Shown: one piece after another, positions 1 through 39,522 of the stretch
How positions within the stretch are numbered: position 1 is the stretch's first letter
Layout: every line of letters begins with the position of its first letter
Origin: an uncultured Pelagibacteraceae bacterium
GTDB taxonomy: Bacteria > Pseudomonadota > Alphaproteobacteria > Pelagibacterales > Pelagibacteraceae
Assembly (NCBI GenBank): GCA_902581695.1
Contig: CACHOW010000007.1
Location: forward strand, 1-39,522
Length of the DNA: 39,522 nt
Direction: 5' to 3'
Translations under genes and position numbers: made by a program
The notes under the pieces: model-generated
The model's input: the letters and a program-made list of their open reading frames with translations, nothing else
The model's database searches: none
Told to the model about the DNA's origin: nothing

Positions 1-8
1 GATATAGT

Positions 9-20
9 AATTGTACAATT
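9..20. promoter_or_regulatory. Palindrome AATTGTACAATT upstream of aldB
   Basis: A perfect 12-base palindrome near the left edge, upstream of the aldehyde dehydrogenase gene. The identical 12-mer recurs at 26301-26312 in the divergent tauA/tpa control region. It could be an operator for a shared dimeric regulator. In AT-rich DNA a 12-base match could also be chance, so this is a candidate only. Confidence 0.3.
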
Positions 21-82
21 ATAAGTAGAAAATAAGAATTATTACAATTAGACTCCTAATAAAATTGTTAGTTTAATGAGTA

Positions 83-274
83 ATGGCTATTAAAAGAAAA
101 AAAATAGCAAAATCAAAGACCAAAAAAAAAGTAATAAAGTCGGTCAAATCATCTAGAAAAAAAGTAAAAACGAAAAAAAAAGTTGCAAAAAAAACTGCGA
201 CTAAGAATCGTTCAAAAAAATCTAGAAAAAACAATAAGATAAAGTCAACTAACAATAAAAAGAGGAGAAAAAAA
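83..274 (+). other. Lys-rich in-frame extension or leader upstream of aldB
   Basis: 64 codons from an ATG at 83, open and in frame with aldB, of which roughly half encode Lys and most others Arg, Ser, Thr, Val or Ala. The pattern of KK pairs spaced by small residues resembles histone-H1-like basic tails. No Shine-Dalgarno site is visible before 83, whereas one precedes 275. It may be a basic N-terminal tail made from an alternative start, a translated leader, or merely an A-rich untranslated region that happens to stay open. It contains Val, Thr and Ala codons in a protein-like pattern, which argues mildly for translation. Confidence 0.35.
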
Positions 275-1819
275 ATGAGTGCAGAAGCAATGAAAGTATC
301 ATCTGTTTTAGATACATCTCATTTAAAGGTAAAATTTCCATTCAAATCGAAGTATGGAAACTACATAAATGGAAAATTTGTAGAACCTTTATCAGGCAAG
401 TATTTTGATAATCCTAGCCCGATTTCAAATGAGACTATCTGTTCAATTGCAAGATCAAATGAAAAAGATGTGGAGGCAGCATTAGATGCAGCTCACGCAG
501 CTTTTACAACATGGGGAAAAACTGACATCACTACAAGATCAAATATAATGATGAAAATAGCTGATGTTCTTGAAAAAAATCTAAATTTATTAGCTACAGC
601 TGAGTGTTTAGATAATGGAAAACCTATAAGAGAGTGTATGGCAGCAGATTTACCATTGGTAATTGACCACTGGAGATATTTTGCTGGAGTAATAAGAGCT
701 GAAGAAGGTTCTGTTGCTGAGATTAGTAATTCTCAATACTCTTACAACATACCTGAACCATTAGGTGTAGTTGCACAGATTGTTCCATGGAATTTTCCAT
801 TATTAATGGCAACATGGAAATTAGCTCCAGCTTTAGCTGCAGGAAATTGCTCTGTTTTAAAACCAGCAGAACAAACACCAGCTTCAATTATGGTTATGAT
901 GGAACTGATTGGTGACTTATTGCCTCCAGGTGTTGTAAACATAGTAAGCGGTTTTGGTTTAGAAGCCGGCAAACCTTTAGCATCTTCAAAAAGAATTGCT
1001 AAGGTTGCTTTTACTGGTGAAACTTCTACTGGAAGATTAATAATGCAGTATGCTGCTCAAAACATTATTCCTATCACATTGGAATTAGGTGGAAAATCTC
1101 CAAACATATTCTTTGAAGATATCATGGAAAAAGATGATGACTTCTTAGACAAATGTGTTGAAGGTTTTGTAATGTTTAATCTAAACCAAGGTGAGGTATG
1201 TACTTGTCCAAGTAGAGCATTAGTTCAAGAATCTATCTATGATAAATTCATGGAGAAATGTATTGCTCGAACTAAAGCAGTTGTTCAGGATAATCCACTG
1301 AAAATGGAAACTATGATTGGAGCTCAAGCTTCAGTTGAGCAGATGGAGAAGATTAGATCTTATCTTGATCTTGGTAAAAAAGAAGGTGCAAAAGTTCTTG
1401 CAGGAGGCGCTGTTGGTAAACTTAATAGTGGATTGGAAAAAGGGAATTATATCCAGCCTACAATTTTTGAGACCAACAACAAATCTCGTATTTCTCAAGA
1501 AGAAATATTTGGCCCTGTAGTATCTGTAATTAAATTTAAAGATGAAGCAGAAGCATTAGAAATTGCTAATGACACTCTTTATGGTTTAGGTGCAGGTGTT
1601 TGGACTAGAAATGGTAATATTGCTTACAGAATGGGTAGAGCAATACAAGCAGGAATTGTGTGGACTAATTGTTATCATGCATATCCAGCTCATTCACCAT
1701 TTGGTGGTTACAAACAATCAGGAGTTGGAAGAGAGACTCATAAAATGATGCTTAGTCATTATAGACAGAATAAGAACTTACACGTGTCTTATGCTGAAAA
1801 GAAATTAGGCTTCTTTTAA
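275..1819 (+). CDS. aldB: AldB/ExaC-type NAD(P)-dependent aldehyde dehydrogenase
   Basis: Oxidises short-chain aldehydes to acids in the cytoplasm. From the ATG at 275 the protein is 515 residues, close to E. coli AldB (about 512), and the resemblance runs end to end. The PWNF cofactor motif lies at about 171-174. The general-base Glu is in ELGGKSP at about 270, and the catalytic Cys is in [11 protein letters not shown] at about 309. The C-terminus ends in an AldB-like [11 protein letters not shown]. This start was chosen because an AGGAG-type ribosome site (aagaggag) sits a few bases upstream. The frame stays open upstream to an ATG at 83, which would add 64 very Lys-rich residues (see separate entry). 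A DUF779 gene follows, the usual partner of this ALDH subgroup. The true aldehyde substrate cannot be read from sequence. Confidence 0.9.
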
Positions 1820-1835
1820 ACAAATAATATATACT

Positions 1836-1860
1836 GGCCCATGATTCGTAATCATGGGTC
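1836..1860 (+). promoter_or_regulatory. Intercistronic hairpin between aldB and the DUF779 gene
   Basis: An 11-bp inverted repeat (arms 1836-1846 and 1850-1860, one G-U pair in RNA) closed by a 3-base loop, 16 bases after the aldB stop. No T-run follows, so it is unlikely to be a classical terminator. It could stabilise the upstream mRNA or tune expression of the downstream gene. It also covers an upstream in-frame ATG at 1854, supporting the start at 1872. Confidence 0.55.
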
Positions 1861-1871
1861 AGAGATTAAAA

Positions 1872-2225
1872 ATGAAAGTATCAGCAACTCACTCAGCACT
1901 AAATTTATTATCAGAACTTCAAGAAAGATATGGAGAAAAATTAATGTTTCATCAATCTGGAGGATGTTGTGACGGAAGTGCGCCAATGTGTTATCCAGAG
2001 GGAGAATTTCCTTTAGGGGATAATGATGTAAAATTAGGGGAAATTGGTGGAGTTCCTTTTTATATGAATGCTGACCAATACGAAAAGTGGAAACACACAG
2101 ATCTTACAATTGATGCAGTAAAAGGTATTGGTGGAATGTTTTCTTTAGACAATGGAACAGGAAGAAGATTTTTAACTAAATCTGAAATATGTCTCGTAGT
2201 AGACAATGAAAACCCAAATCATTAA
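1872..2225 (+). CDS. DUF779 family protein, ALDH-associated
   Basis: A 117-residue cytoplasmic protein of the DUF779 family, which is commonly found next to AldB/ExaC-type aldehyde dehydrogenases, as it is here. The diagnostic segment HQSGGCCDGSAPMCY at about 27-41 has three Cys (about 32, 33 and 40), and a further Cys lies near the C-terminus, suggesting metal binding or redox chemistry. The start at 1872 is preferred over an in-frame ATG at 1854, which lies inside the hairpin arm; homology-like sequence begins at MKVSATHSAL. The biochemical role is not established. A helper, maturation or substrate-relay function for the dehydrogenase is inference from linkage. Confidence 0.8.
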   Translation: MKVSATHSALNLLSELQERYGEKLMFHQSGGCCDGSAPMCYPEGEFPLGDNDVKLGEIGGVPFYMNADQYEKWKHTDLTIDAVKGIGGMFSLDNGTGRRFLTKSEICLVVDNENPNH

Positions 2226-2249
2226 ATAAAAATTAAAATTTTAACAGTC

Positions 2250-2720
2250 ATGTCAGTTTTTTTAAGTTCTCAAAAAATAATTAAGGATTGGATTGACTAC
2301 AATAATCATATGAATGTGTCTTATTATCTTTTGATATTTGATAAATTTGGGGCAGATGTTTTAAATGATACTTTTAAAATGGGTGAACACTCAGCAAAAA
2401 CTACTGGCAAAAGTACAATGATTGTAGAGTCTAATATTACTTATAATCAAGAATTAAAAATTGACGATGTGGTTGATGTAAATTTAGTTTATTTAGACCA
2501 TGATAAAAAAAGGCTTCAGTACAAAATGGAAATGATTCATAAAGAAAAGAAATATTTAGCTTCAACTATTGAAGTACTTGCACTGTATGTTGATCTTAAT
2601 ACAAGAAAAGTTGTTGAATTTGAGACTGAAAAACTTCAAATAATGGATGATTATATTAAAAGTAATTTAGAAAAGTTTAATAATAAAGATTTGAAATTTT
2701 CTTCAAAACTGAAAAAATAA
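2250..2720 (+). CDS. Hotdog-fold (4HBT) acyl-CoA thioesterase
   Basis: 156 residues with a thioesterase-superfamily N-terminus: DWIDYNNHMNVSYY at about 13-26 carries the Asp and the conserved N-H-M-N of FadM/YbgC-like enzymes. A beta-rich core and a polar Lys-rich tail follow. It would hydrolyse a short or modified acyl-CoA in the cytoplasm. Related thioesterases occur in carnitine catabolism (betainyl-CoA thioesterase). That role is possible here because a butyrobetaine-hydroxylase-like oxygenase lies at 7930-9030, but the link is speculative. It is co-directional with the ALDH/DUF779 pair, 24 bases downstream. Confidence 0.7.
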   Translation: MSVFLSSQKIIKDWIDYNNHMNVSYYLLIFDKFGADVLNDTFKMGEHSAKTTGKSTMIVESNITYNQELKIDDVVDVNLVYLDHDKKRLQYKMEMIHKEKKYLASTIEVLALYVDLNTRKVVEFETEKLQIMDDYIKSNLEKFNNKDLKFSSKLKK

Positions 2721-2721
2721 A

Positions 2722-2752
2722 AAAATTTACTTCCAGCCCGCGCGCTGGAAGT
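2722..2752 (-). terminator. Rho-independent terminator of the GYD gene
   Basis: A GC-rich 9-bp stem (arms 2729-2737 and 2744-2752) with a 6-base loop. Read on the minus strand it is followed by a T-rich tract, just after the stop of the GYD-domain gene. It lies between two convergent genes and may also slow transcription from the plus strand, where no T-run follows. Confidence 0.75.
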
Positions 2753-2761
2753 ATAAATTAA

Positions 2762-3088
2762 TTATTGTCCTGGTGCTTTGTATTGACCTGAAGCAACTTC
2801 GCTTGCTTTAGTTGTTGCTTTAGTAAAATCTATTGCCTCTAGCAAAGTTAAGTTTTTAACTGCCCCAGAAGCCTCTACCACAAGTTTTACAGCTGCAAAA
2901 TCTTCAAAACTTGTAAGTTCGTTTACAACTACAAAATCATAAGATCCTCGAACAATATCCATACTATGCATGGTACCACCCATAGCTTTTGTTAAATTTT
3001 CTACGACCGCTTTTCTATCAGTTTTCGGATCTTTTAAAAATCCTTGAAAAGCTTTTTCTGTGTAGTTTCCCATTATATATGCTTTCAT
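2762..3088 (-). CDS. GYD-domain small protein
   Basis: A 108-residue cytoplasmic protein resembling the GYD family (PF08734-type), small alpha/beta ferredoxin-like proteins. The segment MHSMDIVRGSYDFVVVNEL at about 41-59 matches the family's G-x-YD-hydrophobic strand that gives its name. No catalytic residues are known for the family. A clear AAGGAG ribosome site sits about 8 bases before the ATG, and a terminator follows, so it is a monocistronic unit divergent from the ALDH gene at 3190. Function unknown. Confidence 0.7.
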   Translation of the reverse strand: MKAYIMGNYTEKAFQGFLKDPKTDRKAVVENLTKAMGGTMHSMDIVRGSYDFVVVNELTSFEDFAAVKLVVEASGAVKNLTLLEAIDFTKATTKASEVASGQYKAPGQ

Positions 3089-3189
3089 AATTTACTCCTT
3101 TTCTATTTTTAAAATATCATTGTAACAAATTTTCGTAATGTGTAAAAATTACATAGTGGACACAACCTATAGTAATGTTAGATTAAAAT

Positions 3190-4632
3190 ATGTACGAAAA
3201 ATTTGGTCAATTTATTGATGGAAAATGGCAACAATCATCAGACAAAGGCACTTACGAAGTTATTAATCCAGCTACCGAAGAAGTTTTAGGTCAAGCGTCT
3301 AAAGCAACTCCAAAAGATGTTGATGATGCACTTAAGTCTGCTGAAAAGGGATTGGAAGTTTGGAAAAAAACTGCTCCATGGCAAAGATCTTATATTATCA
3401 GGCGTATTGCAGATAAAATGAGGGAGAAGCAAGATATACTTGCTAAGTGGATGACACTAGAAGTTGGAAAGCCATTTGTTGAAGCTAAAGGAGAAGTTAA
3501 TGGAGCTGCAGATATTTTTGAGTGGAATGCAGAAGAGACAAAAAGAATTTATGGTCAAACTGTAGAAAGTAGATTTGAAGATACTAGAGTTCACGTTTAT
3601 TATCAACCAGTAGGAGTAGTTGCTGCATTATCACCATGGAATTTTCCAGCAGTTCTATCAGCACGAAAAATCTCAACAGCTTTAGCTGCAGGATGTTCTG
3701 TTATTATAAAGCCAGATGTAATCACTCCAGGTGTAGTAATGGAGATGGTTGATATTTGTAGTGAATGTGGAGTTCCTCCTGGTGTGGTTAATCTCTTATC
3801 AGGTGATCCTCCTAGTATTGCTCAACAATTAATTGCATCAGATATAGTAAAAAAGATTTCAATAACAGGATCTTCAAGAGTAGGAAAATTAATTTTAAAA
3901 CAAGCAGCTGATAAAGTTCAAAGAGTTACAATGGAACTAAGTGGTCATTCACCTTTTATAGTTTTTGATGATGCAGATATTAAAAAGGCTGCAGATATGG
4001 CAATTGTTGCAAAATTTAGAAATAATGGCCAAGTATGTATATCTCCTAACAGATTTTATATTCATGAAAAAAAGAAGGATGAATTTGTAAACTTATTTGT
4101 AGAAAAAACAAAAAAATTGAAAATTGGCAATGGTATGGATCCAGATACACAATTAGGTCCACTTACAACTCAAAAAAGATTGAATGAAGTAGAGACGCTT
4201 GTGGAAAAAACTAAACAGGAAGGTGCTAAAGTTTTACTGGGTGGAAAAAGACCAGCTGGCTTTAACAAGGGATTTTTTTATGAGCCGACTATTTTTGATG
4301 ATGTAAAAGATAATTACTCTATAATGAAAGAAGAGCCATTTGGACCTTTAGTTCCTATGCTTTCTTTTAAATCATTTGATGAAGTTATTGAAAGAGCCAA
4401 TGATCATGAACTTGGTTTATGCAGTTATGTTTGTACAAATTCTATGGAAAAAGCTCATTTGGCATCAGAACAATTAGAAACAGGCACAGTCGGAGTTAAC
4501 ACGGGTTTTATTGCAATAGCTGAAGCTCCCTTTGGTGGTATTAAGCAAAGTGGCTATGGTAGAGAAGGTGGATCAGGAGCGATTAAAGATTACTTAAATG
4601 TAAAGTATACTCATTTGGGTATTAAAGGTTAA
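3190..4632 (+). CDS. GabD-like succinate-semialdehyde/aldehyde dehydrogenase
   Basis: A 480-residue soluble NAD(P)-dependent aldehyde dehydrogenase of about GabD length. Visible features are SPWNFPAVL at about 149-157, the Glu of MELSGHSP at about 249 and the nucleophilic Cys of NNGQVCISP at about 283. The usual ELGG(K/N) motif reads ELSGHSP. It is followed after 4 bases by an FAH-family hydrolase and then ccdA, so the three look co-transcribed. Substrate may be a semialdehyde such as succinate or a sugar-acid semialdehyde; the FAH neighbour favours a carbohydrate-acid or keto-acid route. The ribosome site is weak. Confidence 0.85.
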   Translation: MYEKFGQFIDGKWQQSSDKGTYEVINPATEEVLGQASKATPKDVDDALKSAEKGLEVWKKTAPWQRSYIIRRIADKMREKQDILAKWMTLEVGKPFVEAKGEVNGAADIFEWNAEETKRIYGQTVESRFEDTRVHVYYQPVGVVAALSPWNFPAVLSARKISTALAAGCSVIIKPDVITPGVVMEMVDICSECGVPPGVVNLLSGDPPSIAQQLIASDIVKKISITGSSRVGKLILKQAADKVQRVTMELSGHSPFIVFDDADIKKAADMAIVAKFRNNGQVCISPNRFYIHEKKKDEFVNLFVEKTKKLKIGNGMDPDTQLGPLTTQKRLNEVETLVEKTKQEGAKVLLGGKRPAGFNKGFFYEPTIFDDVKDNYSIMKEEPFGPLVPMLSFKSFDEVIERANDHELGLCSYVCTNSMEKAHLASEQLETGTVGVNTGFIAIAEAPFGGIKQSGYGREGGSGAIKDYLNVKYTHLGIKG

Positions 4633-4636
4633 TCTA

Positions 4637-5482
4637 ATGAAATTACTAAGAGTTGGTAATTTTGGCGAAGAGATACCCGCAATTATTGATAAAGAAAATA
4701 AAATAAGAGACCTTTCAAAAGTAGTAAATGATTTTAATCCTGAAAGTTTAAATTTTGAAATATTAGACAAGATAAAAAAAGTAGATTTAAATTCTCTTGA
4801 AATAGTTGAAAGCAACAAGAGAATAGGATCATGTGTTACCAAGCCAGCAAATTTTTTTGCTATCGGTTTGAATTATAAAGCTCATGCAGATGAGACAAAT
4901 TCAGACACTCCAAAAGAACCAATAGTGTTTAATAAGTCTCCAAATTGTATAGTAGGGCCTAATGATAATATAATTATTCCAAAATATTCCAGCTCCTTAG
5001 ATCATGAAGTAGAAATTGCAATGGTTATAGGAAAAAAAGCACGTTACATTAAAGAAGCTGAAGCTCAAAATTTTGTTTTAGGATATTGTATTTGTAACGA
5101 TTTAAGTGAGCGAGAATGGCAAAAGCATAGAGGAGGTCAATGGGTTAAAGGTAAATCAGGAGATACTTTTGGGCCTCTAGGTCCTTATTTGGTTACGAAA
5201 GATGAAATAAAAGATTTATTTAATTTAAATTTATACTTAGACCTTAATCAAAAAAGAAGACAAACAGGCAATACTAGTTTGATGATATTTAATTTTAACT
5301 TTTTAATTGCACACTTAAGTCAATTCATAACATTAATGCCAGGTGATATAATTACAACAGGAACACCTGCAGGTGTAGGAATGGGAATGAGTCCACCTGA
5401 TTATTTAAAAGATGGTGATGAAATGATTTTGGAAGTAGATAGCCTAGGTAAACAAAAACTTAAAGTTATTAAAGAGAAATAA
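4637..5482 (+). CDS. Fumarylacetoacetate hydrolase (FAH) family enzyme
   Basis: 281 residues. The C-terminal FAH fold shows the metal-binding segment DHEVEIAMVIG (Glu about 124 and 126) and CNDLSERE with its Asp at about 155. TGTPAGVGMG lies near the C-terminus, typical of ureidoglycolate-lyase-like and 2-keto-4-pentenoate-hydratase-like members. It acts on 2-keto acids with a divalent metal by hydrolysis, hydration or decarboxylation. It begins 4 bases after the GabD-like gene and its stop overlaps the ccdA start by one base, so translation is probably coupled. The exact substrate is not predictable; 2,4-diketo-3-deoxy sugar acid hydrolases are also in this family. Confidence 0.82.
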   Translation: MKLLRVGNFGEEIPAIIDKENKIRDLSKVVNDFNPESLNFEILDKIKKVDLNSLEIVESNKRIGSCVTKPANFFAIGLNYKAHADETNSDTPKEPIVFNKSPNCIVGPNDNIIIPKYSSSLDHEVEIAMVIGKKARYIKEAEAQNFVLGYCICNDLSEREWQKHRGGQWVKGKSGDTFGPLGPYLVTKDEIKDLFNLNLYLDLNQKRRQTGNTSLMIFNFNFLIAHLSQFITLMPGDIITTGTPAGVGMGMSPPDYLKDGDEMILEVDSLGKQKLKVIKEK

Positions 5483-6189
5483 TGACTGAATTATTGATTG
5501 CATTTGTAGCTGGTTTAATAAGTTTTTTATCACCCTGTGTGTTGCCATTAATACCTGGTTATATTTCATATATTTCTGGAAGCTCATTAAATGAATTAAT
5601 AGAAAAAAAAAATGTTAATTTAATACCTATAATTTTATTCACTCTGGGTTTTTCAATTGTTTTTATTGTATTTGGTGCTGCCTCAACTTTTTTAGGACAA
5701 GTATTACTTCAAAATTCTTACGAGCTTAGAATAGCTGCTGGTTTGATAATAGTTATTTTTTCACTTCAAATTATTGGCGTTATTAACTTAAGTTTTTTAA
5801 ACTATGAACGAAGAATTCAAACGAACACTAACAGTCATTTTTATAGCCCTATATTAATAGGTATGGCTTTTGCTTTTGGATGGACTCCTTGCATCGGTCC
5901 TATTTTAGGTTCAATTTTAGTTCTTGCAGCAACTGAAGAAAATATAAATAAAGGTATTATGTTATTGATTTCCTATTCTACTGGACTAGCTTTACCATTC
6001 ATTCTCTCTGGATATTTAATTCAGAGATTTTTAATATTTTCAAAAAATTTTAAAAAGAACATTAATATAGTATCTAAATCAGGAGGAATTATACTTTTAA
6101 TAACAGGTATTTTGATATTAACTAACCAATTACAGGCTTTAGGATATTACTTATTAAACATCTTTCCTTTTTTACAAAATTTCGGATAA
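5482..6189 (+). CDS. ccdA: CcdA-type thiol-disulfide transmembrane protein
   Basis: A 235-residue inner-membrane protein with six predicted hydrophobic helices, the usual size for CcdA. The two helix Cys that carry reducing equivalents across the membrane are visible in SFLSPCVLPLIPGY (Cys about 19) and FGWTPCIGP (Cys about 137). It would pass electrons from cytoplasmic thioredoxin to periplasmic thiols for cytochrome c maturation. Its ATG shares a base with the stop of the FAH gene. A link to the exported MsrB at 18720 is possible but untested. Confidence 0.88.
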   Translation: MTELLIAFVAGLISFLSPCVLPLIPGYISYISGSSLNELIEKKNVNLIPIILFTLGFSIVFIVFGAASTFLGQVLLQNSYELRIAAGLIIVIFSLQIIGVINLSFLNYERRIQTNTNSHFYSPILIGMAFAFGWTPCIGPILGSILVLAATEENINKGIMLLISYSTGLALPFILSGYLIQRFLIFSKNFKKNINIVSKSGGIILLITGILILTNQLQALGYYLLNIFPFLQNFG

Positions 6190-6197
6190 ATAGAGAT

Positions 6198-6782
6198 ATG
6201 AAAATATATCAAATAGATTCAAGTGCTAGAAAAGAAGGATCTACATCAAGAGCTTTAGCTAAGAAACTTTTAGATAGAATTAAAAAACCTGGGGACCAAG
6301 TTATTTACAGAGACCTGGATGATGAAATGGTTTTTGTATCTGGATTAACAGAGTCTGGTATGAAAATAGATAAGAAAGATCAAAATGAACATCATAAAAA
6401 AATGTTCAAATTATCTGACATACTTGTTAAAGAGCTTAAAGAGAGTGATGTAGTTATTATTTCAGCCCCAATTTATAATTACGGTCCTCCAGCAACATTA
6501 AAAGCTTGGTCAGATCTTGTGGCAAGAATAGGAGAAACTTTTAAATTTAAAGAAAATGGAAGAAGAGAAGGTTTGCTTGAAAAAAATAAAAAAGCTTATT
6601 TAGTGATTACATCTGGTGGAACAAAATTAAATAGTAAAGAAGATTTCCTTACACCATGGTTAAAATTTATTTTGAATTTTTTTGGGATAGAAAAAATTGT
6701 TACTATAAGTGCTGATCAAATGGCTTTAAATTATGAAAAATCTATTAAAGATGCTGAGGCGCAAATAGCAAATATTAAATAA
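6198..6782 (+). CDS. FMN-dependent NADH:quinone/azo reductase, AzoR-like
   Basis: 194 residues with a flavodoxin-like fold. The N-terminal SSARKEGSTSRALAK phosphate loop binds FMN. APIYNYGPPATLKAWSDLVAR at about 94-114 and TFKFKENG-x-EGL match AzoR closely, and ITSGG follows at about 139-143. It would reduce quinones or nitro/azo compounds by two electrons in the cytoplasm. It starts 8 bases after ccdA and is followed within 4 bases by a TPR gene, continuing the plus-strand run. Confidence 0.82.
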   Translation: MKIYQIDSSARKEGSTSRALAKKLLDRIKKPGDQVIYRDLDDEMVFVSGLTESGMKIDKKDQNEHHKKMFKLSDILVKELKESDVVIISAPIYNYGPPATLKAWSDLVARIGETFKFKENGRREGLLEKNKKAYLVITSGGTKLNSKEDFLTPWLKFILNFFGIEKIVTISADQMALNYEKSIKDAEAQIANIK

Positions 6783-6786
6783 AATT

Positions 6787-7341
6787 ATGCAAAAAATTGA
6801 TAAGGAAACAGAAAAAAAGTTTTTAGAAGCTGAGAAATATCGTGCAAATAAAGATTTTGAAAAAGCCATAAGTATCTTTCAAGATATTCTTGATCAATAT
6901 CCGAAACTTCCTCCTGCGCTTCACAATATAGCCATATGCTTTACTGAACAAAAAAAATTCCTAGAAGCTGAAAAAGCCTATTTGAAATGCTTGAATACTG
7001 AGCCAGTTTCAATTCTGTCTATTAACAATTTGGCAAAACTTTATTATAATACAGGACAATTCAATAAAGCTTTACCAATACTTAAAAAATCATTGCTTAT
7101 TAAAGATGATCAAGAAACCGTTGTCGAAGTAACCGCTCAATGTCTATTTGAATTAAATCTTACAAAACAAACTGACATTTTTTGTAGCCAGGCATTAAAA
7201 AAATTCCCACAAAATAAATATTTAAAAACGTTTTATGGAAAAAATCTTCTAAGATTAAATAGACACTCTGAGGGACTTAAATATTTGAATGAAAGTTCAG
7301 GTATGATAGAATTTGGGGAAAAAGACTTTAAAATAGTTTAA
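6787..7341 (+). CDS. TPR-repeat protein
   Basis: 184 residues made of helix pairs with the TPR spacing and signature small and aromatic residues. About four to five repeats run from residue 8 to about 170, with segments such as ALHNIAICFTEQKKFLEAEKA and NNLAKLYYNTGQFNKAL. No signal peptide or membrane segment. It ends 2 bases before a prolyl-4-hydroxylase-like oxygenase. TPR modules often accompany P4H-type hydroxylases as substrate-binding units, so the two may act together. That is inference from adjacency. Confidence 0.75.
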   Translation: MQKIDKETEKKFLEAEKYRANKDFEKAISIFQDILDQYPKLPPALHNIAICFTEQKKFLEAEKAYLKCLNTEPVSILSINNLAKLYYNTGQFNKALPILKKSLLIKDDQETVVEVTAQCLFELNLTKQTDIFCSQALKKFPQNKYLKTFYGKNLLRLNRHSEGLKYLNESSGMIEFGEKDFKIV

Positions 7342-7343
7342 AA

Positions 7344-7940
7344 ATGAAAAGATTAGAAATAAAAAATAATGAAAATCCAAATTTTATTGGAAATTGGGAT
7401 TTAGAGAATAAAGATTTATGTGACCAAATAATAAATTTTTTTGAAAATAATTCTGATCTTCACATAAAAGGTACCACAGGTGGAGGTATCGACGAAAGTA
7501 TAAAAAAATCAACAGATATAACTATTCAGCCAGAAAATCTCAAAGATAAGAAGTACAATATATTTAATAAGTATTTTGAGAGTTTGCATCAATGTTTTAC
7601 TGATTATAAAGATCAGTATGATTTTTTAAAAACTTTTGTAAAAAAAATTCATATTGGTCCTTTTAATATTCAAAAATACCTTCCAGGAGATCATTTCGCA
7701 CGCCTTCATACAGAAAGGACTGGAATGTCAAGTATCCATAGACTATTTGCTTGGATGACATATCTAAATGACGTTGATGATGGAGGCACAACTGATTTTG
7801 ATTATTATAAAATTAAAGTAAAGCCAGAAACTGGAAAAACTTTAATTTGGCCAGCTGAATGGACACATGCTCATAGGGGGACTGTTCTTAAAGGTGGAAA
7901 AAAATATATAATTACTGGATGGCTACACTTTACAGACTAA
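7344..7940 (+). CDS. P4H-like 2-oxoglutarate/Fe(II) dioxygenase with HxE motif
   Basis: 198 residues; the C-terminal half is a prolyl-4-hydroxylase-like double-stranded beta helix. The facial triad appears as His about 122 and Glu about 124 (HTE in place of the usual HxD) with a distal His in WTHAHRG at about 175-177. The 2-oxoglutarate-binding Lys lies in GGKKYIITGWLHF near the C-terminus. LNDVDDGGTTDF is the usual core strand. It would hydroxylate a protein or small substrate; the TPR protein 2 bases upstream may present it. Its 3' end overlaps the convergent gene at 7930 by 11 bases. Confidence 0.78.
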   Translation: MKRLEIKNNENPNFIGNWDLENKDLCDQIINFFENNSDLHIKGTTGGGIDESIKKSTDITIQPENLKDKKYNIFNKYFESLHQCFTDYKDQYDFLKTFVKKIHIGPFNIQKYLPGDHFARLHTERTGMSSIHRLFAWMTYLNDVDDGGTTDFDYYKIKVKPETGKTLIWPAEWTHAHRGTVLKGGKKYIITGWLHFTD

Positions 7941-9030
7941 GTTTTCTTTTTAAGTGTTTAAGTCTTCCTTCAGTACTATCATAATCTATATAACATCCTT
8001 GTAAAAATCGTTTTCCCTCATTTGAATTATAGGACGTTCTGCCATGAAGTAATCTGTAATTGTCCATCATTAACAAATCACCCGGAAAAAGTTTAAATTC
8101 AACTTTATATTTATCAGAGTTATAAAGCTCAGATATTTTTTTTCTTGCTAAATAATATAGTTCTAGTTTTTCCTTATCTACTAAAGGAACAAAGTCTAAT
8201 CTTGGACTAAATCGAACTTGTTTAAAATTTTTATTTTCATCTAATTTAATCATTTCTGCCCAATCCTCTAAAATTATACTTTGATCTACGAATTGAAACC
8301 TAACTTTTATTTCACATAAAATATTATAATAATCTAGAAATTCTTTTTTAAGTTTTTCTGTTACAGTATAACCATCAACTAAAGTTGACAAACCCCCGGA
8401 GACTTCATTTTCTATACAATGCAGCATCTGAATACAAGGCACTGGATTTCTATACGGATTATCGGTATGTGGTGCAAGAGCCAACGATGTATAAGCCAAA
8501 TCATTAGGGTTTGGCTTGGACTTTACATTAAAAAATTCACCAAAGTTTGTTCTTCTAATACTTCCAATAGAATTTGCAAAGTTTACAATGAAATTTTTTT
8601 CTATAGGAACTTTTTTAAATATAACAAATCCATATTTATAAAAACTGGTTAAAGCTTTATACATTACCTCTTCTTCAAAAAAGTTTTCTCTGAACTCAAA
8701 ATAGTTTAAATTTTTTAAAGAAGAATCCCATTCAACCTTATTAATCTCTTTAATTTCATTGATATTCGAAAATTCTTTTAAAATATTTTGAATTAGTAAT
8801 TTTGCACTGGTTCCATCATTAAATGAGACCTCTAAATGATCGCTAGATAAACTTAAATTATTAATCTTAATATCTTCTTGAATTTGAGTTGGATCAAATA
8901 ATCTTTGTTGAGTCTTTTTATCTATAAATTCATTTCCATTTACTCTTTCCCTAAGCCAAAAGGGGTGGATTTCTTTTTTTAATCCATGATTTTCAAAAAA
9001 TACCTGATTATCTTTTAATTCTATTTTCAT
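7930..9030 (-). CDS. TauD/gamma-butyrobetaine hydroxylase-like 2OG-Fe(II) dioxygenase
   Basis: 366 residues. An N-terminal DUF971-like zinc-domain remnant (HPFWLRERV at about 22-30) precedes a TauD/TfdA-type catalytic domain. This is the arrangement of gamma-butyrobetaine and trimethyllysine hydroxylases. Iron ligands are visible as PHTDNPYR (His about 188, Asp about 190) and RLLHGR (His about 329). The reaction would be hydroxylation coupled to 2-oxoglutarate decarboxylation. Carnitine precursors are plausible substrates. Taurine dioxygenase activity is less likely given the length and N-domain, and the window has a different taurine route. It is convergent with the P4H-like gene, overlapping 11 bases. 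Confidence 0.75.
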   Translation of the reverse strand: MKIELKDNQVFFENHGLKKEIHPFWLRERVNGNEFIDKKTQQRLFDPTQIQEDIKINNLSLSSDHLEVSFNDGTSAKLLIQNILKEFSNINEIKEINKVEWDSSLKNLNYFEFRENFFEEEVMYKALTSFYKYGFVIFKKVPIEKNFIVNFANSIGSIRRTNFGEFFNVKSKPNPNDLAYTSLALAPHTDNPYRNPVPCIQMLHCIENEVSGGLSTLVDGYTVTEKLKKEFLDYYNILCEIKVRFQFVDQSIILEDWAEMIKLDENKNFKQVRFSPRLDFVPLVDKEKLELYYLARKKISELYNSDKYKVEFKLFPGDLLMMDNYRLLHGRTSYNSNEGKRFLQGCYIDYDSTEGRLKHLKRKLSL

Positions 9031-9096
9031 AAGGTAATTAAATAATTATTTAAAATTTAGCTTTAATCAATAGTAATAAAATAGTATTAGTCTTTT

Positions 9097-9903
9097 GTGC
9101 AAGATCTTAAATCTTCAGATTATAAAATTTATTCTAAATTTATTGAGAATTTAGCTAAGAAATTAACTAAATTTTATTACTCAAAATTAGATAAACCTTT
9201 TAAGGTAACAAATAAACTTAGGGGCAAGGGTTATGACCCAGTGACAAGTGCAGATAAATCATTTGAAAAATTTATTAGAAAAGAAATCAGAAAAAAATTT
9301 CCAACGCACCAAGTGATTGGTGAAGAGTTTGGATTGAACAAAAATAAAAGTGATTTTACTTGGATATTAGATCCTATAGACGGCACTAGATCTTTTGTTA
9401 TAGGTAATCCTACTTGGAGCAACTTAATATCATTAAATTACAAAGGTAATCCGATTGTTGGTCTTGCAAATTTTCCAATACTGAAAAAATACTATTTTAA
9501 TATTTCAAGCAAAACTGCATATGTTTCTGAAAATGGTAAGAAAAGAAAATTAAGAGTAAATCATAAAGCTAATTTTTCTAAAATTAAAATGTCAGCAGCA
9601 TTTCATGGAGGATTATCTTTGATCAAACAAAAAAAAATTCCTAAAATTTTAAAACTTATGCAATTTCCTTGTGTCGATGCATTAAGCTATTCTCATTTTA
9701 CTGAGGGAAAAGTTGACGTTGTCTTACAGTGCTCAAATAAAATTTGGGATATAAATCCTCTGATACCAATAATAAAAGCAGCAGGTGGAATTGTTACTAC
9801 ATGGAAAAATAAAGAAGCTACAAAAGGAGGTAATATTATTTGTTCTGCAAACAAAAGCATTCATAATAGAGTTTTAAAAATTTTAAGACCTGTTGCTAGC
9901 TAG
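9097..9903 (+). CDS. hisN: Inositol-monophosphatase-fold phosphatase, HisN-like
   Basis: 268 residues beginning with GTG. The IMPase metal site is intact: GEEFG (Glu about 76), LDPIDGTRSF (Asp about 92 and 95) and WDINPLIPIIKAAGG (Asp about 218). DGTRSF-x-x-GNPTWS resembles the HisN histidinol-phosphatase group rather than inositol phosphatases. It would complete the penultimate histidine step in the cytoplasm; other sugar-phosphate substrates cannot be excluded. It stands alone between convergent genes and overlaps the SMR-like gene end by 8 bases. No good ribosome site is seen near the GTG. Confidence 0.75.
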   Translation: MQDLKSSDYKIYSKFIENLAKKLTKFYYSKLDKPFKVTNKLRGKGYDPVTSADKSFEKFIRKEIRKKFPTHQVIGEEFGLNKNKSDFTWILDPIDGTRSFVIGNPTWSNLISLNYKGNPIVGLANFPILKKYYFNISSKTAYVSENGKKRKLRVNHKANFSKIKMSAAFHGGLSLIKQKKIPKILKLMQFPCVDALSYSHFTEGKVDVVLQCSNKIWDINPLIPIIKAAGGIVTTWKNKEATKGGNIICSANKSIHNRVLKILRPVAS

Positions 9904-10231
9904 TTTTTCCGAGGGTATTTAATAGAATTACACCAATTATAATTAAAACGATTCCAATTATTCCGTAGAAATTTGGTATTTGATTGTATTTAAATACACC
10001 AAATAAAGTCACCGCAGCAATTGTAAGGCCTCCATAAGTTGCATAAGTAAAACCAACAGGAATTATATTCATTGCTTTTGATAAACAAAAAATACAAGCA
10101 ATAATAGATATGATACAAAAAATTGTAGGAACGATAATTGTAAATCCATTTGTAGATTTTAAAAATCCATTAGAAGTAATTCCAAGCACAATACCTAAAA
10201 GTAAAAAAATATAACCTGAAAAATTACTCAT
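9896..10231 (-). CDS. SMR-family-like small membrane protein lacking the key Glu
   Basis: 111 residues, four hydrophobic helices, aligning well with EmrE/SugE-type small multidrug resistance proteins. The segment GFLKSTNGFT matches the TLMKFSEGFT region, and VGFTYATYGG matches the TGIAYAIWSG loop. By that alignment the essential helix-1 Glu (EmrE Glu14) is Gly at about residue 17 (codon GGA, one base from GAA). Proton-coupled export by the usual mechanism is therefore doubtful. It is last in a minus-strand run behind the DUF2798 gene (14 bases). Confidence 0.75.
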   Translation of the reverse strand: MSNFSGYIFLLLGIVLGITSNGFLKSTNGFTIIVPTIFCIISIIACIFCLSKAMNIIPVGFTYATYGGLTIAAVTLFGVFKYNQIPNFYGIIGIVLIIIGVILLNTLGKTS

Positions 10232-10245
10232 AATTTAGATTATGA

Positions 10246-10467
10246 TTATTTGGTTATTTTATCTACAAACTTTTTTGTAAGTGGTCCAACTACAAATCCT
10301 GCAGCTATCGCTATAGGAAGCCCAACTGACCACGCTTTTAAGAATCTGTTCAAGTATTCCCTATCCATTCCAGTATTTATGTAAGTAATTATCAAAGTCA
10401 TTATTAAGCTCATACTAAAGCCTACAATTAGAATGAATAAAAAATTAGAATATTTTTTTGGAAGCAT
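10246..10467 (-). CDS. DUF2798 small membrane protein
   Basis: 73 residues with two hydrophobic helices (about 9-29 and 46-63) separated by a polar loop. It resembles the DUF2798 family, in which a P-x-A-x-x-AG-x-x-x-GP-x-x-K ending to helix 2 (here PIAIAAGFVVGPLTKK) is typical. Function unknown. Its start overlaps the stop of the upstream isomerase gene by one base, indicating translational coupling, and the SMR-like gene follows closely. Confidence 0.72.
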   Translation of the reverse strand: MLPKKYSNFLFILIVGFSMSLIMTLIITYINTGMDREYLNRFLKAWSVGLPIAIAAGFVVGPLTKKFVDKITK

Positions 10468-11057
10468 TATTTTTTAGCCCACTTTATAGCATCTTCCATT
10501 CTATCATCACCCCAAAATATTTCATCTTCAACTATAAAAGAGGGACTACCAAATACTTTATTTTCCCGGGCAGAATCTGTATTAGACATATATTTTTTCT
10601 CAAATATTTCAGATTTCGCCTCAGAAACTATCTCATTTTTATTTAAAGCTAATTCTTTACAAATTTCAGAAATACTAGGATCAATAGCTGGCTCTTTTCC
10701 CTCTTGAAACCACTTCTTATAAGTAAGTCTGATATAATCTATGCCCCAACCTTTATCCAATCCAAGAATTGCAATTTTATTAGCTAGGTCAAATTCTGAT
10801 AGCGGGTAGGGCACTGGTGTTTTTGCAAAAAAACCATAACCTTCCGCGCGCCTCTCTATATCTCGCCACATATAATTTACTTTATTTATTTTATCTTTTG
10901 GAAATGGAATATTGTTCATTTCTTTCATAATTGCTCTGACACTAAAAGGTTTCCAGTTAAATTTAATCTGATGCTTTTTTTCTACATCAAGAATTCTAGT
11001 GACAGTCAGATAGGTATATGTACTTCCTATTGAAAAATAAAAATCTATATTTTTCAC
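10467..11057 (-). CDS. 2-hydroxychromene-2-carboxylate isomerase-like (DsbA/GST-kappa) protein
   Basis: 196 residues with a thioredoxin/DsbA-like fold. The N-terminal DFYFSIGSTYTYL replaces the CxxC of DsbA with a Ser-containing motif, as in glutathione-dependent HCCA isomerases. The helical insertion and C-terminal KVFGSPSFIVEDEIFWGDDRM are also typical (V/F-G-x-P-x-F ... W-G-x-DR). It would isomerise an aromatic or alkenyl substrate using glutathione. The GTG start directly abuts the stop of the upstream NTF2-like gene, with no intervening base. Confidence 0.83.
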   Translation of the reverse strand: MKNIDFYFSIGSTYTYLTVTRILDVEKKHQIKFNWKPFSVRAIMKEMNNIPFPKDKINKVNYMWRDIERRAEGYGFFAKTPVPYPLSEFDLANKIAILGLDKGWGIDYIRLTYKKWFQEGKEPAIDPSISEICKELALNKNEIVSEAKSEIFEKKYMSNTDSARENKVFGSPSFIVEDEIFWGDDRMEDAIKWAKK

Positions 11058-11378
11058 TTATTTTGAAAGTTTAGTTGCACCTGTCTCTAAACTAATAATT
11101 TTTCCATCTTTGTATTTGTAAACTGCCATTACAGCTTCAACATTTCCATCATTAAATGTAACTATTGAATGATGAACTCCAACTTCATCATTTTCGTAGA
11201 CTACTCTTGCTTTATCTTGATTAATATCGCCACTCATTGCCCATTTTATAACATCAGCCTTACCTATGGTATTTCCTGATTTATGCATTGTAAATTTAAA
11301 ATCATCATGCAAAAGTTCATTCATAGTTGACTCATCTTTATTATTAATTGCTTTTGTATATTTCTCTAACATCGACAT
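11058..11378 (-). CDS. SnoaL/NTF2-like protein
   Basis: 106 residues with the cone-shaped NTF2-like pattern: an N-terminal helix pair (MLEKYTKAINNKDESTMNELLHDD in short pieces), then FKFTMHKSGNTIGKADVIKWA, then alternating beta strands ending in YKDGKIISLETGA. Family members are polyketide cyclases, isomerases or ligand carriers; no catalytic residue can be assigned. A strong AAAGGAG site precedes the ATG. The HCCA-isomerase gene follows immediately, so the two are probably co-translated. Confidence 0.7.
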   Translation of the reverse strand: MSMLEKYTKAINNKDESTMNELLHDDFKFTMHKSGNTIGKADVIKWAMSGDINQDKARVVYENDEVGVHHSIVTFNDGNVEAVMAVYKYKDGKIISLETGATKLSK

Positions 11379-11379
11379 T

Positions 11380-11667
11380 TTATACTCCTTTAATAATTAT
11401 TCCATTACTGACTGAATTGTCTAAACGGATTTGTTTAATTGGTTTATATTCCTCTGAATCATACCACTCTAAAGCTTTTTCGTAACTTGGAAATTTTATA
11501 ATGATTGTTCTGGGATATGTCCAGGTACCTTCAATCACTTTAGTTTCACCACCCCTGACAATATATTCACCTCCAAATTTTTTAGCTATTGATGTTACCT
11601 TCTCAACGTATTCTTTATATTCTTCAGGTTTTTTTATTTCTATATTAAAAATAACAAAACCTGGCAT
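11380..11667 (-). CDS. DUF1330 family protein
   Basis: 95 residues. GFVIFNIEIKKPEEYKEY at the start, GGEYIVRGGETKVIEGTW in the middle and KALEWYDSEEYKPIKQIR near the end are classic DUF1330 features, giving a dimeric alpha/beta-barrel (ferredoxin-like) fold. Function is unknown for the family. It is one base from the NTF2-like gene and 6 bases from the cupin gene, inside the minus-strand small-protein run. Confidence 0.85.
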   Translation of the reverse strand: MPGFVIFNIEIKKPEEYKEYVEKVTSIAKKFGGEYIVRGGETKVIEGTWTYPRTIIIKFPSYEKALEWYDSEEYKPIKQIRLDNSVSNGIIIKGV

Positions 11668-11673
11668 TAAAGA

Positions 11674-12024
11674 TCATTCACCCCACATTCCATGAAATTC
11701 ATAAACAACAGCTGGTTCATTTCCAACTACCCAACCATCGTGTCCAGGCTGAATCGAATAAGCATCCCCAGCTTTGTATGTCAACTCTGTACCATCATTA
11801 TGTTTCGCGCAAACAGCTCCTGAAACAATTACACCTAAATGTGTTGCTTGGCAGCTATCACCACCAACTGTAGGCTTGATATCTTTTGACCATTTCCATC
11901 CAGGTTGCAATGTAAGTTTCATTACCCTCTGGTTTCCAACTTTTACTGCTTCAATTTTTGCATTATTAAAACTATTATTAACTTCATCTGCTTTTTCAAA
12001 AGTTTTCACTTCTACTCCTGCCAT
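11674..12024 (-). CDS. Cupin-domain protein
   Basis: 116 residues forming a single cupin barrel. Motif 1 is in the region LGVIVSGAVCAKHNDGTELTYKAGD (read in pieces, about 62-87) and motif 2 around PGHDGWVVGNEPAVV. His residues in ATHLG, AKH and GHDG could bind a metal. Enzyme or sensor roles are both known for small cupins. A strong AAAGGAG ribosome site sits 6 bases before the ATG. It lies between a membrane protein gene and the DUF1330 gene. Confidence 0.8.
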   Translation of the reverse strand: MAGVEVKTFEKADEVNNSFNNAKIEAVKVGNQRVMKLTLQPGWKWSKDIKPTVGGDSCQATHLGVIVSGAVCAKHNDGTELTYKAGDAYSIQPGHDGWVVGNEPAVVYEFHGMWGE

Positions 12025-12039
12025 GACATCTCCTTTTAT

Positions 12040-12456
12040 TTAAACGTAGATTTTATCAGCCAAACCATAACAAAGTACAGCACTTAATATAGTATGGGCT
12101 AATGGGCCATAAATTGCTTCATCAGAAGTCTTGTCTGTGTGTCCAAGTTTATTTATTTTAGTACTATAAAAACCAACAATAAAAGCACATAGGTTTTGTA
12201 AAAATACTAAATTAAAGAATGCCCAAGTAGCCTCTAAGCCGTTAGGTCTTATAAAGCCGACATAGATTGCCATTAAGGTTGAACCGATAAAAAAACATCC
12301 AAAAAATCTAACTACACCTGCGCCTGTAGCATCGATCCCATATTTATCCAAAAAGGTTTGAGTTTGGACAACACATCTAAATCCATAAAAAGCATAACCT
12401 ATAAAATGAATTATAAAAATTGCTAAGTAAAATATTCCACCAAATTTATCTATCAT
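12040..12456 (-). CDS. Four-helix membrane protein of unknown function
   Basis: 138 residues with about four hydrophobic helices (roughly 7-26, 43-63, 73-97 and 115-133). FYGFRCVVQTQTFLDKYG and VRFFGCFFIGSTLMA stand out as conserved-looking polar and hydrophobic blocks. I do not recognise the family with confidence. The ribosome site TTAAGGAAAT is reasonable. It belongs to the minus-strand run and ends 15 bases before the cupin gene, so a shared role in small-molecule metabolism or stress is possible but not shown. Confidence 0.65.
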   Translation of the reverse strand: MIDKFGGIFYLAIFIIHFIGYAFYGFRCVVQTQTFLDKYGIDATGAGVVRFFGCFFIGSTLMAIYVGFIRPNGLEATWAFFNLVFLQNLCAFIVGFYSTKINKLGHTDKTSDEAIYGPLAHTILSAVLCYGLADKIYV

Positions 12457-12483
12457 TACTATTTCCTTAATCCTTTGTTAAAT

Positions 12484-12795
12484 TTATTCACTAAAGATCG
12501 GTCTGATCTCATCTTCAATTGTTCCCTCTATAGCAACATCTTTTAATTGCTCTTGAAGTTTTATATATTCAGGATCTGCAGACATGTTAGCGTCAGCATC
12601 ATTATCACCTTCAAACATAGTTCCAATTAAAGTTTCTCTTATTGTTCTTGGATCTCCACCCATTTGAAAAGAAAAATAGACATCATGGTTAGGATAATGT
12701 TTTTTTCTTACTGCTGCTAAACCTTTTCCAATTTCCATAGCTTTTCCTAGGCTGTCATCTTTTACTCTCATTGTCCTTGTGTAAATTACCTTCAT
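12484..12795 (-). CDS. Small cytoplasmic protein, possibly ferredoxin-like fold
   Basis: 103 residues, no signal or membrane segment. An N-terminal strand (KVIYTRTMRV) and helix (LGKAMEIGKGLAAVRKKHYP) followed by VYFSFQMGG suggest a beta-alpha-beta dimeric barrel like its neighbours, but I cannot name the family. The C-terminus is acidic. AAGGTGAAAC precedes the ATG at good spacing. The two genes upstream in the run encode proteins of similar size and layout. Confidence 0.6.
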   Translation of the reverse strand: MKVIYTRTMRVKDDSLGKAMEIGKGLAAVRKKHYPNHDVYFSFQMGGDPRTIRETLIGTMFEGDNDADANMSADPEYIKLQEQLKDVAIEGTIEDEIRPIFSE

Positions 12796-12828
12796 TGTTT
12801 CACCTTATTTAGTCAAAGTTTAGGCATT

Positions 12829-13119
12829 TTATTTAGCATTAAAATCTATAATATCATCTGTACACTCAACAAATTTATGAGGTTCATAGAAATCATTCAT
12901 AGACTCTAATTGTTTATTAATTGCATCTGGATCAGTACCTTTCCACCAGCAAAACATTGTTAAGTTATCACCTGGCGTATTCCAGCTCATTTGACACTTT
13001 GCATTGTCACTTGTCATTGCCTTAGTCATATCTTCCATAGACATCGAACCAGTAACTTCTATCATTTTAGCTTTTGCTGTTTTTGACTTAAAAGTGTGTG
13101 TGACTATATAATTTTTCAT
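12829..13119 (-). CDS. Small cytoplasmic protein, possibly ferredoxin-like fold
   Basis: 96 residues starting YIVTHTFKSKTAKAKMIEV, then a helix rich in Met (SMSMEDMTKAM), then NLTMFCWWKGTDPDAINKQL, consistent with a beta-alpha-beta dimeric-barrel protein. Two Cys (CQMSW and MFCWW). The family is not recognised with confidence. A strong AGGAG site precedes the ATG, and the next upstream gene ends 7 bases before. Confidence 0.6.
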   Translation of the reverse strand: MKNYIVTHTFKSKTAKAKMIEVTGSMSMEDMTKAMTSDNAKCQMSWNTPGDNLTMFCWWKGTDPDAINKQLESMNDFYEPHKFVECTDDIIDFNAK

Positions 13120-13126
13120 ATTTCTC

Positions 13127-13411
13127 CTATTTTACTTTTGTTAAATCATAAATCGAATAGCTATCTATAACAGCATCCATAACAGGTTTTGATACCTCAG
13201 TACCTTCAATGAACTTATGCAATCCAGGTTCATCAATGCAAAATATCTTAAACATCACAGTTTTTTTATCTGGGGCTACCGTTCCAATAGTTTTTTCTAC
13301 TACTGCAACTTTAGCTCTTTCTGCCAAACCCTCTGGTGATTGCATAAATCCCATAAACTTTTCTAACGTACCTTCTTTTAATTTAGCCACTACTAACATT
13401 TCTTTTTCCAT
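13127..13411 (-). CDS. Small cytoplasmic protein, possibly ferredoxin-like fold
   Basis: 94 residues: MLVVAKLKEGTLEKFMGFM begins a strand-helix pair, TVMFKIFCIDEPGLHKFI a second one. The layout resembles antibiotic-biosynthesis-monooxygenase or DUF-type dimeric barrels, without a clear catalytic signature. AAAGGAGATAAA precedes the ATG. First of three adjacent small proteins of similar design, which may be diverged paralogues. Confidence 0.6.
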   Translation of the reverse strand: MEKEMLVVAKLKEGTLEKFMGFMQSPEGLAERAKVAVVEKTIGTVAPDKKTVMFKIFCIDEPGLHKFIEGTEVSKPVMDAVIDSYSIYDLTKVK

Positions 13412-13434
13412 TTTATCTCCTTTAATTAATTAAT

Positions 13435-13911
13435 TTAATATGTGTACTCACCACTCATTTGATTCATTGAATGAGCAAATCCACTTTTCCCCTTAAGGTT
13501 CTGTCTACTTGAAAAACCAGTTCCTGAAATTTTTTCATATTTTCCAGTACCCCCAACAATTTTAAAGGTCCCTGATCCACCTTGACCTCCAGTTCCTTTA
13601 CCTTTGTAATTTATAAAAACTTTTTCACCATCAGCTAAATAAAAAGTACACATACCTGTTTCATCTTCAAACTTACCACCTACTAATGTAAGTCCACCAA
13701 CACAATTCATTGTAGATTTGTCAAATATACTATTAGGGTCTTTATCAGCGAGACCAGCATTTCCATCGTAAGTTATAGCCATATTACCATTGCCAGCATT
13801 CATGATATTCATTTCCCAAGATCCCATGCCACTTGCATTAAATTTTCCTGAATTAGCAAAAGTCACTGTAGAAATAATTGTAAATATTAAAGTTATTATT
13901 ATTTTTTTCAT
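13435..13911 (-). CDS. Exported beta-rich protein with two Cys
   Basis: 158 residues with an N-terminal signal peptide (KK, then IIITLIFTIISTVTFA, cleavage near 19). The mature part is rich in Gly, Ser, Thr and aromatic residues. FKIVGGTGKYEKISGTGFSS resembles the strand repeat of allene-oxide-cyclase-like or lipocalin-like barrels that bind hydrophobic ligands. Two Cys (MNCVGG, GMCTFY) could form a periplasmic disulfide. A strong AGGAG site precedes the ATG. Function not known. Confidence 0.68.
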   Translation of the reverse strand: MKKIIITLIFTIISTVTFANSGKFNASGMGSWEMNIMNAGNGNMAITYDGNAGLADKDPNSIFDKSTMNCVGGLTLVGGKFEDETGMCTFYLADGEKVFINYKGKGTGGQGGSGTFKIVGGTGKYEKISGTGFSSRQNLKGKSGFAHSMNQMSGEYTY

Positions 13912-13926
13912 TTTTACTCCTATTTA

Positions 13927-14319
13927 TTAATATAAAGTTTGAATTACTTTTTTAACTCTTTCAGCCCCATTAGGGACTAACGCTTCAACAAAAGAATGAC
14001 ATTTATCTGTTTTAGCTTTGTCATATTTCGAACCATAATGTTTATCTACTGCTTTATTAACTCCCTCATCCCAATCTTTTTCAGGGATACCTATTTCAAG
14101 AGCATAAGTTTTTAATACTTTTACAGTTGATATAGATTTTTCTTTCATGGCATATTCAAATGTTTCACCAGATGGAAGAAAGTAGTTAGCCATATAAATG
14201 CCAACGCAATCCCAAGCCTTAGACTTGTCATTGTCACTCATCCCAGCAATTGATGAAGTAGATATTAAAATTGCTACAAAATAGATAGCAAATGTTTTTA
14301 AAATATTTTTTATTAGCAT
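13927..14319 (-). CDS. Exported small protein with two Cys
   Basis: 130 residues from the ATG at 14319, chosen because GGAG lies at proper spacing; an in-frame TTG at 14334 has no such site. Signal peptide at about 1-25 (ILKTFAIYFVAILISTSSIA). The mature part is helical, with Cys in AWDCVGIYM and DKCHSFVEAL that may pair. I do not recognise a family. It heads the minus-strand run, with its promoter probably in 14320-14388. Confidence 0.6.
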   Translation of the reverse strand: MLIKNILKTFAIYFVAILISTSSIAGMSDNDKSKAWDCVGIYMANYFLPSGETFEYAMKEKSISTVKVLKTYALEIGIPEKDWDEGVNKAVDKHYGSKYDKAKTDKCHSFVEALVPNGAERVKKVIQTLY

Positions 14320-14388
14320 AGCATCTCCATTCAAATAAAGATCTCCGCTAATCTTTATTTAATTTTTAAGTTAATTAAATATATGTCT

Positions 14389-14409
14389 AAAAAGTAACAG
14401 TTTTGTTAC
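14389..14409 (-). terminator. Terminator of cysK operon
   Basis: Read on the minus strand: a 6-bp stem (arms 14404-14409 and 14394-14399) with a 4-base loop, followed directly by five T. It lies about 18 bases after the cysK stop. A second inverted repeat (arms 14409-14413 and 14417-14421) sits between the stop and this hairpin. Confidence 0.65.
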
Positions 14410-14426
14410 ATAGCAGCTATGCGATA

Positions 14427-15428
14427 TTATAACCAACTAGGAATAGGTAAGTTTTTTTCCTCTAAAAAAGATTTGTTAAACATCTTTGAGTTGTATTTAT
14501 CTGATCTATCACAAAGGATAGTTACAATAGTTTTTCCAGGTCCTAATTCTTTTCCTAGTTTGATTGCTCCAGCAATATTAATTCCACAACTAGTTCCTAA
14601 ACTTAATCCCTCATTTTGAATTAAATCATAGAGGATAGGTAAAGCTTCTTTATCATCTATTGAATACGCATCATCAATTTTTGCATTATCAAAATTTTTA
14701 GTAATTCTACTAGATCCAATACCTTCAGTTATAGAGTTCCCAACAGACTTTAGCTCTCCATATTTAATATAGTTATAAAGAGAGGATCCTTTTGGATCTG
14801 ATAAATAAATTTTTATATTTTTATTTTTTTCTTTTAAAAAATTACTTACACCTGAAATCGTTCCACCAGTTCCAGAAGAACAAACGAAACCATCTACTTT
14901 ACCTTCAGTTTGTTCCCAAATTTCTTTACCAGTTCCTTCATAATGACCTTTAGCATTAGCGGTGTTATCAAATTGATTAGCCCAAACTACTCCATTATTA
15001 TTTGTGGGTTTTAATTCATCAGCTAATCTAGATGCAACTTTAACAAAATTGTTATCATCTTTGTAAGGCTTGGCTGGTACCAATCTTAATTCAGCACCTA
15101 AGTTTCTTAAAGTATCTTTTTTTTCTTGGGTTTGATTATCATTCATTACAATAATAGTTTTATAACCAAGAGAGTTACCTAAAAGTCCTAAGCCTATACC
15201 AGTGTTTCCGGCGGTACCTTCAACAATAATACCACCTTTTGAAATCAATTTTTTTTCTTGAGCATCTTTAATAAGAGCTAATGCAGCTCTATCTTTAACA
15301 GAGCCACCAGGATTTAAAAACTCCGCCTTACCATAAATGTTACATTCAGTGATCTCAGAAGCAGCTTTAAGTTTTATTAGAGGAGTATTACCGATACATT
15401 CAATGAAATTATTTTGAGTTTTTTTCAT
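14427..15428 (-). CDS. cysK: Cysteine synthase A (O-acetylserine sulfhydrylase)
   Basis: 333 residues, fold-type II PLP enzyme making cysteine from O-acetylserine and sulfide in the cytoplasm. Seen: NTPLIKL at 14-20, NPGGSVKDRAA with PLP Lys at about 45, EGTAGNTGIGL (substrate loop) and SSGTGGTISG (phosphate loop). The C-terminal LPIPSWL ending resembles alphaproteobacterial CysK. It is third in a leftward set with cysE and a TylF-type methyltransferase, and is closed by a terminator. It is dedicated to sulfide assimilation; cystathionine beta-synthase-like use is less likely. Confidence 0.9.
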   Translation of the reverse strand: MKKTQNNFIECIGNTPLIKLKAASEITECNIYGKAEFLNPGGSVKDRAALALIKDAQEKKLISKGGIIVEGTAGNTGIGLGLLGNSLGYKTIIVMNDNQTQEKKDTLRNLGAELRLVPAKPYKDDNNFVKVASRLADELKPTNNNGVVWANQFDNTANAKGHYEGTGKEIWEQTEGKVDGFVCSSGTGGTISGVSNFLKEKNKNIKIYLSDPKGSSLYNYIKYGELKSVGNSITEGIGSSRITKNFDNAKIDDAYSIDDKEALPILYDLIQNEGLSLGTSCGINIAGAIKLGKELGPGKTIVTILCDRSDKYNSKMFNKSFLEEKNLPIPSWL

Positions 15429-15444
15429 TTTAATGTAATTTACC

Positions 15445-16239
15445 TTATTCTTTAATCAGTAGCCTAGTTGTGAAATCTACTCTGTGTAACCATATTTTTT
15501 TTCCCTCGAAATATTCATCTACAGCATTTTGAACTCCTGGAAACATTCCATAATCATCAATATGAAGAATACCCCCTTTGACTAATCTAGGAAATAAAAT
15601 CTCGAGTTCAAATTTTGTTAGAGAATACAAGTCTGTGTCCAGCCGAAGAAAAGATATCTTCTTTGGTAGATTATTTTCATCTTTTAATGTTTTAAGAACA
15701 TCACCTTTAATTAGATTCAAGTCTGGTTCATTATTTCCTGAGTAGTTTTCTATATTTTTTCTAACCATTTCAAGCGACGGATAAAAATTTGATTTTACTT
15801 TACTGTTATGTCCAGAAATTTCGACATTCTTTCCTCCTATTGTTACATCTTTTTCAGTAAGAGTGGGGTTTTCAAATCCTTTTTCGAAGGTATCGAAACC
15901 ATAAATTTTTGAGTTTATTGAATACAATCTTTTATATTTTGAAATTAAAGCAAGAGAACCGCCAGTAAAAACACCACATTCTACAATGTCTCCCTCTATA
16001 TAATTATTTGAAATATATTTTAATGATTGCATCATGGACCATAAGCTCGCTCTACTGCATAAAGCCAATTTGATAGCGTTGTCTATATCTTTTTTTTCTT
16101 CATCACTTGCTTCTAAAATAAAGTCATTATATTTATCATTAAAATTATTAATTTTTACAATCTTGTAATTAATTAATGATAAAATTTTTTTTAATAATTT
16201 TTTTATGTAATTTTCATTTATTTCTCTGGTACTAGCCAT
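15445..16239 (-). CDS. TylF/MycF-type SAM-dependent methyltransferase
   Basis: 264 residues. A basic N-terminal helix precedes a Rossmann methyltransferase domain. GDIVECGVFTGGSLALIS at about 79-96 is the SAM-binding loop with the TylF-type EC-GV-x-x-GGS. FLRLDTDLYSLTKFELE and GGILHIDDYGMFPGVQNAV hold the metal-binding Asp pairs of the macrocin O-methyltransferase family. It would methylate a sugar or small-molecule hydroxyl. It sits between cysE and cysK, 16 bases before cysK. Such enzymes usually occur in antibiotic or polysaccharide loci, so its place in a cysteine operon is odd. Confidence 0.82.
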   Translation of the reverse strand: MASTREINENYIKKLLKKILSLINYKIVKINNFNDKYNDFILEASDEEKKDIDNAIKLALCSRASLWSMMQSLKYISNNYIEGDIVECGVFTGGSLALISKYKRLYSINSKIYGFDTFEKGFENPTLTEKDVTIGGKNVEISGHNSKVKSNFYPSLEMVRKNIENYSGNNEPDLNLIKGDVLKTLKDENNLPKKISFLRLDTDLYSLTKFELEILFPRLVKGGILHIDDYGMFPGVQNAVDEYFEGKKIWLHRVDFTTRLLIKE

Positions 16240-16285
16240 GCTTGACCTTTTTAATTAAAATTTTTAGTTACTTTTCATTACTTAA

Positions 16286-16852
16286 TTATATAATATCCTC
16301 AGTAACAGCATAAGGTTTAAATCCTTTTGAGGCATCTCCAACTCTTTTAGCTGGTATACCTGCCATAACTGATTTTTCAGGTACATTTTTTGTTACTACT
16401 GAATTAGATCCAATAAGAGAGTTTTTTCCTATTGTAATAGGCCCTAATATTTGAGCACCAGACCCCACAACAACATTATCCTCTAAAGTTGGATGTCTTT
16501 TCATATTTCTTTGATCGTTAGAATTAATACTTGGTGCAATTCCACCCAATGTTACATTATGATAGATAGTAACATTATCGCTGATCTCAGATGTTTCACC
16601 AATTACAACACCCATACCATGATCAATAAATAAATTTTTTCCAATTTTAGCCTTAGGATGAATTTCTATACCCGTTAAGAATCGCGAAAGTTGCGAAATG
16701 ATTCTTGCAATCAAATCAAACTTAGCGATAGCAAAAAAATTAGCTATCCTGTGAAAAAAAATAGCTTTAACTCCTGGGTAAGTTAAAATTAAACTTAACT
16801 TAGATTTTGCCGCAGGATCTCTATCTATTATAGATTGTAAAAAGTCATTCAT
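16286..16852 (-). CDS. cysE: Serine O-acetyltransferase
   Basis: 188 residues, the short EpsC/CysE form. An N-terminal helical part ([30 protein letters not shown] in pieces) is followed by left-handed beta-helix hexapeptide repeats from about 65: [22 protein letters not shown], then YHNVTLGG, then [23 protein letters not shown]. The His of IDHGMG is catalytic in the family. It makes O-acetylserine from serine and acetyl-CoA for CysK two genes downstream. Probable first gene of the cysE-methyltransferase-cysK operon. Confidence 0.92.
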
Positions 16853-16923
16853 AAGTATTTGCCAGCTTGATAAAAATAATAATACTTATATAGTTATTCT
16901 AAACAGTATTTAAAGGAGAAATT

Positions 16924-17334
16924 ATGTATAAAAACACTAATTGTTTTCATCTAGCAATCCCTTGTGGAGATCTAGAAACAGCAAAAAAGTTTTATAGTGA
17001 GACTTTGGGTTGCCGACTCGATAACTCTGCTCAAGAATGGGCTGATGTTGATTTTTGGGGAAATGAATTAACACTTCACGCAAGTGATCATAAGTTAGAT
17101 AGCGAAAGACATGACGTAGATATGGGAAATGTTTCTGTTCCCCATTTTGGAGTTCATTTATCTAGAAAAGATTTCGATGCTTTAAAAAATAGATTAAAAG
17201 AAAATGGTGCTAAATATTACGATGAACCTTATTTAAGATTTAAAGGTACAAAATATGAGCAAGAAACTTTTTTTGTAAAAGATCCTAACGAAAATATTTT
17301 GGAGATTAAAACATTAACGGCTAATTCAGAATAA
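16924..17334 (+). CDS. VOC-superfamily (glyoxalase/dioxygenase-like) protein
   Basis: 136 residues with two beta-alpha-beta-beta-beta modules. CFHLAIPCGDLETAKKFYSETLGCRL at the start (in pieces) and VPHFGVHLSRKDFDAL in the middle give candidate metal ligands (His about 9 and 77); FVKDPNENILEIK supplies the C-terminal Glu. It may be a lyase, dioxygenase or resistance protein; substrate unknown. An AAAGGAG site precedes the ATG. It is followed after 12 bases by a LysE-type exporter. Confidence 0.8.
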   Translation: MYKNTNCFHLAIPCGDLETAKKFYSETLGCRLDNSAQEWADVDFWGNELTLHASDHKLDSERHDVDMGNVSVPHFGVHLSRKDFDALKNRLKENGAKYYDEPYLRFKGTKYEQETFFVKDPNENILEIKTLTANSE

Positions 17335-17346
17335 TCTGATTTTTAG

Positions 17347-17961
17347 ATGGAATACCTGGTATTAGGTTTTTTTACCGGGCTTAGCATAATATTAGCAATA
17401 GGTGCACAAAACATTTTTGTAATAGAGCAAGGGCTTAAAAAGCAACATGTATTTCTAGTCTGTTTAATTTGTTCTTTATCAGATTTATTATTGATATTTT
17501 CAGGCATCCTTTTATTTCATTTTTTTCATCAATATTTTAATTTATTTGTAGAATTAGTTTTAAATATCTCATTAATAATTTTTTTAATTTATTTTATATA
17601 TTCTAAAATCAAATCATTAAAAATTAATGTCAATTTTAACAGCGAATTTAAAGATATTTCTAGTTCTGAGATTTTATTAAGGACACTTGGTTTTACTTAT
17701 CTGAATGCACATGTTTATTCTGATACAGTTTTCTTTTTAGGAAATTTTTCAAAAAATTTTCTTTTTGATGAAAAAATTTATTTTGGTGTTGGCGCATCAA
17801 TTGCATCATTTATATTTTTCTTTCTGCTAGGTTATTTATCTGTTTACTTTTCAAAATATGCTCAAAGTGACAAAACATGGAAATACATTAATATATTTAT
17901 AATTGGATTTATGTCCTTGCTTACAATTTATATAGTTAAAGAAACAGTATATTTTCTTTAA
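17347..17961 (+). CDS. LysE/ArgO-family amino acid exporter
   Basis: A 204-residue inner-membrane protein with about six hydrophobic helices. The N-terminal GFFTGLSIILAIGAQNIFVIEQG matches the LysE/ArgO signature (GAQN-x-F-V-x-x-QG) closely. It would export basic or other amino acids. It starts 12 bases after the VOC gene. Length and motif are normal for the family. Confidence 0.85.
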   Translation: MEYLVLGFFTGLSIILAIGAQNIFVIEQGLKKQHVFLVCLICSLSDLLLIFSGILLFHFFHQYFNLFVELVLNISLIIFLIYFIYSKIKSLKINVNFNSEFKDISSSEILLRTLGFTYLNAHVYSDTVFFLGNFSKNFLFDEKIYFGVGASIASFIFFFLLGYLSVYFSKYAQSDKTWKYINIFIIGFMSLLTIYIVKETVYFL

Positions 17962-18028
17962 TTAATAACATTTTTAGAAGACAATTATAGCGCATGTTAA
18001 ATTCTCTATTAGTAATTATTTTAAAAAT

Positions 18029-18706
18029 ATGAGTGATTTAAATAAACATTTTCAACCAAAAAACTTTAGTGACAAGGTTGCTTTATCTTTTACTAAATTT
18101 TTAAGGTTGCTAGCAGATACTTTTTTTAAAAAAAGATATGGTCATAGAGCTGTAGTACTAGAAACAGTTGCAGCTGTGCCAGGAATGGTTGCTGGAATGT
18201 TGTTACACTTAAAATCTCTTAGAAAAATAGAAGATGATAAAGGTTGGATAAAAACTCTGTTAGACGAAGCTGAAAATGAAAGAATGCATTTGATGACTTT
18301 TGTTCATATTGCAAAACCAACTGCTATTGAAAGATTTATAATCATGACTGCTCAATTTATTTTTATTTTAACTTATGCAATAATATATTTAGTCTCTCAA
18401 AGAACTGCTCATAGAATTGTTGGTTATTTTGAAGAGGAAGCTGTTATTAGTTATACAGAATACTTAAATGAGCTTGAAGCTGGAACTATTCCTGATCAAC
18501 CTGCTCCTGAAATTGCAATAAATTATTGGAACTTACCATTACATTCTACACTTAAGGATGTTGTAAGAGTAATAAGAGATGATGAAGCGGGACATAGGGA
18601 TGTAAATCATCAGTTTGCTGATCTAATTAATTTAAAGAAATCAAAAAAAAATATTGTTACTAAAGACAAAATTAAAGTAGAAAAAACTGAAGAAATTTTA
18701 AATTAA
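18029..18706 (+). CDS. aox: Alternative oxidase (ubiquinol oxidase, AOX)
   Basis: 225 residues with the diiron four-helix bundle of the AOX family. Ligand motifs are all visible: VVLETVAAVPGM (Glu about 45), NERMHLM (Glu about 84, His about 87), FEEEAVISYT (about 134-143) and RDDEAGHRDVNH (Glu about 186, His about 189). Two hydrophobic stretches (about 47-62 and 101-122) fit interfacial membrane binding. It oxidises ubiquinol with oxygen without pumping protons, giving a cyanide-insensitive bypass. Clustered with an exported MsrB downstream, perhaps a redox-stress pair. No clear ribosome site precedes the ATG. Confidence 0.92.
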   Translation: MSDLNKHFQPKNFSDKVALSFTKFLRLLADTFFKKRYGHRAVVLETVAAVPGMVAGMLLHLKSLRKIEDDKGWIKTLLDEAENERMHLMTFVHIAKPTAIERFIIMTAQFIFILTYAIIYLVSQRTAHRIVGYFEEEAVISYTEYLNELEAGTIPDQPAPEIAINYWNLPLHSTLKDVVRVIRDDEAGHRDVNHQFADLINLKKSKKNIVTKDKIKVEKTEEILN

Positions 18707-18719
18707 TCCTTAATTTGAT

Positions 18720-19181
18720 ATGATTGACAAAAGAAAATTTTTGAAATTACTAGGATTTTCTTATTTAATGTTTTTAGTATTACCTTACAGGGTTTTATCA
18801 TCGGCAACTAAAAAAGTTATTAATCCAAATCTTTCAAAAGCTCAAAAAAATATAATGTTTAATGAGGGCACAGAAAGAGCTTTTACAAGTGATTTACTTA
18901 AAGAAGATAGAGAGGGATTTTACCATTGTGCAAATTGTAATGCTAAGCTATTTGCATCTAATACAAAATTTGATAGTGGAACAGGGTGGCCTTCATTTTC
19001 AGAAGCATTACCAGGAGCGTTTAAAACAAAAATAGATTATTCTTTTGGTATGAAGCGAATTGAATATCATTGTGCAAACTGTGGTGCTCATCATGGTCAT
19101 GTTTTTTTAGATGGTCCAACTGCTACTGGAAAAAGATTTTGTAATAATGGATTGTGTTTAATTTTTATTCCAGAAAATTAG
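18720..19181 (+). CDS. msrB: Exported methionine-R-sulfoxide reductase MsrB
   Basis: 153 residues. An N-terminal Tat-like or membrane-anchor leader (DKRKFLKLLGFSYLMFLVLPY) precedes a complete MsrB domain. The zinc CxxC pairs lie at about 70/73 and 118/121. SGTGWPSF is at about 86-93, and the catalytic Cys is in KRFCNNG at about 141. It would reduce free or protein Met-R-sulfoxide outside the cytoplasm. It follows the alternative oxidase after 13 bases, and its stop overlaps the end of the convergent HisD-like gene by 4 bases. Electron supply could come from CcdA. Confidence 0.88.
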   Translation: MIDKRKFLKLLGFSYLMFLVLPYRVLSSATKKVINPNLSKAQKNIMFNEGTERAFTSDLLKEDREGFYHCANCNAKLFASNTKFDSGTGWPSFSEALPGAFKTKIDYSFGMKRIEYHCANCGAHHGHVFLDGPTATGKRFCNNGLCLIFIPEN

Positions 19182-20464
19182 TTTGAAAAACCATATTTTC
19201 TAAGTCTTGCATCACCTGTTCTTGCATGAGCTTCCATACCTTCATATCTTGAAATTCTTGCACAGGCTGCCCCAACAGATTTTGTAGAGTCTTTTGTCAT
19301 TCTTTGAAAACTTAATGTTTTAATAAATTTTCCTACAAACAATCCTCCAGTATAACGACCAGCACCTTTTGTAGGTAAGATATGATTTGTGCCAGAACAT
19401 TTATCTCCATAAGCAACAGTTGTTTCCTCACCAATAAATAGTGAACCATAATTTTTTAATCTTTTATGAAACCATTCAAGATTTTGAGTTTGAACCTCTA
19501 AATGTTCAGGTGCATACTCATCACTTATAGTTGCCATTTCCTCATCAGTATCACAAAGTATAACTTCACCATAATCTCTCCATGCTGCTTCAGCACTTGT
19601 TCTTGGGACCTCAGGTAATTCAGCAATTAATTCTGGAACTCTTTTTAATACTTCTTCAGCTAGTCTTTTACTGGTTGTGTATAACCAGGCAGGAGAGTTA
19701 TATCCGTGTTCAGCTTGACCAACCAAGTCTACCGCCACCATTTCAGCATCAGCTTTGTCATCTGCAATTACAGCAATTTCTGTTGGACCTGCAAACAAAT
19801 CAATTCCAACTTTTCCAAATAGTATTCTTTTTGCCTCTGCAACAAACTGATTTCCTGGACCAACCAATATATCTGCAGGTGGATTTTTAAATAATCCATT
19901 TGTCATTGCAGCAATACCAGGAACCCCACCTAAATTTAGTATTACATCAGCACCACACAAATCTGCTGTATAAACAATTGCTGGATGAGCTCCTATTCCT
20001 TCTTTAGGTGGACTACAGGCAATAATATTTTTTACTCCAGCAACTTTTGCTGTTGTAACACTCATAACAGCAGAGGCTATATGTGCGTAACGTCCACCAG
20101 GTATATAGCAGCCAGCAGTGTTGACTGGTATTAATTTTTGACCAGCAAATAATCCTGGAGAAAGTTCTACTTCAAAATCTTGACCATAGTTTTTTAATTG
20201 GGCTTCAGCAAACTTTCTTACTCTTTCATGAGAAAATTGAATGTCATCTTTTGTTTTTTGATCTAATTCTTTTTTGATCTTTTCAATTCTTTCTTTGGAA
20301 ACAATAATTTCACCATCATATTTATCGAATTTTTTAGTTAAATTGATGCATGCTTCTTCTTTTGAATTTTCAATTTCTTTTAATAAATTTTTAACTATCT
20401 CAGTAGTTTTAGTATCATCTGTAGAAGATGTTTTAGGGGATTTTTTTAAATAAGTAATTGCCAT
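19178..20464 (-). CDS. HisD-family dehydrogenase, likely sulfopropanediol dehydrogenase (HpsN-like)
   Basis: 428 residues, histidinol-dehydrogenase fold, NAD- and zinc-dependent. Metal and catalytic residues are conserved: Gln about 250 and His about 253 (GQAEHG), Glu-His about 320-321 (APEHLEV), Asp about 354 (GDKCSGTNH) and His about 413. HpsN oxidises 2,3-dihydroxypropane-1-sulfonate to sulfolactate and belongs to this family. Position at the end of a tauABC operon, next to an Ldh2-type dehydrogenase and Pta, away from any his gene, favours HpsN over HisD. That choice is inference. A second substrate such as another hydroxysulfonate is possible. Gap to pta is 61 bases. Confidence 0.7.
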   Translation of the reverse strand: MAITYLKKSPKTSSTDDTKTTEIVKNLLKEIENSKEEACINLTKKFDKYDGEIIVSKERIEKIKKELDQKTKDDIQFSHERVRKFAEAQLKNYGQDFEVELSPGLFAGQKLIPVNTAGCYIPGGRYAHIASAVMSVTTAKVAGVKNIIACSPPKEGIGAHPAIVYTADLCGADVILNLGGVPGIAAMTNGLFKNPPADILVGPGNQFVAEAKRILFGKVGIDLFAGPTEIAVIADDKADAEMVAVDLVGQAEHGYNSPAWLYTTSKRLAEEVLKRVPELIAELPEVPRTSAEAAWRDYGEVILCDTDEEMATISDEYAPEHLEVQTQNLEWFHKRLKNYGSLFIGEETTVAYGDKCSGTNHILPTKGAGRYTGGLFVGKFIKTLSFQRMTKDSTKSVGAACARISRYEGMEAHARTGDARLRKYGFSN

Positions 20465-20525
20465 AGTTTTTATTTGAATTAATGGGAATATTTAATGCAA
20501 ATTAGTTTTTTTTTCAATGAAACTA

Positions 20526-21437
20526 TTAATCTAAAGCTACCACTGCAGCAGCAATCGAGGCTAATCTGGCAGGTGCTTCGTCTGATCGACTTGTAATTAC
20601 CACTGGTACTTTACCACCAATTACAACTCCTGCAGCACAGGCTCCACAGAAATATATTAACATTTTAACCAAAGCGTTTCCTGTTTCTACACTTGGAACC
20701 AATAAAACATCAGCTTCACCAGCTACAATATTTTTTATTCCTTTAATTGATGCTGATTTTTTTGAAACACTATTATCAAAAGCAAGGGGACCAAAAACAT
20801 CTGCATTTAAATTGTCTTCTTTAGCTAGTTTGGTTATTTCAGCCGCTTCTTTAGAACTTGGAACACTATCTAGCACTTCTTCAGTAGCAGAAAGAATAGC
20901 AACTTTTGGTTTATCAATTCCAATTCTATTTGAAAAATTTACTACATTTTTTAAAATATGCATTTTTGTTTTTATATTTGGCAATACATTTAATGCTCCA
21001 TCCGTAATTATTAATGGTTTGCTTTCTTTATGAATAGTCATGTGCCAGATATGACTTAGTCTAGTTTTACCTAATAAATCATATTCTCTTTTTAAAACTT
21101 CTTTCATTAAAATATCAGTGTGAATATGTCCTTTGACAATAATTCTAATTTTTTTTTCACTTGCTAATTTTGCAGCTATTGGTGCAGTATTATTTTCAAC
21201 AGGTTCGTTTATGATTTCATAATTAGAAATATCCCATTTTAAATCTTCGGCACATTTCAAAATTTCTTTTTCATCACCGATAAAAATTGGCTCTATTAAA
21301 TTCTCATTTACAGCATCTTGTATAGAAAGCATAGGCAGTGGTTTACCTGCGTTAACTATTGCTGCTTTAACTCCCTTTTTTTTATGGGCAACATCTAAAA
21401 GATTATTTGGACAGACTATTTCCTTATTTGATAGCAT
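20526..21437 (-). CDS. pta: Short phosphate acetyltransferase (Pta/Ptb family)
   Basis: 303 residues, the single-domain phosphate acetyl/butyryltransferase form without the long N-terminal P-loop domain. VKGHIHTDILMKEVL, RLSHIWHM, ITDGALNVLPN, GPLAFDNSVS and CGACAAGVVIGGKVPVVITSRSDEA span the family's substrate and CoA sites. This short Pta typically converts acetyl phosphate from sulfoacetaldehyde acetyltransferase (Xsc) into acetyl-CoA in sulfonate users. Xsc itself is not in this window. The gene begins 4 bases after the dehydrogenase upstream in the operon. Confidence 0.85.
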   Translation of the reverse strand: MLSNKEIVCPNNLLDVAHKKKGVKAAIVNAGKPLPMLSIQDAVNENLIEPIFIGDEKEILKCAEDLKWDISNYEIINEPVENNTAPIAAKLASEKKIRIIVKGHIHTDILMKEVLKREYDLLGKTRLSHIWHMTIHKESKPLIITDGALNVLPNIKTKMHILKNVVNFSNRIGIDKPKVAILSATEEVLDSVPSSKEAAEITKLAKEDNLNADVFGPLAFDNSVSKKSASIKGIKNIVAGEADVLLVPSVETGNALVKMLIYFCGACAAGVVIGGKVPVVITSRSDEAPARLASIAAAVVALD

Positions 21438-21441
21438 AAAT

Positions 21442-22446
21442 TTAATTTTTAAGTATTTTTAAATCTTTTTTAATTGTTTCAGAAATTTTAATATCCTTTT
21501 TTGAATTCATTTTGAACCTTTTAAATTTATTTTCACCAGGATACATAATATTTTTTACACCTTTAATTTTAGGTAATTTCTTTATTGTTTTAATATTATT
21601 TTTAATTCTACTATTATAATCCTTCACAAATAAATTTGTTTTAAATGTGATAAATAAATGGCCAATATTTTGTGGACCTGAAAAATCATCAAATGGATCT
21701 TTAACTCTGCCAGCATGATTACTACCAGTTAATACACCACTTAAAATATCAACCATCCAAGCTAATCCTGATCCTCTGAAACCAGCAATAGGTAATTGAA
21801 CTCCTTTTAGAGCTTTTTTTGCATCTGTTGTGGGTTTACCAAATTTATCTAAAGCAACACCTTTTGGAATTTTTTGATTATTTCGTGCAGCCACTCTAAT
21901 TTTTCCTCTATTAATCATTGAAATAGAGGTATCAAAAATGAATGGAATTTTTGAACCTGAAGGAGTCCCAAAACAAATTGGGTTAGTTCCAAATAAACTT
22001 TTTAACGCTCCGTGTGGAGCAACTGCCGGTGGAGCACTTGTATAAATCATAGTAACCAGATTTTTTTTTACTGCTTGTTCTGCGTAATATCCTGAAAGAC
22101 CATAATGACCGCTATTTTTTACCGCAACCATTCCTATACCTGTTTTTGTTGCATTTTGAATTGCTTTTTTTATGGCAATATCTGCGGCTACGAAACCTAT
22201 ACTATTATTTGCATCTACAAGTGAGATAGACTGTGAAATCTTTTTAATCTTAATTTTAGGTTTTGGGTTAATAACTTTTTTGGAAATTCTTTCACAATAC
22301 ATTTTTAATCGTGAAAGACCGTGCCCATAAGCACCAACTAACTCTGCATTAATTAAAGCATTAGCCGAAATCAAAGCATGATTATTGTTTAAGCCAAATT
22401 TTTTAAAGATTATAACAACTTCTTTTTTTAAAATATCTGTTTTCAA
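21442..22446 (-). CDS. Ldh2-type (malate/L-lactate/sulfolactate) dehydrogenase
   Basis: 334 residues of the Ldh2/MDG superfamily. VKNSGHYGLSGYYAEQAV contains the catalytic His at about 114. GTNPICFGTPSG binds NAD, and GFRGSGLAWMVDILSGVLTG forms the conserved C-terminal helix. These enzymes interconvert 2-hydroxy and 2-oxo acids. ComC-type members act on (R)-sulfolactate. In this operon, beside an HpsN-like gene, oxidation of sulfolactate to sulfopyruvate is the likeliest role; malate or ureidoglycolate cannot be excluded. Its ATG is one base from the tauC stop. Confidence 0.82.
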   Translation of the reverse strand: MKTDILKKEVVIIFKKFGLNNNHALISANALINAELVGAYGHGLSRLKMYCERISKKVINPKPKIKIKKISQSISLVDANNSIGFVAADIAIKKAIQNATKTGIGMVAVKNSGHYGLSGYYAEQAVKKNLVTMIYTSAPPAVAPHGALKSLFGTNPICFGTPSGSKIPFIFDTSISMINRGKIRVAARNNQKIPKGVALDKFGKPTTDAKKALKGVQLPIAGFRGSGLAWMVDILSGVLTGSNHAGRVKDPFDDFSGPQNIGHLFITFKTNLFVKDYNSRIKNNIKTIKKLPKIKGVKNIMYPGENKFKRFKMNSKKDIKISETIKKDLKILKN

Positions 22447-22447
22447 A

Positions 22448-24373
22448 CTATCCTTTTCCGCGCCATGGGATTGTTTTATCTATAATTTTTCTCAAAGTGA
22501 TATCAAATAACAATCCAAGCATACCCATAATAAATATTGTTATCCAAATTACTTCATATTGAAAATATTTTTTTGCAACATTTTCCACAAATCCTATGCC
22601 TGTTGTACCCGCTAAAAATTCTGCTGCAACTAATGTTCCCCAACACATACCTACTGCTACTCTTATACCAGTAAGAATTTCTGGTAATGAATTAGGAAAT
22701 ATTACGTGTCTTAGTATTTGTCGTTTAGATGCCCCCAATGAATGAGCAGCATGAATTTTAGAAAGCTGAGTCCCTGATGCACCAGCTCTAGCTGAAATAA
22801 TCATAATTGATAAAGAAACCATAAATAAAAGAAATACTTTTCCAGTGTTATCTATACCCAATACAGAAATAATTAGTGGTGCCCAAGCTAAAGGAGGAAC
22901 AGGTCTATAAAGTTCAATCAAAGGATCAAAAAAACCTTTGGCAAATCTATTTAGTCCCATGAATAAACCTAATGGTACACCAATGATTATTCCAAATACT
23001 AATCCTAAAAAAACTCTTAAAAATGAATCCCAAATGTGTCCGTAAGGTACTGGCACCTTAAATAATTTGAAATCACCTGTTACAACTTTTAAGACATTAC
23101 CTTTAAAATTTTCTTTTACAATTCCATCTTTAGTGTGAACTGGATATTCACCAGGTAAAATATCTGCTATCCAATCAGGTAAAATAAATCCAATCATTTT
23201 ACTGACATCAACCATATCTATCCAAAGAAGTGGTATATCTTTGTAACCAACGCTTGGTTTTGACATTAATATAAATTTGTTAAAAGTGTCAGATGGTTTT
23301 GGAAGCCATCTGCCAGAACCTTGTTCAGAACAACTTGGACCACTAGCAACTATTGTTCCAGCTGGGAATAACAAAATATCTATAAATCTTAGACCACCTT
23401 GTGTCTTTAGTTGCGCATTATCAAATTTAATTATAGCATTTTGCATTTTGTCTAATGCATTAGGTGGATATATACTTGCGAATTCTATTCTTCTTGCGAT
23501 CTTTACAATATTTTTTGCATAGGTAGATGCTACTTCCTCACTATCACTTAGATTTTTTCTATAAGATTTAATATCCTCTTTAAGTTGTTTAATTTGATTT
23601 TTAAATTGAGGATTATGATTTCTTAATTTAAAAAATTCATCACTAATTGAGTTTAATTCTTGTGCAGCAGCATGAAATTTTAAACCTCTATCAGTTGCTG
23701 GAATTAAAGGTACTTCCATTGTATTTTCTATAGACCCAGTTCCTGATTTTACTTTTACAATTCCCCATCCACCTTCTTCACTTACAGCTTTAAGTCTTTC
23801 ATTAAGCTCCTGTTCAGTTTCAAATGGATAATCTGGTTTTTGAAAATTTTCAGTTAAAAGGTTAATTTTACCTGTTATATCATTAATCTTTTGTTTGGTT
23901 TCATTTTCAATCAAATCTTCATTTGTTAATAATGGAATTAATTGATTTGTTTTCTTTATAAATCCTGCAAGAACTGTTTTTTGTTGATTATCTATTTCTT
24001 GAGAATTTTGTATTTCGTTTAAAATAAGATTAAGGTTTTTATTTTCTTTCTTGATTTGAGATGTACTTTTGAATTCTCTTTCTTCAATAGGAAATTGATA
24101 TTTTAAACCTAGCAATGAATCATTTACTTTTGCTACTTGGCAAAGTTCGTTAGCAGATTTTGGATAAAATCCTTTTGCAATATCCCATGAATAATAAAGC
24201 CAAACTAAAAGAAGAAAGCTGCTTCCTACGATAACCCAATGAGTACCACCTAACGCTCTTTCAGGATTACCAAATACCGCATCAACTTTTTCAGTTTTAA
24301 TTAATTTTCTTCCATAAAGAATGCAGCCGATAACCGCTACAAAAATTAAAAAAGTTACTATTTGAGTAAGCAT
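22448..24373 (-). CDS. tauC: TauC-like ABC permease with very large N-terminal extension
   Basis: 641 residues against about 250-280 for ordinary TauC. Two hydrophobic helices lie at about 4-24 and 46-68. A soluble region of some 350 residues with coiled-coil-like helices (about 105-185 and 230-300) and a Pro/Gly-rich link follow. From about 445 comes the standard binding-protein-dependent permease domain, with the EAA loop AAHSLGASKRQILRHVIFP that docks on TauB. The core imports taurine or related sulfonates. The extra region would face the periplasm if both helices span the membrane, and might contact TauA. It directly abuts tauB. Confidence 0.85.
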   Translation of the reverse strand: MLTQIVTFLIFVAVIGCILYGRKLIKTEKVDAVFGNPERALGGTHWVIVGSSFLLLVWLYYSWDIAKGFYPKSANELCQVAKVNDSLLGLKYQFPIEEREFKSTSQIKKENKNLNLILNEIQNSQEIDNQQKTVLAGFIKKTNQLIPLLTNEDLIENETKQKINDITGKINLLTENFQKPDYPFETEQELNERLKAVSEEGGWGIVKVKSGTGSIENTMEVPLIPATDRGLKFHAAAQELNSISDEFFKLRNHNPQFKNQIKQLKEDIKSYRKNLSDSEEVASTYAKNIVKIARRIEFASIYPPNALDKMQNAIIKFDNAQLKTQGGLRFIDILLFPAGTIVASGPSCSEQGSGRWLPKPSDTFNKFILMSKPSVGYKDIPLLWIDMVDVSKMIGFILPDWIADILPGEYPVHTKDGIVKENFKGNVLKVVTGDFKLFKVPVPYGHIWDSFLRVFLGLVFGIIIGVPLGLFMGLNRFAKGFFDPLIELYRPVPPLAWAPLIISVLGIDNTGKVFLLFMVSLSIMIISARAGASGTQLSKIHAAHSLGASKRQILRHVIFPNSLPEILTGIRVAVGMCWGTLVAAEFLAGTTGIGFVENVAKKYFQYEVIWITIFIMGMLGLLFDITLRKIIDKTIPWRGKG

Positions 24374-25171
24374 CTAAATATCTTTCCCCATAATTTCTTC
24401 TTCCATATTCCAAATCATTTCTAATATTTCCTCACGCTTTGCAGAAAAATCTTTATTTTTTTTAATTTCTCTTAAATCTTCTTTTAATCCCATCAAAGCA
24501 AAAGGTAGATTGTATTCTTTATGTATACGACCTGGTCTAGGAGCCATAACGTAAAGTCTTTCACCAAGTAATAAAGCTTCTTCAACTGAGTGAGTAATTA
24601 AGATAATTGTTTTGCCAGTTTCTTTCCAAATTTTTAAAACTAAAGACTGCATTTTCTCTCTCGTTAGCGCATCAAGTGCACCTAATGGTTCATCCATTAA
24701 AATTAAATCTGGATCGTTAATAAGACATCTTGCTAGAGCAACTCTTTGCTGCATTCCTCCTGATAACTGATAGGTCGGAGTATTACCAAATCCTTGTAAA
24801 CCGACAATTTCTAACCACTCATCTACTTTCTTTGCAGTTTGTATTGGATCTTCTTTCTTCATTCTTAATCCAAAATTTACATTCTCTGCAACTGTTAACC
24901 ATTCAAACAACGCTCCTTGTTGAAAAACCATTCCTCTTTCAACACCAGGGCCATCAATTTCTTTATTATTTAAAGTGATAACACCTGAAGTTGGTCTGAT
25001 AAATCCTGCAGTGATATTAAGTAGTGTTGTTTTCCCACAACCAGATGGGCCTAGAACTGTAAGAAGTTCTCCTTTTTTAAGTGTAAAGTTTAAATCTTTT
25101 AAAGCATGAACCGTTTCTCCTTTTGGAGTCTTAAAAATCATATTAAGATTTTGAGAAATTAGATCACTCAT
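24374..25171 (-). CDS. tauB: Taurine ABC transporter ATP-binding protein
   Basis: 265 residues of the nitrate/sulfonate/taurine ABC ATPase subfamily. Walker A GPSGCGKTT at about 41-49, Q-loop in MVFQQGALFEWLT, signature LSGGMQQRVALAR, Walker B LILMDEPLGALD and the H-loop ILITHSVEEA are all present. The W-L-T after the Q-loop is typical of TauB/SsuB. It powers the TauC permease in the cytoplasm. A terminator-like hairpin separates it from tauA, so lower expression than the binding protein is expected. Confidence 0.9.
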   Translation of the reverse strand: MSDLISQNLNMIFKTPKGETVHALKDLNFTLKKGELLTVLGPSGCGKTTLLNITAGFIRPTSGVITLNNKEIDGPGVERGMVFQQGALFEWLTVAENVNFGLRMKKEDPIQTAKKVDEWLEIVGLQGFGNTPTYQLSGGMQQRVALARCLINDPDLILMDEPLGALDALTREKMQSLVLKIWKETGKTIILITHSVEEALLLGERLYVMAPRPGRIHKEYNLPFALMGLKEDLREIKKNKDFSAKREEILEMIWNMEEEIMGKDI

Positions 25172-25196
25172 AAAACGACTTTATATTAAAATTTTT

Positions 25197-25239
25197 AATA
25201 AAAAAATAGGCACCAATTTAATAAAATTGGCGCCTATTT
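25197..25239 (-). terminator. Attenuating terminator between tauA and tauB
   Basis: On the minus strand, a 16-bp hairpin (arms 25224-25239 and 25204-25219, one G-U pair) with a 4-base loop, followed by a run of T. It begins 20 bases after the tauA stop and precedes tauB. This matches the common arrangement in which the abundant binding-protein transcript ends or is protected here, while read-through serves tauBC and the catabolic genes. Confidence 0.85.
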
Positions 25240-25259
25240 AAATTTTAAATACCTTTAGA

Positions 25260-26201
25260 TTACAAAGGTAAGAAACTAGTGTCTACATTTCCTCTTGGAG
25301 TTCCCATACCTTTTAGGAACGCATCAAGATTTCCTTTAGTCATAGATTGCTTAGTTTCTTCTGGAGTTAAGAATTTAAATCCACTTAAAGTTTCTTTCAT
25401 GTCAGCAACTTTCATTTCTGAAGCCTTAGCCATAACACTCATATTGCTTTTACCAGCTTTGTATCTAGCATTTGCTTCGTGAGTTACTTCTATAAAAGTT
25501 CTTAGCATACCTGGATTTTCTTTCATAAACTTTGTAGTTACTGAAGTAATATCTATTCCAAGAATACCTGCTTTTCTTGCTTCATCAACTGTAAGTAATC
25601 TTGAACCAACTGCAGTTGCAGCTTTAATAGAGTTACCACCAAATAAACATGCCATTACAACATCACCACTTACTAATGCAGCAGCTCCTTCTTCAGGATC
25701 CATTTGAATAATATCCATTTTGCCTCTATCAGCCCCAACAACTTTCATACTTTCATCAAAAACGTATTCAGCCATTGTTCCTAATGGAACAGCAACTTTC
25801 TTACCTTCTAATTCAGTAGCATTTGCTTTAGTAATTCCAGAAGCATTAGAAGTAACACAAGTTGTTCCTCCCATTCCGTATTCCATAGCAATATCAACTA
25901 GTTTAATTGGTGCTTTAGATTTAACAGCGTTAATGAAAGGTACTAAACCTTGAGAATAAGAAATATCTATATCCCCTGCAAGCATAGCATCAGTCATCGC
26001 TCCACCATTTGTAAAGTTCGTCCATTTAACTGGAACACCAAGCGCTTTAGCGAATGCTTTTTTTTGCATATCCTCTAAATTTGGACTTGGCCACTCTAGA
26101 AAGTAAGCAACTCTAACTTCATTCGCTGCAGAATTAGCGGCTGAAATACTCAAGTTAAGAGCAACAAAACATCCTAAAAGAAAACTAATTATTTTTTTCA
26201 T
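25260..26201 (-). CDS. tauA: Taurine-type ABC substrate-binding protein
   Basis: 313 residues. Signal peptide at about 1-22 (KKIISFLLGCFVALNLSISAANSA), then a type II periplasmic binding fold of the NMT1/TauA/SsuA family. Seen: VRVAYFLEWPSPN, TNFTNGGAMTDAMLAGDID, VPLGTMAEYVF, MACLFGGNSIK and a helical C-terminal part. It captures taurine or a related sulfonate in the periplasm for TauBC. A strong AGGGGA ribosome site precedes the ATG, and a TATAAT-like -10 lies about 70 bases upstream. First gene of the leftward operon. Confidence 0.88.
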   Translation of the reverse strand: MKKIISFLLGCFVALNLSISAANSAANEVRVAYFLEWPSPNLEDMQKKAFAKALGVPVKWTNFTNGGAMTDAMLAGDIDISYSQGLVPFINAVKSKAPIKLVDIAMEYGMGGTTCVTSNASGITKANATELEGKKVAVPLGTMAEYVFDESMKVVGADRGKMDIIQMDPEEGAAALVSGDVVMACLFGGNSIKAATAVGSRLLTVDEARKAGILGIDITSVTTKFMKENPGMLRTFIEVTHEANARYKAGKSNMSVMAKASEMKVADMKETLSGFKFLTPEETKQSMTKGNLDAFLKGMGTPRGNVDTSFLPL

Positions 26202-26414
26202 TTATTCCCCTATCATTAATTATTTAATTGTAGATATTTAAATTCAATTTTGGATAGAAGTAAAACAAATTATATTGGGAGACAGTATTGCAAACATTTC
26301 AATTGTACAATTTAAAGTTGTATAGTAGTATTTGTCCAATTTGAGTTTAGAGAAATTCCTAGTAAACAACCAAATTTAGTCTATGAATTAAAAAACTTAA
26401 ATTTAATAAAAATT
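26202..26414. promoter_or_regulatory. Divergent tauA/tpa control region
   Basis: 213 bases without a gene between the two arms of the sulfonate locus. It holds a TATAAT-like -10 for tauA (minus strand, 26269-26274). It also holds the perfect palindrome AATTGTACAATT at 26301-26312. An overlapping inverted repeat is TACAA at 26306-26310 with TTGTA at 26318-26322. The palindrome sits about 30 bases upstream of the tauA -10, where an operator for a dimeric regulator could act on both directions. No convincing -35 or tpa promoter could be fixed by eye. Confidence 0.5.
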
Positions 26415-27761
26415 ATGAGCTCTGAAAATAGAACAAATATTCCTAATTCCTTAAATGAACATTGGATGCCTTTTACATCAAATAAAGATTTTAAAAAAAG
26501 TCCAAGATTAATTACTGAAGCAAAAGGTGTTTATTTAAAAACTCATCATGGAAAAACACAAATCGATGCAAGCTCGGGACTGTTTTGCAATCCTCTTGGA
26601 CATGGTAGAAAAGAAATAACTGAGGCAGTTACAAAGCAGTTAGAAACTTTAGATTATGCCCAGCCTTTTCAACAAGGTTTTGGTGGTTCGTTTGAATTAG
26701 CAACAAAAATTTCCAAACATACACCAGGAGATTTAAATAAAATTTTCTATACTATTTGTGGGTCAACTGCAGTTGAAACAGCCCTTAAAATCGCAATAGC
26801 TTATCATAGATCAAAAGGTAAGGCAGAAAGATTTAGATTTGTCGGAAGAGAACGTGGATATCATGGAATGAATATAGGATGCATTTCAGTTGGTGGAATG
26901 ATTAACAACGTAAAGACTTTTGCAAGTGTTTTGATGCCAGGAGTTCAGCATATGAGACATACTCATTTAGATGAACATAAGTTTGTAAGCGGTCAACCTG
27001 AGACAGGAGCAGATAGAGCTGATGATTTAGAAAGAATAGCAATGAATTTTGGTCCAGAAAATATAGCGGCATGTATTGTTGAACCAATTGCTGGATCAAC
27101 TGGAACTTTAGTTCCACCCAAAGGTTATTTACAAAAATTAAGAAATATTTGTGATAAACACGGCATACTTTTAATTTTTGATGAAGTGATTACTGGATGG
27201 GGAAGAACAGGTTCTTCTTTTGCAAGTATAGAATATGGAGTAACACCAGACATAATGACAATGGCTAAGGCTACAACTAATGGAGTTGTACCAATGGGTG
27301 TTGTTGCCTGTAAAGATGAAATTTATGATTCAGTAATGGATGCATCACCAATGGGCTCAGTAGAATTATTCCATGGATATACTTATTCAGGTATTCCAGT
27401 TGCTGTTGCGGCTGCATTAGCAGTACAGGATATTTTTGAAAAAGATGATATTTTTAATAGAGCAAAAAATTTAGCTCCATATTTCCAAAAGGGTTTATTT
27501 TCTCTGCAAGATTTAGAGTCTGTAGAAAATATTAGAGGCTATGGAATGATGGGTGGTATAGATATGAAGTTAAATACTAAACCTGGTAAGGCTGGTTATG
27601 AATGTTTTAAAGCTTGTTATGAAGCGGGGGTCAACTTTAAAGCAACAGGTGATTGTTTAATTATTGCTCCACAGTTTATTTGTGAAGAAAAACATATTGA
27701 TGAGATTATTGATAAACTTAGAACAGGTATCACTAATTATCAAAAGAACCAAAAAAACTAG
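26415..27761 (+). CDS. tpa: Taurine:pyruvate aminotransferase (class III)
   Basis: 448 residues, PLP-dependent class III omega-aminotransferase. HWMPFTSNKDFK opens the protein as in omega-amino-acid:pyruvate transaminases. Then come the cofactor segment CGSTAVETALKIA, the Asp of LLIFDEVITGWGRTG and the PLP Lys in MAKATTNG at about 285. Tpa converts taurine and pyruvate to sulfoacetaldehyde and alanine. Linkage to tauABC and an alanine dehydrogenase gene supports this over beta-alanine:pyruvate aminotransferase, which cannot be ruled out from sequence. First gene of the rightward arm. Confidence 0.82.
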   Translation: MSSENRTNIPNSLNEHWMPFTSNKDFKKSPRLITEAKGVYLKTHHGKTQIDASSGLFCNPLGHGRKEITEAVTKQLETLDYAQPFQQGFGGSFELATKISKHTPGDLNKIFYTICGSTAVETALKIAIAYHRSKGKAERFRFVGRERGYHGMNIGCISVGGMINNVKTFASVLMPGVQHMRHTHLDEHKFVSGQPETGADRADDLERIAMNFGPENIAACIVEPIAGSTGTLVPPKGYLQKLRNICDKHGILLIFDEVITGWGRTGSSFASIEYGVTPDIMTMAKATTNGVVPMGVVACKDEIYDSVMDASPMGSVELFHGYTYSGIPVAVAAALAVQDIFEKDDIFNRAKNLAPYFQKGLFSLQDLESVENIRGYGMMGGIDMKLNTKPGKAGYECFKACYEAGVNFKATGDCLIIAPQFICEEKHIDEIIDKLRTGITNYQKNQKN

Positions 27762-27799
27762 TTAGTTAATTTTTTATCTATAGTAAACAGAGAGAGATA

Positions 27800-28918
27800 A
27801 TGAGGATAGGCGTACCTAAAGAAATAAAACCACAAGAAAATAGAATTGGGTTAACACCCGAAAGTGTAAAAACTTTAGTATCTGAAGGTCACGAAGTTTT
27901 AATTGAAAATAATGGTGGCTTTGAAGCTGGTTTTGAAAATGATCAATATATAAAAGCTGGTGCTAAAATAGCCAGTAGTGCAGCTGATATTTTTAACGAT
28001 GCTGAAATAATTGTTAAAGTAAAAGAACCTCAAAAAGTTGAAGTAGATATGATTAGAGAAAATCAAATTGTTTATACTTATCTTCATTTAGCTGCTGCAA
28101 AAGAACTTACAGAGGGATTAATTAAATCTAAAAGTATTAATATTGCTTATGAAACTGTTACTGATGATAATGGTAGACTTCCTTTACTAGCACCTATGAG
28201 TGCTGTTGCAGGACGAATGTCTGTTCAAGCAGGGGCACATTGTTTAGAAAAAAATCAAAAAGGCAGAGGTCTTTTATTAGGAGGTGCGCCAGGGGTAACT
28301 GCTGGAACAGTTGTTATTTTAGGTGGTGGAGTAGTTGGAGAAAACGCTGCAGTTATAGCAACAGGGATGCAAGCTAAAGTTCATATAGTTGATAAATCAG
28401 AAGCAAGGCTCAATCAACTAGTTGAAATGTTTGGTGATAAAATTATTCCTGAACAAAGTGATAAAATAGATTTAAATAATTTGATTGCAGAAGCAGATCT
28501 AGTAGTTGGGGGTGTACTCATACCTGGAGCCGAGGCACCAAAGTTAGTTACAAAAGATATGTTAAAATTAATGAAAAGAGGTTCTGTAATAGTTGATGTT
28601 GCAATAGACCAAGGAGGGTGTGTAGAAACTAGCAAACCAACAACTCATGGAGATCCCACTTACATTATAGATGATGTTGTTCATTATTGTGTAGCAAATA
28701 TGCCTGGTGGAGTTCCTAGAACTTCAACATTAGCTTTAAATAAAGCAACACTTCCTTTCTTAGTAAAATTAGCAAACAAAGGTTACCAAAAAGCTTTAGG
28801 AGAAGATAAAAACTTTTTAGCAGGATTAAATGTTCATAAAGGCCATGTGACTTATAAAGCAGTTGCAGATGTATTTGGACACGAATATCTTGATCCTGGA
28901 GAAGCTATCAAAAATTAA
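27800..28918 (+). CDS. ald: Alanine dehydrogenase
   Basis: 372 residues, full-length NAD-dependent L-alanine dehydrogenase. Catalytic Lys about 75 and His about 96 are in place (VKEPQ and YLHLAAA). VILGGGVVGENAAVIATGMQA in the middle is the NAD-binding Rossmann motif, and MPGGVPRTSTLALNKATLPF is the family C-terminal signature. It oxidises alanine to pyruvate and ammonium, regenerating the pyruvate consumed by Tpa, so the pair nets oxidative deamination of taurine. It starts 38 bases after tpa with a GAGAGAGATA ribosome site. Confidence 0.93.
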   Translation: MRIGVPKEIKPQENRIGLTPESVKTLVSEGHEVLIENNGGFEAGFENDQYIKAGAKIASSAADIFNDAEIIVKVKEPQKVEVDMIRENQIVYTYLHLAAAKELTEGLIKSKSINIAYETVTDDNGRLPLLAPMSAVAGRMSVQAGAHCLEKNQKGRGLLLGGAPGVTAGTVVILGGGVVGENAAVIATGMQAKVHIVDKSEARLNQLVEMFGDKIIPEQSDKIDLNNLIAEADLVVGGVLIPGAEAPKLVTKDMLKLMKRGSVIVDVAIDQGGCVETSKPTTHGDPTYIIDDVVHYCVANMPGGVPRTSTLALNKATLPFLVKLANKGYQKALGEDKNFLAGLNVHKGHVTYKAVADVFGHEYLDPGEAIKN

Positions 28919-28922
28919 TTAA

Positions 28923-31367
28923 ATGGAAAAAAAACTACCAAATAGCACTAAGGTTGTTGTTATTGGAGGTGGTGTAGTAGGTTGTTCTGTTGCTTATCAT
29001 TTAGCAAAATTTGGTTGGAAAGATACAATTCTTTTAGAAAGAGATCAGTTAACATCAGGAACAACTTGGCACGCAGCAGGATTGGTTAGTCAGTTAGGTC
29101 CCTCAGCTGCAATAACCAAGATTAGAAAATATACTTTGGATTTATATAAGAAACTTGAAAAAGAAGTTGATCATTCAGCAGGTTTAAGATTAAACGGCGC
29201 CCTTTCAATTGCTCAAAACAAAGGAAGATGGCAAGAACTTCAAAGACAAGCAACTACGGCACAACTTTATGATGTTGATGTAAGAATTTTAGATAAAAAT
29301 CAAATTAAAAAAGATTATCCAATTATTAATACTGATGAAGTTATTGGTGGCATTTTAATGCCTGGAGATGGTGCTGCTGATCCATCAGGTGTTACTCATA
29401 TGTTGGCTAAAGCTGCAAGAAAAGAGGGAGCACAAATTTTTGAAAAATCTCCAGTAGATGAAATTTTAACTGAGAATGGAAAGATCTCAGGAGTAAAAGT
29501 TAATGGCCAAGAAATTGAATGTGAATATATTGTCTTAGCATCTGGAATGTGGTCAAGACAAATTGGAGAAAAAGCTGGAGTAAGTATCCCACTTTATCCG
29601 GCGGAGCACTTTTATATTATTACTGAACCAATAGAAAATTTGTCTAAAACTTTACCAGTAATTAGAGACTTTGATAATCGAACTTATATCAAAGAGGATG
29701 CAGGTAAAATATTAGTTGGAATTTTTGAAGGAAATTCTATTCCAGCTTGGGATAAGACAAACAAAGTTCCAGAAGATTTTTCTTTTGGTGAGTTTCAAGA
29801 GAATTTTGAACATTTTGAACCTTACTTAGCCTCTGCTATTAAAAGATTTCCAGTTTTAGAGTCTGCTGGTATTAGAAAATTCTTTTCAGGACCAGAATCT
29901 TTTACACCTGATACAAATACATTATTAGGAGAAGTGCCGGAAGTGAAAAACTTTTTTGTATGCTGTGGGTTAAATAGTATTGGTATAGGGAGTGGAGGAG
30001 GCGTTGGTAAAGTTACCGCAGAATGGTTAATGACTGGCCATATCAATGAAGATATTTTTAGTTACGATATAAAAAGATTTCAAAAATTTCATTCAGAATT
30101 GGGTTTTATTAAAAAAAGGATTACAGAGACCTTAGGGGATTTATATGGAATGCATTGGCCATTCAAGCAACATAAAACCTCTAGAAATATTAAAACTTTA
30201 CCTCATCATGATAATCTAAAAAGCTTTGGTGCATGTTTCGGTGTTTCAGGTGGCTATGAAAGACCTATGTGGTTTGCTTTGGATGGGGAAAAAGCTGAGT
30301 ATGAATATAGTTATAATTATCAAAGCTGGTATCCATCAGCTGAATATGAAACAAATAATACAGTTAAAAATGTTGGTTTATTTGACTTAACTCCTTTTTC
30401 TAAGTTTGAAATAAAATCAGATAAAGCACATCAAGAACTGCAGAAAATTTGTACTGCAAATATCAAAAATGAGCCTGGTAAATGTGTTTATACACATATG
30501 TTAAATTCTGATGGTGGAATAGAGACAGATTTAACAGTTGTATGTGTTGATAACAATCATTTTAGAATAATCAGTTCTGCAGCAACAAGAGAGAGAGATA
30601 AATTTCATATTAACAAACATCTTTCTAAAAATATTGAATTAAAAGATATTACAGATGATTTATGTGTATTCGGTTTGTTTGGTCCAAAAAGTAGAGATTT
30701 ACTTAAAACTTTAAGCGAAGATAATTTTGAAAATGATCAATTTAGATTTGGATTTGCAAAGTTTATTACAATTGATGGGGTTAAAATCTGGACTCAAAGA
30801 TTATCTTATGTAGGTGAATTGGGCTACGAGCTATATGTAGATCTTAGAGATGCAAAAAAAATATACGAATTACTTATAGAAAAAGGTAAAGATTTTAATC
30901 TTTCTAATTGTGGGATGCATGCAATGGATATTATGCGAATGGAAAGTGGATTTTTACATTGGGGACATGATATTTCCCCTGAAGAAAACCAGCATCAAGC
31001 AGGTTTAACTTTTACTATTAGCAATAAAAAAGATGTAGATTTTATTGGAAAGCAAGCATTAGAAAAAATTAAACAAGACAAAGTTAAAACTAGATTTTCA
31101 ATGTTTACTTTGAAAGAAAGTGAACCAGGAAAACCATTATTACTTCATGATGAACCTATCTATATTGATGATAAAATTATAGGAAGATCTACATCAGGAA
31201 ATTATTCATTTAATTTCAAAAAAAATTTAGTATTTGGTTATATTAAAAATGACCTATCTAATGAAGAACTACAATCTAAAGATTTATTTATTGAAGTAGA
31301 AAAACAAAAATATCCTATCTCTATTCAATCTGAGCCTCTAAAACGAACAGATTTTAAAAATCTTTAA
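28923..31367 (+). CDS. Dimethylglycine/sarcosine dehydrogenase-like flavoprotein with GcvT domain
   Basis: 814 residues: an N-terminal DAO-type FAD domain (VVVIGGGVVGCSVAYHLAKFG at about 11-31), an FAO_M-like middle and C-terminal GcvT/aminomethyltransferase folate domains from about 420. The His of GTTWHAAGL at about 50 matches the residue that binds FAD covalently in dimethylglycine and sarcosine dehydrogenases. It would oxidatively demethylate an N-methyl amine and pass the formyl unit to tetrahydrofolate. It begins 4 bases after ald in the taurine locus, so N-methyltaurine is a conceivable substrate; dimethylglycine or sarcosine is the standard guess. Confidence 0.85.
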   Translation: MEKKLPNSTKVVVIGGGVVGCSVAYHLAKFGWKDTILLERDQLTSGTTWHAAGLVSQLGPSAAITKIRKYTLDLYKKLEKEVDHSAGLRLNGALSIAQNKGRWQELQRQATTAQLYDVDVRILDKNQIKKDYPIINTDEVIGGILMPGDGAADPSGVTHMLAKAARKEGAQIFEKSPVDEILTENGKISGVKVNGQEIECEYIVLASGMWSRQIGEKAGVSIPLYPAEHFYIITEPIENLSKTLPVIRDFDNRTYIKEDAGKILVGIFEGNSIPAWDKTNKVPEDFSFGEFQENFEHFEPYLASAIKRFPVLESAGIRKFFSGPESFTPDTNTLLGEVPEVKNFFVCCGLNSIGIGSGGGVGKVTAEWLMTGHINEDIFSYDIKRFQKFHSELGFIKKRITETLGDLYGMHWPFKQHKTSRNIKTLPHHDNLKSFGACFGVSGGYERPMWFALDGEKAEYEYSYNYQSWYPSAEYETNNTVKNVGLFDLTPFSKFEIKSDKAHQELQKICTANIKNEPGKCVYTHMLNSDGGIETDLTVVCVDNNHFRIISSAATRERDKFHINKHLSKNIELKDITDDLCVFGLFGPKSRDLLKTLSEDNFENDQFRFGFAKFITIDGVKIWTQRLSYVGELGYELYVDLRDAKKIYELLIEKGKDFNLSNCGMHAMDIMRMESGFLHWGHDISPEENQHQAGLTFTISNKKDVDFIGKQALEKIKQDKVKTRFSMFTLKESEPGKPLLLHDEPIYIDDKIIGRSTSGNYSFNFKKNLVFGYIKNDLSNEELQSKDLFIEVEKQKYPISIQSEPLKRTDFKNL

Positions 31368-32219
31368 TTAAGTTTGTCTTCTTAAAATAAAAACAAAAAT
31401 TACTGAAGTTGCCATCATGATTAATGCATAAGCGGCAGTCGGGACCATATATATCATATCATTACCAAATAATTGTATTCCCACAAAAACTGCCAAAGTT
31501 CCATTTTGGAGACCAGCCTCTAGAGATATGCATCTTCTTTGAGCAACCCCAGTTGCAAAAAATTTAGCAATATAAAAAGCTACAATCATCATTGTAACAT
31601 TTAAAGTAAAAGCAATCATTCCAGCTTTTTCTAAAAACATAACTATGCTATCCCATTCCTCGATATAGATAGCAATAAAAACAATGCTGAACAAACCAAT
31701 GGATATTTTATTGATAGTTTTCATATTGTTTACAATAAAATTATCTGCAAGTTTTCTAATGATCATTCCAATCAATACCGGAACAGTTACAACAAAAAAC
31801 ATTTTTAAAGATATACTGAGCATAGAAACTTCTTTTTTGACATATGTAATATCAAATAATTCTATTGATAAAAAAACTACATAAGGAACAGACACTATAC
31901 TAATTAAACTCGTAATTGCTGTTAAAGATATTGAAAGGGCCACATCTCCATCTGCAAATTTAGTTAGCACATTAGAAGTTACACCACCAGGTGCTGCAGC
32001 TATTAACATTACACCTAATGCTAACTCAATTGGAGTTTTTAAAATAATTATTAAGAAATATGCAATAATAGGAAGCAATACCAACTGACAAATTAATCCA
32101 ATAAAAAATTCTTTAGGGTTTTGAACTACTCTAGTAAAATCTTGAACTGTTAAAGATGCACCTAGTCCCAGCATTATTAATGCTAAAGCTATTGGTGCTA
32201 TTGTTGTTACTATTTCCAT
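31368..32219 (-). CDS. BASS-family sodium:organic anion symporter
   Basis: A 283-residue inner-membrane protein with about nine hydrophobic helices, of the bile acid:Na+ symporter (SBF) family. LGLGASLTVQDFTRVVQNPK near the N-terminus and IAAAPGGVTSNVLTKFADGD at about 73-92 are the Na+-site and crossover signatures; SLEAGLQNGTLAVFVG near 232-247 is the second crossover. Bacterial members carry steroids, pantothenate or keto acids, and the real substrate here is unknown. It abuts the dehydrogenase stop convergently and lies 63 bases downstream of the regulator, probably its target. Confidence 0.85.
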   Translation of the reverse strand: MEIVTTIAPIALALIMLGLGASLTVQDFTRVVQNPKEFFIGLICQLVLLPIIAYFLIIILKTPIELALGVMLIAAAPGGVTSNVLTKFADGDVALSISLTAITSLISIVSVPYVVFLSIELFDITYVKKEVSMLSISLKMFFVVTVPVLIGMIIRKLADNFIVNNMKTINKISIGLFSIVFIAIYIEEWDSIVMFLEKAGMIAFTLNVTMMIVAFYIAKFFATGVAQRRCISLEAGLQNGTLAVFVGIQLFGNDMIYMVPTAAYALIMMATSVIFVFILRRQT

Positions 32220-32282
32220 TTCCCTCTTAATGAAATTAATACTAAATTAATAATATATTAAAAATTTTTTAAAAAAAGGTTT

Positions 32283-33302
32283 TTATGAAATAGTCAAAAG
32301 ATTAAGAACTTTTCTAATGAATTTAGCTTTATTTTTGAAAATTAATTTCTGATATGGAAGAACTCTTTGAACATTGAAACCTGTTAAAATATATTGTTTT
32401 TTCTCGTTTAATCTTAAGTATTCATTTTTTAACAAGAACTTACATTTTCTAATTACTGTTGCTCGAGGGATTCCAGTCATATCAGAAACAGACATTGCAC
32501 TAACACCGTTACTTCTAGCTTTATCACCTCTTATTATCTCTTCATTAAATTTATTATAATCTCCTTTAAATAGTTCTTTTTGAAAATCCATATACTTATG
32601 AGTTTGATTGGAGCCGTTCCTTTTATCTAAAATGGTACTATAATTAAAAGCTTGGTTCATACAAACTGTTCCCCAAACGTGAAATGTTGTTAAGTCCTCA
32701 AACATTTCATGGTATCCAATAACCATTGGAATTTGCATCCTATAAAACCATCTCCAACAAATAGAGAAATTTTTCTTTAACACATTTTCAATCATTTTTG
32801 CTTCAAGTTTTTTGGAGTAAAGTCTTTCCTTTAAAAGTATTTCTGAAATTTTCAAAATATAGCCAGCTGTATATTTCATTTGGTTTTCAGGTTTAATAAA
32901 ACTAAACGATCTTCGGTCAATGATGATTTGTTTTTTTTGTCTTTTTAGAACTCCCAATTTCTCTAGTTCTAGAACTTTTCGTCTAACAGTTTCTTTTGGC
33001 AAATGAAGTTTTTCACATAACTCTGTGATACTGAATCTATCTATTTGAAGAAAATTTTTTGAATAGTACTGATCATAGTTCAATTTAATATTCATTTGAT
33101 CGTAAAACTGTAAAGTTTTTTCAACTAGTGAAATGATAATCATGTATTTATAGTGATCTTTGAAAGCTCGATATACGGCATTCATCCATCTCCATTGATG
33201 ATTGATCCAATCTTTTCCTAATTGATCATAGTTAGCCATCATATGATCATAAACTTGCTCATCGTTAAGAACTTTTGAAAAATCTATTTGTTGTAGACTC
33301 AT
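32283..33302 (-). CDS. Putative transcription regulator with two winged-helix motifs
   Basis: 339 residues with two separate helix-turn-helix-wing patterns: FSITELCEKLHLPKETVRRK ... LKRQKKQIIIDR at about 90-130, and MSVSDMTGIPRATVIRKCKF ... RLNEKKQYILTG at about 270-308. Between them is a helical region rich in aromatic and basic residues (WRWFYRMQ). No known ligand domain is recognised. The two motifs look like GntR/MarR-type folds within one chain. A perfect palindrome at 33333-33342 lies upstream and could be its own operator. The BASS symporter gene follows downstream. Confidence 0.7.
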   Translation of the reverse strand: MSLQQIDFSKVLNDEQVYDHMMANYDQLGKDWINHQWRWMNAVYRAFKDHYKYMIIISLVEKTLQFYDQMNIKLNYDQYYSKNFLQIDRFSITELCEKLHLPKETVRRKVLELEKLGVLKRQKKQIIIDRRSFSFIKPENQMKYTAGYILKISEILLKERLYSKKLEAKMIENVLKKNFSICWRWFYRMQIPMVIGYHEMFEDLTTFHVWGTVCMNQAFNYSTILDKRNGSNQTHKYMDFQKELFKGDYNKFNEEIIRGDKARSNGVSAMSVSDMTGIPRATVIRKCKFLLKNEYLRLNEKKQYILTGFNVQRVLPYQKLIFKNKAKFIRKVLNLLTIS

Positions 33303-33332
33303 AATTTAAAAAACCATTTGAAACCCAAAATG

Positions 33333-33342
33333 GACATATGTC
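33333..33342. promoter_or_regulatory. Palindrome GACATATGTC between regulator and mini-protein genes
   Basis: A perfect 10-base palindrome in the 110-base divergent region, 31 bases upstream of the regulator start and 70 upstream of the mini-protein gene. A candidate operator for the regulator. Evidence is position and symmetry only. Confidence 0.3.
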
Positions 33343-33412
33343 AATCTAATTGTGACCCATTATGATCTCTATAATAATTGTTTTTTACATAATTGTGTTT
33401 TTAAATTAAAAA

Positions 33413-33646
33413 ATGCAAATTAAAGGCTTTGAAAATAAAACTAGTACTATCGAGACCCCAAATGATAGTGACGTTATTAAAAAGCCTTTAAAAAATTCAA
33501 CAATAGATAAACCTCGTGTTGATATAAATGTTTTAAAATCAAAGTTACGAGACAAGGAGAATACTGTTTTAAAAAAGAATATAGCTATTCTTGTTGGCTG
33601 CTTAGTTTTAATAATTGCAGCAGGAATAGGTGTTACTTATCTATAG
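33413..33646 (+). CDS. Tail-anchored mini-protein A
   Basis: 77 residues: a polar, charged N-terminal segment without obvious fold, the motif VDINVLKSK at about 36-44, a basic KKN, and a single C-terminal hydrophobic helix (about 56-77) that reaches the stop, as in tail-anchored proteins. It shares MQIK, VDIN-x-L, KKN and the terminal helix with the next gene, so they are tandem paralogues. I recognise no family. Divergent from the double-winged-helix regulator. Confidence 0.6.
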   Translation: MQIKGFENKTSTIETPNDSDVIKKPLKNSTIDKPRVDINVLKSKLRDKENTVLKKNIAILVGCLVLIIAAGIGVTYL

Positions 33647-33693
33647 TTCGATTAATAGTTGTATTGTGAAAAATAGTATGTTTAAATTGATTT

Positions 33694-33891
33694 ATGCAAA
33701 TAAAAAATTTAGTAAAATCCAGCAAAAATAATTTTATTAAAAAAGAATTTCAAGAAGAAAAAAAAGTAGACATAAATATATTACTTAATAGAGTTAAAAT
33801 TGAAAAAAAGGATGCAATTAAAAAAAATTTCTTAATTACTGCAGGTGCATTAGGCACTCTTGCAATAACAGGTATTATTACTATCCTCTAA
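33694..33891 (+). CDS. Tail-anchored mini-protein B, paralogue of A
   Basis: 65 residues: MQIKNLVKSSKNNF, a charged region, VDINILLNRV at about 25-34, KKN at about 43-45 and a C-terminal hydrophobic helix (about 46-65) ending the protein. The same modular order as the 77-residue protein 47 bases upstream, with a shorter N-terminus. Its 3' end overlaps the convergent glycosyltransferase gene by 11 bases. The shared motifs between two unlinked-looking tiny reading frames are the main evidence that both are real. Function unknown. Confidence 0.55.
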   Translation: MQIKNLVKSSKNNFIKKEFQEEKKVDINILLNRVKIEKKDAIKKNFLITAGALGTLAITGIITIL

Positions 33892-34870
33892 AACTTTCCA
33901 GTGTATTTTTAGCAAGAACTTCTGTCGTTAACCTTTTTTTTGTAAAATCTAACAAATTATTTTTTATTTCAAAAATAGCCTCATTATCTTTTAAAAAAAT
34001 CTCAAGGCCATTTTTTTCTGATTTTAATGAAAATAATGAAAGGATTCTATCAAATGTTAAGTGTTTTTTTTTGAAAATTTTTAATGGATTATAAAATTTG
34101 AGAATTTCACTAAATTCATTCAAAATTTCAATTAGTTTGTCTTTTGGAAGTTTTGTAAGAGTATCTGGAGGGCAATTTTTAATATCTAAAAACAGTGGAA
34201 TACAACCATTCATTAAGATTTCATAATGTCTTAGACTATCCCATCCAGCTTTTTTGTAAGTTAAAGCAAAAATACTTTTTTTATACATTTCATAATAAGA
34301 ATTTTCGTCAGAATAAATATAAGTTCCAATTTTACCTGGAATTAGTGGAGCTAATAAATTTTTAGGATTTTTATCAATTTCATTTACAATCTTTGATTTT
34401 GGAATTGCAAAATTGATAGGTAATATTTTGGTTCGTTTTCGAACAAGCTCTCTTTTGAAATATAAACCCAATCTGGAGTACTTATTCTCAATTACGTTAT
34501 CGTCTTCGCCATCTATGAAAAAAAATTTATTATTATATTTAATGACCTCATTTAAGAATTGATCAGATCTTCTAATTGAACCATAAATAACTATATCAAA
34601 ATATTTATTCTTAATTTTTTGTTGAATATCTTCTCGATCAAACTCATTAAATTTATCTAAAATATTTCTTATCGTAAAACCTTTTCCCCAGAATTTCTTT
34701 TCATCATATTTTCTTTTATTAATTTCGTCTTTATATAGATACCAGCAGCCTGGGTAATCAATAACATTTTTTCCGTGAAGTTCTCGCAAACCATGAAGAA
34801 GTAAATCACTCATATAATCATTATAAAATTGATTATCTTTACTGTTTGGATGTATGTATAAAATTTTCAT
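33881..34870 (-). CDS. Exostosin-like glycosyltransferase
   Basis: 329 residues. The N-terminus (MKILYIHPNSKDNQFYNDY) and IVIYGSIRRSDQFL suggest a Rossmann half. KKAGWDSLRHYEILMNGCIP followed by LFLDI and NCPPDTL at about 206-240 is the exostosin/GT47-like acceptor region, typical of bacterial capsule and surface-sugar enzymes. No membrane segment. It would transfer a sugar in surface polysaccharide synthesis, in keeping with rfbA and rfbB beyond the tRNA. Donor and acceptor are unknown. Confidence 0.65.
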   Translation of the reverse strand: MKILYIHPNSKDNQFYNDYMSDLLLHGLRELHGKNVIDYPGCWYLYKDEINKRKYDEKKFWGKGFTIRNILDKFNEFDREDIQQKIKNKYFDIVIYGSIRRSDQFLNEVIKYNNKFFFIDGEDDNVIENKYSRLGLYFKRELVRKRTKILPINFAIPKSKIVNEIDKNPKNLLAPLIPGKIGTYIYSDENSYYEMYKKSIFALTYKKAGWDSLRHYEILMNGCIPLFLDIKNCPPDTLTKLPKDKLIEILNEFSEILKFYNPLKIFKKKHLTFDRILSLFSLKSEKNGLEIFLKDNEAIFEIKNNLLDFTKKRLTTEVLAKNTLESFRG

Positions 34871-34961
34871 AATCTATTTGAATGATATATCAAAAATTAA
34901 GTATACATTTAAAAAATTTGATTGTTTCATTTAAAATATCTATTATAAATCAACATGAATT

Positions 34962-35038
34962 GGCGGGGTAGCTCAGTTGGTTAGAGCGCGGGACTCATAA
35001 GCCCGAGGTCAGTGGTTCGATCCCACTTCCCGCTACCA
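34962..35038 (+). tRNA. tRNA-Met (CAT anticodon), elongator type
   Basis: 77 bases with encoded CCA. Acceptor stem GGCGGGG pairs with TCCCGCT (wobbles at 1-72 and 7-66). D-arm GCTCAGTTGGTTAGAGC, anticodon loop CTCATAA with CAT, T-arm AGTGG-TTCGATC-CCACT. Closed 1-72 pairing excludes the initiator. Elongator tRNA-Met is preferred, but a CAT anticodon also fits the lysidine-modified tRNA-Ile. The anticodon stem ends in an A31-G39 mismatch. It lies in the middle of a surface-polysaccharide block, transcribed opposite to it. Confidence 0.9.
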
Positions 35039-35042
35039 AAAG

Positions 35043-35912
35043 CTAATTAATTAATTTTTTTAGATAGGTTGAATATTCACAATTTCCATAAAATTTAATT
35101 GAACGTAATATTTCATTTTTAGAAATCCATTTTTTATTAAAAGAAATCTCCTCAAGACAAGCAATTTTAAAACCTTGCCTGTTTTCAATTGCTGAAACAA
35201 AAGCAGATGTTTTATAAAAATCTTCTATAGAGCCAGTATCTAACCATGCACCACCTCGACCAATTAAATCAGCTGTTAATTGATTTCTTAATTTATAAAT
35301 ATTCAATAAATCAACAATCTCTACTTCACCGCGTTTTGATGGCTTTAGACTTTTTGCAAATTTTATAACTTTATTATCAAAAAAATATAAACCAGTAATA
35401 GCGAGATCAGATAAAAATTTTTTGGGTTTTTCTTTAATAGAAATTATCTTGTTATTTTTATTGATTTTTGCAACTCCAAAAAGGTCTGGTTTGCTAACTT
35501 TATGCAACACAACTCTAGCTCCTTTTTTAAGCTTAGTGTTATTAAGAAGTTTGCTAGTTAAGTTTTGACCATAAAAAAAATTATCTCCTAAAATCATAGC
35601 AACATTATCTTTACCTATGAATTTTTCGCCAATCACAAATGCATCTGGGAGACCTCTGGGCTTATTTTGTTCTAAATAACGAATTTTAATCCCCAAATTT
35701 TTTCCATCAGGGATTATTTTTTTATATTGATCTAATTGTCCTTTATTTACAATGATTAAAATATCTTTGATATTGGCCAACATTAAAATAGATAATGGAT
35801 AAAATATAAGCGGTTTATCATATATAGGTAGAAGTTGCTTGTTAACTGCTTTTGTTAATGGACTCATACGTGTCCCTTTACCTCCTGCTAAAATAATTCC
35901 TTTTTTGATCAT
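35043..35912 (-). CDS. rfbA: Glucose-1-phosphate thymidylyltransferase
   Basis: 289 residues, RmlA family. GGKGTRMSPLTKAVNKQLLP at about 11-30 holds the nucleotide-binding loop and catalytic basic residues; MILGDNFFYG, SIKEKPKKF and GRGGAWLDTGSIEDF are the usual substrate motifs. It makes dTDP-glucose from glucose-1-phosphate and dTTP. Its ATG overlaps the rfbB stop by 4 bases, so rfbB and rfbA are one operon. rfbC and rfbD, needed for dTDP-rhamnose, are not in the window. Confidence 0.9.
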   Translation of the reverse strand: MIKKGIILAGGKGTRMSPLTKAVNKQLLPIYDKPLIFYPLSILMLANIKDILIIVNKGQLDQYKKIIPDGKNLGIKIRYLEQNKPRGLPDAFVIGEKFIGKDNVAMILGDNFFYGQNLTSKLLNNTKLKKGARVVLHKVSKPDLFGVAKINKNNKIISIKEKPKKFLSDLAITGLYFFDNKVIKFAKSLKPSKRGEVEIVDLLNIYKLRNQLTADLIGRGGAWLDTGSIEDFYKTSAFVSAIENRQGFKIACLEEISFNKKWISKNEILRSIKFYGNCEYSTYLKKLIN

Positions 35913-36922
35913 CCTTTACCCAGTCTTTTAATAATATCTTTTTTTGACAATGATTTATAATATGCTTTATTTTTATTGTACCAATCAAAAGTTAGTTTAA
36001 TTCCTTGTTCAAAATTTGTTCTTGGAAACCATCTTAATTTACTCTTAATTTTGTTACTATTTAAAGCGTATCTAATATCATGTCCTGGGCGATCTTTAAT
36101 AAACACAATTTTAACTTCTTTTCCTAATTTGAATAATTTTTTGGAAACGTTAATTAATTTTTTTGATACTTGTAAATTATTCAAATTTTTATTTGATCCA
36201 ATATTATAAAATTCACCAAGTTTTCCTTTGTTAAAAACCTTTAATAATGCATCACAATGATCTTTAACATATATCCATTCTCTTGAATTAGTTCCTTTAC
36301 CATAAATTGGTAAAGGTTTATTGTTTAAAATATTATATATAAGTTTTGGAATTAATTTTTCTGGATGTTGCTTGGGACCATAATTGTTTGAACAATTTGT
36401 TACTATAGCTGGAATTTTATATGTTCTAATATAAGAATTTACCAAATGATCAGACGCTGCCTTACTAGCTGCATAGGGTGAACTTGGCTTATAAGGATAA
36501 TTTTCTGAAGATCTTCCTGTAAGGACATCTCCATAAACCTCATCAGTTGAAATATGAATAAGTTTAGAATTATATTTTTTTGAATAATTTTTAAAACTTT
36601 CTAATAAATTAAAAACACCCAAAATATTACTTTTAATGAAACTTTTAGGACTGTCTATTGATCTATCTACATGAGTTTCTGCAGCAAGATTAAAAATTCC
36701 AACTGGTTTATATCTGAATAATAAGTTTTTGATTTTTTTATCGTTAATATCACATTTGATAAATTTATATTTTTTTGAATTCTTATGATCTTTAAGATTG
36801 TAATGATTTGACGAATACGTAACTTTATCGATATTGATTACATAAAAATTTTTGCTTATTAAAAGATCTATTAAATTACTACCGATAAAACCTAATCCGC
36901 CTGTAACAATAATTTTTTTCAT
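35909..36922 (-). CDS. rfbB: dTDP-glucose 4,6-dehydratase
   Basis: 337 residues, extended short-chain dehydrogenase. GGLGFIGSNLIDLL binds NAD at the N-terminus. STDEVYGDVL (about 122-131) supplies the Thr-Asp-Glu of the dehydratase, and YAASKAASDH gives Tyr about 150 and Lys about 154. RDRPGHD-like motif KDRPGHDIRY is characteristic of RmlB. It turns dTDP-glucose into the 4-keto-6-deoxy sugar. First gene of the rfbBA pair, 8 bases downstream of apt. Confidence 0.92.
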   Translation of the reverse strand: MKKIIVTGGLGFIGSNLIDLLISKNFYVINIDKVTYSSNHYNLKDHKNSKKYKFIKCDINDKKIKNLLFRYKPVGIFNLAAETHVDRSIDSPKSFIKSNILGVFNLLESFKNYSKKYNSKLIHISTDEVYGDVLTGRSSENYPYKPSSPYAASKAASDHLVNSYIRTYKIPAIVTNCSNNYGPKQHPEKLIPKLIYNILNNKPLPIYGKGTNSREWIYVKDHCDALLKVFNKGKLGEFYNIGSNKNLNNLQVSKKLINVSKKLFKLGKEVKIVFIKDRPGHDIRYALNSNKIKSKLRWFPRTNFEQGIKLTFDWYNKNKAYYKSLSKKDIIKRLGKG

Positions 36923-36930
36923 ATCAATTA

Positions 36931-37458
36931 TTAATGACCTGGAAATTCAATTAAATTTTCAACTTTATAACCTTTTTTGACTAAATTGTCTGATCCATTT
37001 AAATCAAAAAGATTTATAACAAATATAAAACACTCAACTTTTCCTCCAGAAATCTCAACCAGTTCAGCTGCAGCTTTAGCCGTACCACCAGTTGCAATTA
37101 AATCATCAATTATTAATACTTTATCATCTTTATTTATCGAGTCTTTATGAACTTCAATTGTGGCAGTTCCATATTCTAATTCAAAATCAACCGAATGGAC
37201 TTCAGCTGGCAGTTTATCTTTTTTTCTTAACATTATAAAAGGTTTTTTTAGAATATAAGAAACTGCTGAAGCAAATACAAAACCCCTAGATTCGATTGCA
37301 GCAATTTTATCAAATTTTAAACTTTTTGATTTTTGAACAATTTGGTTAATAGTTTCGTGAAACGCTTTTTCATCTTTAATAAGAGTAGTAATATCTCTAA
37401 ATAATATACCTTTTTTCGGATAATTTGGAATTGATCTAATAAAATCTTTTAAATTCAT
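36931..37458 (-). CDS. apt: Adenine phosphoribosyltransferase
   Basis: 175 residues, full length. IPNYPKKGILFRDIT near the N-terminus, ESRGFVFASAVSY, RKKDKLPAEVHSVDFELEYG and the PRPP loop VLIIDDLIATGGTAKA at about 117-132 are all present. It salvages adenine to AMP with PRPP. It is divergent from mtnP with only 41 bases between; adenine is the product of the MtnP reaction, so the pairing is metabolically sensible. Confidence 0.94.
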   Translation of the reverse strand: MNLKDFIRSIPNYPKKGILFRDITTLIKDEKAFHETINQIVQKSKSLKFDKIAAIESRGFVFASAVSYILKKPFIMLRKKDKLPAEVHSVDFELEYGTATIEVHKDSINKDDKVLIIDDLIATGGTAKAAAELVEISGGKVECFIFVINLFDLNGSDNLVKKGYKVENLIEFPGH

Positions 37459-37499
37459 AATAGTTATTTATAAAACTATAAATAAATTAATTTTTAAAC

Positions 37500-38372
37500 A
37501 TGACAATAAATAAATTGGCAATCATAGGTGGTAGCGGGCTTTATGATGTTGAAGAATTCAAAAATAGAGAGTTATTAGACCTAAATACTCCTTGGGGGAA
37601 ACCTTCAGATCAAATTTTAAAAACAAATTACGATAACAAAGAAGTATATTTTCTACCACGACATGGAAAAGGACATTTTATTTCACCATCTAATATAAAT
37701 TTTAAAGCAAATATAGATGCCTTAAAACAATTAGGAGTAACAGATATCGTCTCAGTATCTGCAGTCGGATCTTTAAAAGAAGATTTGCCACCAGGTAAAT
37801 TTGTCATTGTTGATCAGTTCATTGACAGAACATTCGCTAGAAAAAAAACGTTTTTTGATGAAGAAATAGTAGCTCATGTTTCTATGGCTCATCCAACCTC
37901 AGAAGGTTTAATGAATGCTTGCGAAGAGGCAATTAAAAAAGAAAAAATAGAATACCAAAGGGGAGGTACCTATGTTGTTATGGAAGGACCCCAATTTTCA
38001 ACATTAGCTGAATCAAATTTATATAGATCTTGGAAAGCTGATGTAATTGGAATGACTAATATGCCAGAAGCAAAGTTAGCTAGAGAAGCAGAAATTAGAT
38101 ATGCATCAGTTTCTATGGTAACAGATTATGATTGTTGGCATCCTGATCATGAAAACGTTGATGTGCAACAAGTAATAAAAGTTCTTTTAGGTAATGCTGC
38201 TAAAGCGAAAAATATGATTAAAAATTTAGTTAAAAATTTTGAAAATTACATTGATCCTAACGATCCAACAAATAATTGTTTAGATGTTGCAATTATAACT
38301 GCTCCAGAAAAAAGAACAAAAAAAACTATTGATAAACTTAATACGATAGCTGGTAGAGTTTTAAACAAATGA
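37500..38372 (+). CDS. mtnP: S-methyl-5'-thioadenosine phosphorylase
   Basis: 290 residues, PNP/MTAP family. LAIIGGSGLYD at the start is the phosphate loop. PRHGKGHFISP and INFKANIDALKQLGV follow. VMEGPQFSTLAESNLYRSW and MTNMPEAKLAREAE then complete the MTAP signature and its Met/Asn purine pocket. VTDYDCWH near 205-212 is also typical. It phosphorolyses methylthioadenosine, and often 5'-deoxyadenosine, to adenine and the ribose-1-phosphate. Its end overlaps the mtnA start by 4 bases. Confidence 0.93.
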   Translation: MTINKLAIIGGSGLYDVEEFKNRELLDLNTPWGKPSDQILKTNYDNKEVYFLPRHGKGHFISPSNINFKANIDALKQLGVTDIVSVSAVGSLKEDLPPGKFVIVDQFIDRTFARKKTFFDEEIVAHVSMAHPTSEGLMNACEEAIKKEKIEYQRGGTYVVMEGPQFSTLAESNLYRSWKADVIGMTNMPEAKLAREAEIRYASVSMVTDYDCWHPDHENVDVQQVIKVLLGNAAKAKNMIKNLVKNFENYIDPNDPTNNCLDVAIITAPEKRTKKTIDKLNTIAGRVLNK

Positions 38373-39439
38373 GAATAGAGGGAAAAGAATATCGCACTAT
38401 TTGGTTTGAAAATAATACTGTAAAAATTATTGATCAAACAAAACTTCCACATCAATTTATTATAAAAGACTTAAAAACAATTAAAGCAGCAATAAATGCG
38501 ATAAAAGAAATGGAAGTAAGAGGTGCACCATTAATTGGTGCTACAGCAGCTTACGGATTAGTTTTAGCAATTATTGAAAAAAATGATTTGTCTTTTTTAA
38601 AAAAATCAGCAGAAAATTTAATAAATTCAAGACCAACAGCTATAAACCTTAAGTGGGCAGTTGAAAGAATGATGAATAAATTATCAGGTATTAACAGTGA
38701 TAAAGTTTTAGAAATAGCTCTTAATGAAGCAAAAGAAATCTGTGAAGAAGACATAAGGTTTTGTGAAAATATAGGATTAAATGGGCTTAAAATAATTGAA
38801 GAAATTTATAAAAAGAAAAAAGATACAGTTAATATTTTAACTCATTGCAATGCAGGCTGGCTTGCAACAATTAATTGGGGAACAGCCACTTCACCGATTT
38901 ATCATGCACATAAAAAGGGTATTCCTGTCCATATTTGGGCCGATGAAACAAGACCTAGAAATCAAGGAGCTTACTTAACTTCTTATGAGTTAAATGAGGA
39001 AGGAATTAGAAATACAATCATTGCGGATAATACAGGTGGAATTTTAATGCAAAGAGGTGAAGTTGATATGTGTATTGTAGGAACAGATAGAACTTTAGCA
39101 AATGGAGATGTTTGCAATAAAGTTGGAACTTATTTAAAAGCACTTGCTGCTCATGATAATAAAATTCCTTTTTATGTAGCGCTTCCAAGTTCAACAATTG
39201 ATTGGAATATAAAAGATCATAAAGATATTCCAATTGAAGAGAGAAATTCAGAGGAATTATCTCATGTCGAAGGTTTAGATGAAAAAGGAGTTATAAAGAA
39301 AATACAAATTTATCCTAAAAAAAGTAAATCTATTAATTTAGCATTTGATGTAACACCTGCAAAGTATGTTACAGGATTAATTACTGAAAAAGGAGTATGC
39401 GAAGCATCAGAGAAAGGACTTAAAGACTTGTTTAAATGA
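38369..39439 (+). CDS. mtnA: S-methyl-5-thioribose-1-phosphate isomerase
   Basis: 356 residues of the eIF2B-like isomerase family. EVRGAPLIGATAAYG near the N-terminus, LTHCNAGWLAT with catalytic Cys about 160, and GTDRTLANGDVCNKVGTY with the proton-transfer Asp about 240 are all intact. It converts the aldose-1-phosphate from MtnP into the ketose. Starts 4 bases inside mtnP, and its own stop overlaps the next ATG, so three genes look translationally coupled. Confidence 0.94.
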   Translation: MRIEGKEYRTIWFENNTVKIIDQTKLPHQFIIKDLKTIKAAINAIKEMEVRGAPLIGATAAYGLVLAIIEKNDLSFLKKSAENLINSRPTAINLKWAVERMMNKLSGINSDKVLEIALNEAKEICEEDIRFCENIGLNGLKIIEEIYKKKKDTVNILTHCNAGWLATINWGTATSPIYHAHKKGIPVHIWADETRPRNQGAYLTSYELNEEGIRNTIIADNTGGILMQRGEVDMCIVGTDRTLANGDVCNKVGTYLKALAAHDNKIPFYVALPSSTIDWNIKDHKDIPIEERNSEELSHVEGLDEKGVIKKIQIYPKKSKSINLAFDVTPAKYVTGLITEKGVCEASEKGLKDLFK

Positions 39440-39522
39440 AGAATTTAGATCAAAGAAATCAAATTATTGAATATTCATTAAAGTTAAATTCTACAAATCT
39501 TTCACCTCTCAGATCAGGCAAT
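39436..39522 (+). CDS. Class II aldolase N-terminus (partial, runs off the window)
   Basis: The first 29 residues of a gene whose ATG overlaps the mtnA stop. IIEYSLKLNSTNLSPLRSGN matches the start of class II aldolase/adducin proteins (a helix, then a G/S-rich SGN turn). Behind mtnP and mtnA it is probably the aldolase that splits the methylthioribulose-1-phosphate to DHAP and methylthioacetaldehyde, rather than the MtnB dehydratase. The catalytic part is outside the window, so the choice is open. Confidence 0.65.
   Translation, partial: MKNLDQRNQIIEYSLKLNSTNLSPLRSGN

Follow-up and report, generated by a model that had tools for sequence, protein, structure and literature searches.

The ocean holds very large numbers of SAR11 cells. 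Among the major sulfonates of phytoplankton are taurine, sulfopropanediol (DHPS) and its amino analogue, cysteinolic acid. Two kinds of bacterial gene cluster come closest to the locus described here. One is represented by hpsN-suyAB in Cupriavidus pinatubonensis and by TRAP-hpsN-hpsO-hpsP in Paracoccus, Rhodovulum and Leisingera, and the other is the tauABC-(tpa or tauXY)-xsc-pta cluster of Alphaproteobacteria. The use of taurine and DHPS by SAR11, as well as its xsc, suyAB and aprAB genes, has already been published, and a passage of PMC12636525 gives aprAB, suyAB and xsc as core or near-core in Pelagibacteraceae. The window analysed here (39,522 nucleotides) is contig C7 (CACHOW010000007.1) of the SAR11 genome G000, which is 68% complete. 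Its locus belongs to a nutrient pathway of a known type, here in two parts, with the companion block close by in sister genera. It probably makes up half of a gene set for sulfonate catabolism in SAR11, the rest of which (Xsc and SuyAB-like sulfo-lyase genes) is on another contig, C4, of the same genome, and together they would convert taurine to acetyl-CoA and DHPS to pyruvate with release of sulfite from both.

Gene organization of the locus

A sequence-only reading had described a nine-gene divergent locus at 19178..31367, and the ORF list and profile scans bear this out: all nine ORFs are open and have the positions and domains named there (Table 1). Much of this gene order is repeated at 80 loci on contigs of other SAR11 cells, and the arrangement is therefore not due to chance. 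That reading had also called the locus devoid of Xsc, which is true of the window, where none was found by profile scans among the scanned genes, but not of the genome.

Table 1. Features of the sulfonate locus in the window
Feature	Position	Strand	Evidence
hpsN-like sulfopropanediol (DHPS) 3-dehydrogenase, HisD fold	19178..20464	-	524 bits to Cupriavidus HpsN
Short phosphate acetyl/butyryltransferase, Pta/Ptb type	20526..21437	-	PF01515; NF006045 292 bits, cut-off 282
Ldh_2-family dehydrogenase	21442..22446	-	PF02615
Long TauC-type ABC permease, 641 aa	22448..24373	-	BPD_transp_1 at 465-628
TauB-type ABC ATPase	24374..25171	-	TauB model 270.6 of 357 bits
TauA-type substrate-binding protein, likely taurine	25260..26201	-	TauA model 89.6 of 304 bits
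tauA/aminotransferase divergent intergenic region, 213 bp	26202..26414	.	Coordinates
Omega-amino acid:pyruvate aminotransferase, likely taurine:pyruvate (Tpa-like)	26415..27761	+	AptA 577.7, cut-off 500
Alanine dehydrogenase Ald	27800..28918	+	TIGR00518 480.6, cut-off 391.9
DMGDH-like FAD/folate N-demethylase, 814 aa	28923..31367	+	DAO + FAO_M + GCV_T + GCV_T_C

The companion block and its linkage

Xsc is encoded at C4:4818-6545 (965 bits; TIGR03457 cut-off, 676.4). The gene is divergent from SuyA- and SuyB-like genes, which are followed by YeiH, TauE and an aprA end, and the block also contains a GMC oxidoreductase and a TRAP transporter. A genome search for xsc, suyAB and sulfite exporters thus places all of them (xsc, SuyAB-like, TauE and YeiH) on C4, in agreement with the earlier suggestion that the connecting enzymes lie elsewhere. 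The SuyB- and SuyA-like proteins show 65-68% and 46-50% identity, respectively, to their counterparts in C. pinatubonensis and P. seriniphilus, where suyAB lies close to hpsN. The pair gave no match to a SuyAB-specific NCBIfam model, and it is likely a sulfolactate sulfo-lyase. The TRAP binding protein is 21% identical to the one preceding hpsN in P. seriniphilus and gave no match at 1e-5 to Rhodovulum HpsK. The GMC protein shares 47% identity with a GMC of P. seriniphilus whose gene is linked to xsc and TRAP; assignment of the C4 protein as an isethionate dehydrogenase would be only a guess, because plasmid GMCs of up to 53% exist.

Among 148 genomes of the family, xsc is present in 108 (107 above the cut-off). 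Both xsc and hpsN are found in 96 genomes, only one of them in 12 + 5 (17) and neither in 35 (p=1.8e-18). Similar counts were obtained for suyB and xsc (104 both, 3 + 4 one only, 37 neither; p=8.5e-27) and for suyB and hpsN (95 both, 12 + 6 one only, 35 neither; p=1.1e-17). Outside the window's genus (61 genomes), 22 genomes have both xsc and hpsN, 4 + 1 only one and 34 neither; the two genes are 6.6-12.2 kb apart in 19 of these 22 and on different contigs in 3. Within the genus (87 genomes: 74 both, 8 and 4 one only, 1 neither), the association is not significant, since both genes are too common; of the 74 genomes with both, 52 have them on different contigs and 22 at a distance of 24 kb to 1.1 Mb. 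The sister genomes G025 and G045 each carry on a single contig, with some other genes interspersed, the series aprA end-tauE-suyBA-xsc-gmc-TRAP-hpsN-pta-ldh2-tauCBA-aminotransferase-ald-dmgdh, which occupies 30-35 kb in all. Because of this co-occurrence of hpsN and xsc and their close linkage outside the genus, the window locus is regarded as half of a split sulfonate cluster.

Predicted pathway

Taurine would be taken up by TauABC, and its amino group would be transferred to pyruvate by the omega-aminotransferase, yielding sulfoacetaldehyde and alanine, the latter presumably being returned to pyruvate by Ald with release of ammonium. Sulfoacetaldehyde may then be converted by Xsc (C4) to acetyl phosphate and sulfite, and acetyl phosphate by the window Pta to acetyl-CoA. 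After entry through a presumed DHPS importer, R-DHPS would likely be oxidized by HpsN to R-sulfolactate, which SuyAB (C4) would cleave into pyruvate and sulfite. Sulfite is likely oxidized by AprBA, of which the aprA end alone is on the C4 contig, or exported by TauE/YeiH. The earlier proposal that a single gene set might handle both C2 and C3 sulfonates is supported.

Substrates of HpsN and the DMGDH-like protein

The window protein first noted as a HisD homologue and HpsN-like dehydrogenase is, judging from its sequence, indeed HpsN-like. It scores 524 bits against Cupriavidus HpsN (8v35) and 247 bits against the best true HisD. HpsN is marked by a G-R-Y-A/S-H motif with a sulfonate-binding His (PMC11382572). 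This motif is present in 80 of 80 SAR11 HpsN copies and in none of 30 HisD-type paralogues (the best-scoring 30 rows of the Histidinol_dh listing). In the window protein, where it reads GRYAH, its His is His128, catalytic residues are retained, and 10 of 11 compared active-site positions of CpHpsN are identical, S226 being replaced by T. In PMC11131964, a SAR11 HpsN homologue, which may not be an orthologue of the window gene, has weak activity on both R-DHPS and histidinol, with Km values of 106 mM for R-DHPS and 16 mM for L-histidinol. The former value is poor for DHPS and counts against the DHPS reading. In a tree of 24 HpsN/HisD proteins, SAR11 HpsN grouped with neither the DHPS-linked nor the tauABC/cuyA-linked plasmid group.

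The DMGDH-like protein aligns end-to-end with human DMGDH (449 bits), and the catalytic Asp of the folate domain is kept. Its gene stands behind ald in 24 of the 28 loci with enough room to show one. It shares only 32% identity with a second DMGDH-like protein of the same genome; a partial copy at a contig edge (G115, 366 residues) was excluded from the comparison of copies. A 95-residue open stretch near the contig end of locus L220 is a weak indication of another. Among the titles listed in a literature search on N-methyltaurine, none concerned its bacterial degradation. From its gene context, the protein is perhaps an N-methyltaurine demethylase.

It is possible, though somewhat doubtful, that the locus serves modified phytoplankton aminosulfonates, at least one of two variants being right. 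In one, the DMGDH-like enzyme would strip N-methyl groups from N-methyl- or N,N-dimethyltaurine, and the product would feed the transaminase and Xsc. In the other, HpsN would oxidize cysteinolic acid to cysteate, as HisD oxidizes histidinol, and cysteate would be desulfonated by a CuyA-like enzyme or by way of the transaminase, Ldh2 and SuyAB. One sister genome carries a CuyA-like gene in the interval from tauC to pta. Neither such a gene nor an HpsP-like one was found in the 68%-complete G000, in searches run without a positive control (for CuyA, none in that genome). The tauC-pta interval, where Ldh2 sits, is a variable slot across SAR11 loci with up to 9 kb between the two genes. The earlier assignment of Ldh2 as a ComC-type L-sulfolactate dehydrogenase is not supported and was rejected: Ldh2 scores 238 bits against NF040650 (cut-off, 500), and it shares only 31% identity with the Ldh of the Paracoccus seriniphilus suyAB locus but 42.5% with an Ldh encoded in a locus for tricarboxylate transport.

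Taurine or beta-alanine

The transporter and the aminotransferase might instead belong to an N-osmolyte/beta-alanine module. In that case, beta-alanine would be the aminotransferase substrate, the DMGDH-like protein would use dimethylglycine or sarcosine, the ABC transporter would carry some other zwitterion, and the match to sulfonates would be accidental. The label "tpa" was right as to an aminotransferase, but the protein passes the AptA omega-aminotransferase model, a family that is not specific to taurine, and no Tpa model was among the matches listed (25 of 69 families). Among proteins of solved structure, it is closest to beta-alanine/omega-amino acid transaminases, a relative of 51% identity lies among pyrimidine/beta-alanine genes in Thalassospira, and xsc is undetected in 26 of 122 family genomes with the aminotransferase. 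In rhizobia and Paracoccus, genes for relatives of the DMGDH group have carnitine, glycine-betaine or ectoine genes as neighbours. The transporter subunits all miss the NCBIfam taurine cut-offs (TauC, 179.2 of 342 bits; Table 1). TauB is 67-68% identical to two other marine TauB-like proteins and 48-51% to three classical TauB. About 315 extra residues in TauC form a soluble insert near residues 66-379, as estimated from hydropathy and ORF lengths, and its structure model is weak (mean pLDDT 57.7). Long permeases of this kind are common among at least 120 homologues listed in a search that scored the 7,999 best candidates.

On the other hand, the divergent tauABC/aminotransferase pair adjoins hpsN in SAR11 and is in the same stretch as xsc-suyAB in sister genera. 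Outside SAR11, 20 of 21 class matches to the window's TauA subfamily were surveyed (G216 was left out), and xsc was nearby in 7 of 20 loci and tauR in 5. Aminotransferase relatives of 49-53% adjoin tauABC in 6 of the 20; L220 has the order xsc-pta-aminotransferase (49%)-tauR-tauABC, and in L205 a Pta relative of 38% adjoins tauR. The aminotransferase is thus encoded with tauABC and xsc in relatives, both in L220 and in the single stretch of G025 and G045. It is AptA-type, and only gene context ties it to taurine, its probable substrate. The beta-alanine module is considered unlikely.

Histidinol dehydrogenase and Xsc-free routes

The HisD homologue might be the ordinary histidinol dehydrogenase of the cell, as it also passes TIGR00069 hisD (427 bits; cut-off, 243.8) and is the sole Histidinol_dh detected in G000. 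However, this genome is incomplete, and two or more Histidinol_dh matches are present in 74 of the 87 genomes in the genus, so HpsN is no stand-in for HisD. Together with the bit scores and the GRYAH motif, this makes such an identity very improbable, and it was rejected.

An unrecognised Xsc-free route for sulfoacetaldehyde, such as reduction to isethionate and export, would fit the window genes scanned and the 26 genomes mentioned above, yet it is very improbable: Xsc on C4, far over its cut-off, removes the need for it in G000, xsc is frequent in the family, and the GMC and TRAP on C4 would better suit a cell that takes up and oxidizes a hydroxy compound of some kind.

Comparison with known systems

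Once the taurine/HpsN locus is seen as one half of a sulfonate set and the Xsc-SuyAB-Apr block as the other, the apparent missing step is gone, and it becomes clear which genes to read together in metagenomes. Two questions are also sharpened, namely, which substrate the SAR11 DMGDH-like enzyme demethylates and which compound, perhaps cysteinolic acid, is truly oxidized by SAR11 HpsN. The organosulfur set in the passage of PMC12636525 involves the same enzymes in the same family, and the tau/hpsN linkage and the split are absent from that passage. Like dimethylglycine dehydrogenase, the DMGDH-like protein has the full domain order and the folate-domain Asp, whereas its gene stands behind the transaminase and ald.

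Compared with the hps clusters, HpsN (56-63%) and SuyB (65-68%) are alike, and sister genera of the window have TRAP genes directly before hpsN. SAR11 hpsN is, however, accompanied by tauABC and pta, and suyAB by xsc; HpsO and HpsP are not adjacent, and the C4 TRAP protein is distant from that of P. seriniphilus. From the alphaproteobacterial taurine cluster, the SAR11 set differs in its AptA-type transaminase, Ptb-type Pta, distinct TauABC subfamily with the 641-aa permease, location of xsc on another contig and lack of a MocR-type tauR among the 20 window ORFs (Pfam scan), whereas TauABC, a class III transaminase, Ald, Pta and Xsc (C4) are common to both.

Gene set and its location

The genome assembly G000 (40 contigs totalling 813,824 bases; completeness 68%) contains the window as contig C7. 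All nine genes assigned to the locus by the sequence-only reading are borne out, each with its domains. hpsN, pta, ldh2, tauC, tauB and tauA run in one direction and genes for an AptA-type aminotransferase (AT), Ald and a DMGDH-like protein in the other, the two arms diverging from a 213-bp intergenic region. This order is kept, with insertions and losses, in most sufficiently long loci among 80 that were retrieved from SAR11 by way of HpsN; in a few (L041, L055) hpsN adjoins GMC oxidoreductase and TRAP transporter genes instead. The DMGDH-like gene directly follows ald in 24 of the 28 loci that extend 300 bp or more past it. The window HpsN is up to 100% identical to proteins on named Pelagibacterales contigs. 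Beyond hpsN, whose end overlaps that of msrB by 4 bp, genes for an alternative oxidase and an MsrB-type protein run convergently towards it, and one or both stand beside hpsN in many SAR11 loci. Homologues of the BASS/HTH pair at the other border flank the DMGDH-like gene in genome G003, and elsewhere relatives lie between ldh2 and pta.

Coordinates of the features discussed, in the window and in other sequences
Sequence	Position	Strand	Feature
Window	18029-19181	+	alternative oxidase and MsrB-type genes, convergent to hpsN
Window	21438-22447		ldh2, the slot between tauC and pta
Window	22448-24373	-	TauC-type permease, 641 aa
Window	31368-33302	-	BASS-family transporter and HTH protein, convergent to DMGDH-like gene
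G000, contig C4	4818-6545		xsc
L004 (fetched locus)	484-834	+	116-aa protein, between aprA end and tauE
L150 (sister genus)	7490-8494		MDR dehydrogenase gene adjoining hpsN, near allantoinase gene
L135 (same sister genus)	13870-14877		MDR dehydrogenase gene adjoining hpsN, near allantoinase gene
L204 (P. seriniphilus NZ_CP067131.1)	40000-86000		47-kb sulfonate island
L204	41372-45649		cuyA-like-aminotransferase-racemase-HpsN set

The absence of Xsc noted earlier holds for the window but not for the genome, where a profile search finds xsc on contig C4 (965 bits; cut-off 676.4). A second match, on contig C1 (283.5 bits, under the cut-off), is probably another TPP enzyme. The connecting enzymes do lie elsewhere, as had been suggested as one option: xsc and suyAB-like genes are on C4, together with a gene for a TauE-type exporter. 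Divergently from xsc run genes for SuyA-like and SuyB-like proteins and YeiH-family and TauE-family exporters, followed by a 116-aa protein without a family and, at the contig start, the C-terminal end of aprA; no aprB is found on the available C4 stretch, which begins inside aprA. The 116-aa protein also occurs in other genomes of the window's genus and in sister genera (60–91%). SuyB is 65 and 68% identical, and SuyA 50 and 46%, to the proteins of Cupriavidus pinatubonensis and Paracoccus seriniphilus, respectively, whose suyAB lie near hpsN. C4 also carries GMC oxidoreductase and TRAP transporter genes.

The window locus and the C4 block are the same gene set, split. In sister genera, aprA end-tauE-suyBA-xsc-gmc-TRAP-hpsN follow one another, interrupted by some other genes; this series extends via pta-ldh2-tauCBA to AT-ald-dmgdh in G025 and G045, spanning about 35 and 30 kb altogether, G011 has suyBA-xsc-gmc-TRAP-hpsN-pta-tauC inside 19 kb, and a named contig (L055) has xsc-gmc-TRAP-hpsN-pta-ldh2-tauCBA. 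Among 148 family genomes (147 at completeness of at least 85, plus G000), xsc is present in 108 (107 above the cut-off), suyB in 107 and window-type hpsN in 101. With p-values that ignore kinship among genomes, xsc and hpsN occur together in 96, xsc only in 12, hpsN only in 5 and neither in 35 (p=1.8e-18); the corresponding counts are 104, 3, 4 and 37 for suyB and xsc (p=8.5e-27), and 95, 12, 6 and 35 for suyB and hpsN (p=1.1e-17). The xsc/hpsN association is significant outside the window's genus (61 genomes: 22, 4, 1, 34; p=1.4e-11) and not significant within it (87 genomes: 74, 8, 4, 1; p=0.43). Where both genes are present, they share a contig in 19 of 22 genomes outside the genus, 6.6–12.2 kb apart (different contigs in 3), and in 22 of 74 inside it, 24 kb to 1.1 Mb apart (different contigs in 52).

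Taurine arm

TauA, TauB and TauC all score under the NCBIfam taurine cut-offs and belong to a subfamily other than the classical one: TauA is 24–25% identical to three classical TauA versus 37–40% to P. seriniphilus and Ruegeria conchae binding proteins, and TauB 67–68% to two other marine TauB-like proteins versus 48–51% to three classical TauB. The TauC-type permease has a soluble insert (about residues 66–379), predicted to be mostly helical, with no Pfam match; full-length relatives (638–644 aa, 42–44%) occur in 7 of 20 class loci outside SAR11. At E 1e-32 or better, the window TauA type is found in 24 of 386 class genomes, 21 of them outside SAR11. The neighbourhoods of 20 of these 21 contain xsc in 7, tauR in 5 and window-type AT (49–53%) in 6, with ald alongside in 4; in five others a distant transaminase (27–29%) takes the place of AT. 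Such loci include xsc-pta-AT(49%)-tauR-tauABC (L220) and Ptb-type Pta (38%)-tauR-AT(51%) adjoining tauCBA (L205). The comparison supports taurine as the substrate and the AptA-type AT as the working, putative Tpa. Counter to this reading, xsc is not found in 26 of 122 family genomes that have AT, and a 51% AT relative lies among pyrimidine-degradation genes.

HpsN and Ldh2

The HpsN-like nature proposed for the HisD homologue is upheld by its scores, 524 bits to the solved C. pinatubonensis HpsN versus 247 to the best true HisD. The motif said to set HpsN apart from HisD (PMC11382572) is present in 80/80 SAR11 copies versus 0/30 HisD-type paralogues of the family (the best-scoring 30, from outside the window's genus, 33–38% to the window protein). 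Asp46, His126, Gln248, His251, Glu318, His319, Asp352, Lys353, His359 and His411 of the C. pinatubonensis enzyme are kept, and Ser226 is Thr. At least two Histidinol_dh matches occur in 74 of 87 genomes of the window's genus. A SAR11 HpsN has been reported with a Km of 106 mM for R-DHPS and 16 mM for L-histidinol and an efficiency ratio of 2.2 (PMC11131964); these kinetics are poor for DHPS, and the assayed HpsN may not be the orthologue of the window gene. In L150 and L135, the MDR dehydrogenase beside hpsN is 40% identical to C. pinatubonensis HpsP.

The proposed sulfolactate-type activity of Ldh2 is not sustained. Its best solved relative is an L-sulfolactate dehydrogenase (190 bits), but it reaches 238 bits against a cut-off of 500 for NF040650, and it is 31% identical to the Ldh of the P. 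seriniphilus suyAB locus versus 42.5% to one in a tricarboxylate-transport locus. Of 69 loci whose tauC and pta lie no more than 9 kb apart, 64 have ldh2 in between. This slot is empty in L028 and L061 and holds a 380-aa gene without NCBIfam match in L135; in L150 and L158, which belong to one genome (G002), it contains a CuyA-like gene at 444 bits, slightly under the cut-off of 450. Extra genes in the slot, judged by eye, are TRAP transporter-, sugar-nucleotide-, glycosyltransferase- or hydrolase-like.

Cysteinolate has also been considered, from eight plasmid loci that carry an HpsN-like gene. In five, of DHPS type, hpsN is followed by SDR- and ADH-type genes, and suyAB or TRAP genes are close by; in the other three (P. 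alcaliphilus, P. seriniphilus p449297 and Ancylobacter pratisalsi), HpsN is accompanied by a D-cysteine desulfhydrase-annotated gene (47–49% to the SAR11 CuyA-like protein), by aminotransferase and amino acid racemase genes and by a taurine-type ABC transporter. This recurrent plasmid set (L199, L202 and L204) has its HpsN-like gene annotated as hisD. It looks like a cysteinolate/cysteate operon and would suit degradation via cysteate of cysteinolic acid, which is a solute widespread in algae (PMC8703288); among the papers listed for it, no title concerned its bacterial degradation. In SAR11, the idea draws on the CuyA-like gene of G002 and the published HpsN kinetics (PMC11131964); CuyA is not found in the 68%-complete G000 assembly.

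DMGDH-like protein

The DMGDH-like protein has the full domain architecture (449 bits to human DMGDH) and keeps the folate-domain Asp that is changed to Ala in entry 3gsi; a second copy in G000, on contig C15, is 32% identical. When 88 window-type copies of the family are placed relative to hpsN, those of at least 77% identity (n=39) lie within 30 kb of it in 30 of 33 same-contig cases, those of 70–72% (n=14) in 9 of 9, those of 63–67% (n=30, 16 on other contigs) in 8 of 9, and those of 52–53% (n=5) in 4 of 4 same-contig cases. On P. seriniphilus p449297, a stretch of about 47 kb has one SAR11-type TauABC adjoining two DMGDH-like genes along with ETF and folate genes, two copies of xsc (one of them beside GMC and TRAP transporter genes), and another SAR11-type TauABC, then cuyA-like, aminotransferase, racemase and hpsN genes. 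The 47-kb island of L204 and L198 holds two xsc, GMC-TRAP, pta-YeiH, a cuyA-like gene, HpsN and three DMGDH-like genes with ETF, FolD and PurU. A window-type aminotransferase (48%) is preceded by two DMGDH genes in Agrobacterium vitis, and the two matches in Sinorhizobium fredii NGR234 are neighbours. From this context, N-methyltaurine is proposed as the substrate; since the relatives from rhizobia and Paracoccus, with which the tree groups the SAR11 protein, have betaine, carnitine or ectoine genes nearby, it is only a proposal.

Comparison with known pathways

The DMGDH-like protein and HpsN, with their substrate questions, are the two enzymes of interest at this locus. No published account of the split-cluster linkage was found, judged mostly by titles and mostly outside the subscription literature. 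Known already are growth of P. ubique on taurine (cited in PMC7891661), DHPS use by SAR11 (PMC11131964), and the core or near-core status of aprAB, suyAB and xsc in Pelagibacteraceae (PMC12636525); the locus is therefore a clarified case of a known kind of pathway.
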